Positions 1-64,000 of a stretch of DNA of 64,000 nt are shown one piece after another; within the stretch, counting starts at the first letter, position 1; every line of letters starts with the position of its first letter. The position numbers were made by a program, and so were the translations under genes. The stretch comes from Podaxis mareebaensis (Eukaryota; Basidiomycota; Agaricomycetes; Agaricales; Agaricaceae). The stretch spans positions 89,480-153,479 of the forward strand of contig JAEUWP010000462.1 of NCBI GenBank assembly GCA_018524725.1, written 5' to 3'. The notes under the pieces are model-generated. The model had not been told where the DNA came from, ran no database searches, and saw only the letters and a list, made by a program, of their open reading frames with translations.

Positions 1-863
1 ACCGTCATGCTTAACCTCATCGGCCACTCGTCGTCAACGAAAGAAATTGACGATGCAATCCAAGTCGCATTAACCGTTCCGGGCACCACCGTTCACCTCT
101 ATGGGAAGAGTGAATGCCGCAAAGGTCGCAAAATGGGTCATGTCACCGTCGTTGCTGGCTCAGACGCCGAACTTCGTTCACGCCTACGACCCCTCCTCCA
201 ATCCCTCCCTTCGTCCACTCCAGAAGAAATCGAGACCTACGCCCCTGCACCTCAAGTGCCCGGTTCTGGCTTCTCAAGCCGTAATCCGCTCGTTGGAATC
301 ATAATGGGCTCCGACTCGGATTTGCCTGTGATGTTGCCCGCGGCGAGGATTCTAGATCACTTTAAGGTTCCTTACGAACTTAGTATCGTTTCTGCCCATC
401 GGACGCCCGACCGTCTCGTTGAGTATGCGCGATCCGCGGCCACGAGGGGTTTGCGGGCAATCATCGCGGGAGCTGGTGGAGCTGCACACCTCCCTGGTAT
501 GGTTGCTGCGATGACCCCCTTGCCAGTTATTGGTGTCCCTGTGAAGGGGAGTACCCTTGATGGTGTGGATTCACTTCATAGTATTGTTCAGATGCCCGTA
601 TGTTGTCAACGTTCTTTAAGCTGTAAGCCGACGCTGACAGGGTTGATGGTTGCATCTTCTAGCGGGGAATTCCAGTTGCGACTGTTGCAATCAACAATGG
701 GGTCAATGCTGGTCTCTTGGCGGTGAGGATACTATCTGCAGGTATCCCAACGCTGATCGGGGCTATGAGCGACTATATGAAGAACATGGAAAAAGAGGTC
801 CTCGGAAAGGTGGAGAAGCTAGAAGAAGTTGGATGGGAGCAGTACCAAGCGAAACGAACATAA
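1..863 (+). CDS. ADE2: Phosphoribosylaminoimidazole carboxylase, C-terminal part (partial)
   Basis: This enzyme carboxylates AIR to CAIR in purine synthesis. Exons are <1..597 and 663..863, with an intron of 598..662 (GTATGT...TAG). The visible 265 residues hold the end of the PurK/ATP-grasp part ([16 protein letters not shown]) followed by the PurE domain, with its [11 protein letters not shown] start, the SAHRTPDR motif and the [11 protein letters not shown] loop. After splicing, [14 protein letters not shown] continues in frame and the protein ends in a lysine/glutamate-rich helix. Fused PurK-PurE is the normal fungal ADE2 arrangement, with a usual length of about 560-600 residues, so roughly half of the gene lies left of the window. 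Identification is secure; only the 5' end is missing. Confidence 0.95.
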
Positions 864-2943
864 GGGAGCGGTAATTTATCCTGTATTACTTTTATCATTT
901 TCGAAAGGAAGGAATGAACTTTGACTGACTGACGACCACATTGTTCATCCCCCGGTACTGGGTCGCAGTGGGTCTGTGGAGACCTGGTGGAAATCACCCT
1001 TTGCGATGGTGTCCGTCGGCAAAGGAAAAGCGTGAGTACCTGTGAAATCCCTTGACTTAATATGGTGGTACAATCCAACCCAGGGTTGAGGAAAGTTCGC
1101 GCTCGAACATGCTACACTATTGAAACAACGGAGGTAGGGCGGAATCGCGCCGTTGAATGGAAAGAAGTGATACTGCGGCCCGGCTAAGTTGGTCTTGTGA
1201 AGCCACGGTCACGATGCCAAACGCGAAAGCTGGTTTTGAATATCCTGCACCGCGTATAGTAGGCGAGGGCGACGATGCTTCTTTGGCCTGTCATAGCGGA
1301 AAAATTCCAGTGATCAATTAATTGATCCTTGTAGCGTTTCCACGTTGTTTAATAGGTTATCGTGGTCGTGCGGGGTATCGGGGAAATATTCGGTGTTGTC
1401 AGACTGAGTGTTTGGAGTCATGATGCCAGGCTGTTGGGCTAATTAAAGGGTAGGAGCGCCGGCGGATGTGATTTTCACTGTCGCAGTTCGCGGCGTAGGC
1501 GCAAACGTCAGGCAAATACGTGCAGTTGCAGTTTACCTGGGGAAGCTCTCGACTCATGGCCGCCCGTGCGCGATGCAGAATTCAAATTTACCATTGCTCC
1601 GAGAGCGGTTCTCGTAGCGCAGTCCAAGAACCTGCCACTGGTCATTTCACGGAACATTATTGTGTCGCGTCAGCGCATGCGGTTAAGTGGTTAAGTTTAC
1701 TCTGGCAGTCAGTCTAGTGCTTTGGTTTTGAGAATTCAGCCTTGGTGTTAGTAGCACGTAATTACGAGGGCTTGTCCAAGGAGATAGCCCCTATTCTTGG
1801 GCGAAGTATGTTACGTCATCGCCTGAAGGGATTAGTCAACAGGTGTAAATAGCGCTTGAGGATCACTCAGATGACCTTGGCTACCAGCTCTTTCAATGCT
1901 ACTCCGCTGGATCATTCTCGGTTTCGTCAATTCAGAATGTCAGAAGGAAGCTCCAGGTACCACTCGCTGCATGGCTCATGGCTTTTCTGGATTGGCAATC
2001 TCTATGGTTGTTCAAGGTTCAAAGTTCTGACATCGAGGTTTCTTCCTTCTGCCGAGGAATGGCAGGGCGTGAAGGCCTGACCATCCATCTTGTGCATTAC
2101 CCCACCTTCCAGGACATTCGAACGGGTAGCCGGCAAGTAGCAGCAGAGGCGGTCCGTGTCCCGCCCGGTCTTGTTCATCATTTGAAAGCTCTTGTTGGCG
2201 TCGCGAAGTGATGGACGACAGCAGAGGTGTATATTGGGATGGCCTGACCGCGGTTCTCATCATCCATTTCGATGCTTCACGGATCAACGACTGAATCATT
2301 GACAACTGGCCCTATTCCATTCGCTCTATAACAGTGACAAGGAATACTATTCTTGCAACCTTTTGCGCCCTCGGCTTCAGCCTAACTTGCGCTGGGAACA
2401 CGAGGTGACCTTGAAGCCACTGAAAGACGTCTCTTCTTGTTTTGAAAATAGGATAATTTTCCCTACAACCCTTACGGCTCTTGCGATCATTGGCTTCTTG
2501 CAGAAGTCTAATTTCTCCGTGATTCCCCAATGACGAAGGAGATTCGATTCACATGACAGTCTCATACTGGGAACGACTGCCACCACCCGGACTGTAGCTA
2601 TTTTCATTAGGAAATGCCCATGGTGGTTCTGCCTGCCCATGCACGGGTCCTAATTGTCGATCCCGCGCATCGAAAATTTGTGGGGGACCGCGAAGGACCG
2701 GACGGACCGCCTGGTTATTTCGAACAGTTGTTGGCCTCATCTGCTGCGAGGGCGTACTCTCGGAAGCTGTCAATGAGAAGATTATGGTTGATTGAGGTAG
2801 CCGAAGGTTAGCCGGTTGCACTTTTGTCTTGATGTTCTGGCATTGGACAGGACTACATGGAGGGGTATAAAAGAGCGGCACTGACTCTGGGGTTGAAGCA
2901 GAACTCGTCTGTTGTTTTCGAGCTCAATTTCTATTGCTGAATC
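864..2943. other. Intergenic region between ADE2 and pectate lyase
   Basis: About 2.1 kb with no convincing coding sequence; the open frames present are short and lack splice-consistent neighbours. It contains the pectate lyase promoter (TATA-like box at 2866) and a perfect 16-bp palindrome, GATCAATTAATTGATC, at 1312-1327. Confidence 0.6.
2866..2872 (+). promoter_or_regulatory. TATA-like box of the pectate lyase gene
   Basis: TATAAAA lies 72 bp upstream of the pectate lyase ATG at 2944, a plausible core-promoter spacing for a short 5' leader. Inference from motif and position only. Confidence 0.5.
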
Positions 2944-4202
2944 ATGAGGTTCTTCGCTTCCGTCATCGCTTTCGCCGCAATCCAGGTTGCCTCGGTACAT
3001 ACGGTTCAACGTTGGTTAACGGTGGGCCTTGCTAACTCTCCCCGCGTTTAGGCTGCCGTCATTGAAAAACGTGCATCGGTCAACGATGTTGCCACCGTCG
3101 GTTATGCTACTCTTAATGGAGGGTATGTGCCCGACCGAAATCTTTGCCTCCATCACTGAAGTCATTTTTAGAACTACTGGTGGCTCCGGCGGGACTCAAA
3201 CTACTGTGTCTACTCTCGACGCCCTCACAGCTGCTGTCTCCGGTGATGCGAAGAAGATCGTCATCATCTCTGGTGCGTTTCTTATCAGTGAATCTTGGTA
3301 TTCCTGCCTCATGGGTTATAGGTGTGATTACTGGTAATACCGTCGTCAAAGTTGGTTCTAACACCTCAGTCATCGGAAAGTCCGGTTCCGGTGAACTTCC
3401 TCACACACTCTTCGTTTGTCAAATACTCAATTATATTTTTAGCTCTCAACGGTGTCGGTCTCCGTGTACTTGAAGAGCAGAACGTCATTATCCGTAACGT
3501 CAAGATTTCTAAGGTCCTAGCCGACGCTGGTGATGCCCTTGGTATCCAGGAATCCCACCGGGTCTGGATTGACCACGTCGACCTCTCGAGCGACAGGGAC
3601 CATGACAAAGACTTGTCTGTACCGTGTCCTCACCGCTGCTTGCTTTCGTATTGAATGTTCTATTCTAGTTATGATGGCCTCCTCGACATCACCCACGGAT
3701 GCACCGGTGTCACCGTCACGAACAGCAAGCTCTATAATCACTGGAAGGGTTCCCTCGTCGGACACTCTGATAGCAATGGCGACGAGGACACTGCCATCAC
3801 CGTCACCTATGCCAACAACTACTGGTCCAACCTTAACTCTCGTACTCCTTCCTTCCGCTTTGGACACGGCCACATCTTCAACAACGTCTTCGATAACAAC
3901 AATGATGGTATTAACACTCGTGATGGTGCTCAGCTCCTTGTTGAGAACAACGTCTGGACCGGTACGTGGATGTTCTGCACGAAATAGGCTTTTGACTGAA
4001 GGTGATTTTTTTAGGCACTGACAAGCCCCTCTACTCCACTGATGGTGGCTTCGCTGTTGCTCGTGGCAACGACTTCGGCGGTGCCTCCAACACTGCTCCC
4101 AATGGCAGCTTCACCCAACCACCCTACTCCTACAGCCTCATGGCCACTTCCAACGTTCGCTCCTCTGTTGTTGGCGGTGCTGGCCAGACCTTGAGCTTCT
4201 AG
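2944..4202 (+). CDS. Secreted pectate lyase (polysaccharide lyase family 1)
   Basis: Predicted extracellular enzyme that cleaves polygalacturonate by beta-elimination. Seven exons: 2944..2994, 3052..3122, 3172..3272, 3322..3390, 3443..3614, 3669..3961, 4015..4202. They total 945 nt (314 residues) and every junction keeps frame. Residues 1-17 form a signal peptide, and an EKR site near residue 23 suggests Kex2-type processing. Family landmarks are WIDHVDLSSDRDHDKD followed by YDGLLDITHG (calcium-binding aspartates) and SRTPSFRFGHGHIFNN (the catalytic-arginine RxPxxR region). The fifth donor, GTCTGT, is weak, but it is the only one that restores DFYDGLLD. The 314-residue length is normal for fungal PL1. 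The gene sits just upstream of an alpha/beta hydrolase on the same strand, with no sign that the two work together. Confidence 0.93.
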
Positions 4203-4571
4203 ATTGCTTGTTACTAAAACTTCTGGAGATCTAGTTACGAAGCTTATGTAGATAGCGTTTTTGTACGGATTGGAATTTTTCATTTCCTTTCTTTTCTCTC
4301 GACCTGAGTTTGACCTCGACTGAGTGTGGCTTTGAGCATTCGTGAAACGACAAAAGATTGATGGTCCAGCGCTAGTCCAGGGCGTGGGAGTAAGAGAAGC
4401 CATGTGTTTTCTTGTAACAGGTGCCGAGCAGATATGACTGCTTCTTTGAGTAAAGGATGGAGCGGCTCCTGGCGGTTCTTTCATTTCAACAAACTCTCGA
4501 CTCCTCGCAGCCCGGTGAGCGCATACGTGGCAACTATACGGGACCTATGACCCGAAAATCATAAATTCTAC

Positions 4572-5954
4572 GTGGAATATCACCGCCAGACAAAGATGAA
4601 ATTGTTGGAAGAGTCCGTAACACTGCCACCGGATGCATCGGCTGCAGATGGGAAAGGACAGGGGTATCCGTTGTATATCACCGCGAAAAGGTACTTTGTG
4701 AAAGAACTGGAGGAATTTGAACGAGATGCAGATGCGGTGACGGTTTTGGCGCTACATTCGACGAGTTTCCACAAGGAGACATGGGAGCCGACGTTGGAGG
4801 TGTTGTTCGAGGTTTTAGTGAGGAATGGGACGGGAAAGGTCAAAGTTCGTGAGGTTTGGGCCGTGGACTGTCCGAATCATGGGCAGGCGGGAGTCTTGAA
4901 TAGAGAAGTGTTGAAGAGGGACGAGTTTGCCACAGACTGTAAGTCATTTATCTTTCATTGTAATTCCCCCTATGGAGATGATACTAATCAGCGGTGAAGT
5001 TAGTTGTGAGCGCTATGCCGTAGCGATACACCGCTTCTTGGTGAGCGCGCCGAAAGCATTCGGTGTGGATTTTGGCAAGAGGAGACTTGTCGGATTAGGA
5101 CATTCGCTGGGCGCGAATTCATTGTGGGTTTCCCTACATCATCGGGAAATGCGCTGGTTGACATCATGTTCCCAGGTTACTTCTGCAGAGGCTGAAGCCT
5201 GTTTTCCCGTTTCTGTCGCTCATTATCGTGGAGCCGATGGTGAGCCCGGGCGGTGCCCATCACTTGGCGAAATTGAGGGATCAACTTGTTGATGGTGCGA
5301 AACGGAGGATTTGTGAATGGCCGGATCGCAATACCGCATTTTTGTCTTTGAGGTCCAACCCACGTACGGCGAAGTGGGATGAGAAAGTACTCAGAGTCTT
5401 TGTGGTTCGTACTTGACTTGCTGGCGGAACGCAAATTTAGCTGAATTTTTTCAGGAACATGCCATTGTGCCATCACCTTCGTCTACTACGGTGTGCTTGG
5501 CCTGCACGCGCGAGCAAGAGCAGGTGTGGCCTTTACGCCTCTTCCTTTTCCTAGTGCTTACTCTGGCCCAGGCGATGTATCTTGATATCAAGGGAGCTAC
5601 AGAACCGGTTGAAGAGCTGACCAGGTTGTGCTCTCTCCTGCCGATTCACCTTGTTCTCGGGTTGCAGAACGACTTCATGTATGCATTATCTCTTCTCTCA
5701 AAATGTCTTATCAAACTTGAAACGTGCAGTCCACGCAGTGTTCACGAGGCCCTTCTCGATCCTGCCTCCGGTCGGAGATACGCCTCTCTGAGAGAAGAAC
5801 CAGATGTTGGTCATTTGGTTCGCGGTCTTCTCATTTTGCCCTGGAACCATGCTCATTGGCCAATTAACAGATACCTCAACAAATCCCGGGCAAGTTAGGG
5901 GTCCTTGTTTATGAATTATTGATACTGATCATGAAACGATCTGGAAAGCTCTGA
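4572..5954 (+). CDS. Alpha/beta-hydrolase fold protein
   Basis: Seven exons: 4572..4938, 5000..5123, 5176..5404, 5455..5523, 5572..5678, 5730..5817, 5871..5954 (1068 nt, 355 residues). The nucleophile elbow GLGHSLGAN (GxSxG) lies near residue 140. The likely acid is in LQNDFIPRSVHEALLDPASGRR, and the catalytic histidine in VGHLIPQ near the end. A conserved AVDCPNHGQAGVLN block precedes the elbow, as in a fungal hydrolase subfamily that is often annotated as toxin-biosynthesis-like without experimental support. Substrate is unknown. The last intron (5818-5870) is inferred because splicing gives the expected HLIPQ ending; reading through would give a different tail. The 48-nt intron at 5524-5571 is in frame, so it could be retained. 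A second in-frame ATG at 4596 is an alternative start. Confidence 0.83.
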
Positions 5955-6255
5955 TGAGGTTCGAGATTCAGAACTTCTGTCTTTCTCTTCCGGGAAGTGT
6001 TATTTACAACTGTGTACTATATATATACTGCTTCTATATATCATACGCTGGGCCACGCTGTAAACTGGAGGCTGAACCGCAGCATGATGAAGCCTGGAAG
6101 GCCTGGCCAGGACTCAGGAGCGTTTTGTTTGGTATTGATGACGCGTTGTGGTTATTTGTGTACCTCCTAGATATAGTATCCAGATTCCTGCTTGGAACTC
6201 GGGCAGGTTCCTTCGCGTCTTTAATCACCACTTGAAGTCCACACCCACTATCACC

Positions 6256-8461
6256 ATGCCTCATCCCTTGGACAATGCTGCGCGAGACGACGACGACGAC
6301 GCGGTTGCCAAAGACTCTATTGAATCCATCGAGGCCAGCCGCAGAATCCTCGTCAGGTCCATCAAGGATCCGATTCACGACTATAGTGCGTCTGTTTCTG
6401 TACCGTTGAATTTGAGGTTGATGATACTTGTCCTCCAGTCCCTGTCCACACTCTCCTTTCGAAGTTCATCGACACGTATGAGCTTACAATTACCTATAAC
6501 TTTGTTTTAACCTAATATATGCGTTCAAGGCGACAGTTTCAACGTCTTCGCCATGTAAAGCAGCTCGGAACGACTTCATTCGTCTGGCCCGGCGCTTCTC
6601 ACAGCCGTTTTGAACATTCTTTAGGTCAGGTGCTTGGTTACTCCTTATGTATTCATACAATCTCTTGACGTTGTCTACAGGCGTTGCATATCTTTCTCGG
6701 CTCCTTGCCTCACACCTTCAGAGGAATCAGCCTGACCTCGGTATCACGGATCGTGACGTAGACTGCGTTGAGATTGCCGGGTTATGTCACGATCTTGGGC
6801 ACGGACCTTGGAGCCACGTGTGGGACGGTATGTTTATGCCCAGAGTTTTGTAAGTAGTCATTCCGGATGCGCTGGCTCGATGATTGTCAGGGGTTGATTA
6901 ATGTCCTACTTCATCTTAGGCCAGATAGGAAATGGCAACACGAACAAGGGTCGGAGATGATGTTAGATTTCATGGTCTCTGAATATGAGATCCCCATTTC
7001 GCAAAAGGACCAACAGTTCATCAAGGCTCTCATTGCTGGCGATCCATCTAAATGCAGGTACGTCGTTTTGTAGACGGAGTACGGCCTGACTCACTCGCAT
7101 ATAGTCCGGATGAAAAGAAGTTCCTCTTCGACATTGTTGCCAACAAACGTAACGGTCTAGACGTTGACAAGTAAGGGATCTTAATCTTGAATGTTTCCTG
7201 CTTCTCATGACATACCAGGTTTGACTATATCCAAAGAGATTCGCAGATGATTGGCGAGCCCATCCGCATCGATTCCAACCGGCAAGTGTATCTCCTTATC
7301 CTGCCCGATACATGGTTTCTCATTCATTGCTACAGTATCGTCAACTCCGCCCGCGTAATTGACCAGCAGATCTGTTACGATATCAAGGATGCCAACCAGC
7401 TCTACGAGATCTGTGCCACCCGCTTCAAGCTACACAAAATGATCTATAACCATAAAGCAGGTAACGTCGTGCCTCACTCTTAAACCCGAAGAGTTGTTGA
7501 CGCATCTAATAGCTAAGGCCATTGAATATATGGTTATCGATGCTCTCCTTGCAGCGGAACCCTACCTGCACATTGCCGAACGCGTCTTTGATCCCGAAAA
7601 GTTCGTGTACTTGAACGATACCATTATGAACCACATTGAATCCTCCACCGCGCCTGTGAGTTGACTTCTTTTCCCTGCGGCGGGTCCTTACCTGATGAAA
7701 CACACAGGAATTGGCAAGGTCTCGTTCAATCATTCGACGGATTCGCGATCGTGATCTCTATAAATGCGTCGATTGGAAGGTCGTAGATTGGCCTTTCAGA
7801 AAACTATTTCGAGAGCAAGTCACGAGTAAGAGGATTGTTCAGGAGGTCAAAAAGCGGGCTGTTTCAGACCCTCTGCCTGATAACTTCCCCGAGCTTGAAG
7901 ACGATGATGTGATCGTGGATTTCTCTACAATGCACTATGGGATGAAGGAGGAGAATCCTCTTAAATATGTCAAGTTCTATTCTAAACGTAGCCCAACCAG
8001 TTTGTCTTTTCATATCTCTAACTTCGCCCCGCTCTCATGAATTTTCTATAGCTTGCAGAAACGCCGTGAAAGGGGATTATTCAAACCTTCAACCTGATTG
8101 TTTTGCAGAGATTCTGCTCCGAATTTATACCAAGAAGCCAGAATATTGGGGTCGAGTTCAAGCCGGATATAGACAGATTCTGGACTCATTAAATGCCACC
8201 ATCCCATCGGACGACAAAACGACTGTCCACGCAATGACCCCACCTGCCACCGAACCACCATCAACCCCTCGTGCTCGAACTGCTAGCTTGACGCTCGAAA
8301 ACGAGGGCTCAGCGGCCGCAGGAAGCTCGACAACACCTTTCTCGAACAATAGTTTCACGACCGTCCCTCCCACCTATATGCCGAAGAGCCCCACCCGGAG
8401 TGGGAGGAAGAGATCCAGGAACAGAAGTGAGAGCCCCTCAAGGAAACGGACCCGGCGCTGA
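6256..8461 (+). CDS. HD-domain phosphohydrolase, SAMHD1-like
   Basis: Eleven exons: 6256..6385, 6439..6475, 6530..6624, 6681..6849, 6920..7057, 7105..7170, 7219..7281, 7336..7460, 7513..7655, 7708..7987, 8052..8461 (1656 nt, 551 residues). The HD metal ligands are visible: the first histidine in SRFEHSLG (about residue 82), HD in [11 protein letters not shown] (about 125), and the later aspartate in [12 protein letters not shown] (about 213). [13 protein letters not shown] and [12 protein letters not shown] are also typical of SAMHD1. In animals the family hydrolyses dNTPs; here a nucleotide phosphohydrolase role is inferred. The last 90 residues are Ser/Thr/Pro-rich and end in a strongly basic segment (GRKRSRNR...SRKRTRR) that looks like a nuclear signal. 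The N-terminal SAM domain of the human protein is absent. The intron after exon 7 appears to have a GC donor (see findings). Confidence 0.93.
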
Positions 8462-10367
8462 ACATTGGATCTTCGCATTCTCGTAACCTCTGTATCATAT
8501 CATCGTATCATGTCCGTTGCATTGTCATGAGTATTCTTCATTCAGTCGGAATCGTAATCACGCTCGTAGGATGACTCTAATGAGCTATTTATTCTCGTCA
8601 CATTCATGCCTAATCGGATATTTGTACAAAGTCAACTTCGTTCTAGTTACATACCCGCAGGACTTGTAGTAGCACTTATACACGACGAAGCTGGATGTAA
8701 GATGCAATGGTTGGCAAGCTTCACCAGCTTCAGTCCGCCAGCACTGGCAACGAACCATGGGACGCACCACTGTCGTGAGTGTGTGGCAAAATATGCAAGG
8801 AAATCGAGAAAGGACGGGATGCATCACGTTCTATATGTGAATCGCATAACTAGTTAGGAAACTTCAGTGCATTTGATATCTGCTAGGTGATGAAAACTGG
8901 CAAAGCGGAGCCAACTGGAAGGATAGGAATGGCTTACTGGTACCCATTCCTTATCTGACAAGATGTTGATGCTGACTGGGGAAGATTCGGTAGTAAGACA
9001 GTGTTGGTTGCTGGAGGCTCTCGGGGGGCTCGCGCTGAAGTGCACAAATGCCTGATTACAATTAGGACGAGCTTGGGATTTAGTGTAGTGAGAGCGATGA
9101 TTGACCTAGTCGTTGTTCTGAGTGACGGAGGTGTGTAAAGAAACACGGTAATGTCGGAGATAATATGCTCTACCCTACCTCTGCGCTCTGCTCGTGTCAA
9201 CCGTAAGGTAGTCTCCGTCATCGCTTTAAACACTGGGTGACGTACCGGGGAGGAGGTTATGACACTGACACACTAAACCGGGAACTCGTTAGCTTTTGCC
9301 GAAGTTACATTTGCGCTCCCTTATTGCCCTACTTCTACACGTTGCTGATGAGAGCCCGGTGCTGGGCAGTCTAAGCAAGCGACAATTGATACCAGGGCAC
9401 AGGATCTCAGCCTGTGGTCTTAAGCAGACAGTTGGCCTTGTTGAACCTGAATTCTTACCATCAAAGTTGCCACGAGTGACCGATCTTTCCAATACATGGG
9501 TCATGAATTGTATATTTGGGTAGATGCTGGAATGTAAGTCAAGCACTTCCATTCCATCTGTTTTTTCCATAGAACATGAGATGGCGTCCACCAGTCTCAG
9601 TAAAGACTCGAAGAAACTTGATATGGATGGCAAGTGACCCTTTCAACGAGAGTGCAATATCTTCTAGTGCATTTCTCCGGCGTACTCGTGCTCTCAAAGG
9701 CGGTGCAAGCTATCCTATAAGAGATTCAGAAAGGTTTTCTTCCCTGATTCAAAAGGACAAACGCACCTATTTCCGTGCTATTAATACTTGTCTGATGATA
9801 TGTTTCGCACTATAGTTCGGCTTGCGTGGTGAAATAACCTAAGCTCGAAAGAGGGTTCGCACGGGACATTGGCTCACCGACAAAGCCGTTCATAGCGGAT
9901 GCACTTCTGCACTATTGTCAATCTCCTGCTATCCTCGTTCAACTGTAGTGCATCACTACTAACTCACCCTCCCAATCCCTTGGTGTATGTATGCCTCAAA
10001 TATTTGTTCGTGCCTTTGTTTTATCGCTATATGATCATCCCGGGGTGGGCTTCATGCCAAACTTCACCTCGATACCGTATTTAGCAGAGTCCTGATGGTC
10101 GGACTCATAATTCTAGTCGTTCTAGATAGCATTCGACATGTCAGGCTCCATCTTCTTAACACCCGGGTTCAGCCAAGACCTTTAGCTTCTCGCTGCCATG
10201 AGGCGCTGGGCGCCAGGCGCAAAATCAAGCGCCTTGGCCATCTTTCAGGAATAAACTAAGAAAAACATGCATATTTTATGGTATAAAAGACATACAGTAT
10301 CCGTAGAGCAGAGCCAGCGTGCTACAGCTAACTTCCAGCAACTCCTTTCGATCCACTCATAACAGCC
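8462..10367. other. Intergenic region, no gene recognised
   Basis: About 1.9 kb containing only short open frames on both strands, without family motifs or spliceable continuation. The right end is the promoter of the small cysteine-rich protein gene, with a TATA-like TATAAAA at 10282. Confidence 0.6.
10282..10288 (+). promoter_or_regulatory. TATA-like box of the small secreted protein gene
   Basis: TATAAAA lies 80 bp before the ATG at 10368, a spacing similar to that of the pectate lyase gene. Motif and position only. Confidence 0.45.
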
Positions 10368-10882
10368 ATGAAATTTACTCTTGCTACCCTCGTCCCCGTT
10401 GCTCTCGCCTTATCCGTCATGGGCGGTCCAGTAGAGCTTGACATTCGTCAGCAACAGGCCCCGAAGTGCAACCTTGCTGGTCGGTTCTTTTGTCCTCTCA
10501 AGAGGAGTAGATGACAGCTTGATCCCTTTCTTTACAGGTTGCCTCCTTACGATTGGTAATAGTATTCCGGGAATTATCAATCCTTGTCTGGGTGCGGCAG
10601 ACAAGCTCCGTGCCATTACACAAGCCGAGGCCCAAGGCAAACCACCTAGTAAGTTTACGGTATGAATGAGTTGCGAAGAGTACATGGCTCTAACCACATA
10701 TCTAGGCCCAGCTGATCAGTTCAGCCTCGCTACAGGGGTGACCCAATGTGTTTTTGCCGGCGTTTCTGCTGGTTTGGGTATTGTGAGTTTGTTGGTTGGC
10801 AGAAATACATCCAGTTGCTTACTTGCCTGATTTACTTCAGCCAAATGCTTGCAATGGGTGCCCCGGCGTTCCTGCCCAGTAA
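10368..10882 (+). CDS. Small secreted cysteine-rich protein, fungal calcium-binding-protein-like
   Basis: Four exons: 10368..10479, 10538..10648, 10706..10782, 10841..10882 (342 nt, 113 residues). A signal peptide (MKFTLATLVPVALALSVMG) is followed by a short pro-region with a dibasic-like DIRQQQ. The mature part has six cysteines in the order KCNLAGC, INPC, TQC and NACNGC, which suggests three disulfides. The layout (C..GC, central C, then C and CxxC near the end) resembles small secreted fungal proteins related to the Histoplasma calcium-binding protein CBP; this comparison is from memory and is tentative. All three introns have good GT-AG sites and keep frame. It could instead be an unrelated effector-like protein. 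Confidence 0.65.
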
Positions 10883-11299
10883 AGTGGTACCGTGTCAGGC
10901 CCCACAAAGCATATCTTCTGAACGAATGCGTTGTATCTCTGTAGAGGAAGAATGAGAGAGAATATATCAATGAGTACTCGATGCAGATCTGCATTGGACT
11001 TGGAACATTGCCAATGGCAGCACGGCCGGATAAGACTCAAGGTTTGTACCTGAGGTAACATTTTTTGCACGGTGAAATCAATACATCCAAAGTAAGGATA
11101 CCATGGGCTCTGCAGAACAGCTCAGTCGTAGCCAAATTGCCACCTTGAGGAGGAATCGCACACTCTAGCAGTGAAGACAAAGTGAGCATGGGAGTATCCT
11201 CCCGCCACTGGATTTCATAACCACAAGGGAATGCTCAGTGAGTCGAAGCAGTAAGGAAGCGAGGTGATTCAACATCGAGCCGTACAGGAGGAAAGGTTA

Positions 11300-12590
11300 G
11301 ATGAAGGTTGATGGCCTGAGGCGAGACAAACATGCGAGAGAAATGATCTATCCACGAACCAGATGACGAAAGTACCGCCTTTACCGGTAACGAAGAACCT
11401 ACAGTAATGGAGCCAAACTAGCATCAGCTTCGTCAATGCTGCGCGCCCAGGACACATTATATGCACTTTTATGGGAAGTTCTATGAAGACCGCCGGTATA
11501 TGCACACCTGAGAAAGAATAGGTTCGATGCGCCGTGCGTCTGGAGTCCGAGGGGTTGCACGGGATCAGTCAAGGAACTGGAGTCGAGTGTAATTGCACAG
11601 CACTTTCGGCGGCATCTTCTAGAAGTGATGTTACACCTCGCATCGGAAGGCCTCCTCTTGCCATTGAACGTATTGTTGGGCCAGAAAATGTTTGGAAGGG
11701 AGCCTCTGGATCGGACTATCTCCTGTAACGAGTTCCGTGGTGGACGTTGGTTCCATTCTGGAACAGTTGAAATCTGACGAGTGGGTCGATATGGCACGAA
11801 TCATATTCTAGGATCGATCCCAATGTTTTCTAGGAAAAGAGTACCCTCGTCGATGTTCTTGTAATAACGTATCGGAGATGGTCCCCGAAGTGGCATTGAG
11901 CCAGTGGACATGAGCGGAATCTGCATCACGTTCGGTACCGCCCCTTGTTGCAATGTGATAGGGAGAACGTAAGGCTCTCGCATGGAGACGGACGTTCCCG
12001 AGAGAACTTGGTCGTAGATGAGCCATCAGAGATGCATTGGGGTTGTGGAAGTCCTAAGTGGAATGTTGAATATAGGATTCGCATGTAAAATTATTGTAGA
12101 ACGTTGCAACGTTGAGGCGTAGTGGCGGTCAAAACCAGCTACAGTGATCAGAGAACAACAGTGTACCCTGGTGTATCTTGATAGTCAAGGAGTGGATGTG
12201 ATGAAACCGATTTATGTATTGTCGGTTTTTGCCGATGCCCACCCCCGACGCCCTGCATGCTATCTTACACAAAAGCCATGAAACGATCCCGGTCACCGTT
12301 CTGAAGGGCATAACACGCCAGGTTTAGTGAGAAGCTAGTTAAACGATTTCAATCTCTGAAATCCCATCAGTTATCCAATACACCGGACAATCATCACTTG
12401 CGCGCCCCTGCTTGCTTTGATCGCCCTTTGACGGAGTTTGCGGGACATCAACGAATTGATGCCAAGCCTCAACGCCGAATGCCACCACAACAAACGGAGC
12501 TTGTTCTTTACTAACTTGAACATTTGTGGACCGTTTTCATTCAAGTCACAAGGGGTTTGACTGATATCGTGGCCTAACGCACGTAATGTC
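11300..12590 (-). repeat. Dispersed 1.25-kb repeat, copy 1 (inverted relative to copy 2)
   Basis: Read on the minus strand, this segment matches 58430-59680 (+) nearly end to end at roughly 65-75% by eye, with small indels. The best-conserved blocks are the GGCATCAATTCGTTGA region (near 12450 here, 58515 there), a block with CATCGGCAAAAA (near 12235 / 58745), and a block with TTCAATGCC (near 11900 / 59095). Indels do not keep a reading frame, so it is not obviously a coding paralogue. No terminal repeats were identified. It could be a decayed transposon or an old segmental duplication. Confidence 0.7.
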
Positions 12591-13129
12591 TAGTGCCGCC
12601 TCCAGTCACCTTTAACGCTGATTCTTCGGATTCTCCAGTTTGTGAACTTCAGGTGGCATTCATTCGTCGCTGTAAGCATGTTTGTAGCCCGGGGAGAAAG
12701 GTACTACGTGATTATCCATTTCAGACAAAACTCTTCTCATTGCTTTGGCTTAGCGTTCAAAGTCAGCGGGGACTCATACTTCACACCTGGCTGACCTGTG
12801 AACCACTTTAAATCTTCCTTGAAGCTTGTCGCTCATCTCATCTCATCCCACCTTGATGTCTACTGGTGTTTCACGCCACGATTGCAGCGGTGGACACTTG
12901 TTCTAGCCCTGTTCCTGTAGATCAATGCTCCTGAACGCGTCGTCGTGGTCAAACCTCGACCGTGCCTTGTCAGTGGACACACCCGACGTCTAGCCACGTT
13001 CAAAGACACTCTTTGGAAGACATATTTAAAGGCTGATGTCTGCATTTACCTATCATCAAACCGCTCGCACCCGACCCAAGGTTTCTTGCTCTATCTAGCC
13101 TATCTATCTTCCCCGGACCGTTCCTTATC
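12591..13129. other. Upstream region of the 235-codon gene
   Basis: No gene recognised. A TATTTAAA sequence near 13024, about 105 bp before the next ATG, is a possible core promoter. Confidence 0.4.
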
Positions 13130-13837
13130 ATGTTCTCCATTCCACCCCCACGTACCCTTCTCCCTGGTTTCATACCTGGATCTGTATATGTCGCCGTTAT
13201 GGAACGCGAAATCCGACCTGACACTACCAGTGCCTACACTCCGGTAGTTTCTGCTACCACAGACGAGATGGGTGCTTCGGTGTCATATCTTGCATTCTTC
13301 TACCAGGAGAAACCTACAATCGCTCCCCTAGCCATGGAAACATGCGTCAGAGGCCAGTACTGGTGCCTGCTACCTGCAGATGGATCAGGCAAGCTCATTC
13401 TCAAGCATGGTTCGATGTCGGTCCAGGAGGCCCTCATTCGCCAAGATGTTGTGGGCTATATCCGCGTAGCCAAGTCCGTGGATCCTCGTTCCTTGCAAGC
13501 CATTATCCAGCGGGACGACTACAGAATCGATTCCTTGAGCCCTATGTCCTCTGAAATCTATGTGTTCAACGCCATGGATCGCCTTAGGAGGAATGGGATT
13601 CTTCACGCAGTGATCTGGGACTTGAAGTCATTCAAGACTGAAATTGACCGGCTTCGTAAACAGTGGAAGGAGGAGGCGAAACGGATTGAAAGTGCTAGGA
13701 AGGCAGCAGCGCAAGCAAGGGCTGTCGTAGCGCCGAAGAGGTTAGGACGAAGAATGGAGATCCAGGAAGAACTCGGACCAGTCTTTAGGCCCTTTGCCGA
13801 TTTCAGTTTGTGCGAATTCACCACTCGGGAGCATTGA
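13130..13837 (+). CDS. Hypothetical protein, single exon
   Basis: Uninterrupted 235-codon frame. I do not recognise the family. The N-terminal two thirds look folded: a proline-rich start, then alternating hydrophobic strands around SVYVAVMEREIRP and the GQYWCLLPADGSGKLILKHG segment. Residues 165-210 form a charged, alanine-rich helix (LKSFKTEIDRLRKQWKEEA and onward) likely to be a coiled coil. No signal peptide or membrane segment is evident. It is one of the few intronless genes here, in an area where neighbours have several introns. Codon-like periodicity and length support a real gene, but expression is unproven. Confidence 0.68.
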   Translation: MFSIPPPRTLLPGFIPGSVYVAVMEREIRPDTTSAYTPVVSATTDEMGASVSYLAFFYQEKPTIAPLAMETCVRGQYWCLLPADGSGKLILKHGSMSVQEALIRQDVVGYIRVAKSVDPRSLQAIIQRDDYRIDSLSPMSSEIYVFNAMDRLRRNGILHAVIWDLKSFKTEIDRLRKQWKEEAKRIESARKAAAQARAVVAPKRLGRRMEIQEELGPVFRPFADFSLCEFTTREH

Positions 13838-14194
13838 GCAGACCGCGTTGAATTAAGTATACAGAGATAGCACATTTCATATGACGGGCTTGTTTTCGGT
13901 TTAATCGGATTAATGAATTCTGGATCATTTAAAGCTTTGTAGACTGCCACTTGATGCTATTCATAAAGCCGTAGCGTAATCATTGCTCCCTGGGTCATTT
14001 CACCTTGACGCGGGCAATACAAAGGCTCCAAGTCGTCTTTAAGTTGGATTTGATGGGGCTACACATGGTTCCAGTTCGCCGGACTTATATCGTCAGGTAC
14101 GCTGTATTTTGATATTCGAGCGCTCAGAATGTTGAATCCTTTCGACGGGAGGCAGGGATCGTGCATCACGATCGTTGGCAAACAATTTAATCGA
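13838..14194. other. Convergent intergenic region
   Basis: About 360 bp between the 3' ends of the hypothetical gene (+) and URB1 (-). Nothing recognised apart from presumed 3' untranslated sequence. Confidence 0.5.
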
Positions 14195-17100
14195 TTAGCG
14201 CTCTAGAAGTGATCGAATGACCTCTCTCCGTGCCCATCCTGACTCGTCTTGTCCGGACTCGTGGGGGCCTTGTCTCACAAGCAGCCTGCACGTCAACAAG
14301 TCCCATGAGGTAGTCTTTCGACTAAAGGTCATGGTTGTCCTCCATAGAAGTGCTACGCACGTTGACCACGTGTGGCATGGGTTCGGTGCAGTCGGGGCCT
14401 CGTTTATGGCATAGCTTGGATACAAATCATACCCCATCAAGACTCGGGTATCTTCTGGTCCGTTGGACGTTTCCAGGCGAGTTTCGAGGATCCTAAGGGC
14501 TCTTGCCGCCAGACTGACGCATTCCTGAAGTTCAGCAATGGGTGAATTGGATGATTCTCCGAGCTTGAATATGGTGGGAACGATGGAGTCGAGGATAATG
14601 TCGGAGTTAGCTTGGGAAAGGCGTTAGTGCATGAACGTTTTATGGAGGCCATGTTACTTACGTCGATCCAAGAGCATACACAAGCAACGGCAGATACTTT
14701 GTCTCCAAGCAGCATTCAAGATCGAATCAAGTTTGCTGTAGTCGACAATGAGAATAATGTTCCCAAGAATCCTAGCCCATTTGACATTGTCATCGTCGTT
14801 CGTTCGTGATATTTGCATCTCCAGCCACGTCAAGAAAGACGACCTGATGATCATGCTCATGGTAGCTTGTCGGTTACACGTCAAATTCGCGATTACCTAA
14901 GTTCGTTCAACTCAGTTCCATAATTGAGTGGGAGTCTGACCAGATTAGGTATACCTCGAAAGCGCCCTTGCGTAATGCATGATCTGATTCTGAGCTTTGG
15001 AAAAGGCTCGCGAGCAGATCCCACGTGTGGCGCCGTTTCAAGACCTTCCAATCATCGGAGCTAGCCATACCGTCTGCCAAGAAGCGGATGATCCAGCCTC
15101 GCTCTTTCTTCCAATCATCCGCGTTACTATACAGCATGCTGTAGAGCATAGGTACGTCGTTGATATCCAGTTCCGGTCTTTGAAGGAGGAACCTAGCGGT
15201 TAGGGGATACGTAAAGTTCGAGGGATAGAAAATTCCGCGCAGGGCATGAGCTAAAACGAGTGTGGTATATGAGGGCAGGCGGCGTGGTGGTTCATGTGAT
15301 GATCCATCAGTTTCAGATGGAGGGAGGAGATTCTTGAGGAGGTTGAGGATGTATATAACATGTGCCTTCTCTTGGAAATCGACGCTCTATGCAACAACGA
15401 TGAGAGTTGGGAAAGGACATGGCCCATCTACTCACTTCGATGCATTTATATAGCAATCCAAGTTGTGACAACCCCAAACTTCGAATGGCGAGGTCCTTCG
15501 AAGACAAAACACGTATGCACACTCCCACGACATTGGTCCTGAAAAGTTCAATCCACCCGAACGCCGTCGCTGGCCGGTCTTCAGACAGCGCCAGGTGAAC
15601 TAGCAGCAATAAAAATATTGGGTCATACAGCTGTGAGTTGTGGTGGTTGCTCTCGTGGCTGGATCCCGCTTGCAACTTCCGCCATTTAGGATAATGCAGC
15701 GTCGTCCGGAAAATCCTCGCCGGTTCAAGGGATTGTAAACTTTCCGCAGCGGACGAAGAGGTGATGTCGACAGACGAGGACCAATGTCTGAACAGAGGGG
15801 CCAAGGAAATCTTCCTTTGAGTCTCGAAAAGCTGGAAGATGGAGAGTAAAGAAAGATCTTCCTTTGATAACGTGCCATGATAGATCTGGAGGAGAGGTTC
15901 GACTTGTGTAACCTGACAGGTGTTTGCTGGGTGGAGATTGAAGAGAGTATGGAGAAGCTGAACGATATGAGGTCGTGAAGTCAAGTCGGGGTTTATTCCA
16001 TTTGAAAGCTTGTAGAATTGCGGATGATGAAGGGCACTTTGCAAGTAACGATTAACGGCAACAGGCTAAAAAAATGAGATCAAAATCAGTCATCCATATG
16101 TCCCTTGTACCGGCGGAACTAACCTTTAGATGTGCCTTGGATGCACAATGATTTGCTAGTTCCACAGCAGCAGCATTAGATAAATGATGCTGGATGGTCA
16201 CTCCCAATAATGTTTCGACCTGATGTGCCTTGATGGAGGTAGAAGATCGTACGAGAGCACCTAGTTTACGAGAGCCGGGCGTTAACTAACACCATCGGAT
16301 CCTAATGCGAGAACAACGTACTTATGTCATTGATGAGCCGCAGAGTTCCCGCAGACAGGAAGGTATCGTCTGCCAGTTGGCCTATCAACGTGTGCAAGGA
16401 CCATTCCACCAACACAGCTAATAATTCCGTGATGGGATGTTGAGATCCGATCCGTAGGGATTCCGATGTCGGACGAGTATTGCGGTGTTTATCCACGTGT
16501 CGAGTCACGAGCTGCACCACGTCTTTCCGGTGGCTGTTGAAGACATCCAATGCTAATACCACGCACGAACTGGATACCCGGCGCAGCGATGGTTTCACGT
16601 GGTGATCAAAACAGAGAGATGAGATCTCGGTTAAGTGGGGGATCCAGGCACTTTCATCTAGTGAGTCCTCCGCCGGGATGCAACAATAGATATCTAAAGC
16701 AGCCTGGATGACAATGGCAAGGTATTCGCTCGCCCGCGAAGCCGCATGTTCCGATTTGAGCCACGACTCCAATTCTTTCAGAGCGAAGCCCTGCCTATAC
16801 AAAAGTGCCACAATGATTCTGACGGTTGAGGGTGTCCAGGGTTCCGAGGTCAAGAAGTCATCAAGAGGAACAGTGTGTCCAAGGGGCTGTGTCCTGTTTG
16901 CCCAGCGCAATTCCGCCCGCTGAACAAGTTTTGTGTAAGGGACCGTATCGTCACATTCAGGATCCCAATTGCGCGCAGAGCAACCGACAGGGAGCGTGGA
17001 GTCAATTGCAGCGGACAACAGATCTTCCACTACCTGTGACCTCGCAAGTTGCTTGCGTATTTTCAGAAGTGTAGGGATCCGTTCCCTGAGTGCCTTTTCA

Positions 17101-20100
17101 GTGTCCGCGTGGTCCTCTATCCAGCTTTGGATAACGCCCAGTATCGGCTGAATGAGAGAAGAGACATGTGAAATCGTGTCGTTAATTATGAGCTGATCTA
17201 GCAACTTCAGAATTCGGTCCAATGGCAGAAACTTGATCCACAGCGCGACTTCACCAAGCTAAAGCCGGGATCAGCACCATCAACTCGTTCACCTGGACAT
17301 AGGCGCTCACCTTGTCGTAAGTTCCTGAATCTAGTGAGGTTTGAAGGAGCGCCAACCAGTGAGCGCTAACCTCGGACAAGATTCGTCTATCGGCAGTGGA
17401 ACGAGGGTCAAATGAGCTTTGAAGTAACTCCCGTAGTCCAGATTGAATGCTACTATCGAGACCCTGAGCCATTGCGAGGCGTTTGACAGCGCTCGGCTCC
17501 ACGAACAAGCTCTCCTTCAAGGTGATCATGTCTACATCTTCGAGTATTGACTGCGCTTCGCTGGTAAGCACGGCAAGCAGGGACAAGAGTCCACGAGCTT
17601 CATCTTCATTTACGATGTTCAGCCGATGCTCGATCAATCTGAACAGCTCCAGACAATTTTGCAGTGTTGGCTTAGTCGAAAAGAAAACAGCAACGAAGCT
17701 GCGGCGATAATCAGAATCCAGGATTTGCTCTTTTGTAGAGTCGTAGAAAAGCCATTCAGCGGGTATGCTGTAACCAGTCAGTTGACAGGGATATGAGATT
17801 GAATTAGCCTCCTACGTTTCACCGACATCTGTTCCGACCAGAACATGGTTCTCCCATAAATGCCCGGATCTAGGGAAGAAATACTGGGCGAGATCTTGCA
17901 AAGCAGGTGCCCAATGAGTCTGAACAGCGAGAACGAGACGTTTGGCATCTGCCAAAGAAAGAGGTTGTTGTGTGAACCGGAGACGGTCAATGATGGAATG
18001 TGCAATGTGGATCCGATCACGTATTTTATCAGCTGATGTTATCTGTAAATAAACAAATTGTCGCAGCTTGAAGGAGTTCAACGTACCGACAGGCAAGCGC
18101 TCAGCCTCGTCCAAGTAACCTTGCACATCCCCATTTAACATCATTGGCACATCTATCTGGACAGGTTTCAACACCATATGCATTGCCCTCACCTCCCTCC
18201 TCACGGCTGAGGTCATCGCTGGGTACTTGGACGGCCATAGTCGATCCTCGGCAAGAATACGGTCCACCCAGGCCACGACGGCCTCCAAAACCGATAAGTC
18301 GTGCACCTGTCCGGACAACCTAAAGACCAGCTTCCTGACAAACGAGGTGACAGCCAAGACATCGGAAGGTGAAAGTAATCCAGCTTTGATCTTCGCGTCC
18401 ACCTGCTCGCCAAGCGTCATGATGAGCGGACTCGGGTAAACCTCTGTATTTTCATTTTCCACTTTTGCTCCGCTACTTGAAGGTCGCGATGTGAGAAGTC
18501 CGCGCATTTCCTCGATATATCTGAACGGCGTTTTGAGGCATCGTTGGATGCAATCATCAAGGAACGTGATGACACTCTCAGCCTCGTCTGTGAGGTCAAC
18601 TTTGTCCGGCGAGATGGCGTTTGGCAGACGGAGCAGGCGCGGGAGGGGGAGCAACCAGAGTCGAGCTTCGGTGGGGATTTCTTGGAAGAGGATGCTACTT
18701 GAGAGGAGGTGTGAGAGGAGGTCAAGGAGGGTGGATTTAATAGCAGAAATAGGAGTAGTGACGTAAGATTTGAGGAGGGTATAGAGGTATGTCCGGGAAG
18801 ACGCTGTTTAGAAGATGTTGAACTTTTCCGACGGCGAAAAGGAACAAATACATACATGACTTGTTCGTCCAGACAAACTGGTCGCTCTCTTTGAGCGTCT
18901 GCAGGACATGTAACTGCTGGGCCAGGTTGAGCCTCTTCACGGCATCGGGGACATCATCATTCTCTTCCTCCACTTGTCCAGAAGCCGACTCGGCGAAACT
19001 TGACAACGCCTTCCCAACATCAAACCTCGCCTCCGCAACAACCTCGGGCAGGTACTTATGATACAACAACAAAAGCCTCTGCGCACTCTCCTGTAATAAC
19101 GCAATCCTCGTAGGGTTAGGAGCACGCTGAGCTGCATTGGCGCCCTGACCAGACGCCGCCGGAGCTAGAACGGATTTCTGCTGTGAAAAGCCAACCACGA
19201 CTTGAAACTCGGGTACCCTCTTCCTCACCTCCTTCTCCACCTCCTTCCTGCGTCTCCCCCATAGTCCCTCCTCCGTATCGCCCGCCTCCAATGCATCCTC
19301 GATGGCTCTAAACACCTCAAGGACCATTGCATACTTCATCAAGCATTTCGCTAACGCCAACGCGGTACAGTGTTGCACGAGCCCCGAAGGAGATAAGAGA
19401 CCTTTTGTGAAGACGTTTTTGGGTGAGATGTCGGAGGGAAGGATGTTAGAGAGTATGGTTTGCAGAGGAGGCGGTGTGGGGTTGTAGAGGTTCGTGTCAG
19501 GGAGGAAGAAGGTAGGTTGGGGGACAGGGAGGGAGATGATGGTACCAAAAAAAGAGATGTTCGCGATCCATTTGGTTGAGAGACGTGGCTCGAGGGTGAG
19601 CTGTGCCGAAGGCCAATACCTATGCAAAGGTCTCGTTAGCGGTGTATCAGTGAGGAGATAAGGTAACGCGCACCCCGCAACGAGTTCGGGACACGCTTCA
19701 AGTATCCTTCGCGCGAGCTCTTGCTGCCGTGAGTCCTCGTTCACCTTGAGAGTTTTCAGAACGTTCGCTAGAATTTTGTTGTATATTCTGCCGCCCCTTT
19801 CATCGTCAGCGTCTTCTCGCGGATACCATCCTCGATCCCTAAAACAGATTCCAGTCCCAGGCCGTGTCATGATAGCAAGCAGAAAGTGGTGTATGAGATC
19901 TGCGGGGACGTGTTCTGGGTCTTCATCGTCGGAACTTGTGCGTTCGTAAATCTTGAGGAGCTAAGAGCAAGAATCAGGACGGTCCGGACGGTAGGAAAAA
20001 TCGGAGTAGCATACGTGAGAAATGGTCGTTTCGTTGAAAAGGCCGACCTTGGTAGTCCGCTTGATCTTCGGGTCCGACCAAAGATTAGTCCATATTGCCT

Positions 20101-21055
20101 CAAGGACATGACGAATAAAAAGATAATGGTCCTGTGGGAGACCCTTGAAGATGGCCAAGAATGTATCACGGTGTTGCTCGAGGAACGTGCTTTTAGTTTG
20201 TGTGAGTGCGTCGAGGAAGGAAAGCAAGAATTGGACATAGAGGGTACGGATATCTATGTCGGCGTTAACAACAGCGAAACGAAAAGGCGCAAGGAAATAT
20301 ACCTGGTCTTGATAGAGGGTTATAATCAACCTTGCCTTTTCTTCGAAGAGTCAGTAGCTTGGGCAAACTCTGCAATGTGTCAGGAAGAGGGGAATGGCGA
20401 GGCAAAGATATAACATACCTTGATCTCCCATTGAAATACTTCAAGCAGAGTTTTCTTCTCTCTTCCTCCGGCAAATCCAGAAATGGCGTTCAACAACTTG
20501 AGAGCCACGAGGATAAGTTCGTTGTGCGCGCCTCCAATATACGAGTTCAGCCGCCGCATCCATTGCGGGGTCAGAAGTGCTTTCACAATTGGGTAACCAG
20601 TGGCATGATAGGTATAGTGCGATGATAGTAGTGGAAGAATCACGGCTAGAACGGATACTATGGCTACAGGCAAATTAGGTTGTCTCTTTTCAGATGTCAG
20701 TCGAAATTCAACAGCCAGTATGACATGGCTCTCACTGGATTCGCGTTCTCCCATAACCCAAATATGTCCTGAGCCCCTGGGCTCTTCTCTAACCACTGCT
20801 GCACCAACAACAATCGCTCATTCTGTGGAGATATTACGCCCTCGTCCGACCTAATCGTGAGCTGGTTTCTCAATTTATTCAAAGCTGAGAAATGCCTGTC
20901 AGAAAATACCCTTAGAGTAATGAAGCTAGCTCCGCACCATCGACCACTGCATCAAGGTTCTGAGTCCGTAGACTCTGTTGGATTTGTTCTGCGGTGGTAT
21001 ATTTTTTCATGGGTTCTAGCTTGCGCTTCTTGTTTTGGGGTTGCTTTTCGGCCAT
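14195..21055 (-). CDS. URB1: Nucleolar pre-ribosomal-associated protein 1 (URB1/Npa1)
   Basis: Large helical-repeat protein needed for early 60S ribosomal subunit assembly in the nucleolus. Sixteen exons on the minus strand: 21055..20938, 20884..20736, 20685..20419, 20369..20303, 20253..20015, 19960..19674, 19619..18856, 18803..18087, 18032..17816, 17767..17311, 17258..16322, 16260..16124, 16065..15436, 15386..14955, 14896..14662, 14610..14195. They total 6069 nt (2022 residues) and every junction keeps phase. The N-terminus is basic (KNKKRKLEP-like). The Npa1 N-terminal domain follows, with HNELILVALKLLNAISGF and DIRTLYVQFLLSFLDA. The C-terminal NopRA1-type domain includes WIIRFLADGMASSDDWKVLK and RHTWDLLASLFQSS near residue 1730. 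Two 54-nt introns (19620-19673 and 18033-18086) are in frame and inferred from splice sites; the acceptor of the second intron (AAAAG) is atypical. Confidence 0.9.
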
Positions 21056-21929
21056 GGGTTGTAATGATTTTATTGCATGTGTCGTTAGTGGTGCTGGTCA
21101 AGTAGAGAACACAAAATCTTCTGCTGAAAGATCCGGGCGGCCCGGAGGCGTGAGAATCTATCAATAATCCATTGATCGCCACCGTCCACTCGTACCTACT
21201 TCCAAAGCTCTTTTTGTCCTCCAGACACCAACGCTCAGCGTTCAACGTTCGAGTTCCAGTCTACTGCGCCCGTGACGGGTACTATAACCATTGGGGAGTT
21301 CCAATCGGCGAAACTTTCGCGCTTCTGCAGTAGATCAGGAAAAGTAGCAACCTATTGCTCCAGAAAGTCTAAGTCTCCGCTACTGGATCTTCTAGACATG
21401 TGCTTCCGAATTCTTGGGGACTGTTTTACGCCATAATTTTGGCGTTTGGTCTGCTGTTGGAGCCCCCGGTCTCATCGGTTCCTTTCTACTAGCCGATCTG
21501 ATCAATCCCTCTCGCCTTGTGACCCCGGATATTATTAGCTCGTGAGACCACATTGTCATCATCCAGAGGCGACGTCGTTGTTGAGCAAACATACATCGAG
21601 TGCTCATGGTGGTTGTAGCAGCGACATGTGGTTATCCTGATGAACTCACAGGCCCTCGCAGCCGATATAATGCTCGACTCATTCCGAAGCCGCTTAGCAA
21701 GTCTGTAGAATCCCAGCTATTCTGTTCTGCATTCTAGTGCTCCGTGGACCCCGCCTATCCTTCCGCTTTTGAAACACGACCATCAAAAGAAATACATGCT
21801 ACTCGCCGCTCATGATGCCATGCCGAAGCTGTAAGTCCGAATATCCGTGTTTCAACCAAAAGTCGTCTCTGCATAAATACACCTTCGAATTTGAAGAATT
21901 GTCAGTATTCCTCAACGACACAGAACATC
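21056..21929. other. Divergent promoter region between URB1 and the thaumatin-like gene
   Basis: About 870 bp between two genes transcribed away from each other. No other gene is recognised. A weak TATA-like ATAAATA occurs about 60 bp before the thaumatin-like ATG. Confidence 0.5.
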
Positions 21930-22843
21930 ATGGTCTTTGCATTGAACATCGCCCTCGTAGCCTTTGGCCTCATCTCTACCGCTTATGCCGACCATACATG
22001 TGCGTTTGGGCCGTTTACTTTAGACCTCAAACTCATGCACGAGACTAATGATGGTGGTTGATCGTATCAGTCACCTTCAAGAACAATTGTAACTCGAACA
22101 TTCAGCCAGTGATTGCCAACGTCAACTGCGGATACTCTCCTCGTTGTAATACACCCGGCTCGGGTGGTGTGGTAAGTAAACAACAATGCTTTCAGAAATA
22201 TCCTTAAGGGATTCACCCATGACCCCCACGGCAATAGCCCAACCCCGCGATATCTTATACAGGACCCCAACCCCGCAGTTTGGGACGCGGTGAAAGCCAG
22301 ACGTTGCACATCAACCGGCAGGTAAGTCACCCGTGGCTTAAATGCTTCAACATAATTTAACAGCCATATGATCAGTGGAATGGCCGCATCTTCGCCCAGA
22401 ACGGGAACTGTGGTGCCAAGGGTGAAAGCTGTACTATGACTGAATTTAACCTTGACACAGGCAATAACTTTACTCCTCAGGTATGTGCAAACAATTCTCT
22501 TTTTCCATTACGGATTCTAACATTTTTCCAGGCATATGATATCTCGAACATCCAGGTATTTCTAACCACCTATTTACCACTTGACAAGTACTGAGCCTAG
22601 ATAGGGATTCACCCAATCCATCTCTATCGCAGTGAATGGCTGTGATACAGTCACCTGCACTAACGTCAATTGTGGTTGCCATAATGCTTATCCCCCTGGC
22701 GTAAGCTGTGTTCCTGCTTGTACATCAAGTGCTATTTTCTGACCAGCGGTTGTTCCTAGGATCTTTCTGGCTGTGGTAACGACTCTCCAGTACGCGGCTG
22801 CTCTGCCGGAGACCATTCCTGGACCATCACCTTCTGTCCCTAA
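21930..22843 (+). CDS. Secreted thaumatin-like protein
   Basis: Seven exons: 21930..21999, 22071..22171, 22238..22321, 22364..22480, 22532..22555, 22605..22700, 22760..22843 (576 nt, 191 residues). A signal peptide (MVFALNIALVAFGLISTAYA) is followed by FTFKNNC, SYTGPQP, WNGRIFAQNGNCGAKGESC, EFNLD and a cysteine-rich end (GCGNDSPVRGCSAGD, then a final FCP). About a dozen cysteines are present, fewer than the sixteen of plant thaumatins, as expected for small fungal members. Some family members bind or cleave beta-1,3-glucan; a wall-related role is inferred. Exon 5 is only 24 nt. The length fits the small fungal class. Confidence 0.9.
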
Positions 22844-23347
22844 GCTCGAAAGAAGGCCTACCCGATGGAGTTCGAGGGTGCATAGAGCGGGCTTGGTTCC
22901 TTTCGGCATGGAAGTTTCTATATTAAATACTTGTTTATGCATACATATGCGCAGAAATTCAAAGCGTCTTCTACGTAGTCTCTTTGATACTTGCTTGTCA
23001 CAAGAAGGGGTAGTGCAGGACAGAAGGCCAAGAATAGCGCCGGCAAGCAAACAAGTTGCCGCGAGCAAGGGACTATTGAGGGGTGTTTGGCTAGAGCCTG
23101 CGGGGTGGTCCCATGCCTTGGCGGACCTTTGGCGGTCCCACGGCGGTTGTACTTCACCCCAGCCTTGTCCGTGTACTACCCCAGGTACATCGCTCAGGAT
23201 CAGAGACCATCCTGGGTCTGTACTACATTCATTGCGTCGCCAGTGAGCCGCCAACGACCCTCGATTGTCAGGTTCATCATCTTAGGTCCGATAATCTAGA
23301 AATCTCGCATTAGTGTCTATTCTTCCCGTACCAGTAGCTTTGGACAC
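22844..23347. other. Intergenic region, no gene recognised
   Basis: About 500 bp. Long frames are open on both strands here (188 codons minus, 157 codons plus), but they overlap the last exon of the thaumatin-like gene or run into it, and they carry no family signature. Confidence 0.45.
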
Positions 23348-24826
23348 ATGAATAACAACCTCGAACATGGATCTCAAGGCAATCTGACGGACCCCTATAT
23401 TAGTTCTCTGAATTCTGCCAATCCGATGCCGGGCCAAAACCTCGCGCAGACGCACAATCGAAGCGAACAGGTGAGAATGATATTTCTTGTATCGGGACAC
23501 CCAGCTAAGCAGGCAGCAGGATATGCATCGGCAGGAGGAAGAGTACAAAAAATCTATTACGGTAGTATTTTGGTACCAGGTAATCTAATCCCGGTGATGA
23601 TTTTCGCTCTCGAGATCGTTGATGGAATTGTGTAGGCAAATGCGCCGCCCATCAGACTCCACCAGATGATCCCTACATTCCCTTATTTCCAACTCTCCCA
23701 AATCGACTCTCTCGTGGGCGAGCTGCGCTTGTCCCTAAACACCTATCTGGATACCTACAACCCCGATACCTGCCAGTGGGACCAACACCCTATTTCTGCT
23801 GTGCGCAAAGTCGAAAGCCAACAGCGATTGCTTTATCGCGTCCGAAAAAGCCTTTTGGAAGGACTCAAAGATGAGGAATGTTTGGATATCGACGAAGAGC
23901 TTAATATACAACGTCGATCCAACAGGTCCTTTCGGGCCCAATCCTCCAGCCCGGCACCAGCCAAGCACCGAAACAATTCAACACATCGATGTGTCTGCAA
24001 ACGCTCATCTGCAGATGACACCGACACAATCAACCACGTATCCTCCAAGGTCCACATACCCAACGACTACTATATCAACCACCAACCAATCCTACATCGC
24101 AACAACGATGACCAGGGAAATCTCACATCTGACACAAACGGAGCCTCATCAACATCAACAACAATACCACCTTCCACAAGTCCCACCAACACCCAATCCA
24201 CCACAACCCAATCCCTACCCACACCACCCTCATCATCTTCATCAAACGTATCCTCAGATGATTTCGCATACCCAGGCACGTCAATATACGATAACAACCC
24301 AACTCCCAACGCCTCAACCACAAACATATCAAGTCCCTCAAACCTCGCTATACCCATATCCCCATACCCACCTCACCCCCCACTCAAGCGCTGGCCAAAC
24401 GACTACACAGTCGCAGAGATCTCCGCAGGATTCAACGCAATGGATGCACTCGTGGCACAATCCGCCAACGGGTCAACTATGACACACAAGGCTGCTTTCG
24501 AACGTGTGTTCGGAAGTCGATATGTCAAGAGTACAGTATGTAGGCATCGTGGAGTGTGGAAGAAAGCACATGTAAGCTTGAAGGCGCGGTATGAGGCAAT
24601 GGGGCATGACGAACGAGCATACTGGGGAGAATTTGTTCGGCACGTTGAGGGGAGACCGTCTTCGCTCAGGGTCGCTGGGCCGAATTCGGGTTTAAATTCC
24701 GCGTCGAACGCGTCTTTGGTGCAGAGGCAAGGGGTGACTTCGGAGGATGAGGAGGGAGGGCCTGTGGATGAAGCTCATGTCATTAAGAGTTTGCAAGGTA
24801 ACCAAGGTGAGTCCGATTTCTGGTAA
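23348..24826 (+). CDS. Conserved fungal protein with Ser/Thr/Pro-rich linker and basic C-terminal domain
   Basis: Proposed exons 23348..23470, 23520..23561, 23636..24826 (1356 nt, 451 residues). Residues about 70-135 form a conserved-looking helical block (YFQLSQIDSLVGELRLSLNT, then VRKVESQQRLLYRVRKSLLEGL). A linker of about 150 residues is very rich in Ser, Thr, Pro and Asn. A second folded block starts at KRWPNDYTVAEISAGFNAMD and contains AFERVFGSRYVKSTVCRHRG and HDERAYWGEFVRHVEG. Its basic, aromatic-rich character suggests a DNA-binding regulator, but I cannot name the domain. The 42-nt exon 2 and the start codon are less certain. The final exon reads to TAA at 24826; a further intron near the end (GTGAGT at 24806) is possible. 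Confidence 0.7.
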
Positions 24827-25297
24827 TGCCTTGTCTCGTCGATTCACGCTGTCTGCGACTGTGCCGACAGTCGGCCCGACGATGCAGAGTCAGTAAACTC
24901 TTTCATCCTCGTATCCGTTAACTGACTTTGAATCTGTAATTGCCTTTAGATATCGACACCTATGAATCCTCTTTGACATCTCTCGCAAACGCTGCTCACA
25001 CATAATTCATTTGTTGAACGTATCGACACAACAGTCTCGGTTCAAAAACTTGTATAACACCAACGCTTTATGCACGCGCCTCTGAGACTCTACTATGCAC
25101 CCCTTCGTTTTCTCTGTAAAACTTCCCTTGTACAAGATTGTATACCATATATCACTCTCCATTCGCATTCGTCCACAGATCGTACAGGAAGGACCTATAA
25201 TCGTAATACCAGAACTATTTTCCGATACACAGACAGAAATCACTCAATATTCTTGCAAATGTTCTCATACATACGCTCGCTCCAAGTCGATCGACAG
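24827..25297. other. Convergent intergenic region
   Basis: About 470 bp between the ends of the conserved protein gene (+) and the P450 gene (-). No gene recognised. Confidence 0.5.
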
Positions 25298-27568
25298 TCA
25301 ATCGGCCTCGACCCTCCAGATCTTTAAAGGTACTTGGCCTCCTTCACATCCCTTTACCTTGGGCCTTGGCAAAATGGATGGATGTTTCTCGATTCGCGTC
25401 TCCGGCCCATCAGGTAGCTCGAACCTATAATAACGAATAATCATCGCCAATATAATCTAAAAGATTCATTTAGCCAAATTCATCAACCCAACCTGCAGGC
25501 TCCGTTTGTTGGACGCACCTTGAATTCAGCCAGCGCAAAAGTCCGACCCAAGCAAATCCTAGGTCCATCAGAAAACGTAAGGATGTGTCGATGTCCTTGA
25601 ATCTCCTTGGCTCTGTCAAAACGTTCGTCCAACCAGCGTTCGGGTACAAAATCTCTTGCATCCGGGCCCCAGAACGTCTCTGACGTATTCAAATATGCGA
25701 TGGGCGAGCTGATAATCGTTCCTTTGGCCACAACTAGGTTATCAGTAGTCGTTCCGTCCGCGGTTATGATGGGAGAAGTGAATGGGATGATGTCATCTTC
25801 TGCTGCCTAATATGATATCCAGAGTAAGGAAACCTCTTTTACGTGTTCCCAGGGCAGGAGCTAAAACGCACAACTCGAGTTGTTTCAGTCACTGGAGGGT
25901 GGAGACGGAGTATTTCATGTACGACTGCATCGAGATATGGGAGGCCTGATGTGATCTGCTCCCAGGATGGATCCATGCTGCCCAAGCTGGCAATCTCGTC
26001 TCGTAACTTTTGTTGCTTGTCGAGCTTTCTTGATAGTTCGATAAGAGCCCACTGGTAAGGGTTTCATGGGTGCTCTGAGGGTCTAAATCCATGGAACTTA
26101 CGGTGAGGCTAACTACACAAGTCATTTCCATGTTAGCATGTCGATAATCTCTTTCGTCAAACACATACTCGAGGTCGTTTCATAGCCTGCGGTTGGTTAG
26201 ATAGAGGTCCGAATCAAGGTTAACATGACGCACCTGCTAATAACAGAGTGTTCTGAAATCGTTGGAGTATTGAGCCCTTTTGCCGATCATCGGGTGGAAT
26301 TCCGGACCTACCATTTGAGCCAGAACTTCCTCCGAGGACATTTGGAGTTGCGTCCCTGCGTTCTCGGATTTGACTTATGGGGAAATATCAAATCTGAGGT
26401 CTAAGTCATTATCAAAAAGAAGCGTACCAAGCAGGCCGATGATTGACTTGTCCGCGATTACGGTATCCTCTTTCCCATCCCTGACCTGACGACTTCTCGC
26501 TAGGAGTTCGTCCGCGATTTTGCCCATTGTTTCCCTCAGCCGACGTAACATACGATTACTCCGTGTAGGTAGGTTTTGCAATGTGGGGAATACGGGCCCT
26601 AGAAAGAAGATTATGCGAGAGAAAAAGTCTGTGTGGGCGTCGTCGAACGAGTCGAAGACTTCAATAACGGGTGTGATTTCTCCTTCCAGTGCACCAAAGT
26701 CGTGGCCAAACCCTGCGATGCCTATCGAATCCAACCTGGTTATAATCTTGGATTGAATATTGGAGACGTAAAAAGGGTGGATTGATCACTGCCGTGTACT
26801 TACGAAACATGATTCATCCTGGATCTCCAACTTGTAGTCATGATGGGGTATGAAGTGGGGCTCGGATACGCACCATTTCTGAACGTCAATAATAGCATGC
26901 TCGCCTTTTGCATTATCGATTATAGCATCCCAGGAGTTCTTCATCTGATTTACGACGTGTCAGGCAGAGTTCTAACGAATGTGTATATTTATATCCTTAC
27001 TTTGTATGCAGAATCGTGGAAGACGGTGGATAGTCGTCGTATCGCGGCATTACTGAAGGCAGATGTAATAGTCTTGCGCTGCCTATGGTTGTGGTGAGGT
27101 TACAGAAACCCGGAATAAAATGCGAAGTCTTCACCTCTTATGACTGTCGCCCTCTGCCCAGAGTAATCCTCGACCAAACTGACTCTTAGTCAGCCTTGAC
27201 CGCGCCATCGTTTATCAAGTCTTATCACAACACACCAGATTCTCGATAAAGACACGAGCCAATTTTGTCTGTACATAGCCGTATGTTTCCCTCGAGTAGA
27301 AGTGCGCATTCGCTTTGGGATCGCAAATCACGATACGTCGAGATCCGAACGGTCCAGGGACGATGAACGCAGGACCGTACTCTTCAGCCCATTTCTCATA
27401 TACCAGTCCGGGACTGTCCTGTTCTTGGATGTAGCGGTAGAACCCGAAGACGAAGCTCATGTTCCTCGGGCCCCTTAACTGTGTGGTCCGTGGCCTTCTA
27501 AAGTGTGAGACCGCCTTGAATATGAAAAAAGACAGTACGACAAAGACAGCTGCATCGACTGGCGGCAT
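25298..27568 (-). CDS. Cytochrome P450 monooxygenase
   Basis: Thirteen exons on the minus strand: 27568..27236, 27178..27135, 27082..27001, 26944..26874, 26818..26804, 26735..26428, 26373..26312, 26252..26234, 26186..26169, 26112..26102, 26051..25872, 25806..25519, 25456..25298 (1590 nt, 529 residues). An N-terminal hydrophobic anchor (AAVFVVLSFFIFKAV) precedes the proline hinge (LRGPRN). Signature elements follow in order: SLDSIGIAGFGHDFG, the I-helix LLLAGYETTS (split by an intron), ExxR in HEILRLHPP, PERW, and the heme-cysteine loop FSDGPRICLGRTFALAEF. The conventional FGxG is FSDG here. It should act at the ER membrane with a reductase partner; the substrate is unknown. Exons of 15, 19, 18 and 11 nt are all required to keep frame. 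It lies 0.7 kb from a dehydrogenase gene on the same strand. Confidence 0.95.
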
Positions 27569-28249
27569 GAAGGCAGAGAGGCAAGGTAAGAACGGGTGTG
27601 GTGCCAGCTAGGACGGGGGGGTGTTTGTTGGACCAGATTGTACTGGTTCCCACTGTTAGCGTCCTAGGATCTGGCATTGTAGCAAAGGACGCCAAAATGG
27701 GGTTCGGTAATTTTTGGTTGTGCGCCTATGTATGTAAAGTGATGCCAGGGTACGGTTGCGGAGCTGTGGAGGTTAAATATGTCGGGTGTACTAAACCTTT
27801 GCGAGGGAGAGGGAATGATGAGCGTGCCAAAATGGTCACTTTCGGTGGCACGTGAATTCCGGGGACATCTTTTGATTGGCTGGGGCTGGCCAGCACTAAA
27901 ATTGGCCTCCTAACTCCTTGAGTCGTTCAGTGATCTCGAGTCAATGAAGCCTAGGAAGAGTTAGTACATTCTAGGGGTCGTATGTCTGTCTGTGGCGGCT
28001 AGGAGTTTGATACAGCAGCGGGGCTACCGTTATCGAAGTAAAGGTAGGTGAGGATTTCTTATCAAAATATGCACCGGGCAGGTAGGTGGCTTGGAAGGTA
28101 TCATGGCCCTGGGGAACCACCCTCTCTCTTTCAAGATCATTGGTCTTAGTAGGGTGTGCGCCAGTGTACGAGATGGAGAGATGGCAGTGCATAATTCCGG
28201 TAAACGAACCGTTGTTGTTACATTGAAAATTTGGGTTATACTGTACCAC
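27569..28249. other. Intergenic region between SDR and P450 genes
   Basis: About 680 bp that must hold the P450 promoter and the SDR terminator, since both genes run on the minus strand. Nothing else recognised. Confidence 0.5.
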
Positions 28250-29381
28250 TCAGAAATCCGTGCTTTGTGTTACTTCCTTCCATTCCTCAATGTTCGCCAA
28301 GGCCCTTTCTGATTCTTCCTTTATCGTTCCGTAGCAGTCGCTCCCCAACGCAAGGAATCTCGGGAACTCTTTGCTCTTTGCAACCCCTTCACCCCGCACG
28401 AGATCAACGATGACCTCGACTGCTTTTAGGGGATCTCCTGGCTGTTTTCCGTTATATGCTGGTAGCAAGCATTAGAATCGTATCGCATAGTATATTTGGA
28501 CATCAAACCCTGTAAAGCCGCGTCGGCTTTCTCTGACATAGCTCGATAGTCCTCGATCCGTGGAACCCAAGGCGCCCGATTGCTGGATGTCAAGAACGAA
28601 GTGCGGAAGTATCCAAAGTCAATGCAGATACTGCGCAAACCCAAGGGTGCAATTTCGTCGTGGAGCGTCAAGGATAAACCTGGATCAGCCAGTTGATACC
28701 GATGCGTTGCTCGTAAGACTTCCTCAAGGCAGCGTACCGCGGAATGCAAACTTGGTTGCAGCGTAGACTCCAGCGTTTGGGACGGACCTCCAACCACCAA
28801 TGGAACCCATGAATATCACTGTCCCTGACTTCTTCTCGCGCATATAGGGAAGGAACGCCCTAGTAACATTGAGCGCGCCAAATACATTCGTATTGAATTG
28901 ACTGAGAGTTTCTTCCGGCCTGATGAATTCCGGATCAATCAGAGAAGCGCGATGGACAGCATGAAGATCTCACGTATTTTCTTCGATTGCACCAACAAGG
29001 ATATATCCTACATGGGCAGTGAAGGGGAGAATCTATGTTGGCGTTGGAAAGACGTACCGGCGTTGTTTACAACCACATCTATCTTTCCATATATCCCCAC
29101 AGCTTTAGCAGCAATAGCCTTGAGGTCATCGATGGGAGCAGTGACATCAAGTTCCAATGTTTCTGCCCCCCGACCTTTGAGGTCGTCAAGTTGTGACAAG
29201 GAACGTGCGCGGGCTGTTGCTATGACCTTGTCTCCCCGGTTTAGGGCGGCGATGGCTAATTCACGCCCTAGGCCAGAGCTAGGTGAGGACCACCGATACC
29301 GTTAGTGATTCGACGAAAGGGGAAGATCCGGCCAAAGGCTCACGATGTGCCAGTAATCAACCAGACGAGCCGGCTAGCCAT
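28250..29381 (-). CDS. Short-chain dehydrogenase/reductase (classical SDR)
   Basis: Six exons on the minus strand: 29381..29344, 29278..29058, 29007..28974, 28919..28738, 28679..28509, 28458..28250 (855 nt, 284 residues). It contains the NAD(P) loop TGTSSGLG (split by intron 1), the LELDVTAP acidic-strand region, NNAG, the serine in FMGSIGG, the catalytic YAATK (YxxxK) and the product-side FGYFRTSFL motif. The arginine after the second strand (TARARSL) suggests NADP preference; this is inference. The length is usual for the family. It lies just upstream of the P450 gene in the same orientation, so oxidation and dehydrogenation of a shared substrate is possible but unproven. Confidence 0.93.
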
Positions 29382-30411
29382 TCTTTATGAGAGTACCTGT
29401 CCAACTGAAGACTCCTTCAACCAGGCGGCTCTCCTTTATATGACCTTCGACTCATTGGAATAGGCGTACCAAGTCTTCAATTGTACCTATTTTGTTCCGC
29501 CAAGACAAACTCAAGCCCTCCTAAACCTCCTTCAGTAAGCAAGGTATAATCGAGTATCGAAGGTGTTGTATCACGCATTGTCTTCTCATCATGCGGTAGC
29601 CCTACCTTCATCCAATGGCAGAATACCACGATGTGATCGGGTATACTTGGGAATAGAACACGTGAACACCGCCTGAGCCCTCCATCTTTGTTATTGATAT
29701 CGCCATCGTACCGGCACCTGTCGACAGACATTCAACAAAAAGGTGAAGGCGAAGATACTGCGCGCATAGACGTTTCATTTCGTGAACTAAGATCCCTAAG
29801 GTCAGCTGATCAGTGCTTCGAGAGCTCTCTTACTAGAAGCTGTCTACTTGTAGCCAAACTTTTGATAGCCGGCTTTCAAAGGTTTAACCGGTGTGGTCGC
29901 AGGTGTGAGTAGCGCTAACAGTAGATGAATGTAGAGAACGGGACCGAGTGGGTTCCTCGATAAGAACGCAATTGTCAGACATTGACTAGTCTACCAACTG
30001 AACGTGTAAGCATGAGCCTAGATGGGAAGGATCTCAACAACTTTTGCGATCGAATTTTAAAGGAATCCCTTCGTAGCTGGTGCCCGGACATCCGCTTGAT
30101 GAGTATCACAATTCACCAGGTGTTATTTAGTCCCGAGCTTCTCCCTTGTCCAGTCGAATACGGGCATTCGGAAAAAGAGAGCGTCAAGTCTCCGATACAA
30201 TTAGACAAAGGGGGGTGCTTTTCTGGAATACAAGGAATGCATCCTTCTAGGAAGCATGTCAAAAAAAAATCAAATACTCCGAGGTGCGAGCTATAATTAG
30301 ACCGGTCCGACCACGCAAACGGCTGGTGGACCGTTTGCTGTACTTATGTCCACCACTGTCCTGTGGTTGCAGCATGATCACTGTGCAGAATATCACGAAG
30401 GGGCGACTTTG
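29382..30411. other. Intergenic region left of the Copia element
   Basis: About 1 kb: the SDR promoter followed by unremarkable sequence up to the retrotransposon target-site copy CTTTG at 30407-30411. No gene recognised. Confidence 0.5.
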
Positions 30412-31060
30412 TGTTGAGGAATTAATCAGCATTACGCTTACATGTATACTTGCCATCGGCAGTACATGCTGAATCCTCGACAAATATGCTCTGCATTGAC
30501 AGAGATGTTATATTTTTGGAATCCTCCATAGCTTTGTGCTATGATTAGATTGATCCATTTCTATTAATACTTTTATACACATACGTAGACGTACGGCCTG
30601 TGTTAGTATTACTCATATCCTCATGGATTATGACTCGTAGAAACGTTCTATGACTGCAGATGACTCCTGTAACATATGGTAGAGTCATGTTCTTTCTTAT
30701 TTTAACTTTTACATGCACATTCTTCATGTTATACGTGTGTATGCCTTATGTTTACTTACTCATGCATGTATTTTACCCTTGACCCAGTGTCGTAGCTCTA
30801 TGGTATTTAAACCTTCATGTAGTAGCATACTTTCTTCACTGGAGTTTTACATTCCTCGTCTACTCAACTACTCAGCTACTCTAAGCTCAACATTCCTCGC
30901 TACTTTCAATTCGGTCTTATCTTCTCTGGTACACCTCAAGACTTGCCCTTTCCTCATTTCTCAGGTCTTCTTCCCATTTGACCAGCCTCGGATTGTGAGT
31001 AACTGGTTTACTCTCCACTGACGCTATGCTTGTGTAGTAGCAACCATTCTCCCCTCGTCA
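30412..31060 (+). repeat. Copia 5' LTR
   Basis: 649 bp, from TGTTGAGG to CTCGTCA. A TATTTAA sequence near 30804 is a candidate LTR promoter. It differs from the 3' LTR at 27 positions with no indels; every difference is a transition at a CpG or inferred former CpG. Confidence 0.95.
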
Positions 31061-31072
31061 GGTTATGGGCCC
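31061..31072 (+). other. Putative primer-binding site (half initiator tRNA-Met)
   Basis: The bases right after the 5' LTR, GGTTATGGGCCC, match the complement of the anticodon arm of eukaryotic initiator tRNA-Met (remembered as GGGCUCAUAACC) at 11 of 12 positions. Copia and Ty5 are known to prime from this internal half-tRNA. They do not match a usual tRNA 3' end. Confidence 0.6.
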
Positions 31073-31244
31073 CGAGACTCTCCTTCCGAGGATTCTCTCC
31101 TATTAACTTAGGATTGAGATAAAAGATGTCTTGGGATAAGCCTATTACTACCTTTATTGTTATCTGTATACAATGTTATACTAATACCCCATTTTATATT
31201 GCTTAGTTGATTTCTTATCTGCCAATTTCTTTGATACATCAAAT

Positions 31245-34200
31245 ATGGCTTCGACTATTGCTACTTCTTCCCTTCCTAAACTTGAGGGCCCCTCTAACTA
31301 TAAGTTCTGGACTCGTTGTCTCCAAGGAGCACTTTCCTTGATTAGTGTTACCAGTTCCATGGAAACGGGCTGGACTCTGACCAGTGGAACGGCGACAGCA
31401 CCTGCTCAGAATGACGCAGCTGAAACGGCATGTCAGAATCAGATGAAGGCACAAGCCTTATCGATTATCGAGAACACATTGCCTGATTCTATGCTGCTTC
31501 ATGGAAGAACAGCCCCAGACACCTTATGGACTTATCTCCAAACTCAATTTGGAACGCTTGGTCTAGCCAACATCTATGGCTTGTTCATCCGAGCTCTGAA
31601 AAAGAGAATCACTGGCAAAAGAGATATTGCGGTTGATATCGCTGAAATGGTGACTCTTTTCACTCAGGTTGAGGAAGCTACTGCTGCCATCCCTGAAGTT
31701 CTCAGAGCTATGGTTCTTCTTTTGGCTATTCCGGATGATTGGGATTCAGTCCAACAATTGTTGTTGACCAACAATACTATGATTGCTGCCCTAACTTGGA
31801 AAGTGGTTGCAGATGCTTTAAATGCTGAATGGGCTCAGCAGAATGGATGTAACAAAATGTCCACCCACCTCGCCAATGCTCAATCTGCTAACAAAGCTAA
31901 GCTTCCCAATGACCAAGGCGGTCCTTCTGCCTGGAATAAATCTTGTCTGGGTCCACCTTGGAGTCGATTTATCCCTCAGCCTGTCAGCTGGGATAAAACC
32001 TCCAACAGTCCCAAGCCTCAAGGCCAACAAGGCGGTCAGCCTGGTCAATGGCAGACCATCAAGCCAAAGAAGAAGAGGGCTCCCAAGAAGAAGAAGTCCC
32101 CTAATGCCTCAGCCAAACCAACTGATTCCATGGCGGGTTTTGCTGCACCTGCTCACCTAGTGGCGGCACATCCACTTCCCCCTGTTGGTACTGGTAGACC
32201 TTACACAGGTCCCAACATGCACCCATTCGACCTCTTAGATCGAATCCAGAGGCCACAAGTGAATGCACCTCGCATTCTGCCTCAGGCTTTGGTCCAACAA
32301 TGCCTTGCTGCTACGGTTCTGCAGGATCGTCCCCTGCTTCCCTCACTTTCTCATCGGGTACGATCTCAAAACCCTGTTCCCATTGCTCTGACTTACTTTT
32401 CTGCTTTGCAGGAGAAACGTAAGTTTGAAGAGTCAAAAATAGAGGCGAGTAACCTCTGTTTTACTGCTATTCTTGAGCTTGAGATAATCAATCTCGCACA
32501 GGAGGCACAAGAAACTCTTCAGGCGATGAAATGTCAATGAACTGATACTGCGACTAAGTCACTGGATCAGATTCGAGAGGAACAGAAGATCAAGACCCAA
32601 TGCTATCGCAACATCAATCACGCTTGTAAGCTTCATCGTGCTCCTACTAAATGAAGTGTTCAAGAGCTGATTGAGGAAACCTTACTCCTCATGTCGCTAG
32701 ATGATGCATCCAAGAAAGTGAAGAACTTCAACGAAGACTTCCCACCACTTCTGGGACAGTCTGGTCTTCTTCCACCCAGTCACCCAGTCGAGGTAGGCAA
32801 TTATGCTCGACATGTCTGCATGGGTAAATGGACTAAAAATCTGCCCAAGAAGACCGCTCCCTCCATGCAGCGAGCTGAAAAGCTGTATGATGTTGTCAAA
32901 GAAGCTCTTCATGAACACAAGGAAGAGAAGCAGAGGAAGGCTCATGAACTTCGCTTCAAGAAGAAGCCAAAGGTTCAAGGGGAATGCTACATCCCACACA
33001 TAGGTCGCTTCTATCAAGATCTGATGAACCAATTAATTCATTTTGGTGTTATTCAGGATACTTGCGAAGTCGATCCTAAAGTATGTGTTAACCCTATTGG
33101 TCAATTATGGCTTATTCATTTCCTTGTTACTCAACAGGGAGAACAAAGCTCTCGTGCCCTACAAGAGGCGCTTGCTGTGATCGACAAAAACCCTGAAGGT
33201 TATCCATCTGATCCAAAAGATGTCGAATACCTTTACTCAATAGGCTTAACAGAACGTGAATGGGATGAAGCAATGGCGCCTTCGACCTCGTCGGTCGATG
33301 TTCCGCCTGCACCACCTTCTTCTCCATGGCTTCCCAGAGCATCTCATCCCAATGATGAGATCGATCTCGTCGGGAGCGATGTCAAAGATCACCCGCCTCT
33401 TGTCAACAGCCCACGTCATCTATCTGATGTAGATTATGATGCCAATGACACGAGTGATGCCGATAGCAACTTCGAGAAGAAGAAGGCTATGGGGTATGTA
33501 ATCCATATCTTATCACCATCATCTGATGCTGATCACCTCCATACTCAGACCAGTCACAACGCTTCCTCTTGGGAAGAAGAAGGGCAAGCTCAGCAAGAAG
33601 CACCACACCAAGGCCAAACGTCGTGAGGTTTAGAGGGTCGTCCGTGCAGGACAGAAGGAGGAAGAGGAGATGAGCACCTACCATCACGGGAATGGATACT
33701 TAGGTGGCTCATAGCTTTGGACAATGTAAATTTCTGTGATGGATCATGTACAGAACACGTAGCGATGTGCACAAGCACATCTTGTTTTAATGTCATTCAT
33801 TCTGTACATGCACCTCCTAGTCCGAAATCCTCTAAGATCAGAAGATATGAAGATGATGAGATAATAAGAATGGATGAGTATGATGCTATTTGGTTATTAG
33901 ATTCAGGAGCATCTGGCCATTATACGCCATATATGGAAGACTTTATTGACTTCCAGTATTACCCTGAACCTATAACTGTATACACTGCCGGTGAACCAAT
34001 GATATCACCAGGCCACAGTACCATTTTGGTTGAAACCATGGTTAATACAGATAATGGCACTCGGATACTTAATCATTCATATCTATATCCAGTGCACTAT
34101 CTACAAGGTAGCGGAGATTGATTGTTATCAGTTGGTCAGCTCGCCAAGGCTGGAGCTAAAATAGAAACCACTGATATCTGCTCACGTGTCAACAACTCTT

Positions 34201-37200
34201 TGAACGAGCTGATACTAGTTGCACAACCAATGATAGGTTGTTCACCTACCCTTCATTATGTGAAGAGTAAAATTATTAAAACGCATGATGATATGCATGT
34301 GTTTGCAACTAGTACCATACCAGATTATAACATCCTACATAATAGGATGGGACACCTGTCAGATCGTATCCTCAAACATTTTGAGATAAATATGATTGGC
34401 TTTCCTCATGTAGAAATTCCCAAAAATAGCATGAAACCATGTGAAGGTTGTGCTATGGGAAAAATGCATCAGAAAAGCTTCAATATAAACTTCAAGAGAG
34501 CATCCAGGCCTCTAGAAAGAATCCATTCAGATCTTTTAGAAATGCCTAAAGTTAGTTACCAAAAATATAAATGGGTAATGACTATTTTGGACGACTTCTC
34601 CTCAAATGCTTGGGTCCATTTACTTCATAAAAAATCCAAAGCACCCACAGTTATGAAGAACTTCTTGACCTTAGTCATGAGACATATTGGCAGTCCAGTA
34701 AAGTTCTTACATACTGATCAAGGAGGAGAATACGTCAAAGAAAGCTTACAAGCTCTCTTACACTCTCAGGGGATTATCCATGTGACAAGTGCTGTTATGT
34801 AGAGACGGTTTCTACATGTCATCTCAGTGTGGAGAGATACTGTCCTAAGACACCCCAGCACTATTAAGTTCCTGAAGCAGAACGCCCATCTGTTCTCCAG
34901 AGAGAACTAGAGGCTGGCTGGAAATCTCGCAGGGACTGCCTAGGGAGAGATATGACTTGTAAGGTCGCAGGCTACTCCGTAGGTTTAGCTGTTATGCCAG
35001 TTATCCTGTCGAGGCAGGTAGAGCTCTCACGCAGCAAGAAGATAAAGCAGAAGACAGTCCTCACTATTCTCATGCTATGTACAAATGATCGTAAAGCTAA
35101 GTTCTACTTACTTTACGAGCTATCTAAATACTAGGGCAATTGCTATCTTACATGTCCTAAAGGAGAATCTTCGTAACTACTTCAGTGCTCTAAGTATAGA
35201 AGACCGAGCCCGAGGTAAGATGAGATCTACAGAAGGCAAGCTATTATTACACAACATATCACTGAGCCCGAGTGCTAAACATAATGCTCCTTTGGAAGAT
35301 CCGAGGTGGGACTGAGGTTGCAATGGAGGGTGGATCAAGGTGGATGCTTGAAGTTGAGAGACAGAAAGACAGTTGACAGACGACGAGGCGGAAATCCAAA
35401 AGAGGCATAGATGGTGGTGGAAGCGAGAGGAGTGTAACAAGCGCTCCACATGCTCACCAACAAAATGGTAGAGCGGAACACCTCAACTGCACTTTAATGG
35501 ATAAAGCTGAAGCCATGCGGCATCATGCTTGTATTCCAGATAGTTGGTGGGAATTTGCGATTGATACAGCTTGCTATCTTTACAATTGCACTCCCATGTC
35601 TCAACTTGATTGGAAAACCCCTCAAGAAGTTTTAACAGGTGTCAAACCAGATGTTTCTAAATTCAGAACCTTTGGATGTGGCGCTTATGCATTCTTACCC
35701 AAAGAAGTCCGAAAAGATAAACTATCCCCCAAGTCAGAATTGATGATATTCCTGGGATATTCTCCAGACTGAAAGAATTATCTGTTCATGCATCATCTGC
35801 AAGGCAATGTCATTTACATTTTGCCAACTGCTATTTTCAATGAACAATTCTTTCCTAAATGTTCTGAAAAGAAACATAGATCGAGTAGTAGTCGTAGTTC
35901 TTTGTCAAGAACTCCTACACCACCAAGTGAGGTAATTATTTACCCAAAACAGGATAATTCGAGGTCACCACCTCCAGAAAGACCTTCAGCTCCAACGCCA
36001 CCATTGTCCTCTTCATCCAGTCCAGACCCTAGATATTGGAATGGAACTCCAGATATAGACGATGATAATGAAGACAAGGACAGCAAACATGACCTTACAC
36101 GAGAAGATCATGATTCTGATTTAGAATATGCTGATCCTAAAGATTATCCTGATCTAGAAAGACATTCGCCTACACAAAGCGTTGATCCAAATGATAATTG
36201 AGATCCATCTCCTTTTTTGGATGACTTTGAAGAATGAGGTGATGATCAACCTTATACGGCATCTCCCCCTGTTCCTCAGTCTCCAAGATTAGAAGAGCAT
36301 GAGAATCGCAGTGATGATCCACCCTTTAGGGAAGAATCATCAAGCCCTGTACCCAGGACTTCTGAAAGTGGAGTACCACATGGTCCAGCCACGATGTCTT
36401 CTAGGTTTTCTCCCATGAAACCTGCGCAAAAACATCAAGCTGCTTCTCCACCATGGATACAACCATGGCAAACTACTTCTAATCAATGTCCTCAAAGAGA
36501 ATGTCGGGTTCCTTCTAAACCTGGAAACATATATGGAGATCAACACCCGGCAAAAGTACTACGTAACTATCGAGGCTTCGAATGGATACCTCCTAAAGGA
36601 GAACCATTACTTAAGCAAATTCACAAACAAAGCCCTGTAGCACTTCCTGATGTTGAAAATGAAATGCCACCTGATGAACATACACTTGATTCTTCACAAA
36701 CTTCTACATCAATGGAACTTATGATGGTACATTACGTAAACAAGTTATGCAAAGAAGGAGGAGTGCAATTCATCGATTTTCTTTTCACAAACAAAATTGA
36801 TGCGTCATATACCCCTAAAGTCTTCAAAGACCTAGCTAAACTCCCCAAGGAGATCTGCAATAAGTGGTATAAAGCTTGTCTTGAGGAGATAGATGAATTA
36901 AAGAAATGACAAGTGTATGAACTTGTTAATCTTCCAAAAGGAAGAAGAGCGATTGGAAATCGATGGGTTTTTACTCCGAAATCTGATGGCAGATTCAGAT
37001 CTTGATTAGTCACACAAGGGTTCTCACAAATCGAAGGAATTGACTTCAACGAACTCTTTTCTCCTGTTGTCTGGTACGAGACTGCACGATTGCTATTTGC
37101 GATAGCTGCCCTCGAGGACTGGGATATGTTTGGTCTTGACATGAAGACCGCTTATCTCTATGGACATTTAAAGGAAGAAATCTATATGTGACAACCAGAA

Positions 37201-38361
37201 GGTTTTGTCCAAAAAGGACAAGAAACTAAAGTATGGTGCTTGAAATGTGCCTTATACAGTCTCAAACAAGCTGGCCGACAATGGTGGCTTGAAGTGACAA
37301 ATTCGATGAAAGAATTAGGCTTCAAACAAGCATCACTTGATGCAGGAGTCTATTATTACTACAATACATGAGAGAAATCTCTTATCATTGCACTACTTTA
37401 TGTGGATGATGCAGCTTTCTTAGGACCACGTGGATCGAAAATTCTTCATCAAAAAATAAAAGTGTTCATGGAAAAATGGGAATGTCGCTTTTTAGGTGAG
37501 CTCACTGAATTCCTTGGAATGCGTATCATGAGGGACCGTGATAATCTATTGATCATGATTGATCAACAACCTTACCTTGATAAGGTTTTAGAATGTTTTA
37601 ATGTGGTTGAAAAAGCCGAATCAACTCCATTGCCAAGAGACTTTGTCTTTACTATGGCAAAAGATGAGGCATCTGCCAATTTTAGGCAGAAGTACCAACA
37701 ATTGGTTGGATCTTTGATGTACTTGATGATCAGATCACATCCTGATATTGCCTTTGCAGTTGTCAAGTTATCCCAACAAATGACAAATCCGTCATGGGAA
37801 CACTATAAAGCCAGCTTACATACTTTGCGATACCTTCGCGGCACATCTAAATATGCCATTGTCTATGATGGACAAACAAATGAAGGAATCAATGTGTTCT
37901 CTGATTCTGATTGGGCACAAGATCCAGAAACCAGGAAATCGGTCACTGGCTTCTTCATTAGAATAGCTGGAGCAGCCATTTCATGGCTATCACGGCACCA
38001 GAAGACCGTTGCCTTATCATCAACAGAAGCTGAATATATGGCTTTGTCCGATGCTAGTCGACAAATTGAGTGGACAGTTAACCTGCTCACTGAAATCGGC
38101 ATTAATCCAGAAAGGATTAAAAAACCACACTTATTCAGTGATAACTGAGGTTCAGTATTTTGGGCCAAAAATCCAGTAACCAAAAAACGTTCAAAACATG
38201 TGGATGTTAAATACCATTATATCTGCAACTTACTTGAGGATGAAAAATTCCTCCTGTATAATATTAAAGGGACTGAAAATCCTGCAGATTTATTAACTAA
38301 GAATCTCGACAATCAGAAGTTTAATTACTTCTTGCCTTCATTAGGCATCGAATTCTTTTAA
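31245..38361 (+). pseudogene. Copia gag-pol, interrupted by TGA codons and a nested LTR
   Basis: Removing the insert 34793-35439 and one AGCGC duplication copy leaves a single frame of 2155 codons ending in TAA at 38359. In-frame stops at 32538, 32652, 33624, 34119, 35770, 36199, 36235, 36907, 37003, 37189, 37369 and 38146 are all TGA. Recognisable parts: a gag-like N-terminus (PSNYKFWTRCL) with a lysine-rich stretch (KPKKKRAPKKKK); protease WLLDSGASGH; integrase with HNRMGHLSD, CEGCAMGK and the D-D-E residues in HSDLL, HTDQGGEY and NGRAE; reverse transcriptase with YVDD (about 37400); and RNase H (SDSDWA, SSTEAEY). No canonical CCHC knuckle is seen. The stop at 37003 falls where Copia elements carry a conserved arginine (xRLVxxGF). 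Confidence 0.92.
34793..35439 (+). mobile_element. Solo LTR nested in the Copia integrase region
   Basis: 647 bp starting TGTTATG and ending TGTAACA, flanked by AGTGC (34788-34792) and AGCGC (35440-35444). This is a 5-bp target duplication whose copies differ by one CpG-to-TpG change. It is clearly homologous over its length to the 650-bp LTR at 59998-60647. No internal retroelement sequence lies between its ends, so it is a solo LTR left by recombination. Excising it with one duplication copy restores the integrase frame exactly. Orientation is assigned arbitrarily because both ends form a TGTTA/TAACA inverted pair. Confidence 0.9.
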
Positions 38362-38378
38362 ACTCACACTCTGACAAT

Positions 38379-38391
38379 TTCGAGTGAGGAG
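38379..38391 (+). other. Copia polypurine tract
   Basis: The bases just before the 3' LTR are purine-rich (GAGTGAGGAG directly abutting TGTTGAGG). Position and composition fit the plus-strand primer site. Confidence 0.6.
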
Positions 38392-39040
38392 TGTTGAGGA
38401 ATTAATCAGCATTACACTTATGTGTATACTTGCCATCGGCAGTACATGCTGAATCCTTGACGAATATGCTCTGCATTGACAGAGATGTTATATTTTTGGA
38501 ATCCTCCATAGCTTCATGCTATGATTAGATTGATCCATTTCTATTAATACTTTTATACACATATGTAGACGTATGGCCTGTGTTAGTATTACTCATATCC
38601 TCATGGATTATGACTTGTAGAAATGTTCTATGACTGCGGATGACTCCTGTAACATACGGTAGAGTCATGTTCTTTCTTATTTTAACTTTTACATGCACAT
38701 TCTTCATGTTATACACGCGTATGCCTTATGTTTACTTACTCATGCATGTATTTTACCCTTGACCCAGTGTCGTAGCTCTACGGTATTTAAACCTTCATGT
38801 AGTAGCGTACTTTCTTCACTGGAGTTTTACATTCCTCATCTACTCGACTACTCAGCTACTCTAAGCTCAACATTCCTCGCTACTTTCAATTCGGTCTTAT
38901 CTTCTCTGGTACACCTCAAGACTCACCCTTTCCTCATTTCTCAGGTCTTCTTCCTGTTCGACCAGCCTCGGATTGTGAGTAACTGGTTTACTCTCCACTG
39001 ATGCTATGCTTGTGTAGTAGCAACCGTTCTCCCCTCGTCA
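38392..39040 (+). repeat. Copia 3' LTR
   Basis: 649 bp, the same length as the 5' LTR. It is followed by the target copy CTTTG at 39041-39045. Confidence 0.95.
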
Positions 39041-39045
39041 CTTTG

Positions 39046-42000
39046 GGTGTAAGAGAGAGGTGTCAGTGTCTGTCTGATAATGTTTTTGACCTAGTATGGT
39101 GCCAGATAATGGGAGATAGCTCGAAAGTGTAATGAGACACATACAAGAGGTTTACTCGAAGGATTCCCGATGGGAGTGAAATGGAAAAGAGGAGCTGAGT
39201 TTCGGGGGAAAGCCTCGTATATTGCCTACTTTCATTGTATGCTCAGGGCGGTTTCCATACAGACAAATCTCTATATTTCAAACTCGGAAGTGGTCAGTAT
39301 GAGCCGAAAGACTCTGAGTCTAAGGAAACTACCTAGGGGAGAACAAGAGGGAACTTGTAACAGAAACGTCATGTGCGAAGTATAAGTATTTTGAGAGTGC
39401 ACACCAAAAAGCACAGCATGGAACTAAGGGGTTATGCACAATATAGGGATTGCGGATCGGCTGCTGTTGTGGACACCGTCCTCCCTCCTCCCATACGAAG
39501 TCATCACCAGTTCACCACCTCGATACTCGATACTCCTCGAAACATGCGAACGACGTCTCTAATATTTGGTACAACACTTCTTCCACCTTCGGGAGGGTGG
39601 GGCCTGGTTCCTTGCGCAATGGAATCAACTCACCATACACGCTATACCATCCAGGGGCATCCGATCTCCGACTATCATTTTGATCTTGTGTTTACATTTC
39701 AAAACTTGCAGTCTTTGTTTCTGTAGCTGGATACTTAGGAATGAAACGTCATCATAAACAATAAGATTCATAACTTTTTTCTCTTCTATTTCTCTTGACT
39801 GTTTCTCTTGTAATCTAGCATTTTTCTCACTGTACAAAATCACCTCGAGCTGTGGTAAAAAGGTCAGGTCGTGGGTACGGCAAATACAAGTATTGCTTAC
39901 CATAACACGCTCTCTTCCCGTTATCCTCTCAAATCGGACTCACCACTATTTCATTCTCTGCACAATTTCGGGACTTTTAGAGTAAAATTTCTTGACACAG
40001 CCATTCAATAATTTCGTACTTTAAGCATGAACCTAGTTTAGTTTTGACTTTCTGTTTCGAGTTGTATGCGTTGTAAACATTCACCATTGACCTACCGCAA
40101 CCTTAAACCTCTCCCAAGAAATAAGTACCCCCTGTTCGTAGTATACAATATCAAATTTTACCCCATTCTTTTCTTCTCTCAAGGTTTTGGACAGTCTAAA
40201 ATAGATCATTATTCAATCATCTCTCTCCATGAAATCCATGCTCATGTTCCCTAAGGCACTTTAAAACGCGCTACCTCTTGTTTATTGGATGCCCTTTTTA
40301 CACGGTTCCCCTTGGACACAATCTGGAGCACCGGATTGGCGGTCCAAGACCGTTACGAGCCCTGAGGCCTGACCTTTGATCCGAGGACTTGGATGATCAA
40401 TTGATGATGGACTGTTCGTTGTTCGCCACCCTTACACGACCCTGTTTTTAGATAGACGTTTCATACTGTTGCCCTTTCTCCCGCAAAGCCTTGGGTCCAT
40501 TCGTAGCTACCGTGGATTGACAATTCTTTTATTTCTTTCATGCTGTCCCTCCTTCGTGACCCTTAGCAATAGAGTATATAGTAGCACTGGCCGTGGTAGA
40601 CAATGTCCCTCAGCTCTTATACGCATTCGTCGGGTGAATGAGGTGAGTTATATAGCACTTATATCTTTCTTGATGCTCATTATATGCTAGTTATACTGTT
40701 ATTTCTTCGCGTACTAAAAATATAGATCTCGTATGCACACGTAGAGCGACTGAATTATACTGTTATTTCCTCACCATATGCTCAATAGATCCGGTCCTAT
40801 ATGCACAGAGAACGCTGGCGTCAAAGGTATGTAGGAGGGAGACGACGGATGGTGGTTTCATTGCTAGTCGACCTCCGACCTCCGGACCAAGCAACCCGAA
40901 GTGCAGGTGAAGTCTATTCCATACTGCCGGTTAATAAGTGTTCGTGACCGGTACAACCTTGTTCTGACCGCAATTCCAATTTGTGGCACCCTTTTCACCT
41001 TATTGTGAACGTTGCAGGGCCTCGCCTGAGGGCCGTGCGCAAAATACGTTGTGGCGACTTAGCGAGGGAGTCTGTCTGTTACCGGTAGTCAGAGCCAGAG
41101 AGATTCACAATCGGCTTTTCGGGCAGCTTGTATTGAGCAGGTGTGTAACCAGAATTTCATTCACCGGTGTGGACATCTGCACATTAGCTTGGGACATAGC
41201 GTATTCGGTTGTACAGGCTCTTGCAAGTTATCTATCCCACCCTAGGTACTGTAAGATACTCCAGTCCCACCGTGATGAGTCTTCCCTTTATGCCACCAGG
41301 ACCGGTGACATGATGAGATCACGCAGATGGGGGATCATGGGCAGCTTGGTTGAAATCTTCTTCACAGGTAATGACAAGCTCCACCATCTGGATCCAAAAT
41401 TGGTTGGAAACATTGTGAGACTTCAGGGAACGTATGATGAACAAGGGCAAAGTCATCTCCGTGGAGACCATCACCTCTTTCGGAGAATGTATAACGGCTG
41501 GCACTCACAGACTTTTCAGACGGGTTCCCCGGGACCAAATGCTCCAGAACGGCGATACCAGAGTCAAGGATACCTTGACACCCATCAATCATGAAAAACT
41601 ACACCAAAGCTTTAGAAGCCGTAGCCGATTGGCACTCAAAAGCACGGCCAGGAGACAGAGGCTAGGAGCTCTTTTGGGCGGAGATGTCGGGTTATGATAG
41701 TCAAATTTAGCCGTGGGTCTGGCGGCCTCTGTTTAGAGACAGCTGTTCCCATCTTGAAAAGGGGGTTTCGGGAGGAACGTTTCAGAAAGAAGCCATTAGA
41801 GGCGAAAATCTGTCTCAAGTGTGTATTCACGATCAAAAGGGTTAATACGACTTAATGACTTCCATAACAAAAGTGCATGATGATAGAGGAATCCGGAAGC
41901 AATGCTTATCCACATGTCGCAACTCTACCTACCCCATTCATCGAATAGCAACTCTACCTACCCCATTCATCGAATAGGAAAAAATTGTAAACATATCACA

Positions 42001-42285
42001 AGCCGGGTCCTCAAATCCAATTCCAGTGGCCATGTGTTTTGCGCTATTCATTCTTGCATAAATTTCATCCTAAGGGTCTGATATCTCCCCTCTGAACAAT
42101 ATCATCCAGCCTGCTTTTGCAGTGATGATGTAATTGTACTCGTGACAGACATGTGTTAACACCAAGGAGTCCGATGACGCAAGCTACTACTTGTCCTAAC
42201 TGACTATACTTGCTGATCCACCCCTCCAGGCTAGTTGCCTTAACCCCCAAGCACCGCAGACAAACATCAAGGAAACAACAATTCA
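39046..42285. other. Intergenic region right of the Copia element
   Basis: About 3.2 kb without a gene I can support. The longest frame (40983-41594, plus) has no recognisable motif. The minus strand at 41360-41590 has a somewhat protein-like stretch (GDGLHGDDFALVHHTFPE) that could be a relic. A perfect 29-bp tandem duplication lies at 41919-41976. Confidence 0.5.
41919..41976. repeat. Perfect 29-bp tandem duplication
   Basis: Two identical 29-bp units (41919-41947 and 41948-41976), each beginning GCAACTCTACC and ending CATCGAATA, abut exactly. It lies about 310 bp upstream of the HAD gene start. Confidence 0.9.
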
Positions 42286-43541
42286 ATGTCAAAACCTCGG
42301 ACACGCCCGTTTATTCGAGCGCTCTTAATTGATGTCTCAGGAAACCTCCACGTTGGAAATAGCCCAACGCCAAATGCTGTCGAAGCATTTCATCGCCTAC
42401 GAAATTCCGGTATTCCCTTACGCCTTTGCAGTAACACAAGCAAGGAGTCTACCGCGTCGCTTGTTCGTAGACTGAGGAAGCTTGGGTTCGACCTGGAACC
42501 ATCGCCGGGCTTATCAACATCGGAAATTACATTCGATCTGGCATCTGATATAAAGAATCGTAGTGATCAACAACATCACCGCCAAGGACGGCGGGAGGTA
42601 TGGACGAGTATTGGTGCCGTTGCTCAATATATCCGGAACCAAGAGCTGAAACGGTGAGTCTTTCTTTCTGGCCTATCATTTTTCGTTCCCTACCAGGCCC
42701 AAATCTGATGAGCCCGCATTAATTCTGATGGTTTCAAGACCTTACTTCCTCCTCTCATCATCTGCCAAGGAGGAAATCATTTCTTCTCAGAGTGGGAACG
42801 GGCCACTCGAAGACTCTGATGACTCACCATACGATTCCGTCGTTGTGGGGCTTGCACCAGAAGTCTTTGACTACTCTCACCTCAACACCGCATTCCGTAT
42901 CCTGAAAGGAGAGCTTGAAACGCAAAAGAAGACAAAGGCAGGGAACCGACCTCCCAGGAAAGAAGTCTCGGATGACCATGGAGGATTGCCGTTTCGCCCA
43001 CAATTGATTGCAACACACAAAGCCAAGTACATTCAAACCGAGGCTCCTGCCGGTTTGTCCCTTGGCCCCGGTCCATTCGTAACGGCACTAGAAGCTGCCG
43101 CAAACGTGGAAGCCCATGTTGTCGGGAAACCCACGCGACTATTCTTCCAAACAGTCATAGACGACTTTTACGCCTCAGGCGAACTGAGCCAGACAGAGCA
43201 TCACGGAAGGATTGCCGTCGTTGGAGATGATGTGGAAGCAGATTTAGGTGATGGTGCAATTGAAATGGGGTTGTGGAGAATACTCGGTGAGGCGTATCAA
43301 CTTTCCTTACCCTTGGTTCCTTGCTTCTGGGGACATGTGCGCGAGTATTTGTACTGATATTGATGTTGTTTTGCTCCTCACAGTAAAGACTGGGAAGTAC
43401 CGGAGCGGTGATGAAAGCCGCCCTGGGATTACCCCACCCGATGAAGTGCTAGACTCATTCTCTGCATTTGTGGAAGTTCTTTTAAGAGAACAGGTAGGCA
43501 GTACAACCCTTTCCGGCATAGGAAGGGCGGTACAGTACTGA
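42286..43541 (+). CDS. HAD-superfamily hydrolase (HDHD2/LHPP-like)
   Basis: Three exons: 42286..42653, 42739..43286, 43384..43541 (1074 nt, 357 residues). The N-terminal LLIDVSGNLHVG supplies the nucleophile aspartate, NTSKES is the motif II threonine/serine region, and GRIAVVGDDVEADLGDGAIEMG carries the metal-binding acidic pair. KYIQTEAPAGLSLGPGPFVTALE matches the substrate-loop region of the class IIA phosphatases HDHD2 and LHPP. A phosphatase role is inferred; the substrate is unknown. An internal acidic insertion (about residues 138-155) is longer than in animal members. The last 15 residues (after LLREQ) may be read-through past a donor-like GTAGGC. Confidence 0.9.
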
Positions 43542-46500
43542 TTATCTCCTTCACAAATAGCAACGCGATGCGTGTTCCCATAAACTCTGATTTCATCAGC
43601 GCGCCCGACTTCGATTAGAAGAAATCAGAAGCCCTTGAAGCATCTTTTCTCAAAACCGATACCCAAGTACACCATTACCCCACTTATTTCAACAGTTTCC
43701 TCACCCTTACTCAACAACCAACTGATCACCCTTGTATTTCTACCAATTATCACACGTCTTGAAACGCGAGGGAAAATGGTAGCACATGGTTCTGGGCTGT
43801 AAGATGTTGGGTTTACGCAACACACCGCCTCTGTTTGAGTTTTGAAACAATAATATGATGCGGACCTAATGAATGGAGCGCGTTTACATTTGCCGACGGG
43901 CTGCACGGTATTACTGAATATAGGTTGTGGGTATGGCGTGCGACGCGGAAGGGAGAAGCCGAACCTGTACCGCCGCGAAAACACAGGGATTGACATATCC
44001 CCGAAGGTCAAATAGAAGGTGTTACATCATAAGAGTTGTAATGAATGAAGTATTAATATCTTGCTCGTTTCGGAAAACTCCCTCTTGAGACAGACCCACT
44101 TGCTGGCAAGAGGGTAACATATGCGGTCCTGAGAGAAGTCTAGAACATTTCTCTCGGGCTGGCTACACACCATGTCCGAAGGATGGTCGGTTCTATCACA
44201 GAAACAATCCGCTTCTCGTCTTCGATATAATTAACATAACAACATCAAGTATGGATTGACGAGGTGATCACCTGAACAATCGGAATTCTGTATACATCAC
44301 ATGTTTACGAATCGCGAGAGAGAAGCGTTGGCCATGAATCTAATGTTAGCGTGCCGATACGAAGCGAAAGGAGTTTCGCTTGACATGCGCTGCCGAAATG
44401 ATCAACAATGGTCTACACTGCCTCACATATTGGAGTTATTTCGAGACTTTTCGCTCCATTGTAATCGTTTCTTCCGATAGCGCGTATAGTGAATGACTTC
44501 TAATACGTACCTTATCCGGGACTCGCTCCGTGGTGAATAACTCATACACAAGTACGAGTGCACTATGGAGTGATTCCTAAGAATGCCTCCTAAGCGGGAG
44601 GAAATGCCCGCCGACTTGTAATCTTAAGCCTTGTGGACATTCAGAGGATACCCTTCTCTCGGCTTTCAAATAAAAGAACGATGAGTATTACGTGCCAAAG
44701 AGGGATACATGTAACTCGCGCACAGTGACATTGGGATCTTGCGATCGATGAGTATTCTCTTCCTTATAATAACTCCTGCCGCCGTTACTAGACGTGAGAA
44801 GGTCGAACATGGGAACCATCCTTGCTCATTGTAGACCACGTGCTACTCGTCCAACCACGGTGATGCTCTTCTATGGTCCAAGTTTCTGTGTTATTAGGGT
44901 TAGTGCCTCGTGTTATCGAATCCCAAGAACAATATTGGTGTAATCAACAGCGCGGCAACATCATATGATTGACACTGAGCGGAGAACCCGACGGGTTAAC
45001 TATATAGCACCCCTGCCGGAGGAAAAGGGCCGCTGACCAGTACAAAATATAGACGCCATAAATTCACTCTAATACTGAATGGATATAGTCTCAGTTGAGG
45101 TTCGATCTTGGTTAGACGCTATGATAATCCCGATGGTCAAGGGGGCTACACAACAAGGTTACCATAAATAAACGTCCAATGGACCGAGGAACCCATATCC
45201 GTCAGTCTCGTGCATAGCAGGCGGTTGTAACTGTGAGGCTCGTATGCACTGGGAACACACTTCGCTTGCTCAATGCCGACACCTGCCAAACTGCGGCACT
45301 CCCGCACCTCGAAGACCTTCCTTCCTCTTGCAAACTGTGTCAACTAAGTACACTTTGCCGCAATGATTTCCCGCACTACTGAACCAATCGCAAAGCAGCC
45401 AGCTCCAAATGAGACAATAGAACGCCAAGGGAACTGGACGTCATGTGTGATATACCATGGATCCTTTCTCTTCACCTAGAACCCCGTTCCTCTTCGAACA
45501 CCTGAGGTCCATCACTGTAGCGTATGAAATCGGCGATTGCCCGATGGTGTGTGTTTATCCGAAGTTTCGCTTACTGGGTGGAGGTTGGGGTTCTGACGGC
45601 AGGTTAGATTATGGAATGGTACTACCATTGGTGCATCAGCGCTGTTCGCGGCAAGAATTGCTTCCAGACATGCTTCTCCTAGTACTTTCTCGTCCAAGAG
45701 GCATCGTGAGCCTATGGGCGATGGTTCCGGTTATTAAAATGATTACCGAGGGGGAGACTGCGATCTCATGCGCGACAAGTTCATAACGAACTCAACGATG
45801 GATTAGTCAGTGGGGGTCAATCATTATGGCCATATCGGTGCTCATCGAAGGCCGCCGATGGGCTTTGGGCAAGGAGAGTTGTCACACCTGGTGGCAAGAT
45901 GTGAGAGTATTTTGGAAAAAAAGGGGCTTCTCGTGGATCAACGCCTCATCAGGTTGAACTCAGGTGGGGATGCCGATCGGATATGGATTGATCATCTCAT
46001 GAAGCTCATGAGGCCAGGCATCTTTGTCTGACATGATTGGGAAAACAGCTGCTTTAGGGGCTCGGGATGGGTGGGCTAAATTGCAGCTGAACATCTAGGG
46101 TTCAAGAGGGGTTGTTAAGAAGGCGATAGAACGTACCGTAAATAATTTGGCTGTTCGTCCGTGTTACGTCGCTGAATTTCATGGAACACGGTGATAAATG
46201 CCGAGGATGTCGGGGAAACAAGCAAGCCGGTGATGGCTGCTAGTCACGATGTATATGGCGGTAAAGCAAGTCGTGCTTCTTTACGCAGCAAACCTTGAAC
46301 GCCACGCTGGAGGCTTAGAAAGAAGATTGTTCTTGGAGGGGTTGTGATGCACGAGCATTAGTTTGTATCAAGGTGTCTGAACGGGGAACTATCGGTGTGC
46401 TGCCGTGGTGCATTAGGTACGCTACAAAAGTTGAAAATGATCCAAATTGTATATGTAAATTCCAAGTGGTGGGGTCACTAATCGCCGACTTTGTGGGGCA

Positions 46501-47827
46501 GTAAATGAAAGCAGCATGGCTTTGGGTCTACTTCTATTAACCTGATGGCTGCGTGACCTTTGAAGAAAGAATAAAGCCGTGATAAGTCACGGAGAAAGAG
46601 CAATGAATCACAGAGATGTACGATCGTCAAGTAGTTGTTTGGATGAGGAGTGACGGTATGTGACAGGGATAGAAACTTGCATGGGAGCCTGAATCTTGAG
46701 CTTGATGGACATATCTTCGCATTCCGAGCCGGAGCTAAAGCGCCAGGCTTTTGGATTATGGCTGAAGAAGGACAGAGAGCAACGGGGGATTCTTATCCGC
46801 GCGGTCCAAGGAGGCCTGTTCGGCGACTTGAAGGAAGAGTAAGATTATGTGAGCGAAAGGGACGGAGGAGAGGTTAGATGATGGACGGCGAAAGTTGGAG
46901 TCCTGATAAGGTATTTGGATGACGATCCTCGTCGAGGCAGTACGTATGCAGGAGTAGAGGAGTGATTTGTAGAGGAAGGAGCGTGTAGACCAGGAGGCAT
47001 TCATTGACCCTGAGCTACGGGTTCCTGTTGGGAGGAATAGAAATTGACGGAGTGACAGTGGGCTAGCGGCTGGTAGATCGTCCTGATTCAGTCGTTTGAA
47101 GGCCGAAGCAGTAAAGCAACGTGGGGGAGGCGACTAGATCGGCACTGAGTCATTTGAACGGCGAATAGACTGAATGCCGGCGCATCCTCAAAAGGAAAGT
47201 CATCCGCATGGGGCTTCCTTTCCTTTCCTGGCCTCCGCTTCTTTTCGCCGCCCGGCCGGAAGGCTCATCAGGTTTGGGAGCGCGATGCGATCGACGCTAC
47301 ATATGTCACGGCGGTGTGACTGCGGCATCTCGATCTCGCATCCTCTGACACGACGATCCGCAGGAGAAAGTGCGTTATGTGCTGCCTCAGGTGTGTGCGA
47401 AGGGCAGAATGTGCTGGTTAACGGGAGAGAAACAGGAGGAAAGAGGGCGTCTGATGCTCGGATCTGCACGTGGTGGTAATAGAAAAATTATGAAGAGCCA
47501 GGGCAGAGACGCCAATCCTCGTTTCTGCTGAGGTGCCATATCGGGAGATGTCGTCACATATGGTAGGCGTTACACGGTAACTGATTTAAAGGAGTCGGGT
47601 TGCTCAGACTGTTTTCCATTTTGTGCTGTGTTTGGGTGTGTTCCCAAACCTACGAGTCCATATCTGTCCACAACCATCACTGGTCTCCTCGGTCTCCCAC
47701 TTGCTTCTCAACAATCTCACTGCCTCACTTTTAGCTCTAACTCTTGCTTACTCTCGGTGTCTTAATAGATCACCTCCCCACCTTTATAATCCTTGGATCC
47801 CCCTCCTACTCTTGTCCCATCCAAACA
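43542..47827. other. Long intergenic region, no gene recognised
   Basis: About 4.3 kb. Open frames are short, scattered over both strands and do not splice into recognisable proteins. The last few hundred bases are presumably the promoter of the zinc-finger gene. Confidence 0.5.
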
Positions 47828-49553
47828 ATGTCCTCCCAATCACGCAACACTGACCATCAAATGTCCCTCCCCGGTATTCGTGAAATGTTTCCAGGCATGC
47901 CCTCCTACCTTTCGCCGGTTGCTTCCACTTACCACCTAATCCACTAGAACTTCATCTCATGAATCCGCCACACATTCCTGGGCCCTCTAGAATGGGCCCT
48001 CAACCTCACCACAATCCGGTATGTTTGTGCACACTGTCCAGAATTAACCAGCCGTTCATCGTGACTACCAGGAACCCGCCCGAAATACCTACTCCCCAAA
48101 CTGCCCACCCTCCCATCCTCAGACACGGACTTCTACTATCCTCCATCCACACGATGCACAATCACCCAGACATCAACCCGCATCCAACTATTGGCGCCAC
48201 ATAGGTGATTCTCGCACCCAACCACTATCTAGCGCCACACTGCCGCCCCGACGACAAGACGCCCCGCAATTTTCTAGCCAGACAGTTGACGGCTGGTCCG
48301 TTACCCCACAGCCGACGTCGTCTATCCCAGTGAGCCACGATACCTACCAGCGCAACCGCCATGGCCGACCCGTTGAGTCAACCCCCCCAATGCATCCGGG
48401 ACGGGCTCCGATGCGCCAAACACCCATTGGCCACCCTGACGTCCAGCCGATCTCTTCCTCGGATCCGTCACACTCTCGTTCAGTGCGACATCCAGGGCCG
48501 TCGCCTTCCCCCCAGGCACTCGAAGATTCTGGAAACCCCACTGACGATGAAACCATCGCTGGGGGAGCACCTTCTGGCATTCCACGGAAGCACATTTGCA
48601 TGATTTGTGGAAAGGCCTTCAACCGCCCGAGTAGCCTCAAGATCCACTACAATACACATACTGGTGAGACACGTACGTACTCCTTTTGCTTTGTCAATAC
48701 AATAGTGATTGAATGTGAATTAATTTTGTGTGTTTCAGCGTTCCGATGTCCTTGGCCTAAATGTGGCCGTGAATTCAATGTGAACTCAAACATGCGGAGG
48801 CACCTCCGTAACCATACTGCGAATACAACTCAAGAGACCCAAGATGATGGTGCACGTAGGCGACGACGGCGCTCGAGTGCGGGTTCGTCAAATCCCCCTG
48901 TGACTGTGATGCAACAGTCGGCAAGCGAAACGCGGGCTCAACCGCAAAACAACGCGCCTCGTCACCAAGTGCCACCGCCACATTATAGTGTTCCACCCCC
49001 CACCCCGAACGCATCCCGCCACCATGTTCGTTACGACCTTTATCATCACTACAGCAAAGATTATCACGGAATGGATGTGGACGATGTAGATGAGTACCAT
49101 GTATCTGAAGATCCGCATCGCTCTAGCCGCGTACCTGTACCCGTGACACGGGTACTTGAGACGCCAACAGAGCCCCGCGGAACTACACACTCGGCTTCAC
49201 GGTACAATGGGGCGCCCGCCCAACCCGAATATCCATTCCACCACTCCTCACACTCACCTTCTACAAACATGAGGATGCGGGCGTTAACTCCTGGATCTAG
49301 CTTCCACTCTTCCTCTCCGTCGCCATCACCATCACCTTCGTTATCTCCAACCAGTTCTTCGTTCAATTCTCCTCCACCCTCTGCAATGACGTCTCCGGCT
49401 CATTCACCTGCCGTCCTGCCGCGCATACAGCCGGGCCAGCAGTACCAATACAGTCCGTCTATGCCGTATCTCAGGGATGTCAGGGACTCACACGTCTCTA
49501 CCGCCCTAAGACCTGCTTTCAATGCTGATAGCAACGCTGCTGTTCGTCGATGA
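47828..49553 (+). CDS. C2H2 zinc-finger transcription factor
   Basis: Four exons: 47828..47894, 47948..48018, 48072..48672, 48739..49553 (1554 nt, 517 residues). The N-terminus has LPGIREMFPELHLM, which I recall as a recurrent start of agaricomycete C2H2 regulators. A Pro/Ser/His-rich region precedes two fingers at about residues 220-275: CMICGKAFNRPSSLKIHYNTH (C-x2-C, H-x3-H) and CPWPKCGREF...HLRNH (C-x4-C, H-x3-H). A cluster of basic residues (ARRRRRRSS) follows, then a disordered Ser/Pro/His-rich tail. The two-finger pair with C2/C4 spacing resembles fungal stress regulators such as Seb1. Intron 1 appears to use a GC donor; a GT donor at 47874 would also keep frame but would delete GIREMFP. 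Confidence 0.87.
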
Positions 49554-52500
49554 TTAATTTGTTAGTCTTATTTTAACCTTTTTGGGATACGGGATTCGCA
49601 ATCTTGGACGCAGTAACTTCTTGGTTGCTTTCTTTATTCGCTGTCATTTGAGACTGTACGGCATTACCACTCTTGAGAACATGTCTGTACTTCTATAATG
49701 GAATGCATTTTATCTTCATTTTTGCCCAACCAGAGCTTTATTCCGATTTTACTTCAAGTTGAACATTGTCTGAATAGTTCTAATCTCACTTATCGCGAAG
49801 CAGTGTCAGCCGAGATTGTATCCCCAGTAGGTTCTTACCCCAGCCCAAACGTAAGTTTCGTAAGAACTTACGCGACACTTGAGTAGCACTGCTCTGTGAT
49901 GCGACGACGGAACTTCCAAGGTGACCTGACCCATCCGGGGTAGCAATCATGTAACGCGTTTAATCGTCTCAAGTCGAAAACGGCTCGGTAACGATAAGTC
50001 CCATCAACTTGGATTTAGGGAGGGGGGCGGCAAATGCCCCGCGGCGAACTGCGCATGGACACTTGCCGGTCAAGAACCTTCTGAGTGGACTCCTCGGCAG
50101 GTCACCGTCCATAACAGTTAGGCGCATCGTGACCTCCTGCCAGGGCGGCCTTGCTGCGTCCATTTCAAATAAAGATTCTCCGACAGAATTTGACCCCCAG
50201 TTATGAAAAAGCTTGGAGTGCTAATGGAAGAACTTTTTTTTCGTCGTTAGAATTGTGAAGCTAGGCAAGAAAGTAAGGATAAACGGAGAAACGCAGAAAC
50301 ACCGTTTGGAACCGAGCTTCTGCCCCTCTCCCCCCCTTTTCGTCCGCCGTGCCCTGGATGCCCGTATGGACGTGTTTGACCAGTTGTAAGTTTAGCAGTT
50401 GTTGGATTTCCTGGAAGAAGGCGAGATACATATTGACTTGACGTTTTTGCGCTTCTTCAGCGCTGCGGACCGCGTGATGGAACGATTGGTTGTTGGTTCC
50501 TGATCTGTCTCACCTCTGTCGTTGGGGCGCAACGAAAAAGTCGGAGGGGATGTTACGTCGTCGTTATAATCTTTCGGGATTTTCTGATGAGGGATAATAA
50601 TGGTCCAAGGTGGTGCAGAAGGCAGAGTCCCACACGGTTTTCCTGTGATGTGTGGCGGCACGCTGACAACTTTTACTGTTCATGGTGTGCTAAAAGGGAA
50701 TTAGGTTTGATGAGAAGGGGGTGTGTGAGTCCGGAATAGATGTATGTTTGTTTCCCAAGTATCCTCTAAGGAAATGTAGCTCAAGGTAATGTAGGTGCGT
50801 ATATGCTGGGCAAGATGGAATATCTAAATTTAGCACCGCGTCCGCCATTGCACCCGCGCATCACGACCGAGACCAGAGCGCGGAGCAACGAAGATTTTTC
50901 CCACATAACGAAGTCTTCGATTAATTGTCGAAGTCAATACTTGCCAACATATTGTCAATCATACCATATCTTTCTCGTCTTTCACATCGAAGACATTGAC
51001 AATGACACAAGTTTTCCTGCTCAAGGTAAACCCGAGGTCCAATTAACGTCATTATGTCGTCTGCGTGGTCAAGCGTTGGAGGTGGGGTAGTGGCAGACAA
51101 GCTGTGTGAAGGTCAGGCGATGCCGAATCGGCCCGCCAAATGGTGTCTGATCATCAACATAAAAATGAAAATATTGAGCCGCCTCTCAGATACGTAACCA
51201 CGCGACAGTATATCGAGATGAGAACACCTTTTAGTTGGGTGCGACAAAGCATGCGAAGGGGTCTAGCATGGGCATGGTGGACAGTGGGTAACATGGTTAT
51301 GTTACTAGGGTGAGTGATATCCACGATTTTCGCGCTGCTATCTCATCATGGTTGCGTCAATTCGTATGGTGATACGTACATTCAGTCACCCATCTCAGCG
51401 CAATCAATACGTTTCCGTCCTCACCGCTGCTGCTGCGATCCAGACAACCGCAGAAGGGATATTTGACGGAATGGGGTAAAGAAGCGGTCTCGACGGGTGG
51501 CACGGGGAGAGCTTTCTTTAGCTCATAAGCGAATGCAGTTGATGTAATTGATCTCCTGGGATCATAGATTGCTCAGGTCTCCATTCAATGGGAGCTATTG
51601 TCAACTTGGTCCAAAGATGATATATGGATTGCTACGGGTCAGACTCACGTCCCGTGAAACATGGGGGATCAAGCGAATGTATGAGAAAATCAATCCTATC
51701 CTATCTCTGCCGATCCTTGTAATGGGGATCATGTTCCCAGCGTCAGGGCTGTTAAGAATCGGCTCTAGTCCGATTTGAATTGGGCGAAAATCAGGGAAAT
51801 GAGCCGCTCATGATCGGCACTCTAGAATAGCATAATCATCCCTGGTCGGTTGACAGAAACGGTAGTTTTGCTCGTATTTGGTACGTAACCCTGATACACG
51901 ACGGATGAGCCTGGATCCACCTGTTTGCGACTTCTAAAAGGGTCACCTCACCGTCCGTTCATAAATTCTTATCAAAGGCTACCAGAAAGGGATACGGCAG
52001 AAGTCCATGCTCCCAGAGTGCTTTGGAGAGGAAGCAGTTGTCCCATTCCATGCACCTTTACTTAAGGAGAGAGCGGATCTTACGACAGAAATGATAGCTT
52101 GCACTGCAATCTCCTGGACCGCAGAATGTTATGCACTTAAGAATGGGCTCTCCAATCCAACCTACCGAGCCGCAATCGCGCTTACTGCAGAAGATCTTTT
52201 AGTGTAAGGATGTTCCTGCCCAATATCAAGTCACATAAACACATTCACCCCTTGGTCACGGTTTTGCATCTTTTGAGTTGAAGATAACAGATTGTTCCCG
52301 TTGCGTTTCAGGCGCTTATCCCCGGTTACGCCGGTTGTGTATATCACACCACCGGTGTCCCCGAGAAGGTAACATAGAGGACAATCCCCTTGTGGGCTTT
52401 TGGCAAAGCTCCCTGAAGAGGCTATGTGACAGTGCCTAGTGTGTGGTAGCACTCGAAAGATTGAATACCACCCTAGATAGACAAGTGGCTCTTGTTGGCC

Positions 52501-54904
52501 TTAAGTCGAGACTGAGCCATTTTTGGCAACCAGCGATCATCGCTGATCGATGTCATCAGGAATGGGCAGTCTTGGCAATTAAGCCGATCGGCGTCTTAAA
52601 TTGGGACTGAAATGATTGTACCTCGTCTTGTCCGACTGAGCTTCATTTTATTGTCATGTTTACGGTGGACCAGATCCGGAATCACTGTTAGCACTGTATC
52701 ACACGATAGGTGCGGAATCGAAGGACACGAAAGCTGTTGAATCCTCATGGCGGTGATGTTGGCAGATAGCGGCCACATTCGGTTTTCCCATAAACACGCC
52801 TTCCTAATTCGAACCTAGTCATTAGAACAGTCAGATGTCTGTCCAGTCAAGTCAAAACAGACAAAGAATCTCATTTGTGACGAAAATGGTGAGTGTGAAG
52901 CCATGAGCTTACGTCGAAGGCGATTCTTACTTCGGCCATGTCTTGTGACACCACGTTTGTCCAGGACTTGTCCTAGGAGTGCGACTTATCAGGAAGTGAC
53001 TTGACACAGGTGCAACGGCCACCCTCCTGCAGCTCACATGAGCATCTCCAGATGTTTGAATTAGCCCTGGAATAGGATACAACACTGCATTAGTCCACTG
53101 GTCCCACGCATCGGAGCACAAGATACGATGGATATTCGGCCGTTTACGTCCACGGATGCCAGTACTAGGGGAAAGGCTGGTAAAATAATGCCGCACTTCT
53201 CTAGTCCTTTTACATTCCCCAAAGGTGACGCTCTCAGCAACAGTTAGCCGCGGGAAAAACTTCTGATTGCAACAGTGTAAGGTCCTCCTTTGATAGAACT
53301 GCCAACGATGGGTTGTATGTCTCCTCGTTGTCTAACGTATTTCCCCAGTATTCGGCAGGCAATCAATCCATAGAGTCATAGATAAAACTCTTGTGGAAGC
53401 AACATAGGCGGGAATGGAACCGCCGGGGAGCTTGAGTCAAGTTAGACAAGCTAACAGAGAGACCAATGAGGTCGCTCGAAAGGAAAAGACGGAGAAACGT
53501 GTCGTCCTGTGACGATCCTAATTGTGCTGGATGGCACTCGAAACCGGGGTCAATGAAACGATGACAGTCCAATGGATTGCGTCTTTGTCGCTGACGGACT
53601 TTCGAGCCAGTTAATCCACATGTACTATCCTCCATGATCTGTAATAAAATCCGTGGGTAGAGGACTTAGAAGTTAGGAAGTACCATAAAATTTCAGTGTT
53701 AGAGCGGACACGAGGATGGGATATTCATTAGTGCCGAACAGGTGATTTCAGTATCGTGTATACAATTTATCCACACCGGGAACTGCTACCAACCTCCACT
53801 TAGTCCCAAGATTGGTGTAGAGCCGCAAGCACGTTCTTCACCACCTCTACCAGTGAGGTCCTGATACCAGTTGGCATAGGTTAACAAGCACCGGTACACC
53901 AACACACCATCTCATTTTTTCTGCTCCCAAAACAAAAGTGAAGCGAACGCACAGGAAAGCCGACCCGACCGAAATCCTTCACCTATCAGAATTTGAGCTC
54001 GGAATGACCTGCCGGAACGCAAGCTCCCCAGAATAACAGAAGAACAGAACCATAAGTACTGTACATCCAACTTAAATTTCTCACGGGAACATTCATCGCG
54101 TCTGATCCAATAAGGATGGAGCCAACCTTTCGACACTCAACTGCTGGATTAGAACGGGATTAAGGTCCAACAAAACCAACAGAACAACTGAGTCCGGAGT
54201 GCAAGGGAATGCCCTCCACGGGTATATACCCGATTCCGCGGGATCCACTCCACAACGCCAACAACCAAAAAAGGAATACTTACTACCTCCAAAAGCAACA
54301 AGCGACTCGAATAAAGTAAGACATAGGTAGCCGTAACAGAACCTTCAGAGTTGCAAAAGGCGTTACAGAGCCTAACGCAACTTTCTCGAGATATAATAAC
54401 CGAAACGGATCGGGATTCGTCAGCATATACATACAAATTCTATATATCAACAGGCGAGAACGGCCTTGGATGTGCGTGTTTGATAGGTCCGAGTTCCCGG
54501 GGCAGTTTTGATCGGGGGATCGGCAAAAGTAAGGTCGCTTCGGGAAAGCTTAAATACGAACGGCAGTCTCGTGCAAGTTCAACGTTACTTACTGTATGCT
54601 GCGTAGATAGGGGGAGACGGGAGTAACGCGATTGGATATATTTGGATGGTTTAGTGCTGGAAGGGGGAGGGAGGTGCTTGGGTCTGGGTACGGAAGGGTA
54701 ATAATTACGTCGATGGTATGCTACATGACGAAATAACACGCTGTGCCATCTAAGGGGGCTGATTATGCCAAATAAGAAACAATGAAATGGGAAACAATGA
54801 GGTGACAAGCGCTCCGACAATGGACCACGGGATAAGAAAGGAAGTGATTGGATTTGATTAATTTGAACCGCGGAGTCAAGTCGAGGACGAAGGATTATAG
54901 GCGT
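49554..54904. other. Long intergenic region, no gene recognised
   Basis: About 5.3 kb between the zinc-finger gene (+) and the MFS gene end (-). Only short unrelated frames are present. A hairpin-forming inverted repeat (CGTAAGTT / AACTTACG, 7-base loop) lies at 49850-49872. Confidence 0.5.
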
Positions 54905-57228
54905 TTAGGGTCCAGCTGGTCGTTCTTCTTCATTTTTAGTATTTCCGGCTGCTTTGGCTTCGTCTGCCTCCATGACAACACGCGAAAATTTGCTTCTCCT
55001 ACGAATTTGGGGACCCCATAAGAATAATACCTTTCGAAAGAGAGTTAGTTCATTGGGGTCTAGAGGGGATACTGTATCATGTAGCTCACAAAAGGAATGG
55101 GCATCAACAAGAGTGCAATAAATGCAAAAAGAGTATTTGCCCATGGGATACCGAGACGCAGATACATCTGTTGTGTGAATAGCGGGAATGATAAGGCGGT
55201 GATGTTGCCTCGGGGTTTGGAGCATGAGCATATTTTAGTTGCCGGAGCGCCGTGCATAGGACTTACGAGCTAAGCTCTGGCCGGCGAGGGCAGAGGAAGC
55301 AAAGGGGCCATAGCTATGAACGCCGGTTAGGCAAAGGGTCCTGGAAGGTTTCATATTTAGGCTCACCAATCGGCCAAGTACGAGAAGACAGCAGTGTAGA
55401 TCATGAAGATACCCCATATGAAAGTCTGAGAACATGCGTCAGTAACGAGGCAACAGCAAGTAGGGCGGAGAACTGCTTACTGTAATACCGATGATAGGGG
55501 CAATCCAATGGACATGAGGAAATGATGTCCATGCATAAATGAACATGGCGGCAGGGAGGATAACACCCGCAGCCATGGCGAGGAATAAGCGCGCCTCAGG
55601 ACCCTTAGTCGGGAAGTATTTCCTGTGATAATATAGGTCGGTAATGAATTAGTGATGGTTGGGATAGAAACGCACCTATAGAGATGCTCCTGGTAGAAAT
55701 TGGAACAGAAGCCAAGAAGTGGCGCGACGCTGGACACGAATGAGATCAATCGCGAAGAGGTGTATTGGACCCACATCATAGAGATAAAGACAAGTCCCAC
55801 TTGGCCACTATTGAAGTTGTGAAGTGTGGTGAAGACCATAGAGATGGACTCGATCATGCAGTAGTTAACGCCCCAGGCGAACCCAAACCACAACTGAAAT
55901 GAAGGGGTCAGCTTATGGGACGGATATGAGTGGTTTGTGAACGTACACTAAAGCTTGCAACAATCAGCTCCGTCAGCATGAGGTCTGTTGCGGATCAGAG
56001 AATTATTCAAAACCAGGGACTCCTAGGTTACTCACAGATAGGACGAGTGCAAGAGACATAGATTAACTGCTTGAAACTGGTACCCTCATCCTCTACACGA
56101 GCGCGGTAGCGTTTATCACCGGTTTTTTTCCTCAACCGACGAGCAATCCGTGTGATGATAATCGTCGAACGTGTTTCGTGAAGTACGAAGGGAATGAGTA
56201 TGACGTATGTTCCAGCATACCTGTTCCCGGATCAGTTCATAATCCTCGGTTCACACAACAGTGAAGGGACCACACATCATTTGGATCCATTGAATCCACC
56301 GCCATTCCAGTCGAGGGTTCATTTCTATCCAACCCGCTATTACCGGGCCAACGCCGTTACCAGCCAAGGCCACGATAGAGAATATAGACATAGGGAGGCC
56401 ACGTCTACTTCATGTATCAGCGACGGGCTGGACCGCGATTGATGTAAATGAGTGGAACTTACTCCGCAGGAGCCCAGATATCGGCAATAGTACCGCCGAC
56501 CATAGTTGCAGCTGTTGAGCCAAAAGCGCCTTGAAGGAATCGCGCGATAATCACGGTCTGGATATTATGAGCTCTAAGGACCCTACTTGGTGAAGAGCAT
56601 TGATGAGAGCGATTGCTAGTCCTCACAATGCAATCATGATATACATGGCCAGGAAACCGATCCCTGACCATAGATATAGGGGCTGTCGTCCGAACTCTTC
56701 GCTGAAGGACGCTGTAACCAGTGGGACGATACCGAAACCCAGTGCATACATGCTCAGACCCTGCGTTGCTTGGAATTCGCTGGCATTAAGATCGCGGGTC
56801 ATAGACGGGAAGCCCATGTTATAACCTGATGCTGTTGAGGCTGTTCATATAATAACATCAGTGTATGTGAAACAGGGCACGAGAGTATACGTGACTTGCA
56901 GGCAACTAGGGTCGAAAAACAGGCAAGTAGAGTGATAGCCCATTTTTTGCGGTTGGGGAAGAAGAGAGGATTGCGAGGATCATTTGGTTCGAAATCGACC
57001 TTGGATGTGTTTAGCTGTTGTAGCCCCTGAGAGGTGTGTGAAACTCACATATATTTTTTGCGATAGTTCATCTGTTGGAAACCTGCGTGTATCCTTATCT
57101 TCTTTTTCGGCCTCTATGATAGTGTTTTGTCGGGTTGTCGAAGTCGCGGAGGATGGATCTGAGTGGACCAATGCAGTGCTTCCACCGAAAGCCGCATTCT
57201 TAGTGACTGACTCCTCATTGTTAGACAT
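54905..57228 (-). CDS. Major facilitator superfamily transporter (DHA1-like)
   Basis: Thirteen exons on the minus strand: 57228..57049, 56999..56900, 56840..56627, 56573..56463, 56404..56276, 56220..56036, 55984..55947, 55893..55676, 55622..55481, 55425..55367, 55313..55267, 55208..55090, 55030..54905 (1668 nt, 555 residues). A hydrophilic N-terminal tail of about 70 residues is followed by twelve predicted membrane segments. Visible landmarks are PSMTRDL, the loop 2-3 motif EEFGRQPLYL, HNIQTVIIARFLQG, WRWIQWIQ, the central loop with HETRSTIIITRIARRLRK, and a C-terminal FLWGPQIRRRSKF. This layout fits fungal proton antiporters for polyamines and drugs; the substrate is not predictable. Intron 2 may use a GC donor. 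Confidence 0.92.
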
Positions 57229-58344
57229 AGTCGCTGAGAGGTTCAGCTGGACGTCGGCAGAAGGCGACGGTGGAGTGCAAGGAAGAAGTGAAGACAGCCT
57301 CCGATTGTGTGCGGCTTCATTTTATGGACATCGCAGGTAGCTTCGCAGTGGGTGATTGTCTCGGTTGGTGTGGGTCGCCCTTGGAAGCCAATCAGACTTA
57401 GGATGGTGGGGGCTGACGCAGACCGAGCCTATGACAAGCCTTTCACAGATCAGTCAGGATATTCACGGAGATCGTTGTGCATTGTCTCGTGCGTTATCAT
57501 AGAACATAAGAGTCAGGGGTTTGCAGGAGACTCGCGAAATTCAAAGCGAGCGAGTACCACGTCGGCATGCGCCGCGGAGAACCGGAATGGAAGTCACGGA
57601 GCGAAATGCCCGCATCCACCTAGCTTATCCAAGTTGTCCGCTCAACATGTTCGCCTTCCGTCACCGGGTCAAACAAGTATACGGAGCCTAGGCAATTTCT
57701 CGACGTACTAGTACAATTTCAGGCTCTGCTGGTCGAACCATTGTTAAATCTCAGACCTATAATAGCACTGAAAATTGGGGAGGAATTCCCAGAGACACAT
57801 TTGAACCTTTTCACTCTTGAAAACAAGATGTCTGAACGTACAACTCTCCCGTCCCAAAATGGTCCTGGCATGGATGGTAGTCCAAGACCATCGGCGCACT
57901 TGAAGCACTCCTTGGTCAAAGAATTTAGGAAGCGAAGCCAAACCTCACGGGCTTGAGTGGGCGCGGCTCTCAGGTTTAACTCCCGACCAGGTCCGACTGC
58001 TTCACCTAATCGGCCTGACAAACTGTCCTTACCTTGCCGCGAGGGATGACCCAAGGGTAAGTTTTAGATAGCTGCAATGTACATTTGGACTCCTATACAG
58101 CAGCTTTTCCGGCAGGCTCTGGTTTTAAGGTATGGCCTTTTCCTGAAAATTTGTTTGCTGAAAGTATTTTTCTGGTCGGAAGGTTTTACAACAACAAGCA
58201 AGAATTGGCGTTGAACAAAATCGCATGCGAACTCGAGATATATAGAGGTCCTCATTACTCGATTGCGTCAATCAACCGAGTGAAAGAAACAGGGTCCCTC
58301 AGTGCTGGCGAGGTAGGGACGACGGCAAAAGGTTAATAGATTCC
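57229..58344. other. Upstream region of the MFS gene
   Basis: About 1.1 kb containing the MFS promoter. No gene recognised. Confidence 0.5.
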
Positions 58345-58428
58345 TCATGTGCGGGTCTAATCGAAAGACGAGCTGGAGATATTGAATCCGATTACAGTCT
58401 CACGCTCTTCCAACTGAGCTAAGGTCGG
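58345..58428 (-). pseudogene. tRNA-Tyr(GUA)-like remnant with a short intron
   Basis: The minus strand has CCGACCT, TA, then the D arm GCTCAGTTGGAAGAGC (matching the A-box consensus) and an anticodon loop CTGTAA with GUA. After an apparent intron of about 12 nt it continues TCTCC, closing four anticodon-stem pairs. The T arm CGTCT-TTCGATT-AGACC has a good loop and four pairs. The 3' side CGCACAT does not pair with CCGACCT, so the acceptor stem is broken. I read it as a decayed tRNA-Tyr rather than a working gene. Confidence 0.4.
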
Positions 58429-58429
58429 C

Positions 58430-59680
58430 CGTGGAATAATCAAATGGGACGCTTCACGCCTGGATGGTTCGGCAAGCATAGTAAAGAACAAGCTTCATTT
58501 TTTGGCGTTGCAGCTTGGCATCAATTCGTTGACGTCTCGCAAAGTCCGTCAAAGGGTGATCAGAGGGTCAAAGTAGGCAAGAGCACGTAAGCGAATTGCC
58601 AAGGTTTGCATGGGCAATACTGATAGCTAATCGGATATCAGAGCTTGCAATCGTTTGGCTAGTTTCCTACTGAGCCTGGAGTGTAGGACCGTGGCCACGA
58701 TTTGCCATTTCATGGTTTTCGTGTAAGATAGTGCTCCAAGGCTTCATCGGCAAAAAGGCGATACAAATGTAAATCGGTTTCATCTTACCTATTCCTTGAC
58801 CATCGAGGCTACGCAATCATCAGATGATACCACACTGTCTATGACCATCGTCGTTATTTGTCCCGACCGGCACTAACCACCTCGACGTATGACAACTCTC
58901 TTATACGCTATTCCTATGTTCAATTTCCACCGGGGGTTCCTATCACCCTAATCCACCTCGATGGCTCGTCCAGGGTCAAGTTCTCTCGGAAAAGTCCGCC
59001 TCCGTCAGAGAGCGTTACATTCTCCCTATCATTGATATTACAACAAAGGGCAGCAGAGGACGTGTTACAATCCAGTCCGCTCGCATCCAGTGGTTCAATG
59101 CCGCCTTACAAGAACATCGTTTACTTCGATGAGTACTCTTCCCCCGGGAAAATACTCGAAACGATCCTGGGATCCGATCATGTTGTATCGTTCCCCCAGT
59201 CGGATTTCAACTGCCTTAAAACGGAATCAATGCCCACCACGGAACATATTCTCGGCATAACGGAGAATCATTCAACCTGAGGCACCCTTCCAAACCATTC
59301 CCAACCAAACAATTCGCGTTATTCATTATCTTCATGGAAGAAGGAAAGCTTTCCAATACAAGGTGTAACGTCACTTTTCCGAGAGGATGGCGCTCCGAGT
59401 GCTGCGTAATTGCACTCGACTCCAGCTTCGACTGATCTCGGGCGACCCCGCAGACTCCGGAAGCATGGCGCATTGAACCCACTCTTTCTCAAGTATGCAT
59501 ATACCGACGGTCTTTACAGAACTTCCCATATAATCCACCGTGGACGCGTAGTATTGACGAAGCCGATGTTCCGGAGCGATTGGAGAGTTTGGCTTCCCTG
59601 CAGTAGGTTTTTCGTTATCGGCAAAAGTTGTATTTCTGTCGTCCAGTGCATGGGTAGATCATTTCCTTCACAAGTTCACA
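58430..59680 (+). repeat. Dispersed 1.25-kb repeat, copy 2
   Basis: Homologous to 11300-12590 read on the opposite strand. It contains a 140-codon plus-strand frame (58858-59280) that the other copy does not keep, so coding is doubtful. Its left edge lies within a few bases of the 5' end of the tRNA-like remnant. Confidence 0.7.
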
Positions 59681-59997
59681 CATCGAGAAATAAGTGAGGA
59701 CCAAGTAACGTTGTGTTTGGAACAACCGAGGATTCAGGTAAAGGAATATCTAGATGAGTAAGATCTTGGTGTAGGGTCTCGTCACAATCATTTACCCCTG
59801 TCTTCACTCACTTTCACTGTTTGCCTCCCTTTATTTGTGTTTAATGAAAACCCTCTTTCCCAAACAATATATACCAAAAACAGTCAATATATACATCAAA
59901 ATGTACTAAATACCACAAGAGGCCATGTTTCTGGAAGGTATTTTGCAAGGTACAAAAGGACTTGGGACTATACAATCATTCCAGGGTATGCAAGGAC

Positions 59998-60647
59998 TGT
60001 TACTTAGGCACAGTAGGGACATTGCACCAGTGCAGAGAGATACTGTCCTAAGACACACTGACACTATTCAGTTCCTGAAATGGAATGCCTGTCTGTTCTC
60101 CAGAGAGAACTAGAGGCTGGTCAGAAATCTTGCAGGGACTGCCTAGGGAGAGATATGACTTGTAAGGTTGCAGGCTACTCTGTAGGTTTAGCTGTTATGC
60201 CAGTTATCCTGTCGAGGCAGGTAGAGCTCTCATGTGGCAAGAAGATAAAGCGGAAGGGAGACCTGCTATTCTCACACTATGTACAAATGATTGTAAAGCT
60301 AAGTTCTACTTACTTTACAAGCTATCTAAATACTAGAGCAATTGCTATCCTACATGTCCATATTGAGACATTTGTAGTTACTTCAGTGTTCTAATTATAC
60401 TAGACTGAGCCCGAGGTAAGATACTAGATCTACTGAAAGAGGTTATTACTATACAAGGTATCTCTGAGTCTGAGTGCTAAGTATATCCTGATTTCTGGAG
60501 ATCTGATATTCAACTGATAGCTGAGGTGTAAATGAGAACAGAGATGAGAAGTTGTAAAGTGATGGAAGGACAAGATGATAGAGGAAACAAGAGACAATGA
60601 AGGAGAAAGGTGGTGCAAGTGATGATGAAGACAAGGAGAGTGTAACA
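59998..60647 (-). repeat. LTR of a second retroelement family
   Basis: 650 bp, starting TGTTACTTAG and ending TGTAACA on the plus strand, homologous throughout to the solo LTR at 34793-35439. On the minus strand it is preceded by the purine-rich AAAGGGGATGA, so it reads as the 3' LTR of a minus-strand element. The bases outside its left end (AGGAC) and right end (TCATC) do not match, as expected if the right side is internal element sequence. Confidence 0.8.
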
Positions 60648-60660
60648 TCATCCCCTTTGT
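60648..60660 (-). other. Polypurine tract next to the LTR
   Basis: The minus strand reads ACAAAGGGGATGA directly before TGTTACA. Composition and position fit a plus-strand priming site for a minus-strand LTR element. Confidence 0.6.
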
Positions 60661-60689
60661 ATGATCAAACTCCAGATTGATCTACCTAT

Positions 60690-61990
60690 AACAGGTGTCA
60701 ACCTCTGTGAGGCATCACTTAGATTGGTTTTGGATGGGGATGTTGTTTGTCATAACATGTCATCCCTCAGTTTGTTTTGTGATGGGATTGAAAGTATACT
60801 CAGTAGTGGTATTTTCTAGAGCTCCATGATCACAAGGGATGGGTTGAGGAATGAGAGTGAAAGTGTCTTCATACAACATGTTCTGTTGTCCTCTCTGGCT
60901 GAGAGTCAGAGTGTTGGTAAGAAACTGGACACACTTCTTGGCTTCTTCATATGTAGGACCATTGACAGGAGATTGATATTGAGATGGAATGACAGGAGTC
61001 TGAGGATGTTGAATACACTGCCATGAGTGGTGATTTCATCCTTGACAGAATTGGCACATGTGGTTGGGACAGTCAGAAGTGATATGCCCTACTCTGAGGC
61101 AAAGCCAACAGCTTTGGGTGTAGACTTTAAGGAGATTGGGAGGAAGGAGTTTTGTGACAGTTAAGGGGAGTGTTTGTCATCAGATGTGGTGCTCCCAATT
61201 GGGGTACTTGGCAATGGAGTTCAATTCTCCTTGCAAGGTGAGGACACTTATGAGGGTTGGTAAGTTTGGGTAGGTGGCAATGTTAGGCTTCTGTTCAACT
61301 GAAGCCTTAGCTTGAGACTGAAGGGTCTCTGGGACAAAGGGGTCAGTTCATGCTCAATGGAAATAGGCTCTTCACTCAGCAACAAGGATTCCTCATTCTC
61401 ATTGGTACTGCCAGGGGTAGTTCTCTGGCATAACTCATGTTCAGCTTCTAGTATCTGTTGTACTGGACTCTCAAGACTGAGATACTTGATCCATCTCTGT
61501 GTGTTGGGCATGAGTGGAGGAGGCAGAGTTTGTGGAGGAAGTGTGTTTTGCAGTGTGCTTGTTTTCATATTGTTGCTGGAGTGAGGTGATGAAGGTGGGG
61601 GTCTCTGTGGTCAAGGTGGCAGTGAGAAAGGTACATGCCTGTCTGATGAGGTTCTTTGCATATTGGACCCGATGTTGGGTTCAATACTATGAGGTGATGT
61701 TGTAGAGGGGTCATGTAGCTCAAGTTGTAGCATCTTGGAAGTTGAACCATAACTCATCTCCAGGTTCTGGAGCTGGTGGGTTCCAACTTCTTGAATTGGT
61801 GAGTACATTGGCTGCACTTGGATAACCAGCAGCCTGGGTGAGGGAGGTAGCTGTCTGGTAGACATTACTTGAGGGGTTATATGGATGGGAGAGATTGGGA
61901 GGATTTCCAGATGATCATGAGTCCAACACTTGATGGTTGTTATGGACTTCACTTCATGTCCATTAAACTCTCAGAGCCTTGGTTACAACC
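60690..61990 (-). pseudogene. Gag-like retroelement relic with a CCHC knuckle
   Basis: The minus strand shows interrupted protein-like frames: NLIRQACTFLTATLTTETPT, then glutamine- and serine-rich stretches, then CWLCLRVGHITSDC at 61069-61110. That is an exact C-x2-C-x4-H-x4-C zinc knuckle, followed by CPNHMCQFC. It is broken by stops and frame changes. It lies between the LTR/polypurine tract and a LINE insertion. No protease, reverse transcriptase or integrase motif is visible in this stretch. The parent is most likely the element that owns the 59998 LTR. Confidence 0.6.
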
Positions 61991-62184
61991 TGGATTCTGT
62001 GGATCATATTCAGTTTAACCTTTCTTCTGTTCCCATTGGATATCTTTCCTTGTAAATACTTTTCTCCGTCCCTGTCCCTTCCATTATTTTCCTTATCAGA
62101 TCTTCTATCCAATTATCTCGTGTTTTTCTGTTTATCTGTGGCTTTTCCCTTTACCCTTGATTATCATCCACTTATCTTGGTTTT

Positions 62185-62856
62185 ACCCTTGGAACCCAAA
62201 TACACCAACGGCGGCACCTGGCTATCTTCAGGCCTTGGGGCTGACCCAAATCTATGCGCACGCTTCACTCGATGTGTAACCGACCACGCGCCCATCGGCG
62301 CCTTCAGACAGCGCTTCTTCCCAGGGCGCTACATCACCTCCTGCCCATGCGGCGAAGAACTCGAGACACGGGACCATATCATTCACCACTGTCCCCTCTA
62401 CCACCGGCCATATGGTATTCGTACAAACATCCATTGGCTCATCTCGTTCCTCCGCGAAAACCCGGCAGCGTTCTCATTCGCTGACCAGATACAAGGACCA
62501 ATCACCTTTGAGGACTACAATACCCAACGGCTTTCTCGACGAGAGAGGTTGGCTCTACATGGTGCTCCTGATGTTCATTAAAGGGTCTTTCCCTTCTCAC
62601 TTATTTCAATTACACTTGCCTCTAGTTAGCTCCCTACTCCCTCCATCTCTTCATCTTCGTCTCTTTTCTCTCTCCCTGTTTGAATTGCTGTACACTATAT
62701 CCTGTGTTGGTTGTCTCTCACTAGCTCCCTCACTCCCCCCTCTCTTCTCTTTCTTTCTCTCTTCTCTCTTTATTTCTTTCTCGTGTTTGTAGGTTTCGGC
62801 TCTTGGGACTGCTATCGCGCACCCATTTGTAGTAGCTAGTCTATTGCAATAAATGT

Positions 62857-62890
<34 letters not shown>
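62185..62890 (+). mobile_element. 5'-truncated LINE (non-LTR retrotransposon)
   Basis: A 706-bp insertion flanked by the 15-bp target duplication ACTTATCTTGGTTTT (62170-62184 and 62891-62905). It carries only the end of an ORF2 frame, stopping at 62581. The motif CPCGEELETRDHIIHHCPLY is the C-x-C...H-x4-C segment found near the C-terminus of Tad1-like LINEs. A pyrimidine-rich 3' region follows, with AATAAA near 62849 and a 28-base poly(A) tail at 62863-62890. Truncation, tail and duplication together indicate target-primed insertion. Confidence 0.92.
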
Positions 62891-62893
<3 letters not shown>

Positions 62894-62905
62894 TATCTTG
62901 GTTTT

Positions 62906-64000
62906 TCTGTTATCTGATGTTTCACTTCTGCCCCTGTCCTTTCAGACATCTGGATGCTTTGCAGACAGACTCCTGATTCTGGTATCTTCACTGTGGTTAT
63001 CAGTTCACATATTTCTAGTATTCTCCTTTAAGTAGTTACTATTGTTTCTCACTTAACTACTACTCTCTGGACTTTATCCTGACTACTAGTATATAAGTAG
63101 GATCATTACCATTTGTACTCCTCAGTCAGAATATCAACTTAGGTTCTTTTTCCTCTCTCCTGCTTGTCTGCTACAAGTCCACTCCTTGGTCCAGGCTTGT
63201 CCTGTCTTTGTCCAATCTCTGTCTGCTCATCTGCTCAAGTCTGTTGATGGGGCAGCAAATGGATTACTATAGTATATAACAAATAAAAGAGATAATGTGA
63301 AGTGAAATATAAAATAGTATTACCAAAAGCCACACCCTAGCAAGTTCATGGGGGACTCTGATTCAGAAATGAAGGAGATAATAAAGTGACACGAGATCAA
63401 AATGCTCGCTAGGAATGTTAAAAGGGTGTAATAAGAGTTGTGAAGGAGTGGGGAAATGTGTATGTGCTTGGTGCTATCTTCACTTGATGCGAGGACTTCT
63501 GGATGTTGTCGTGAGGTGGTCTCGATGATTCCCTAGTTCAAGACTGAACTAGACTGTTTGTTCTAAATTGACAAGTCTCTGGCATAGCGTCACTATGATA
63601 CACAAGTACCAAAGAACTGAAGGTAGCAAGAGCGATCCCTCACTACTACTAGAAATATACTGACTCATACCGATAAGTGCTCTGACTGGCAATATGCAGC
63701 TGCGATGTACTCCTAGTTAACCTTGTTAAGGCTAACTTCTGATTCTCAACTTATGGAAACTTCTGAGGGAACTACTGGGTCTTTGTTCTGACTCTCACTA
63801 GTAGGTCGTGTCGACCGAAGAAAACTCCTATAAACACTTAACTATCACTCAAGATTGTTGAATATTCAACAACCCTCTAAGCGAAGCTTGGCAGGAATTT
63901 CCTTGCTTCACCTCGTGTCATCAAGGGGTTTTTATATTATAAGTTGGGGAATGATTACAATCTAGTGTTACAGTGTTCTGACTCAATAAAGGATTATGCA
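62906..64000. other. Uncharacterised sequence, probably further retroelement DNA
   Basis: About 1.1 kb right of the LINE, with no coding motif. The first 330 bp continue the sequence the LINE interrupted. At about 63242 a TGTTGATGGGGCAGC start resembles an LTR left end and runs out of the window; no matching right end or duplication is available to confirm it. Confidence 0.35.

Follow-up and report, generated by a model that had tools for sequence, protein, structure and literature searches.

The decay of LTR retrotransposons in the Podaxis mareebaensis genome is directed at CpG sites, a conclusion supported by a 67-fold raw excess of CpG>T over CpH>T changes among 22 LTR pairs (95% interval 39–165) and by the retention of CpG outside repeats within the window (the whole stretch of 64,000 bp that was analysed). 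The excess is 109-fold after correction for saturation and ranges from 67- to 189-fold depending on the subset of data, which bears out the original prediction of a process aimed at CpG and fast relative to ordinary substitution. The best reading of this decay is probably that CpG methylation is maintained in the elements and that its deamination is poorly repaired.

Divergence within LTR pairs

The focal element (Table 1) has the paired TG...CA LTRs and short target duplication of a Ty1/copia retrotransposon, and contains both the gag (PF14223) and RVT_2 (PF07727) domains that this class requires; its gag had no match below 1e-3 among public proteins. The two LTRs of a retrotransposon are identical when it inserts, and since the focal LTRs start with TG, end with CA and have a perfect 5-bp target duplication on either side, this pair was identical at insertion. 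The additional 652-bp piece in the internal region is absent at the same site from all 15 other aligned copies, while copy L014 carries it at a different site. Read by eye, the putative solo LTR runs from TGTTA at 34793 to TAACA at 35439 and is flanked by a 5-bp repeat, AGTGC/AGCGC, a pair that is itself a TG/CG difference.

Table 1. Parts of the focal Copia element and its target site, in window coordinates
Feature	Position	Strand	Remarks
Left copy of 5-bp target site duplication CTTTG	30407..30411		identical to 39041-39045
5' LTR, 649 bp	30412..31060	+	16 CpG remaining; carries 14/27 lesions
Internal region, 7331 bp	31061..38391	+	CpG o/e 0.49; CG intact in 137/369 family CpG columns
ORF, 431 aa, copia-type gag domain PF14223	31245..32540	+	
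652 additional bp, reads as solo LTR of a different element	34785..35436		
Reverse transcriptase domain RVT_2 (PF07727)	36910..37617	+	three in-frame TGA
3' LTR, 649 bp	38392..39040	+	17 CpG remaining; carries 13/27 lesions
Right copy of target site duplication CTTTG	39041..39045		

Realignment of the focal LTRs reproduced each of the counts given earlier: 27 differences over 649 aligned bases, every one a transition, with no gaps. At 19 single sites CG in one copy is matched by TG or CA in its partner, and at four double sites (8 bases) TG faces CA; there are no remaining changes, and hence neither transversions nor numerous non-CpG changes. CpG-type positions make up only 60 of the 649 LTR bases, so that chance, with a probability of about 1e-28 that all 27 differences would lie there, is rejected as their cause.

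The 22 pairs comprise 16 from the focal Copia family and six from other elements, and were chosen rather than drawn at random. The family search scored the 40 of 95 candidates closest to the focal LTR, thus the family has further members and the sample favours close relatives of that LTR. These 40 full-length matches include 32 that are the LTRs of the 16 elements and eight without a mate among the scored matches, which are not necessarily solo LTRs (an RVT_2 match lies near C343, C345 and C202); five of the eight were used, in column tables only. Eight loci were taken for other elements, mostly for their long open reverse transcriptase frames and hence leaning young, and six yielded LTR pairs; the second LTR of L041 is truncated where its stretch ends, and none was seen for L042. 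A possible recombinant, L022, was retained in every count. Target duplications are exact in 14 of the 16 family elements (5 bp) and in four of the six others, the ends of L036 and L038 being inexact.

Tabulated by dinucleotide context, 402 of the 424 changes in these pairs are CpG lesions, the others being 15 CpA changes, six other transitions and one transversion; there are no indels. The earlier claim that nothing changes outside CpG is therefore true of the focal pair, while 22 changes lie outside CpG over the full set. CpG lesions are present in 20 of the 22 pairs, the other two having identical LTRs, and several more pairs are lightly hit. Half of the family pairs examined (8/16) have no non-CpG difference at all.

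CpG retention outside repeats and graded loss within them

Outside repeats, the ratio of observed to expected CpG (o/e) in the window lies between 0.79 and 1.03 in 25 of 25 2-kb bins, compared to 0.49 in the element and 0.04 in a neighbouring repeat. This control leaves aside the bins that overlap the element, the neighbouring repeat at 60001–62000 and the bin 62001–64000 (o/e 0.54). Two 3-kb samples of window DNA are single-copy. Judged from the CpG composition of the window only, C-to-T decay is confined to repeats, and CpG decay equal to that of the element is absent from the window's non-repeat DNA, in terms of composition rather than rates. The left flank of the element shows no leakage of CpG loss (13 CpG against 12.9 expected in 250 bp) and the right flank is lower without significance (7 against 10.2 expected, P = 0.20), and flank leakage is accordingly rejected. 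The outer flanks of other copies inspected, which may themselves hold repeats, have o/e values of 0.00 to 0.97 and are not decisive.

Loss of CpG per LTR is graded, from 0 to about 0.9 of sites, and rises with the number of non-CpG changes across copies (Spearman 0.61, P = 0.003), so that it resembles ageing at a high rate in a single class of site. The original prediction of a rapid process rather than ageing was thus only half right, as what is seen is rapid but looks unlike one directed burst. A joint increase of both kinds of change is also what would be seen if CpG mutated somewhat more readily throughout the genome and the copies were merely old. We consider such ordinary old age very unlikely and reject it as stated, since 10 of the 22 pairs have CpG changes without any other, only one transversion occurs in 23,794 non-CpG positions, and CpG is kept in non-repeat DNA while depleted in the element and its neighbouring repeat.

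A single constant rate ratio fits the 22 pairs (deviance 20.9, 21 df, P = 0.47; maximum likelihood with a finer classification), with a clock of only 22 changes; the test is weak because 15 of these are CpA changes, which may stem from the same process as the CpG loss. A cruder hazard estimator applied to 16 pairs rejects the clock (deviance 39.4, 15 df, P = 0.0006), driven by one nearly CpG-free copy. The profile likelihood is compatible with a burst at insertion affecting up to about 0.1–0.15 of CpG sites.

The derived state is common to both LTRs at 97 sites and differs at 37; lesions thus seem to be inherited by daughter copies, and gene conversion between LTRs could contribute. Between elements, derived states track non-CpG kinship weakly (Mantel rho 0.26, P = 0.009), and the oldest-looking copy, L021, is nearly CpG-free (internal o/e 0.06). 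Some long-read chemistries make errors at methylated sites, and a sequencing or assembly artefact of this kind would produce false TG or CA from methylated CpG. This explanation is hardly credible here, given the sharing of derived states by both LTRs of an element, their relation (albeit weak) to kinship, the near-complete loss in L021 and the lack of indels. TA at former CpG is rarer than CA/TG to TA change elsewhere (4/340 against 30/597 in L021); that former CpG sites are hot spots for a second hit was rejected, the opposite being seen in all five copies examined.

Strand, context and the encoded methyltransferases

CpG lesions affect both strands alike, site by site: 199 lie on the plus strand and 201 on the minus strand over the 22 pairs, and 210 in 5' and 190 in 3' LTRs. 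Strand balance per copy is not overdispersed (chi-squared 35.2, 39 df). Neighbouring lesions share a strand in 192 of 360 cases, a slight lean to sameness (shuffled 178 ± 8.5, P = 0.06), and simulation excludes one to three strand-pure events per copy while ten or more are compatible. Along the internal region there was no patchiness of loss except at one of six lags (-0.034, se 0.013), and no strand autocorrelation except at one of five (z 2.6). TCG is the least-hit context (66/495 against 334/1465 elsewhere, or 0.133 against 0.23 per C, P = 4e-6), an avoidance for which simple hydrolysis offers no explanation. TGA accounts for 123 of 159 and 169 of 176 in-frame stops, RVT_1 stops having been counted in 150 scored of 501 candidates.

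Two mechanisms had been named for the focal pair, methylation with deamination and a RIP-like pathway; the former fits these observations and RIP proper does not. In RIP of the Neurospora type, one event leaves many lesions on one strand. Such events do not appear in the strand data above, nor does the CpA preference, as CpG changes at 0.160 and CpA at 0.0047 per site (about 34:1). Strict RIP is unsupported because CpA is a minor target, stops are mostly TGA, strands are alike, loss is graded and TCG is least hit, and RIP proper is rejected on spectrum, strands and stops.

A looser RIP-like pathway, in which an enzyme searches out repeats ahead of meiosis and actively turns C into T in them, specifically at CpG and without the ascomycete RID, would account for the restriction of CpG loss to repeats, the very high excess over background, the rank of CpA as second target and, within the limit allowed by the profile likelihood, a burst at insertion. 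We nevertheless regard it as unlikely. CpA is far behind CpG, strand clustering is not clear (although only few-event histories are excluded), neither flank shows significant leakage, some pairs are identical or lightly hit, and lesions appear to pass to daughter copies. In addition, an exon-wise profile search recovered four methyltransferase genes, none of them resembling RID, and a kingdom-wide screen is reported to have detected RIP-like signatures only among ascomycetes (PMC12543289).

These four genes account for five PF00145 matches in a profile search of the genome, and comprise two of DNMT1 type, one DNMT5 and one DNMT2. The DNMT5-like gene matches 7r76 (E = 4.7e-124); one DNMT1-type gene has an RFD match 2.2 kb upstream and the other a BAH match under the curated cut-off. 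The genome thus encodes CpG methyltransferases, while the negative result for RID comes from an exon-wise search that can overlook genes, having missed UNG with PF03167. TIGR00628 found UNG-like exons at C150 and C4 (E = 2e-22 and 6e-15, both short of the curated cut-off), which makes the blank PF03167 result a search miss, and the idea that absence of uracil-DNA glycosylase lies behind weak repair was therefore dropped.

On the preferred reading, maintained CpG methylation with poorly repaired deamination, a Ty1/copia element would insert into the agaric genome and its CpG sites would then be methylated on both strands, the mark being maintained by DNMT5 and by the RFD-bearing enzyme of DNMT1 type. 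Each 5-methylcytosine would deaminate singly to thymine, on either strand and at independent times, and the T:G mismatch would often be left unrepaired, giving TG or CA, with CpA the next most affected site. LTRs identical at first would in this way diverge almost solely at CpG. We infer the methylated state of these copies, the spontaneity of deamination and the weakness of repair alike.

Comparison with other fungi and consequences for LTR dating

CpG-biased decay of transposons in mushrooms is already known, and what is added here is its purity, its rate and the independence of strands. In Ganoderma sinense (PMC4457147), transitions are likewise reported to dominate, with CpG first and CpA second, affected elements methylated and TGA stops; 98.7% of methylated cytosines are given as lying at CpG and almost all mutated transposable elements as methylated. 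The changes described there were counted between any copies (> 87% C:G>T:A) and named RIP, whereas our LTR pairs record changes after insertion, nearly all at CpG, and the strand and context tests favour methylation decay. Amselem et al. 2015 (PMC4352252) describe CpG targets, no RID and an enzyme of the DNMT1 class (Masc2-like) in rusts and anther smut, with bias in 10–40% of copies, and prefer deamination of 5-methylcytosine; ours is a genome of the mushroom family with DNMT5 and two DNMT1-type genes, in which most of the chosen pairs are affected. One host protein encoded in the window has its closest named relatives in Agaricaceae. In Austropuccinia psidii (PMC8063080) older elements are also described as CpG-poor, which was read as 5-methylcytosine deamination with insufficient mismatch repair and not RIP, although age was there identity to a consensus while here each copy is dated by its own LTR pair. 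Neurospora-type RIP shares C-to-T change in repeats, but is reported to prefer CpA and to require RID (PMC12543289, PMC4352252), unlike the CpG target, lack of any RID-like gene found and unclear strand clustering seen here. The RIP-like process of Microbotryum and other Pucciniomycotina is similarly described as CpG-specific C-to-T change in basidiomycete transposons, but favours TCG (PMC4352252, PMC4014442), the context least hit in Podaxis.

Three published observations count against the preferred reading. The CpG>T excess in vertebrates is given as 5–20-fold (PMC12994199), and to reach the larger excess seen here by passive deamination, repair would have to be unusually weak or the background unusually low. 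In Zymoseptoria most methylated sites are reported to be CG, but dim2-dependent mitotic mutations occur at CA (PMC8016269), therefore methylated CpG need not be the mutable site. In Agaricus bisporus, of the same family as Podaxis, repeat clusters are reported to show no shift towards AT, from which the authors concluded that RIP was absent (PMC7473861), so such strong decay may not be general there. A more speculative and rather improbable proposal is that mushroom-forming fungi possess a CpG-specific mutator without RID, in which the maintenance machinery (DNMT5 or DNMT1-RFD), or a partner working on its product, drives the deamination of methylated CpG in transposons or prevents its repair, so that the CpG>T excess is several times the vertebrate one. 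Loss of CpG may let elements evade such a mutator, as would be suggested by L036 and L038, whose LTRs are identical, whose open frames are long and whose internal regions are poor in CpG.

Retrotransposon insertions are usually dated by the divergence of their LTRs. As nearly all changes in the 22 pairs are CpG decay, standard LTR dating would overstate ages, and two LTRs that differ by 4% may stem from a recent insertion. Since LTR copies are identical at the start, they provide a clean mutation assay: a single assembly shows for each copy on which strand, in which context and at what rate methylation-linked mutation occurs. LTR pairs can directly test whether 'RIP' in basidiomycetes defends the genome actively or amounts to no more than poorly repaired methylation, and the excess in rate over vertebrates, if upheld with measured methylation, would require an explanation in repair.

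CpG differences between paired LTRs

A base-by-base alignment of the two LTRs of the Copia element reproduced the counts of the original prediction: 27 differences in 649 bases, transitions throughout and no indels, with 19 sites where CG faces TG or CA and four where TG faces CA. LTRs of one retrotransposon insertion start out identical, and as these begin with TG, end with CA and carry CTTTG on both outer sides, the element is one intact insertion whose LTRs were identical at landing. The gag domain PF14223 and RVT_2 inside it confirm it as Ty1/copia. Its internal region also holds a 652-bp piece which, from its TGTTA...TAACA ends, looks like the solo LTR of a different family; a piece 88% alike lies in another family copy (L014) in opposite orientation at a different site, a separate insertion.

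Features of the window and methyltransferase genes (PF00145 profile search) of the genome
Feature	Location	Observation
Copia element	30412-39040	
5' LTR	30412-31060	649 bp
3' LTR	38392-39040	649 bp
Internal region	31061-38391	CpG o/e 0.49
652-bp insert	34785-35436	
Similar segments	60028-60480 and 34825-35278	86% identity
Two-kb control bins (25)	1-30000 and 40001-60000	CpG o/e 0.79-1.03
Control samples (3 kb each)	20001-23000 and 44001-47000	genome search matches themselves only
Repeat	60001-62000	CpG o/e 0.04; at least 40 copies (identity 81-84% for most)
Bin excluded from control	62001-64000	CpG o/e 0.54
Methyltransferase gene	C147	match to 7r76, E 4.7e-124; entry names molecule Rad8
Methyltransferase gene	C109	DNMT1 match, GPPCQS motif; RFD match 2.2 kb upstream
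Methyltransferase gene	C384	DNMT1 match; BAH match under curated cut-off
Methyltransferase gene	C150	DNMT2 match

An LTR search of the assembly (429 contigs, 36.95 Mb), in which 40 of 95 candidates were scored, gave 40 full-length and two partial matches. Sixteen elements, with two LTRs each, account for 32 of the full-length matches, and for the other eight the scored set contains no mate. Alignment of all 16 pairs showed, at CpG, CG versus TG or CA at 198 sites, TG versus CA at 42 and CG versus TA at one; the non-CpG differences are 14 of CpA type, five other transitions and one transversion, and there are no indels. Eight pairs differ at CpG only. At 14 of the 16 elements the 5-bp target duplication is exact. 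In family copy L021 its two halves read GTGAT and GCAAT, so here host-derived DNA carries a TG/CA difference too, and in L022 they are mismatched, which makes this copy a possible recombinant of two elements. A further copy (L020, C315:280771-289406) is a full element nested within an LTR of its own family that lies in inverted orientation.

Sampling of elements outside the family covered four 10-kb stretches, each centred on a different reverse transcriptase match, and then four more loci; all were picked mostly by long open frames, so the sample is biased young. In the first four, two LTR pairs (168 and 159 bp) are identical, and CpG accounts for 11/11 differences in a 365-bp pair and 17/18 in a 672-bp pair. 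The second four gave 38/38 differing bases at CpG in a 691-bp pair and 52/53 in a 721-bp pair; one element had an LTR truncated by the end of its stretch and one locus showed no pair. The two elements with identical LTRs, L036 and L038, are likewise Copia and keep open frames of 1408 and 1453 aa, with internal CpG o/e of only 0.69 and 0.40; they are young but CpG-poor, and perhaps escape CpG decay through this shortage. Two further elements (L039 and L040) are CpG-rich (internal o/e 0.94-0.95) within flanks of o/e 0.00-0.04 over 0.2-1.5 kb, and are thus fresh insertions in fully decayed DNA.

Rates, contexts and surroundings

Counting a TG/CA site, or the single CG/TA site, as two lesions, the 22 pairs contain 402 CpG lesions in 2516 cytosine positions (400 in the strand and context analyses, which omit the CG/TA site). 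Their 23,794 non-CpG positions hold 15 CpA changes, six other transitions, one transversion and no indels, giving a per-site rate at CpG 34 times that at CpA and 470 times that at the remaining positions. The ratio of CpG>T to CpH>T is 67 raw (39-165, bootstrap over elements) and 109 after saturation correction (66-260), 121 raw (62-694) when restricted to the 16 less saturated pairs, and up to 189, saturation-corrected, in the 14 least saturated; with respect to direction these are lower bounds, because all undirected non-CpG transitions were scored as C>T. For comparison, a study of 108 species (PMC12994199) puts this ratio at 5-20 for vertebrates and 1.5-4.5 for plants. Those figures are genome-wide averages in which methylated sites are mixed with unmethylated ones, and in the text consulted no fungi are among the groups named.

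The least affected context is TCG (66/495 cytosines against 334/1465 in the others, P 4e-6), at 0.58 times the per-cytosine rate of ACG, CCG and GCG pooled, and the deficit holds when the Copia family (P 0.0003) and the remaining elements (P 0.005) are analysed separately. For Pucciniomycotina the opposite bias has been reported.

CpG decay can create just one kind of stop codon, TGA from CGA. Stops are present in 58/77 RVT_2 and 96/150 RVT_1 matches listed (150 of 501 RVT_1 candidates scored), and TGA makes up 123/159 and 169/176 of them respectively, where context-blind C>T and G>A change predicts 37-45%, calculated from the codons of four elements that have long open frames.

Equal CpG decay in single-copy DNA, which had been named as an argument against directed mutation, was not seen: the non-repeat DNA of the window keeps its CpG, as judged in one strain by composition and not by a direct rate (Table). 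One host zinc-finger protein encoded in the window has its best five named relatives, 51-63% identical, in Macrolepiota, Leucoagaricus, Leucocoprinus (two) and Agaricus. The NCBI taxonomy places the first three genera in Agaricaceae, to which Agaricus belongs as well, so this one protein points to an agaric, most probably a member of that family.

Strand, timing and inheritance of lesions

Lesions are evenly divided between strands (199 and 201); the 5' LTRs carry 210 of them and the 3' LTRs 190. A RIP-like pathway with CpG specificity might act in strand-pure events. Of 360 pairs of adjacent lesions, 192 lie on one strand, against 178 ± 8.5 after shuffling (P 0.06). Simulations in which each strand-pure event spans a whole LTR gave 269, 241, 216 and 199 same-strand neighbours for 2, 3, 5 and 10 events per copy, so that a small number of large events is excluded and a large number would fit. 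Along the internal region, 369 CpG columns showed no patchiness of loss (largest of six lags -0.034, se 0.013), and strand autocorrelation was nil except at one of five lags (z 2.6). Where a CpG has been lost, TA is less frequent than change of CA or TG to TA elsewhere, in each of the five copies compared (L021, L017, L023, L012 and the window element), as if a lost CpG were shielded from second mutation.

Estimated CpG loss per LTR ranges from 0 to 0.9, and a constant ratio of CpG loss to other change fits the 22 pairs (deviance 20.9, 21 df); an initial-burst model fits no better, a burst of up to about 0.1-0.15 being compatible with the data. An earlier fit, made with a cruder estimator on the 16 pairs of the family, rejected the constant ratio. 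As CpA accounts for 15 of the 22 non-CpG changes that form the clock, and these probably arise by the same process as the CpG lesions, the fit suits steady deamination and many rounds of a weak RIP-like process alike.

Across 31 CpG columns of the LTR family, 97 sites have a derived state common to both LTRs and 37 have TG versus CA. Independent decay after insertion predicts equal numbers, so either some lesions were already present in the parent copy or gene conversion acts between LTRs; the window element has three of each. States common to elements weakly track non-CpG kinship (Mantel rho 0.26, P 0.009), which together with the shared lesions favours real mutations.

Methyltransferases and the origin of the decay

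The PF00145 search found four genes (Table). The C147 gene matches 7r76, which we take to be Cryptococcus DNMT5. DNMT1-RFD and DNMT5 are described as the CpG maintenance enzymes of Basidiomycota in the available part of a review (PMC13297926). No RID-like gene was seen among the PF00145 genes by our exon-wise search, which can miss genes. Uracil glycosylase-like exons occur at two loci, and TET/JBP dioxygenase has seven matches (C93, C346, C162, C356, C100, C286 and C90).

Under the reading we favour, 5mC at CpG would be kept up by maintenance methyltransferases and then deaminated. Decay that is CpG-only, strand-even, site-by-site, graded and limited in the window to repeats, in a genome encoding maintenance enzymes, matches what this predicts, and maintained CpG methylation, which we infer, with poorly repaired deamination is the probable cause. 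Two published statements, each from text available in part, lower our confidence slightly: in Zymoseptoria a methyltransferase can drive mitotic C>T change, at CpA although methylated sites are mostly CG (PMC8016269), and Agaricus bisporus repeat clusters lack an AT shift and hence, according to the authors, RIP (PMC7473861).

Our literature search, with most subscription papers outside its reach, found no LTR-pair measurement of CpG decay in mushrooms. Earlier publications describe CpG-biased decay in Ganoderma (PMC4457147), in rusts and anther smut (PMC4352252, PMC8063080) and, between nuclei and with genes included, in Rhizoctonia (PMC4014442). CpG-biased decay of transposons is thus already known, and P. 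mareebaensis is a very clean instance of it with new numbers.
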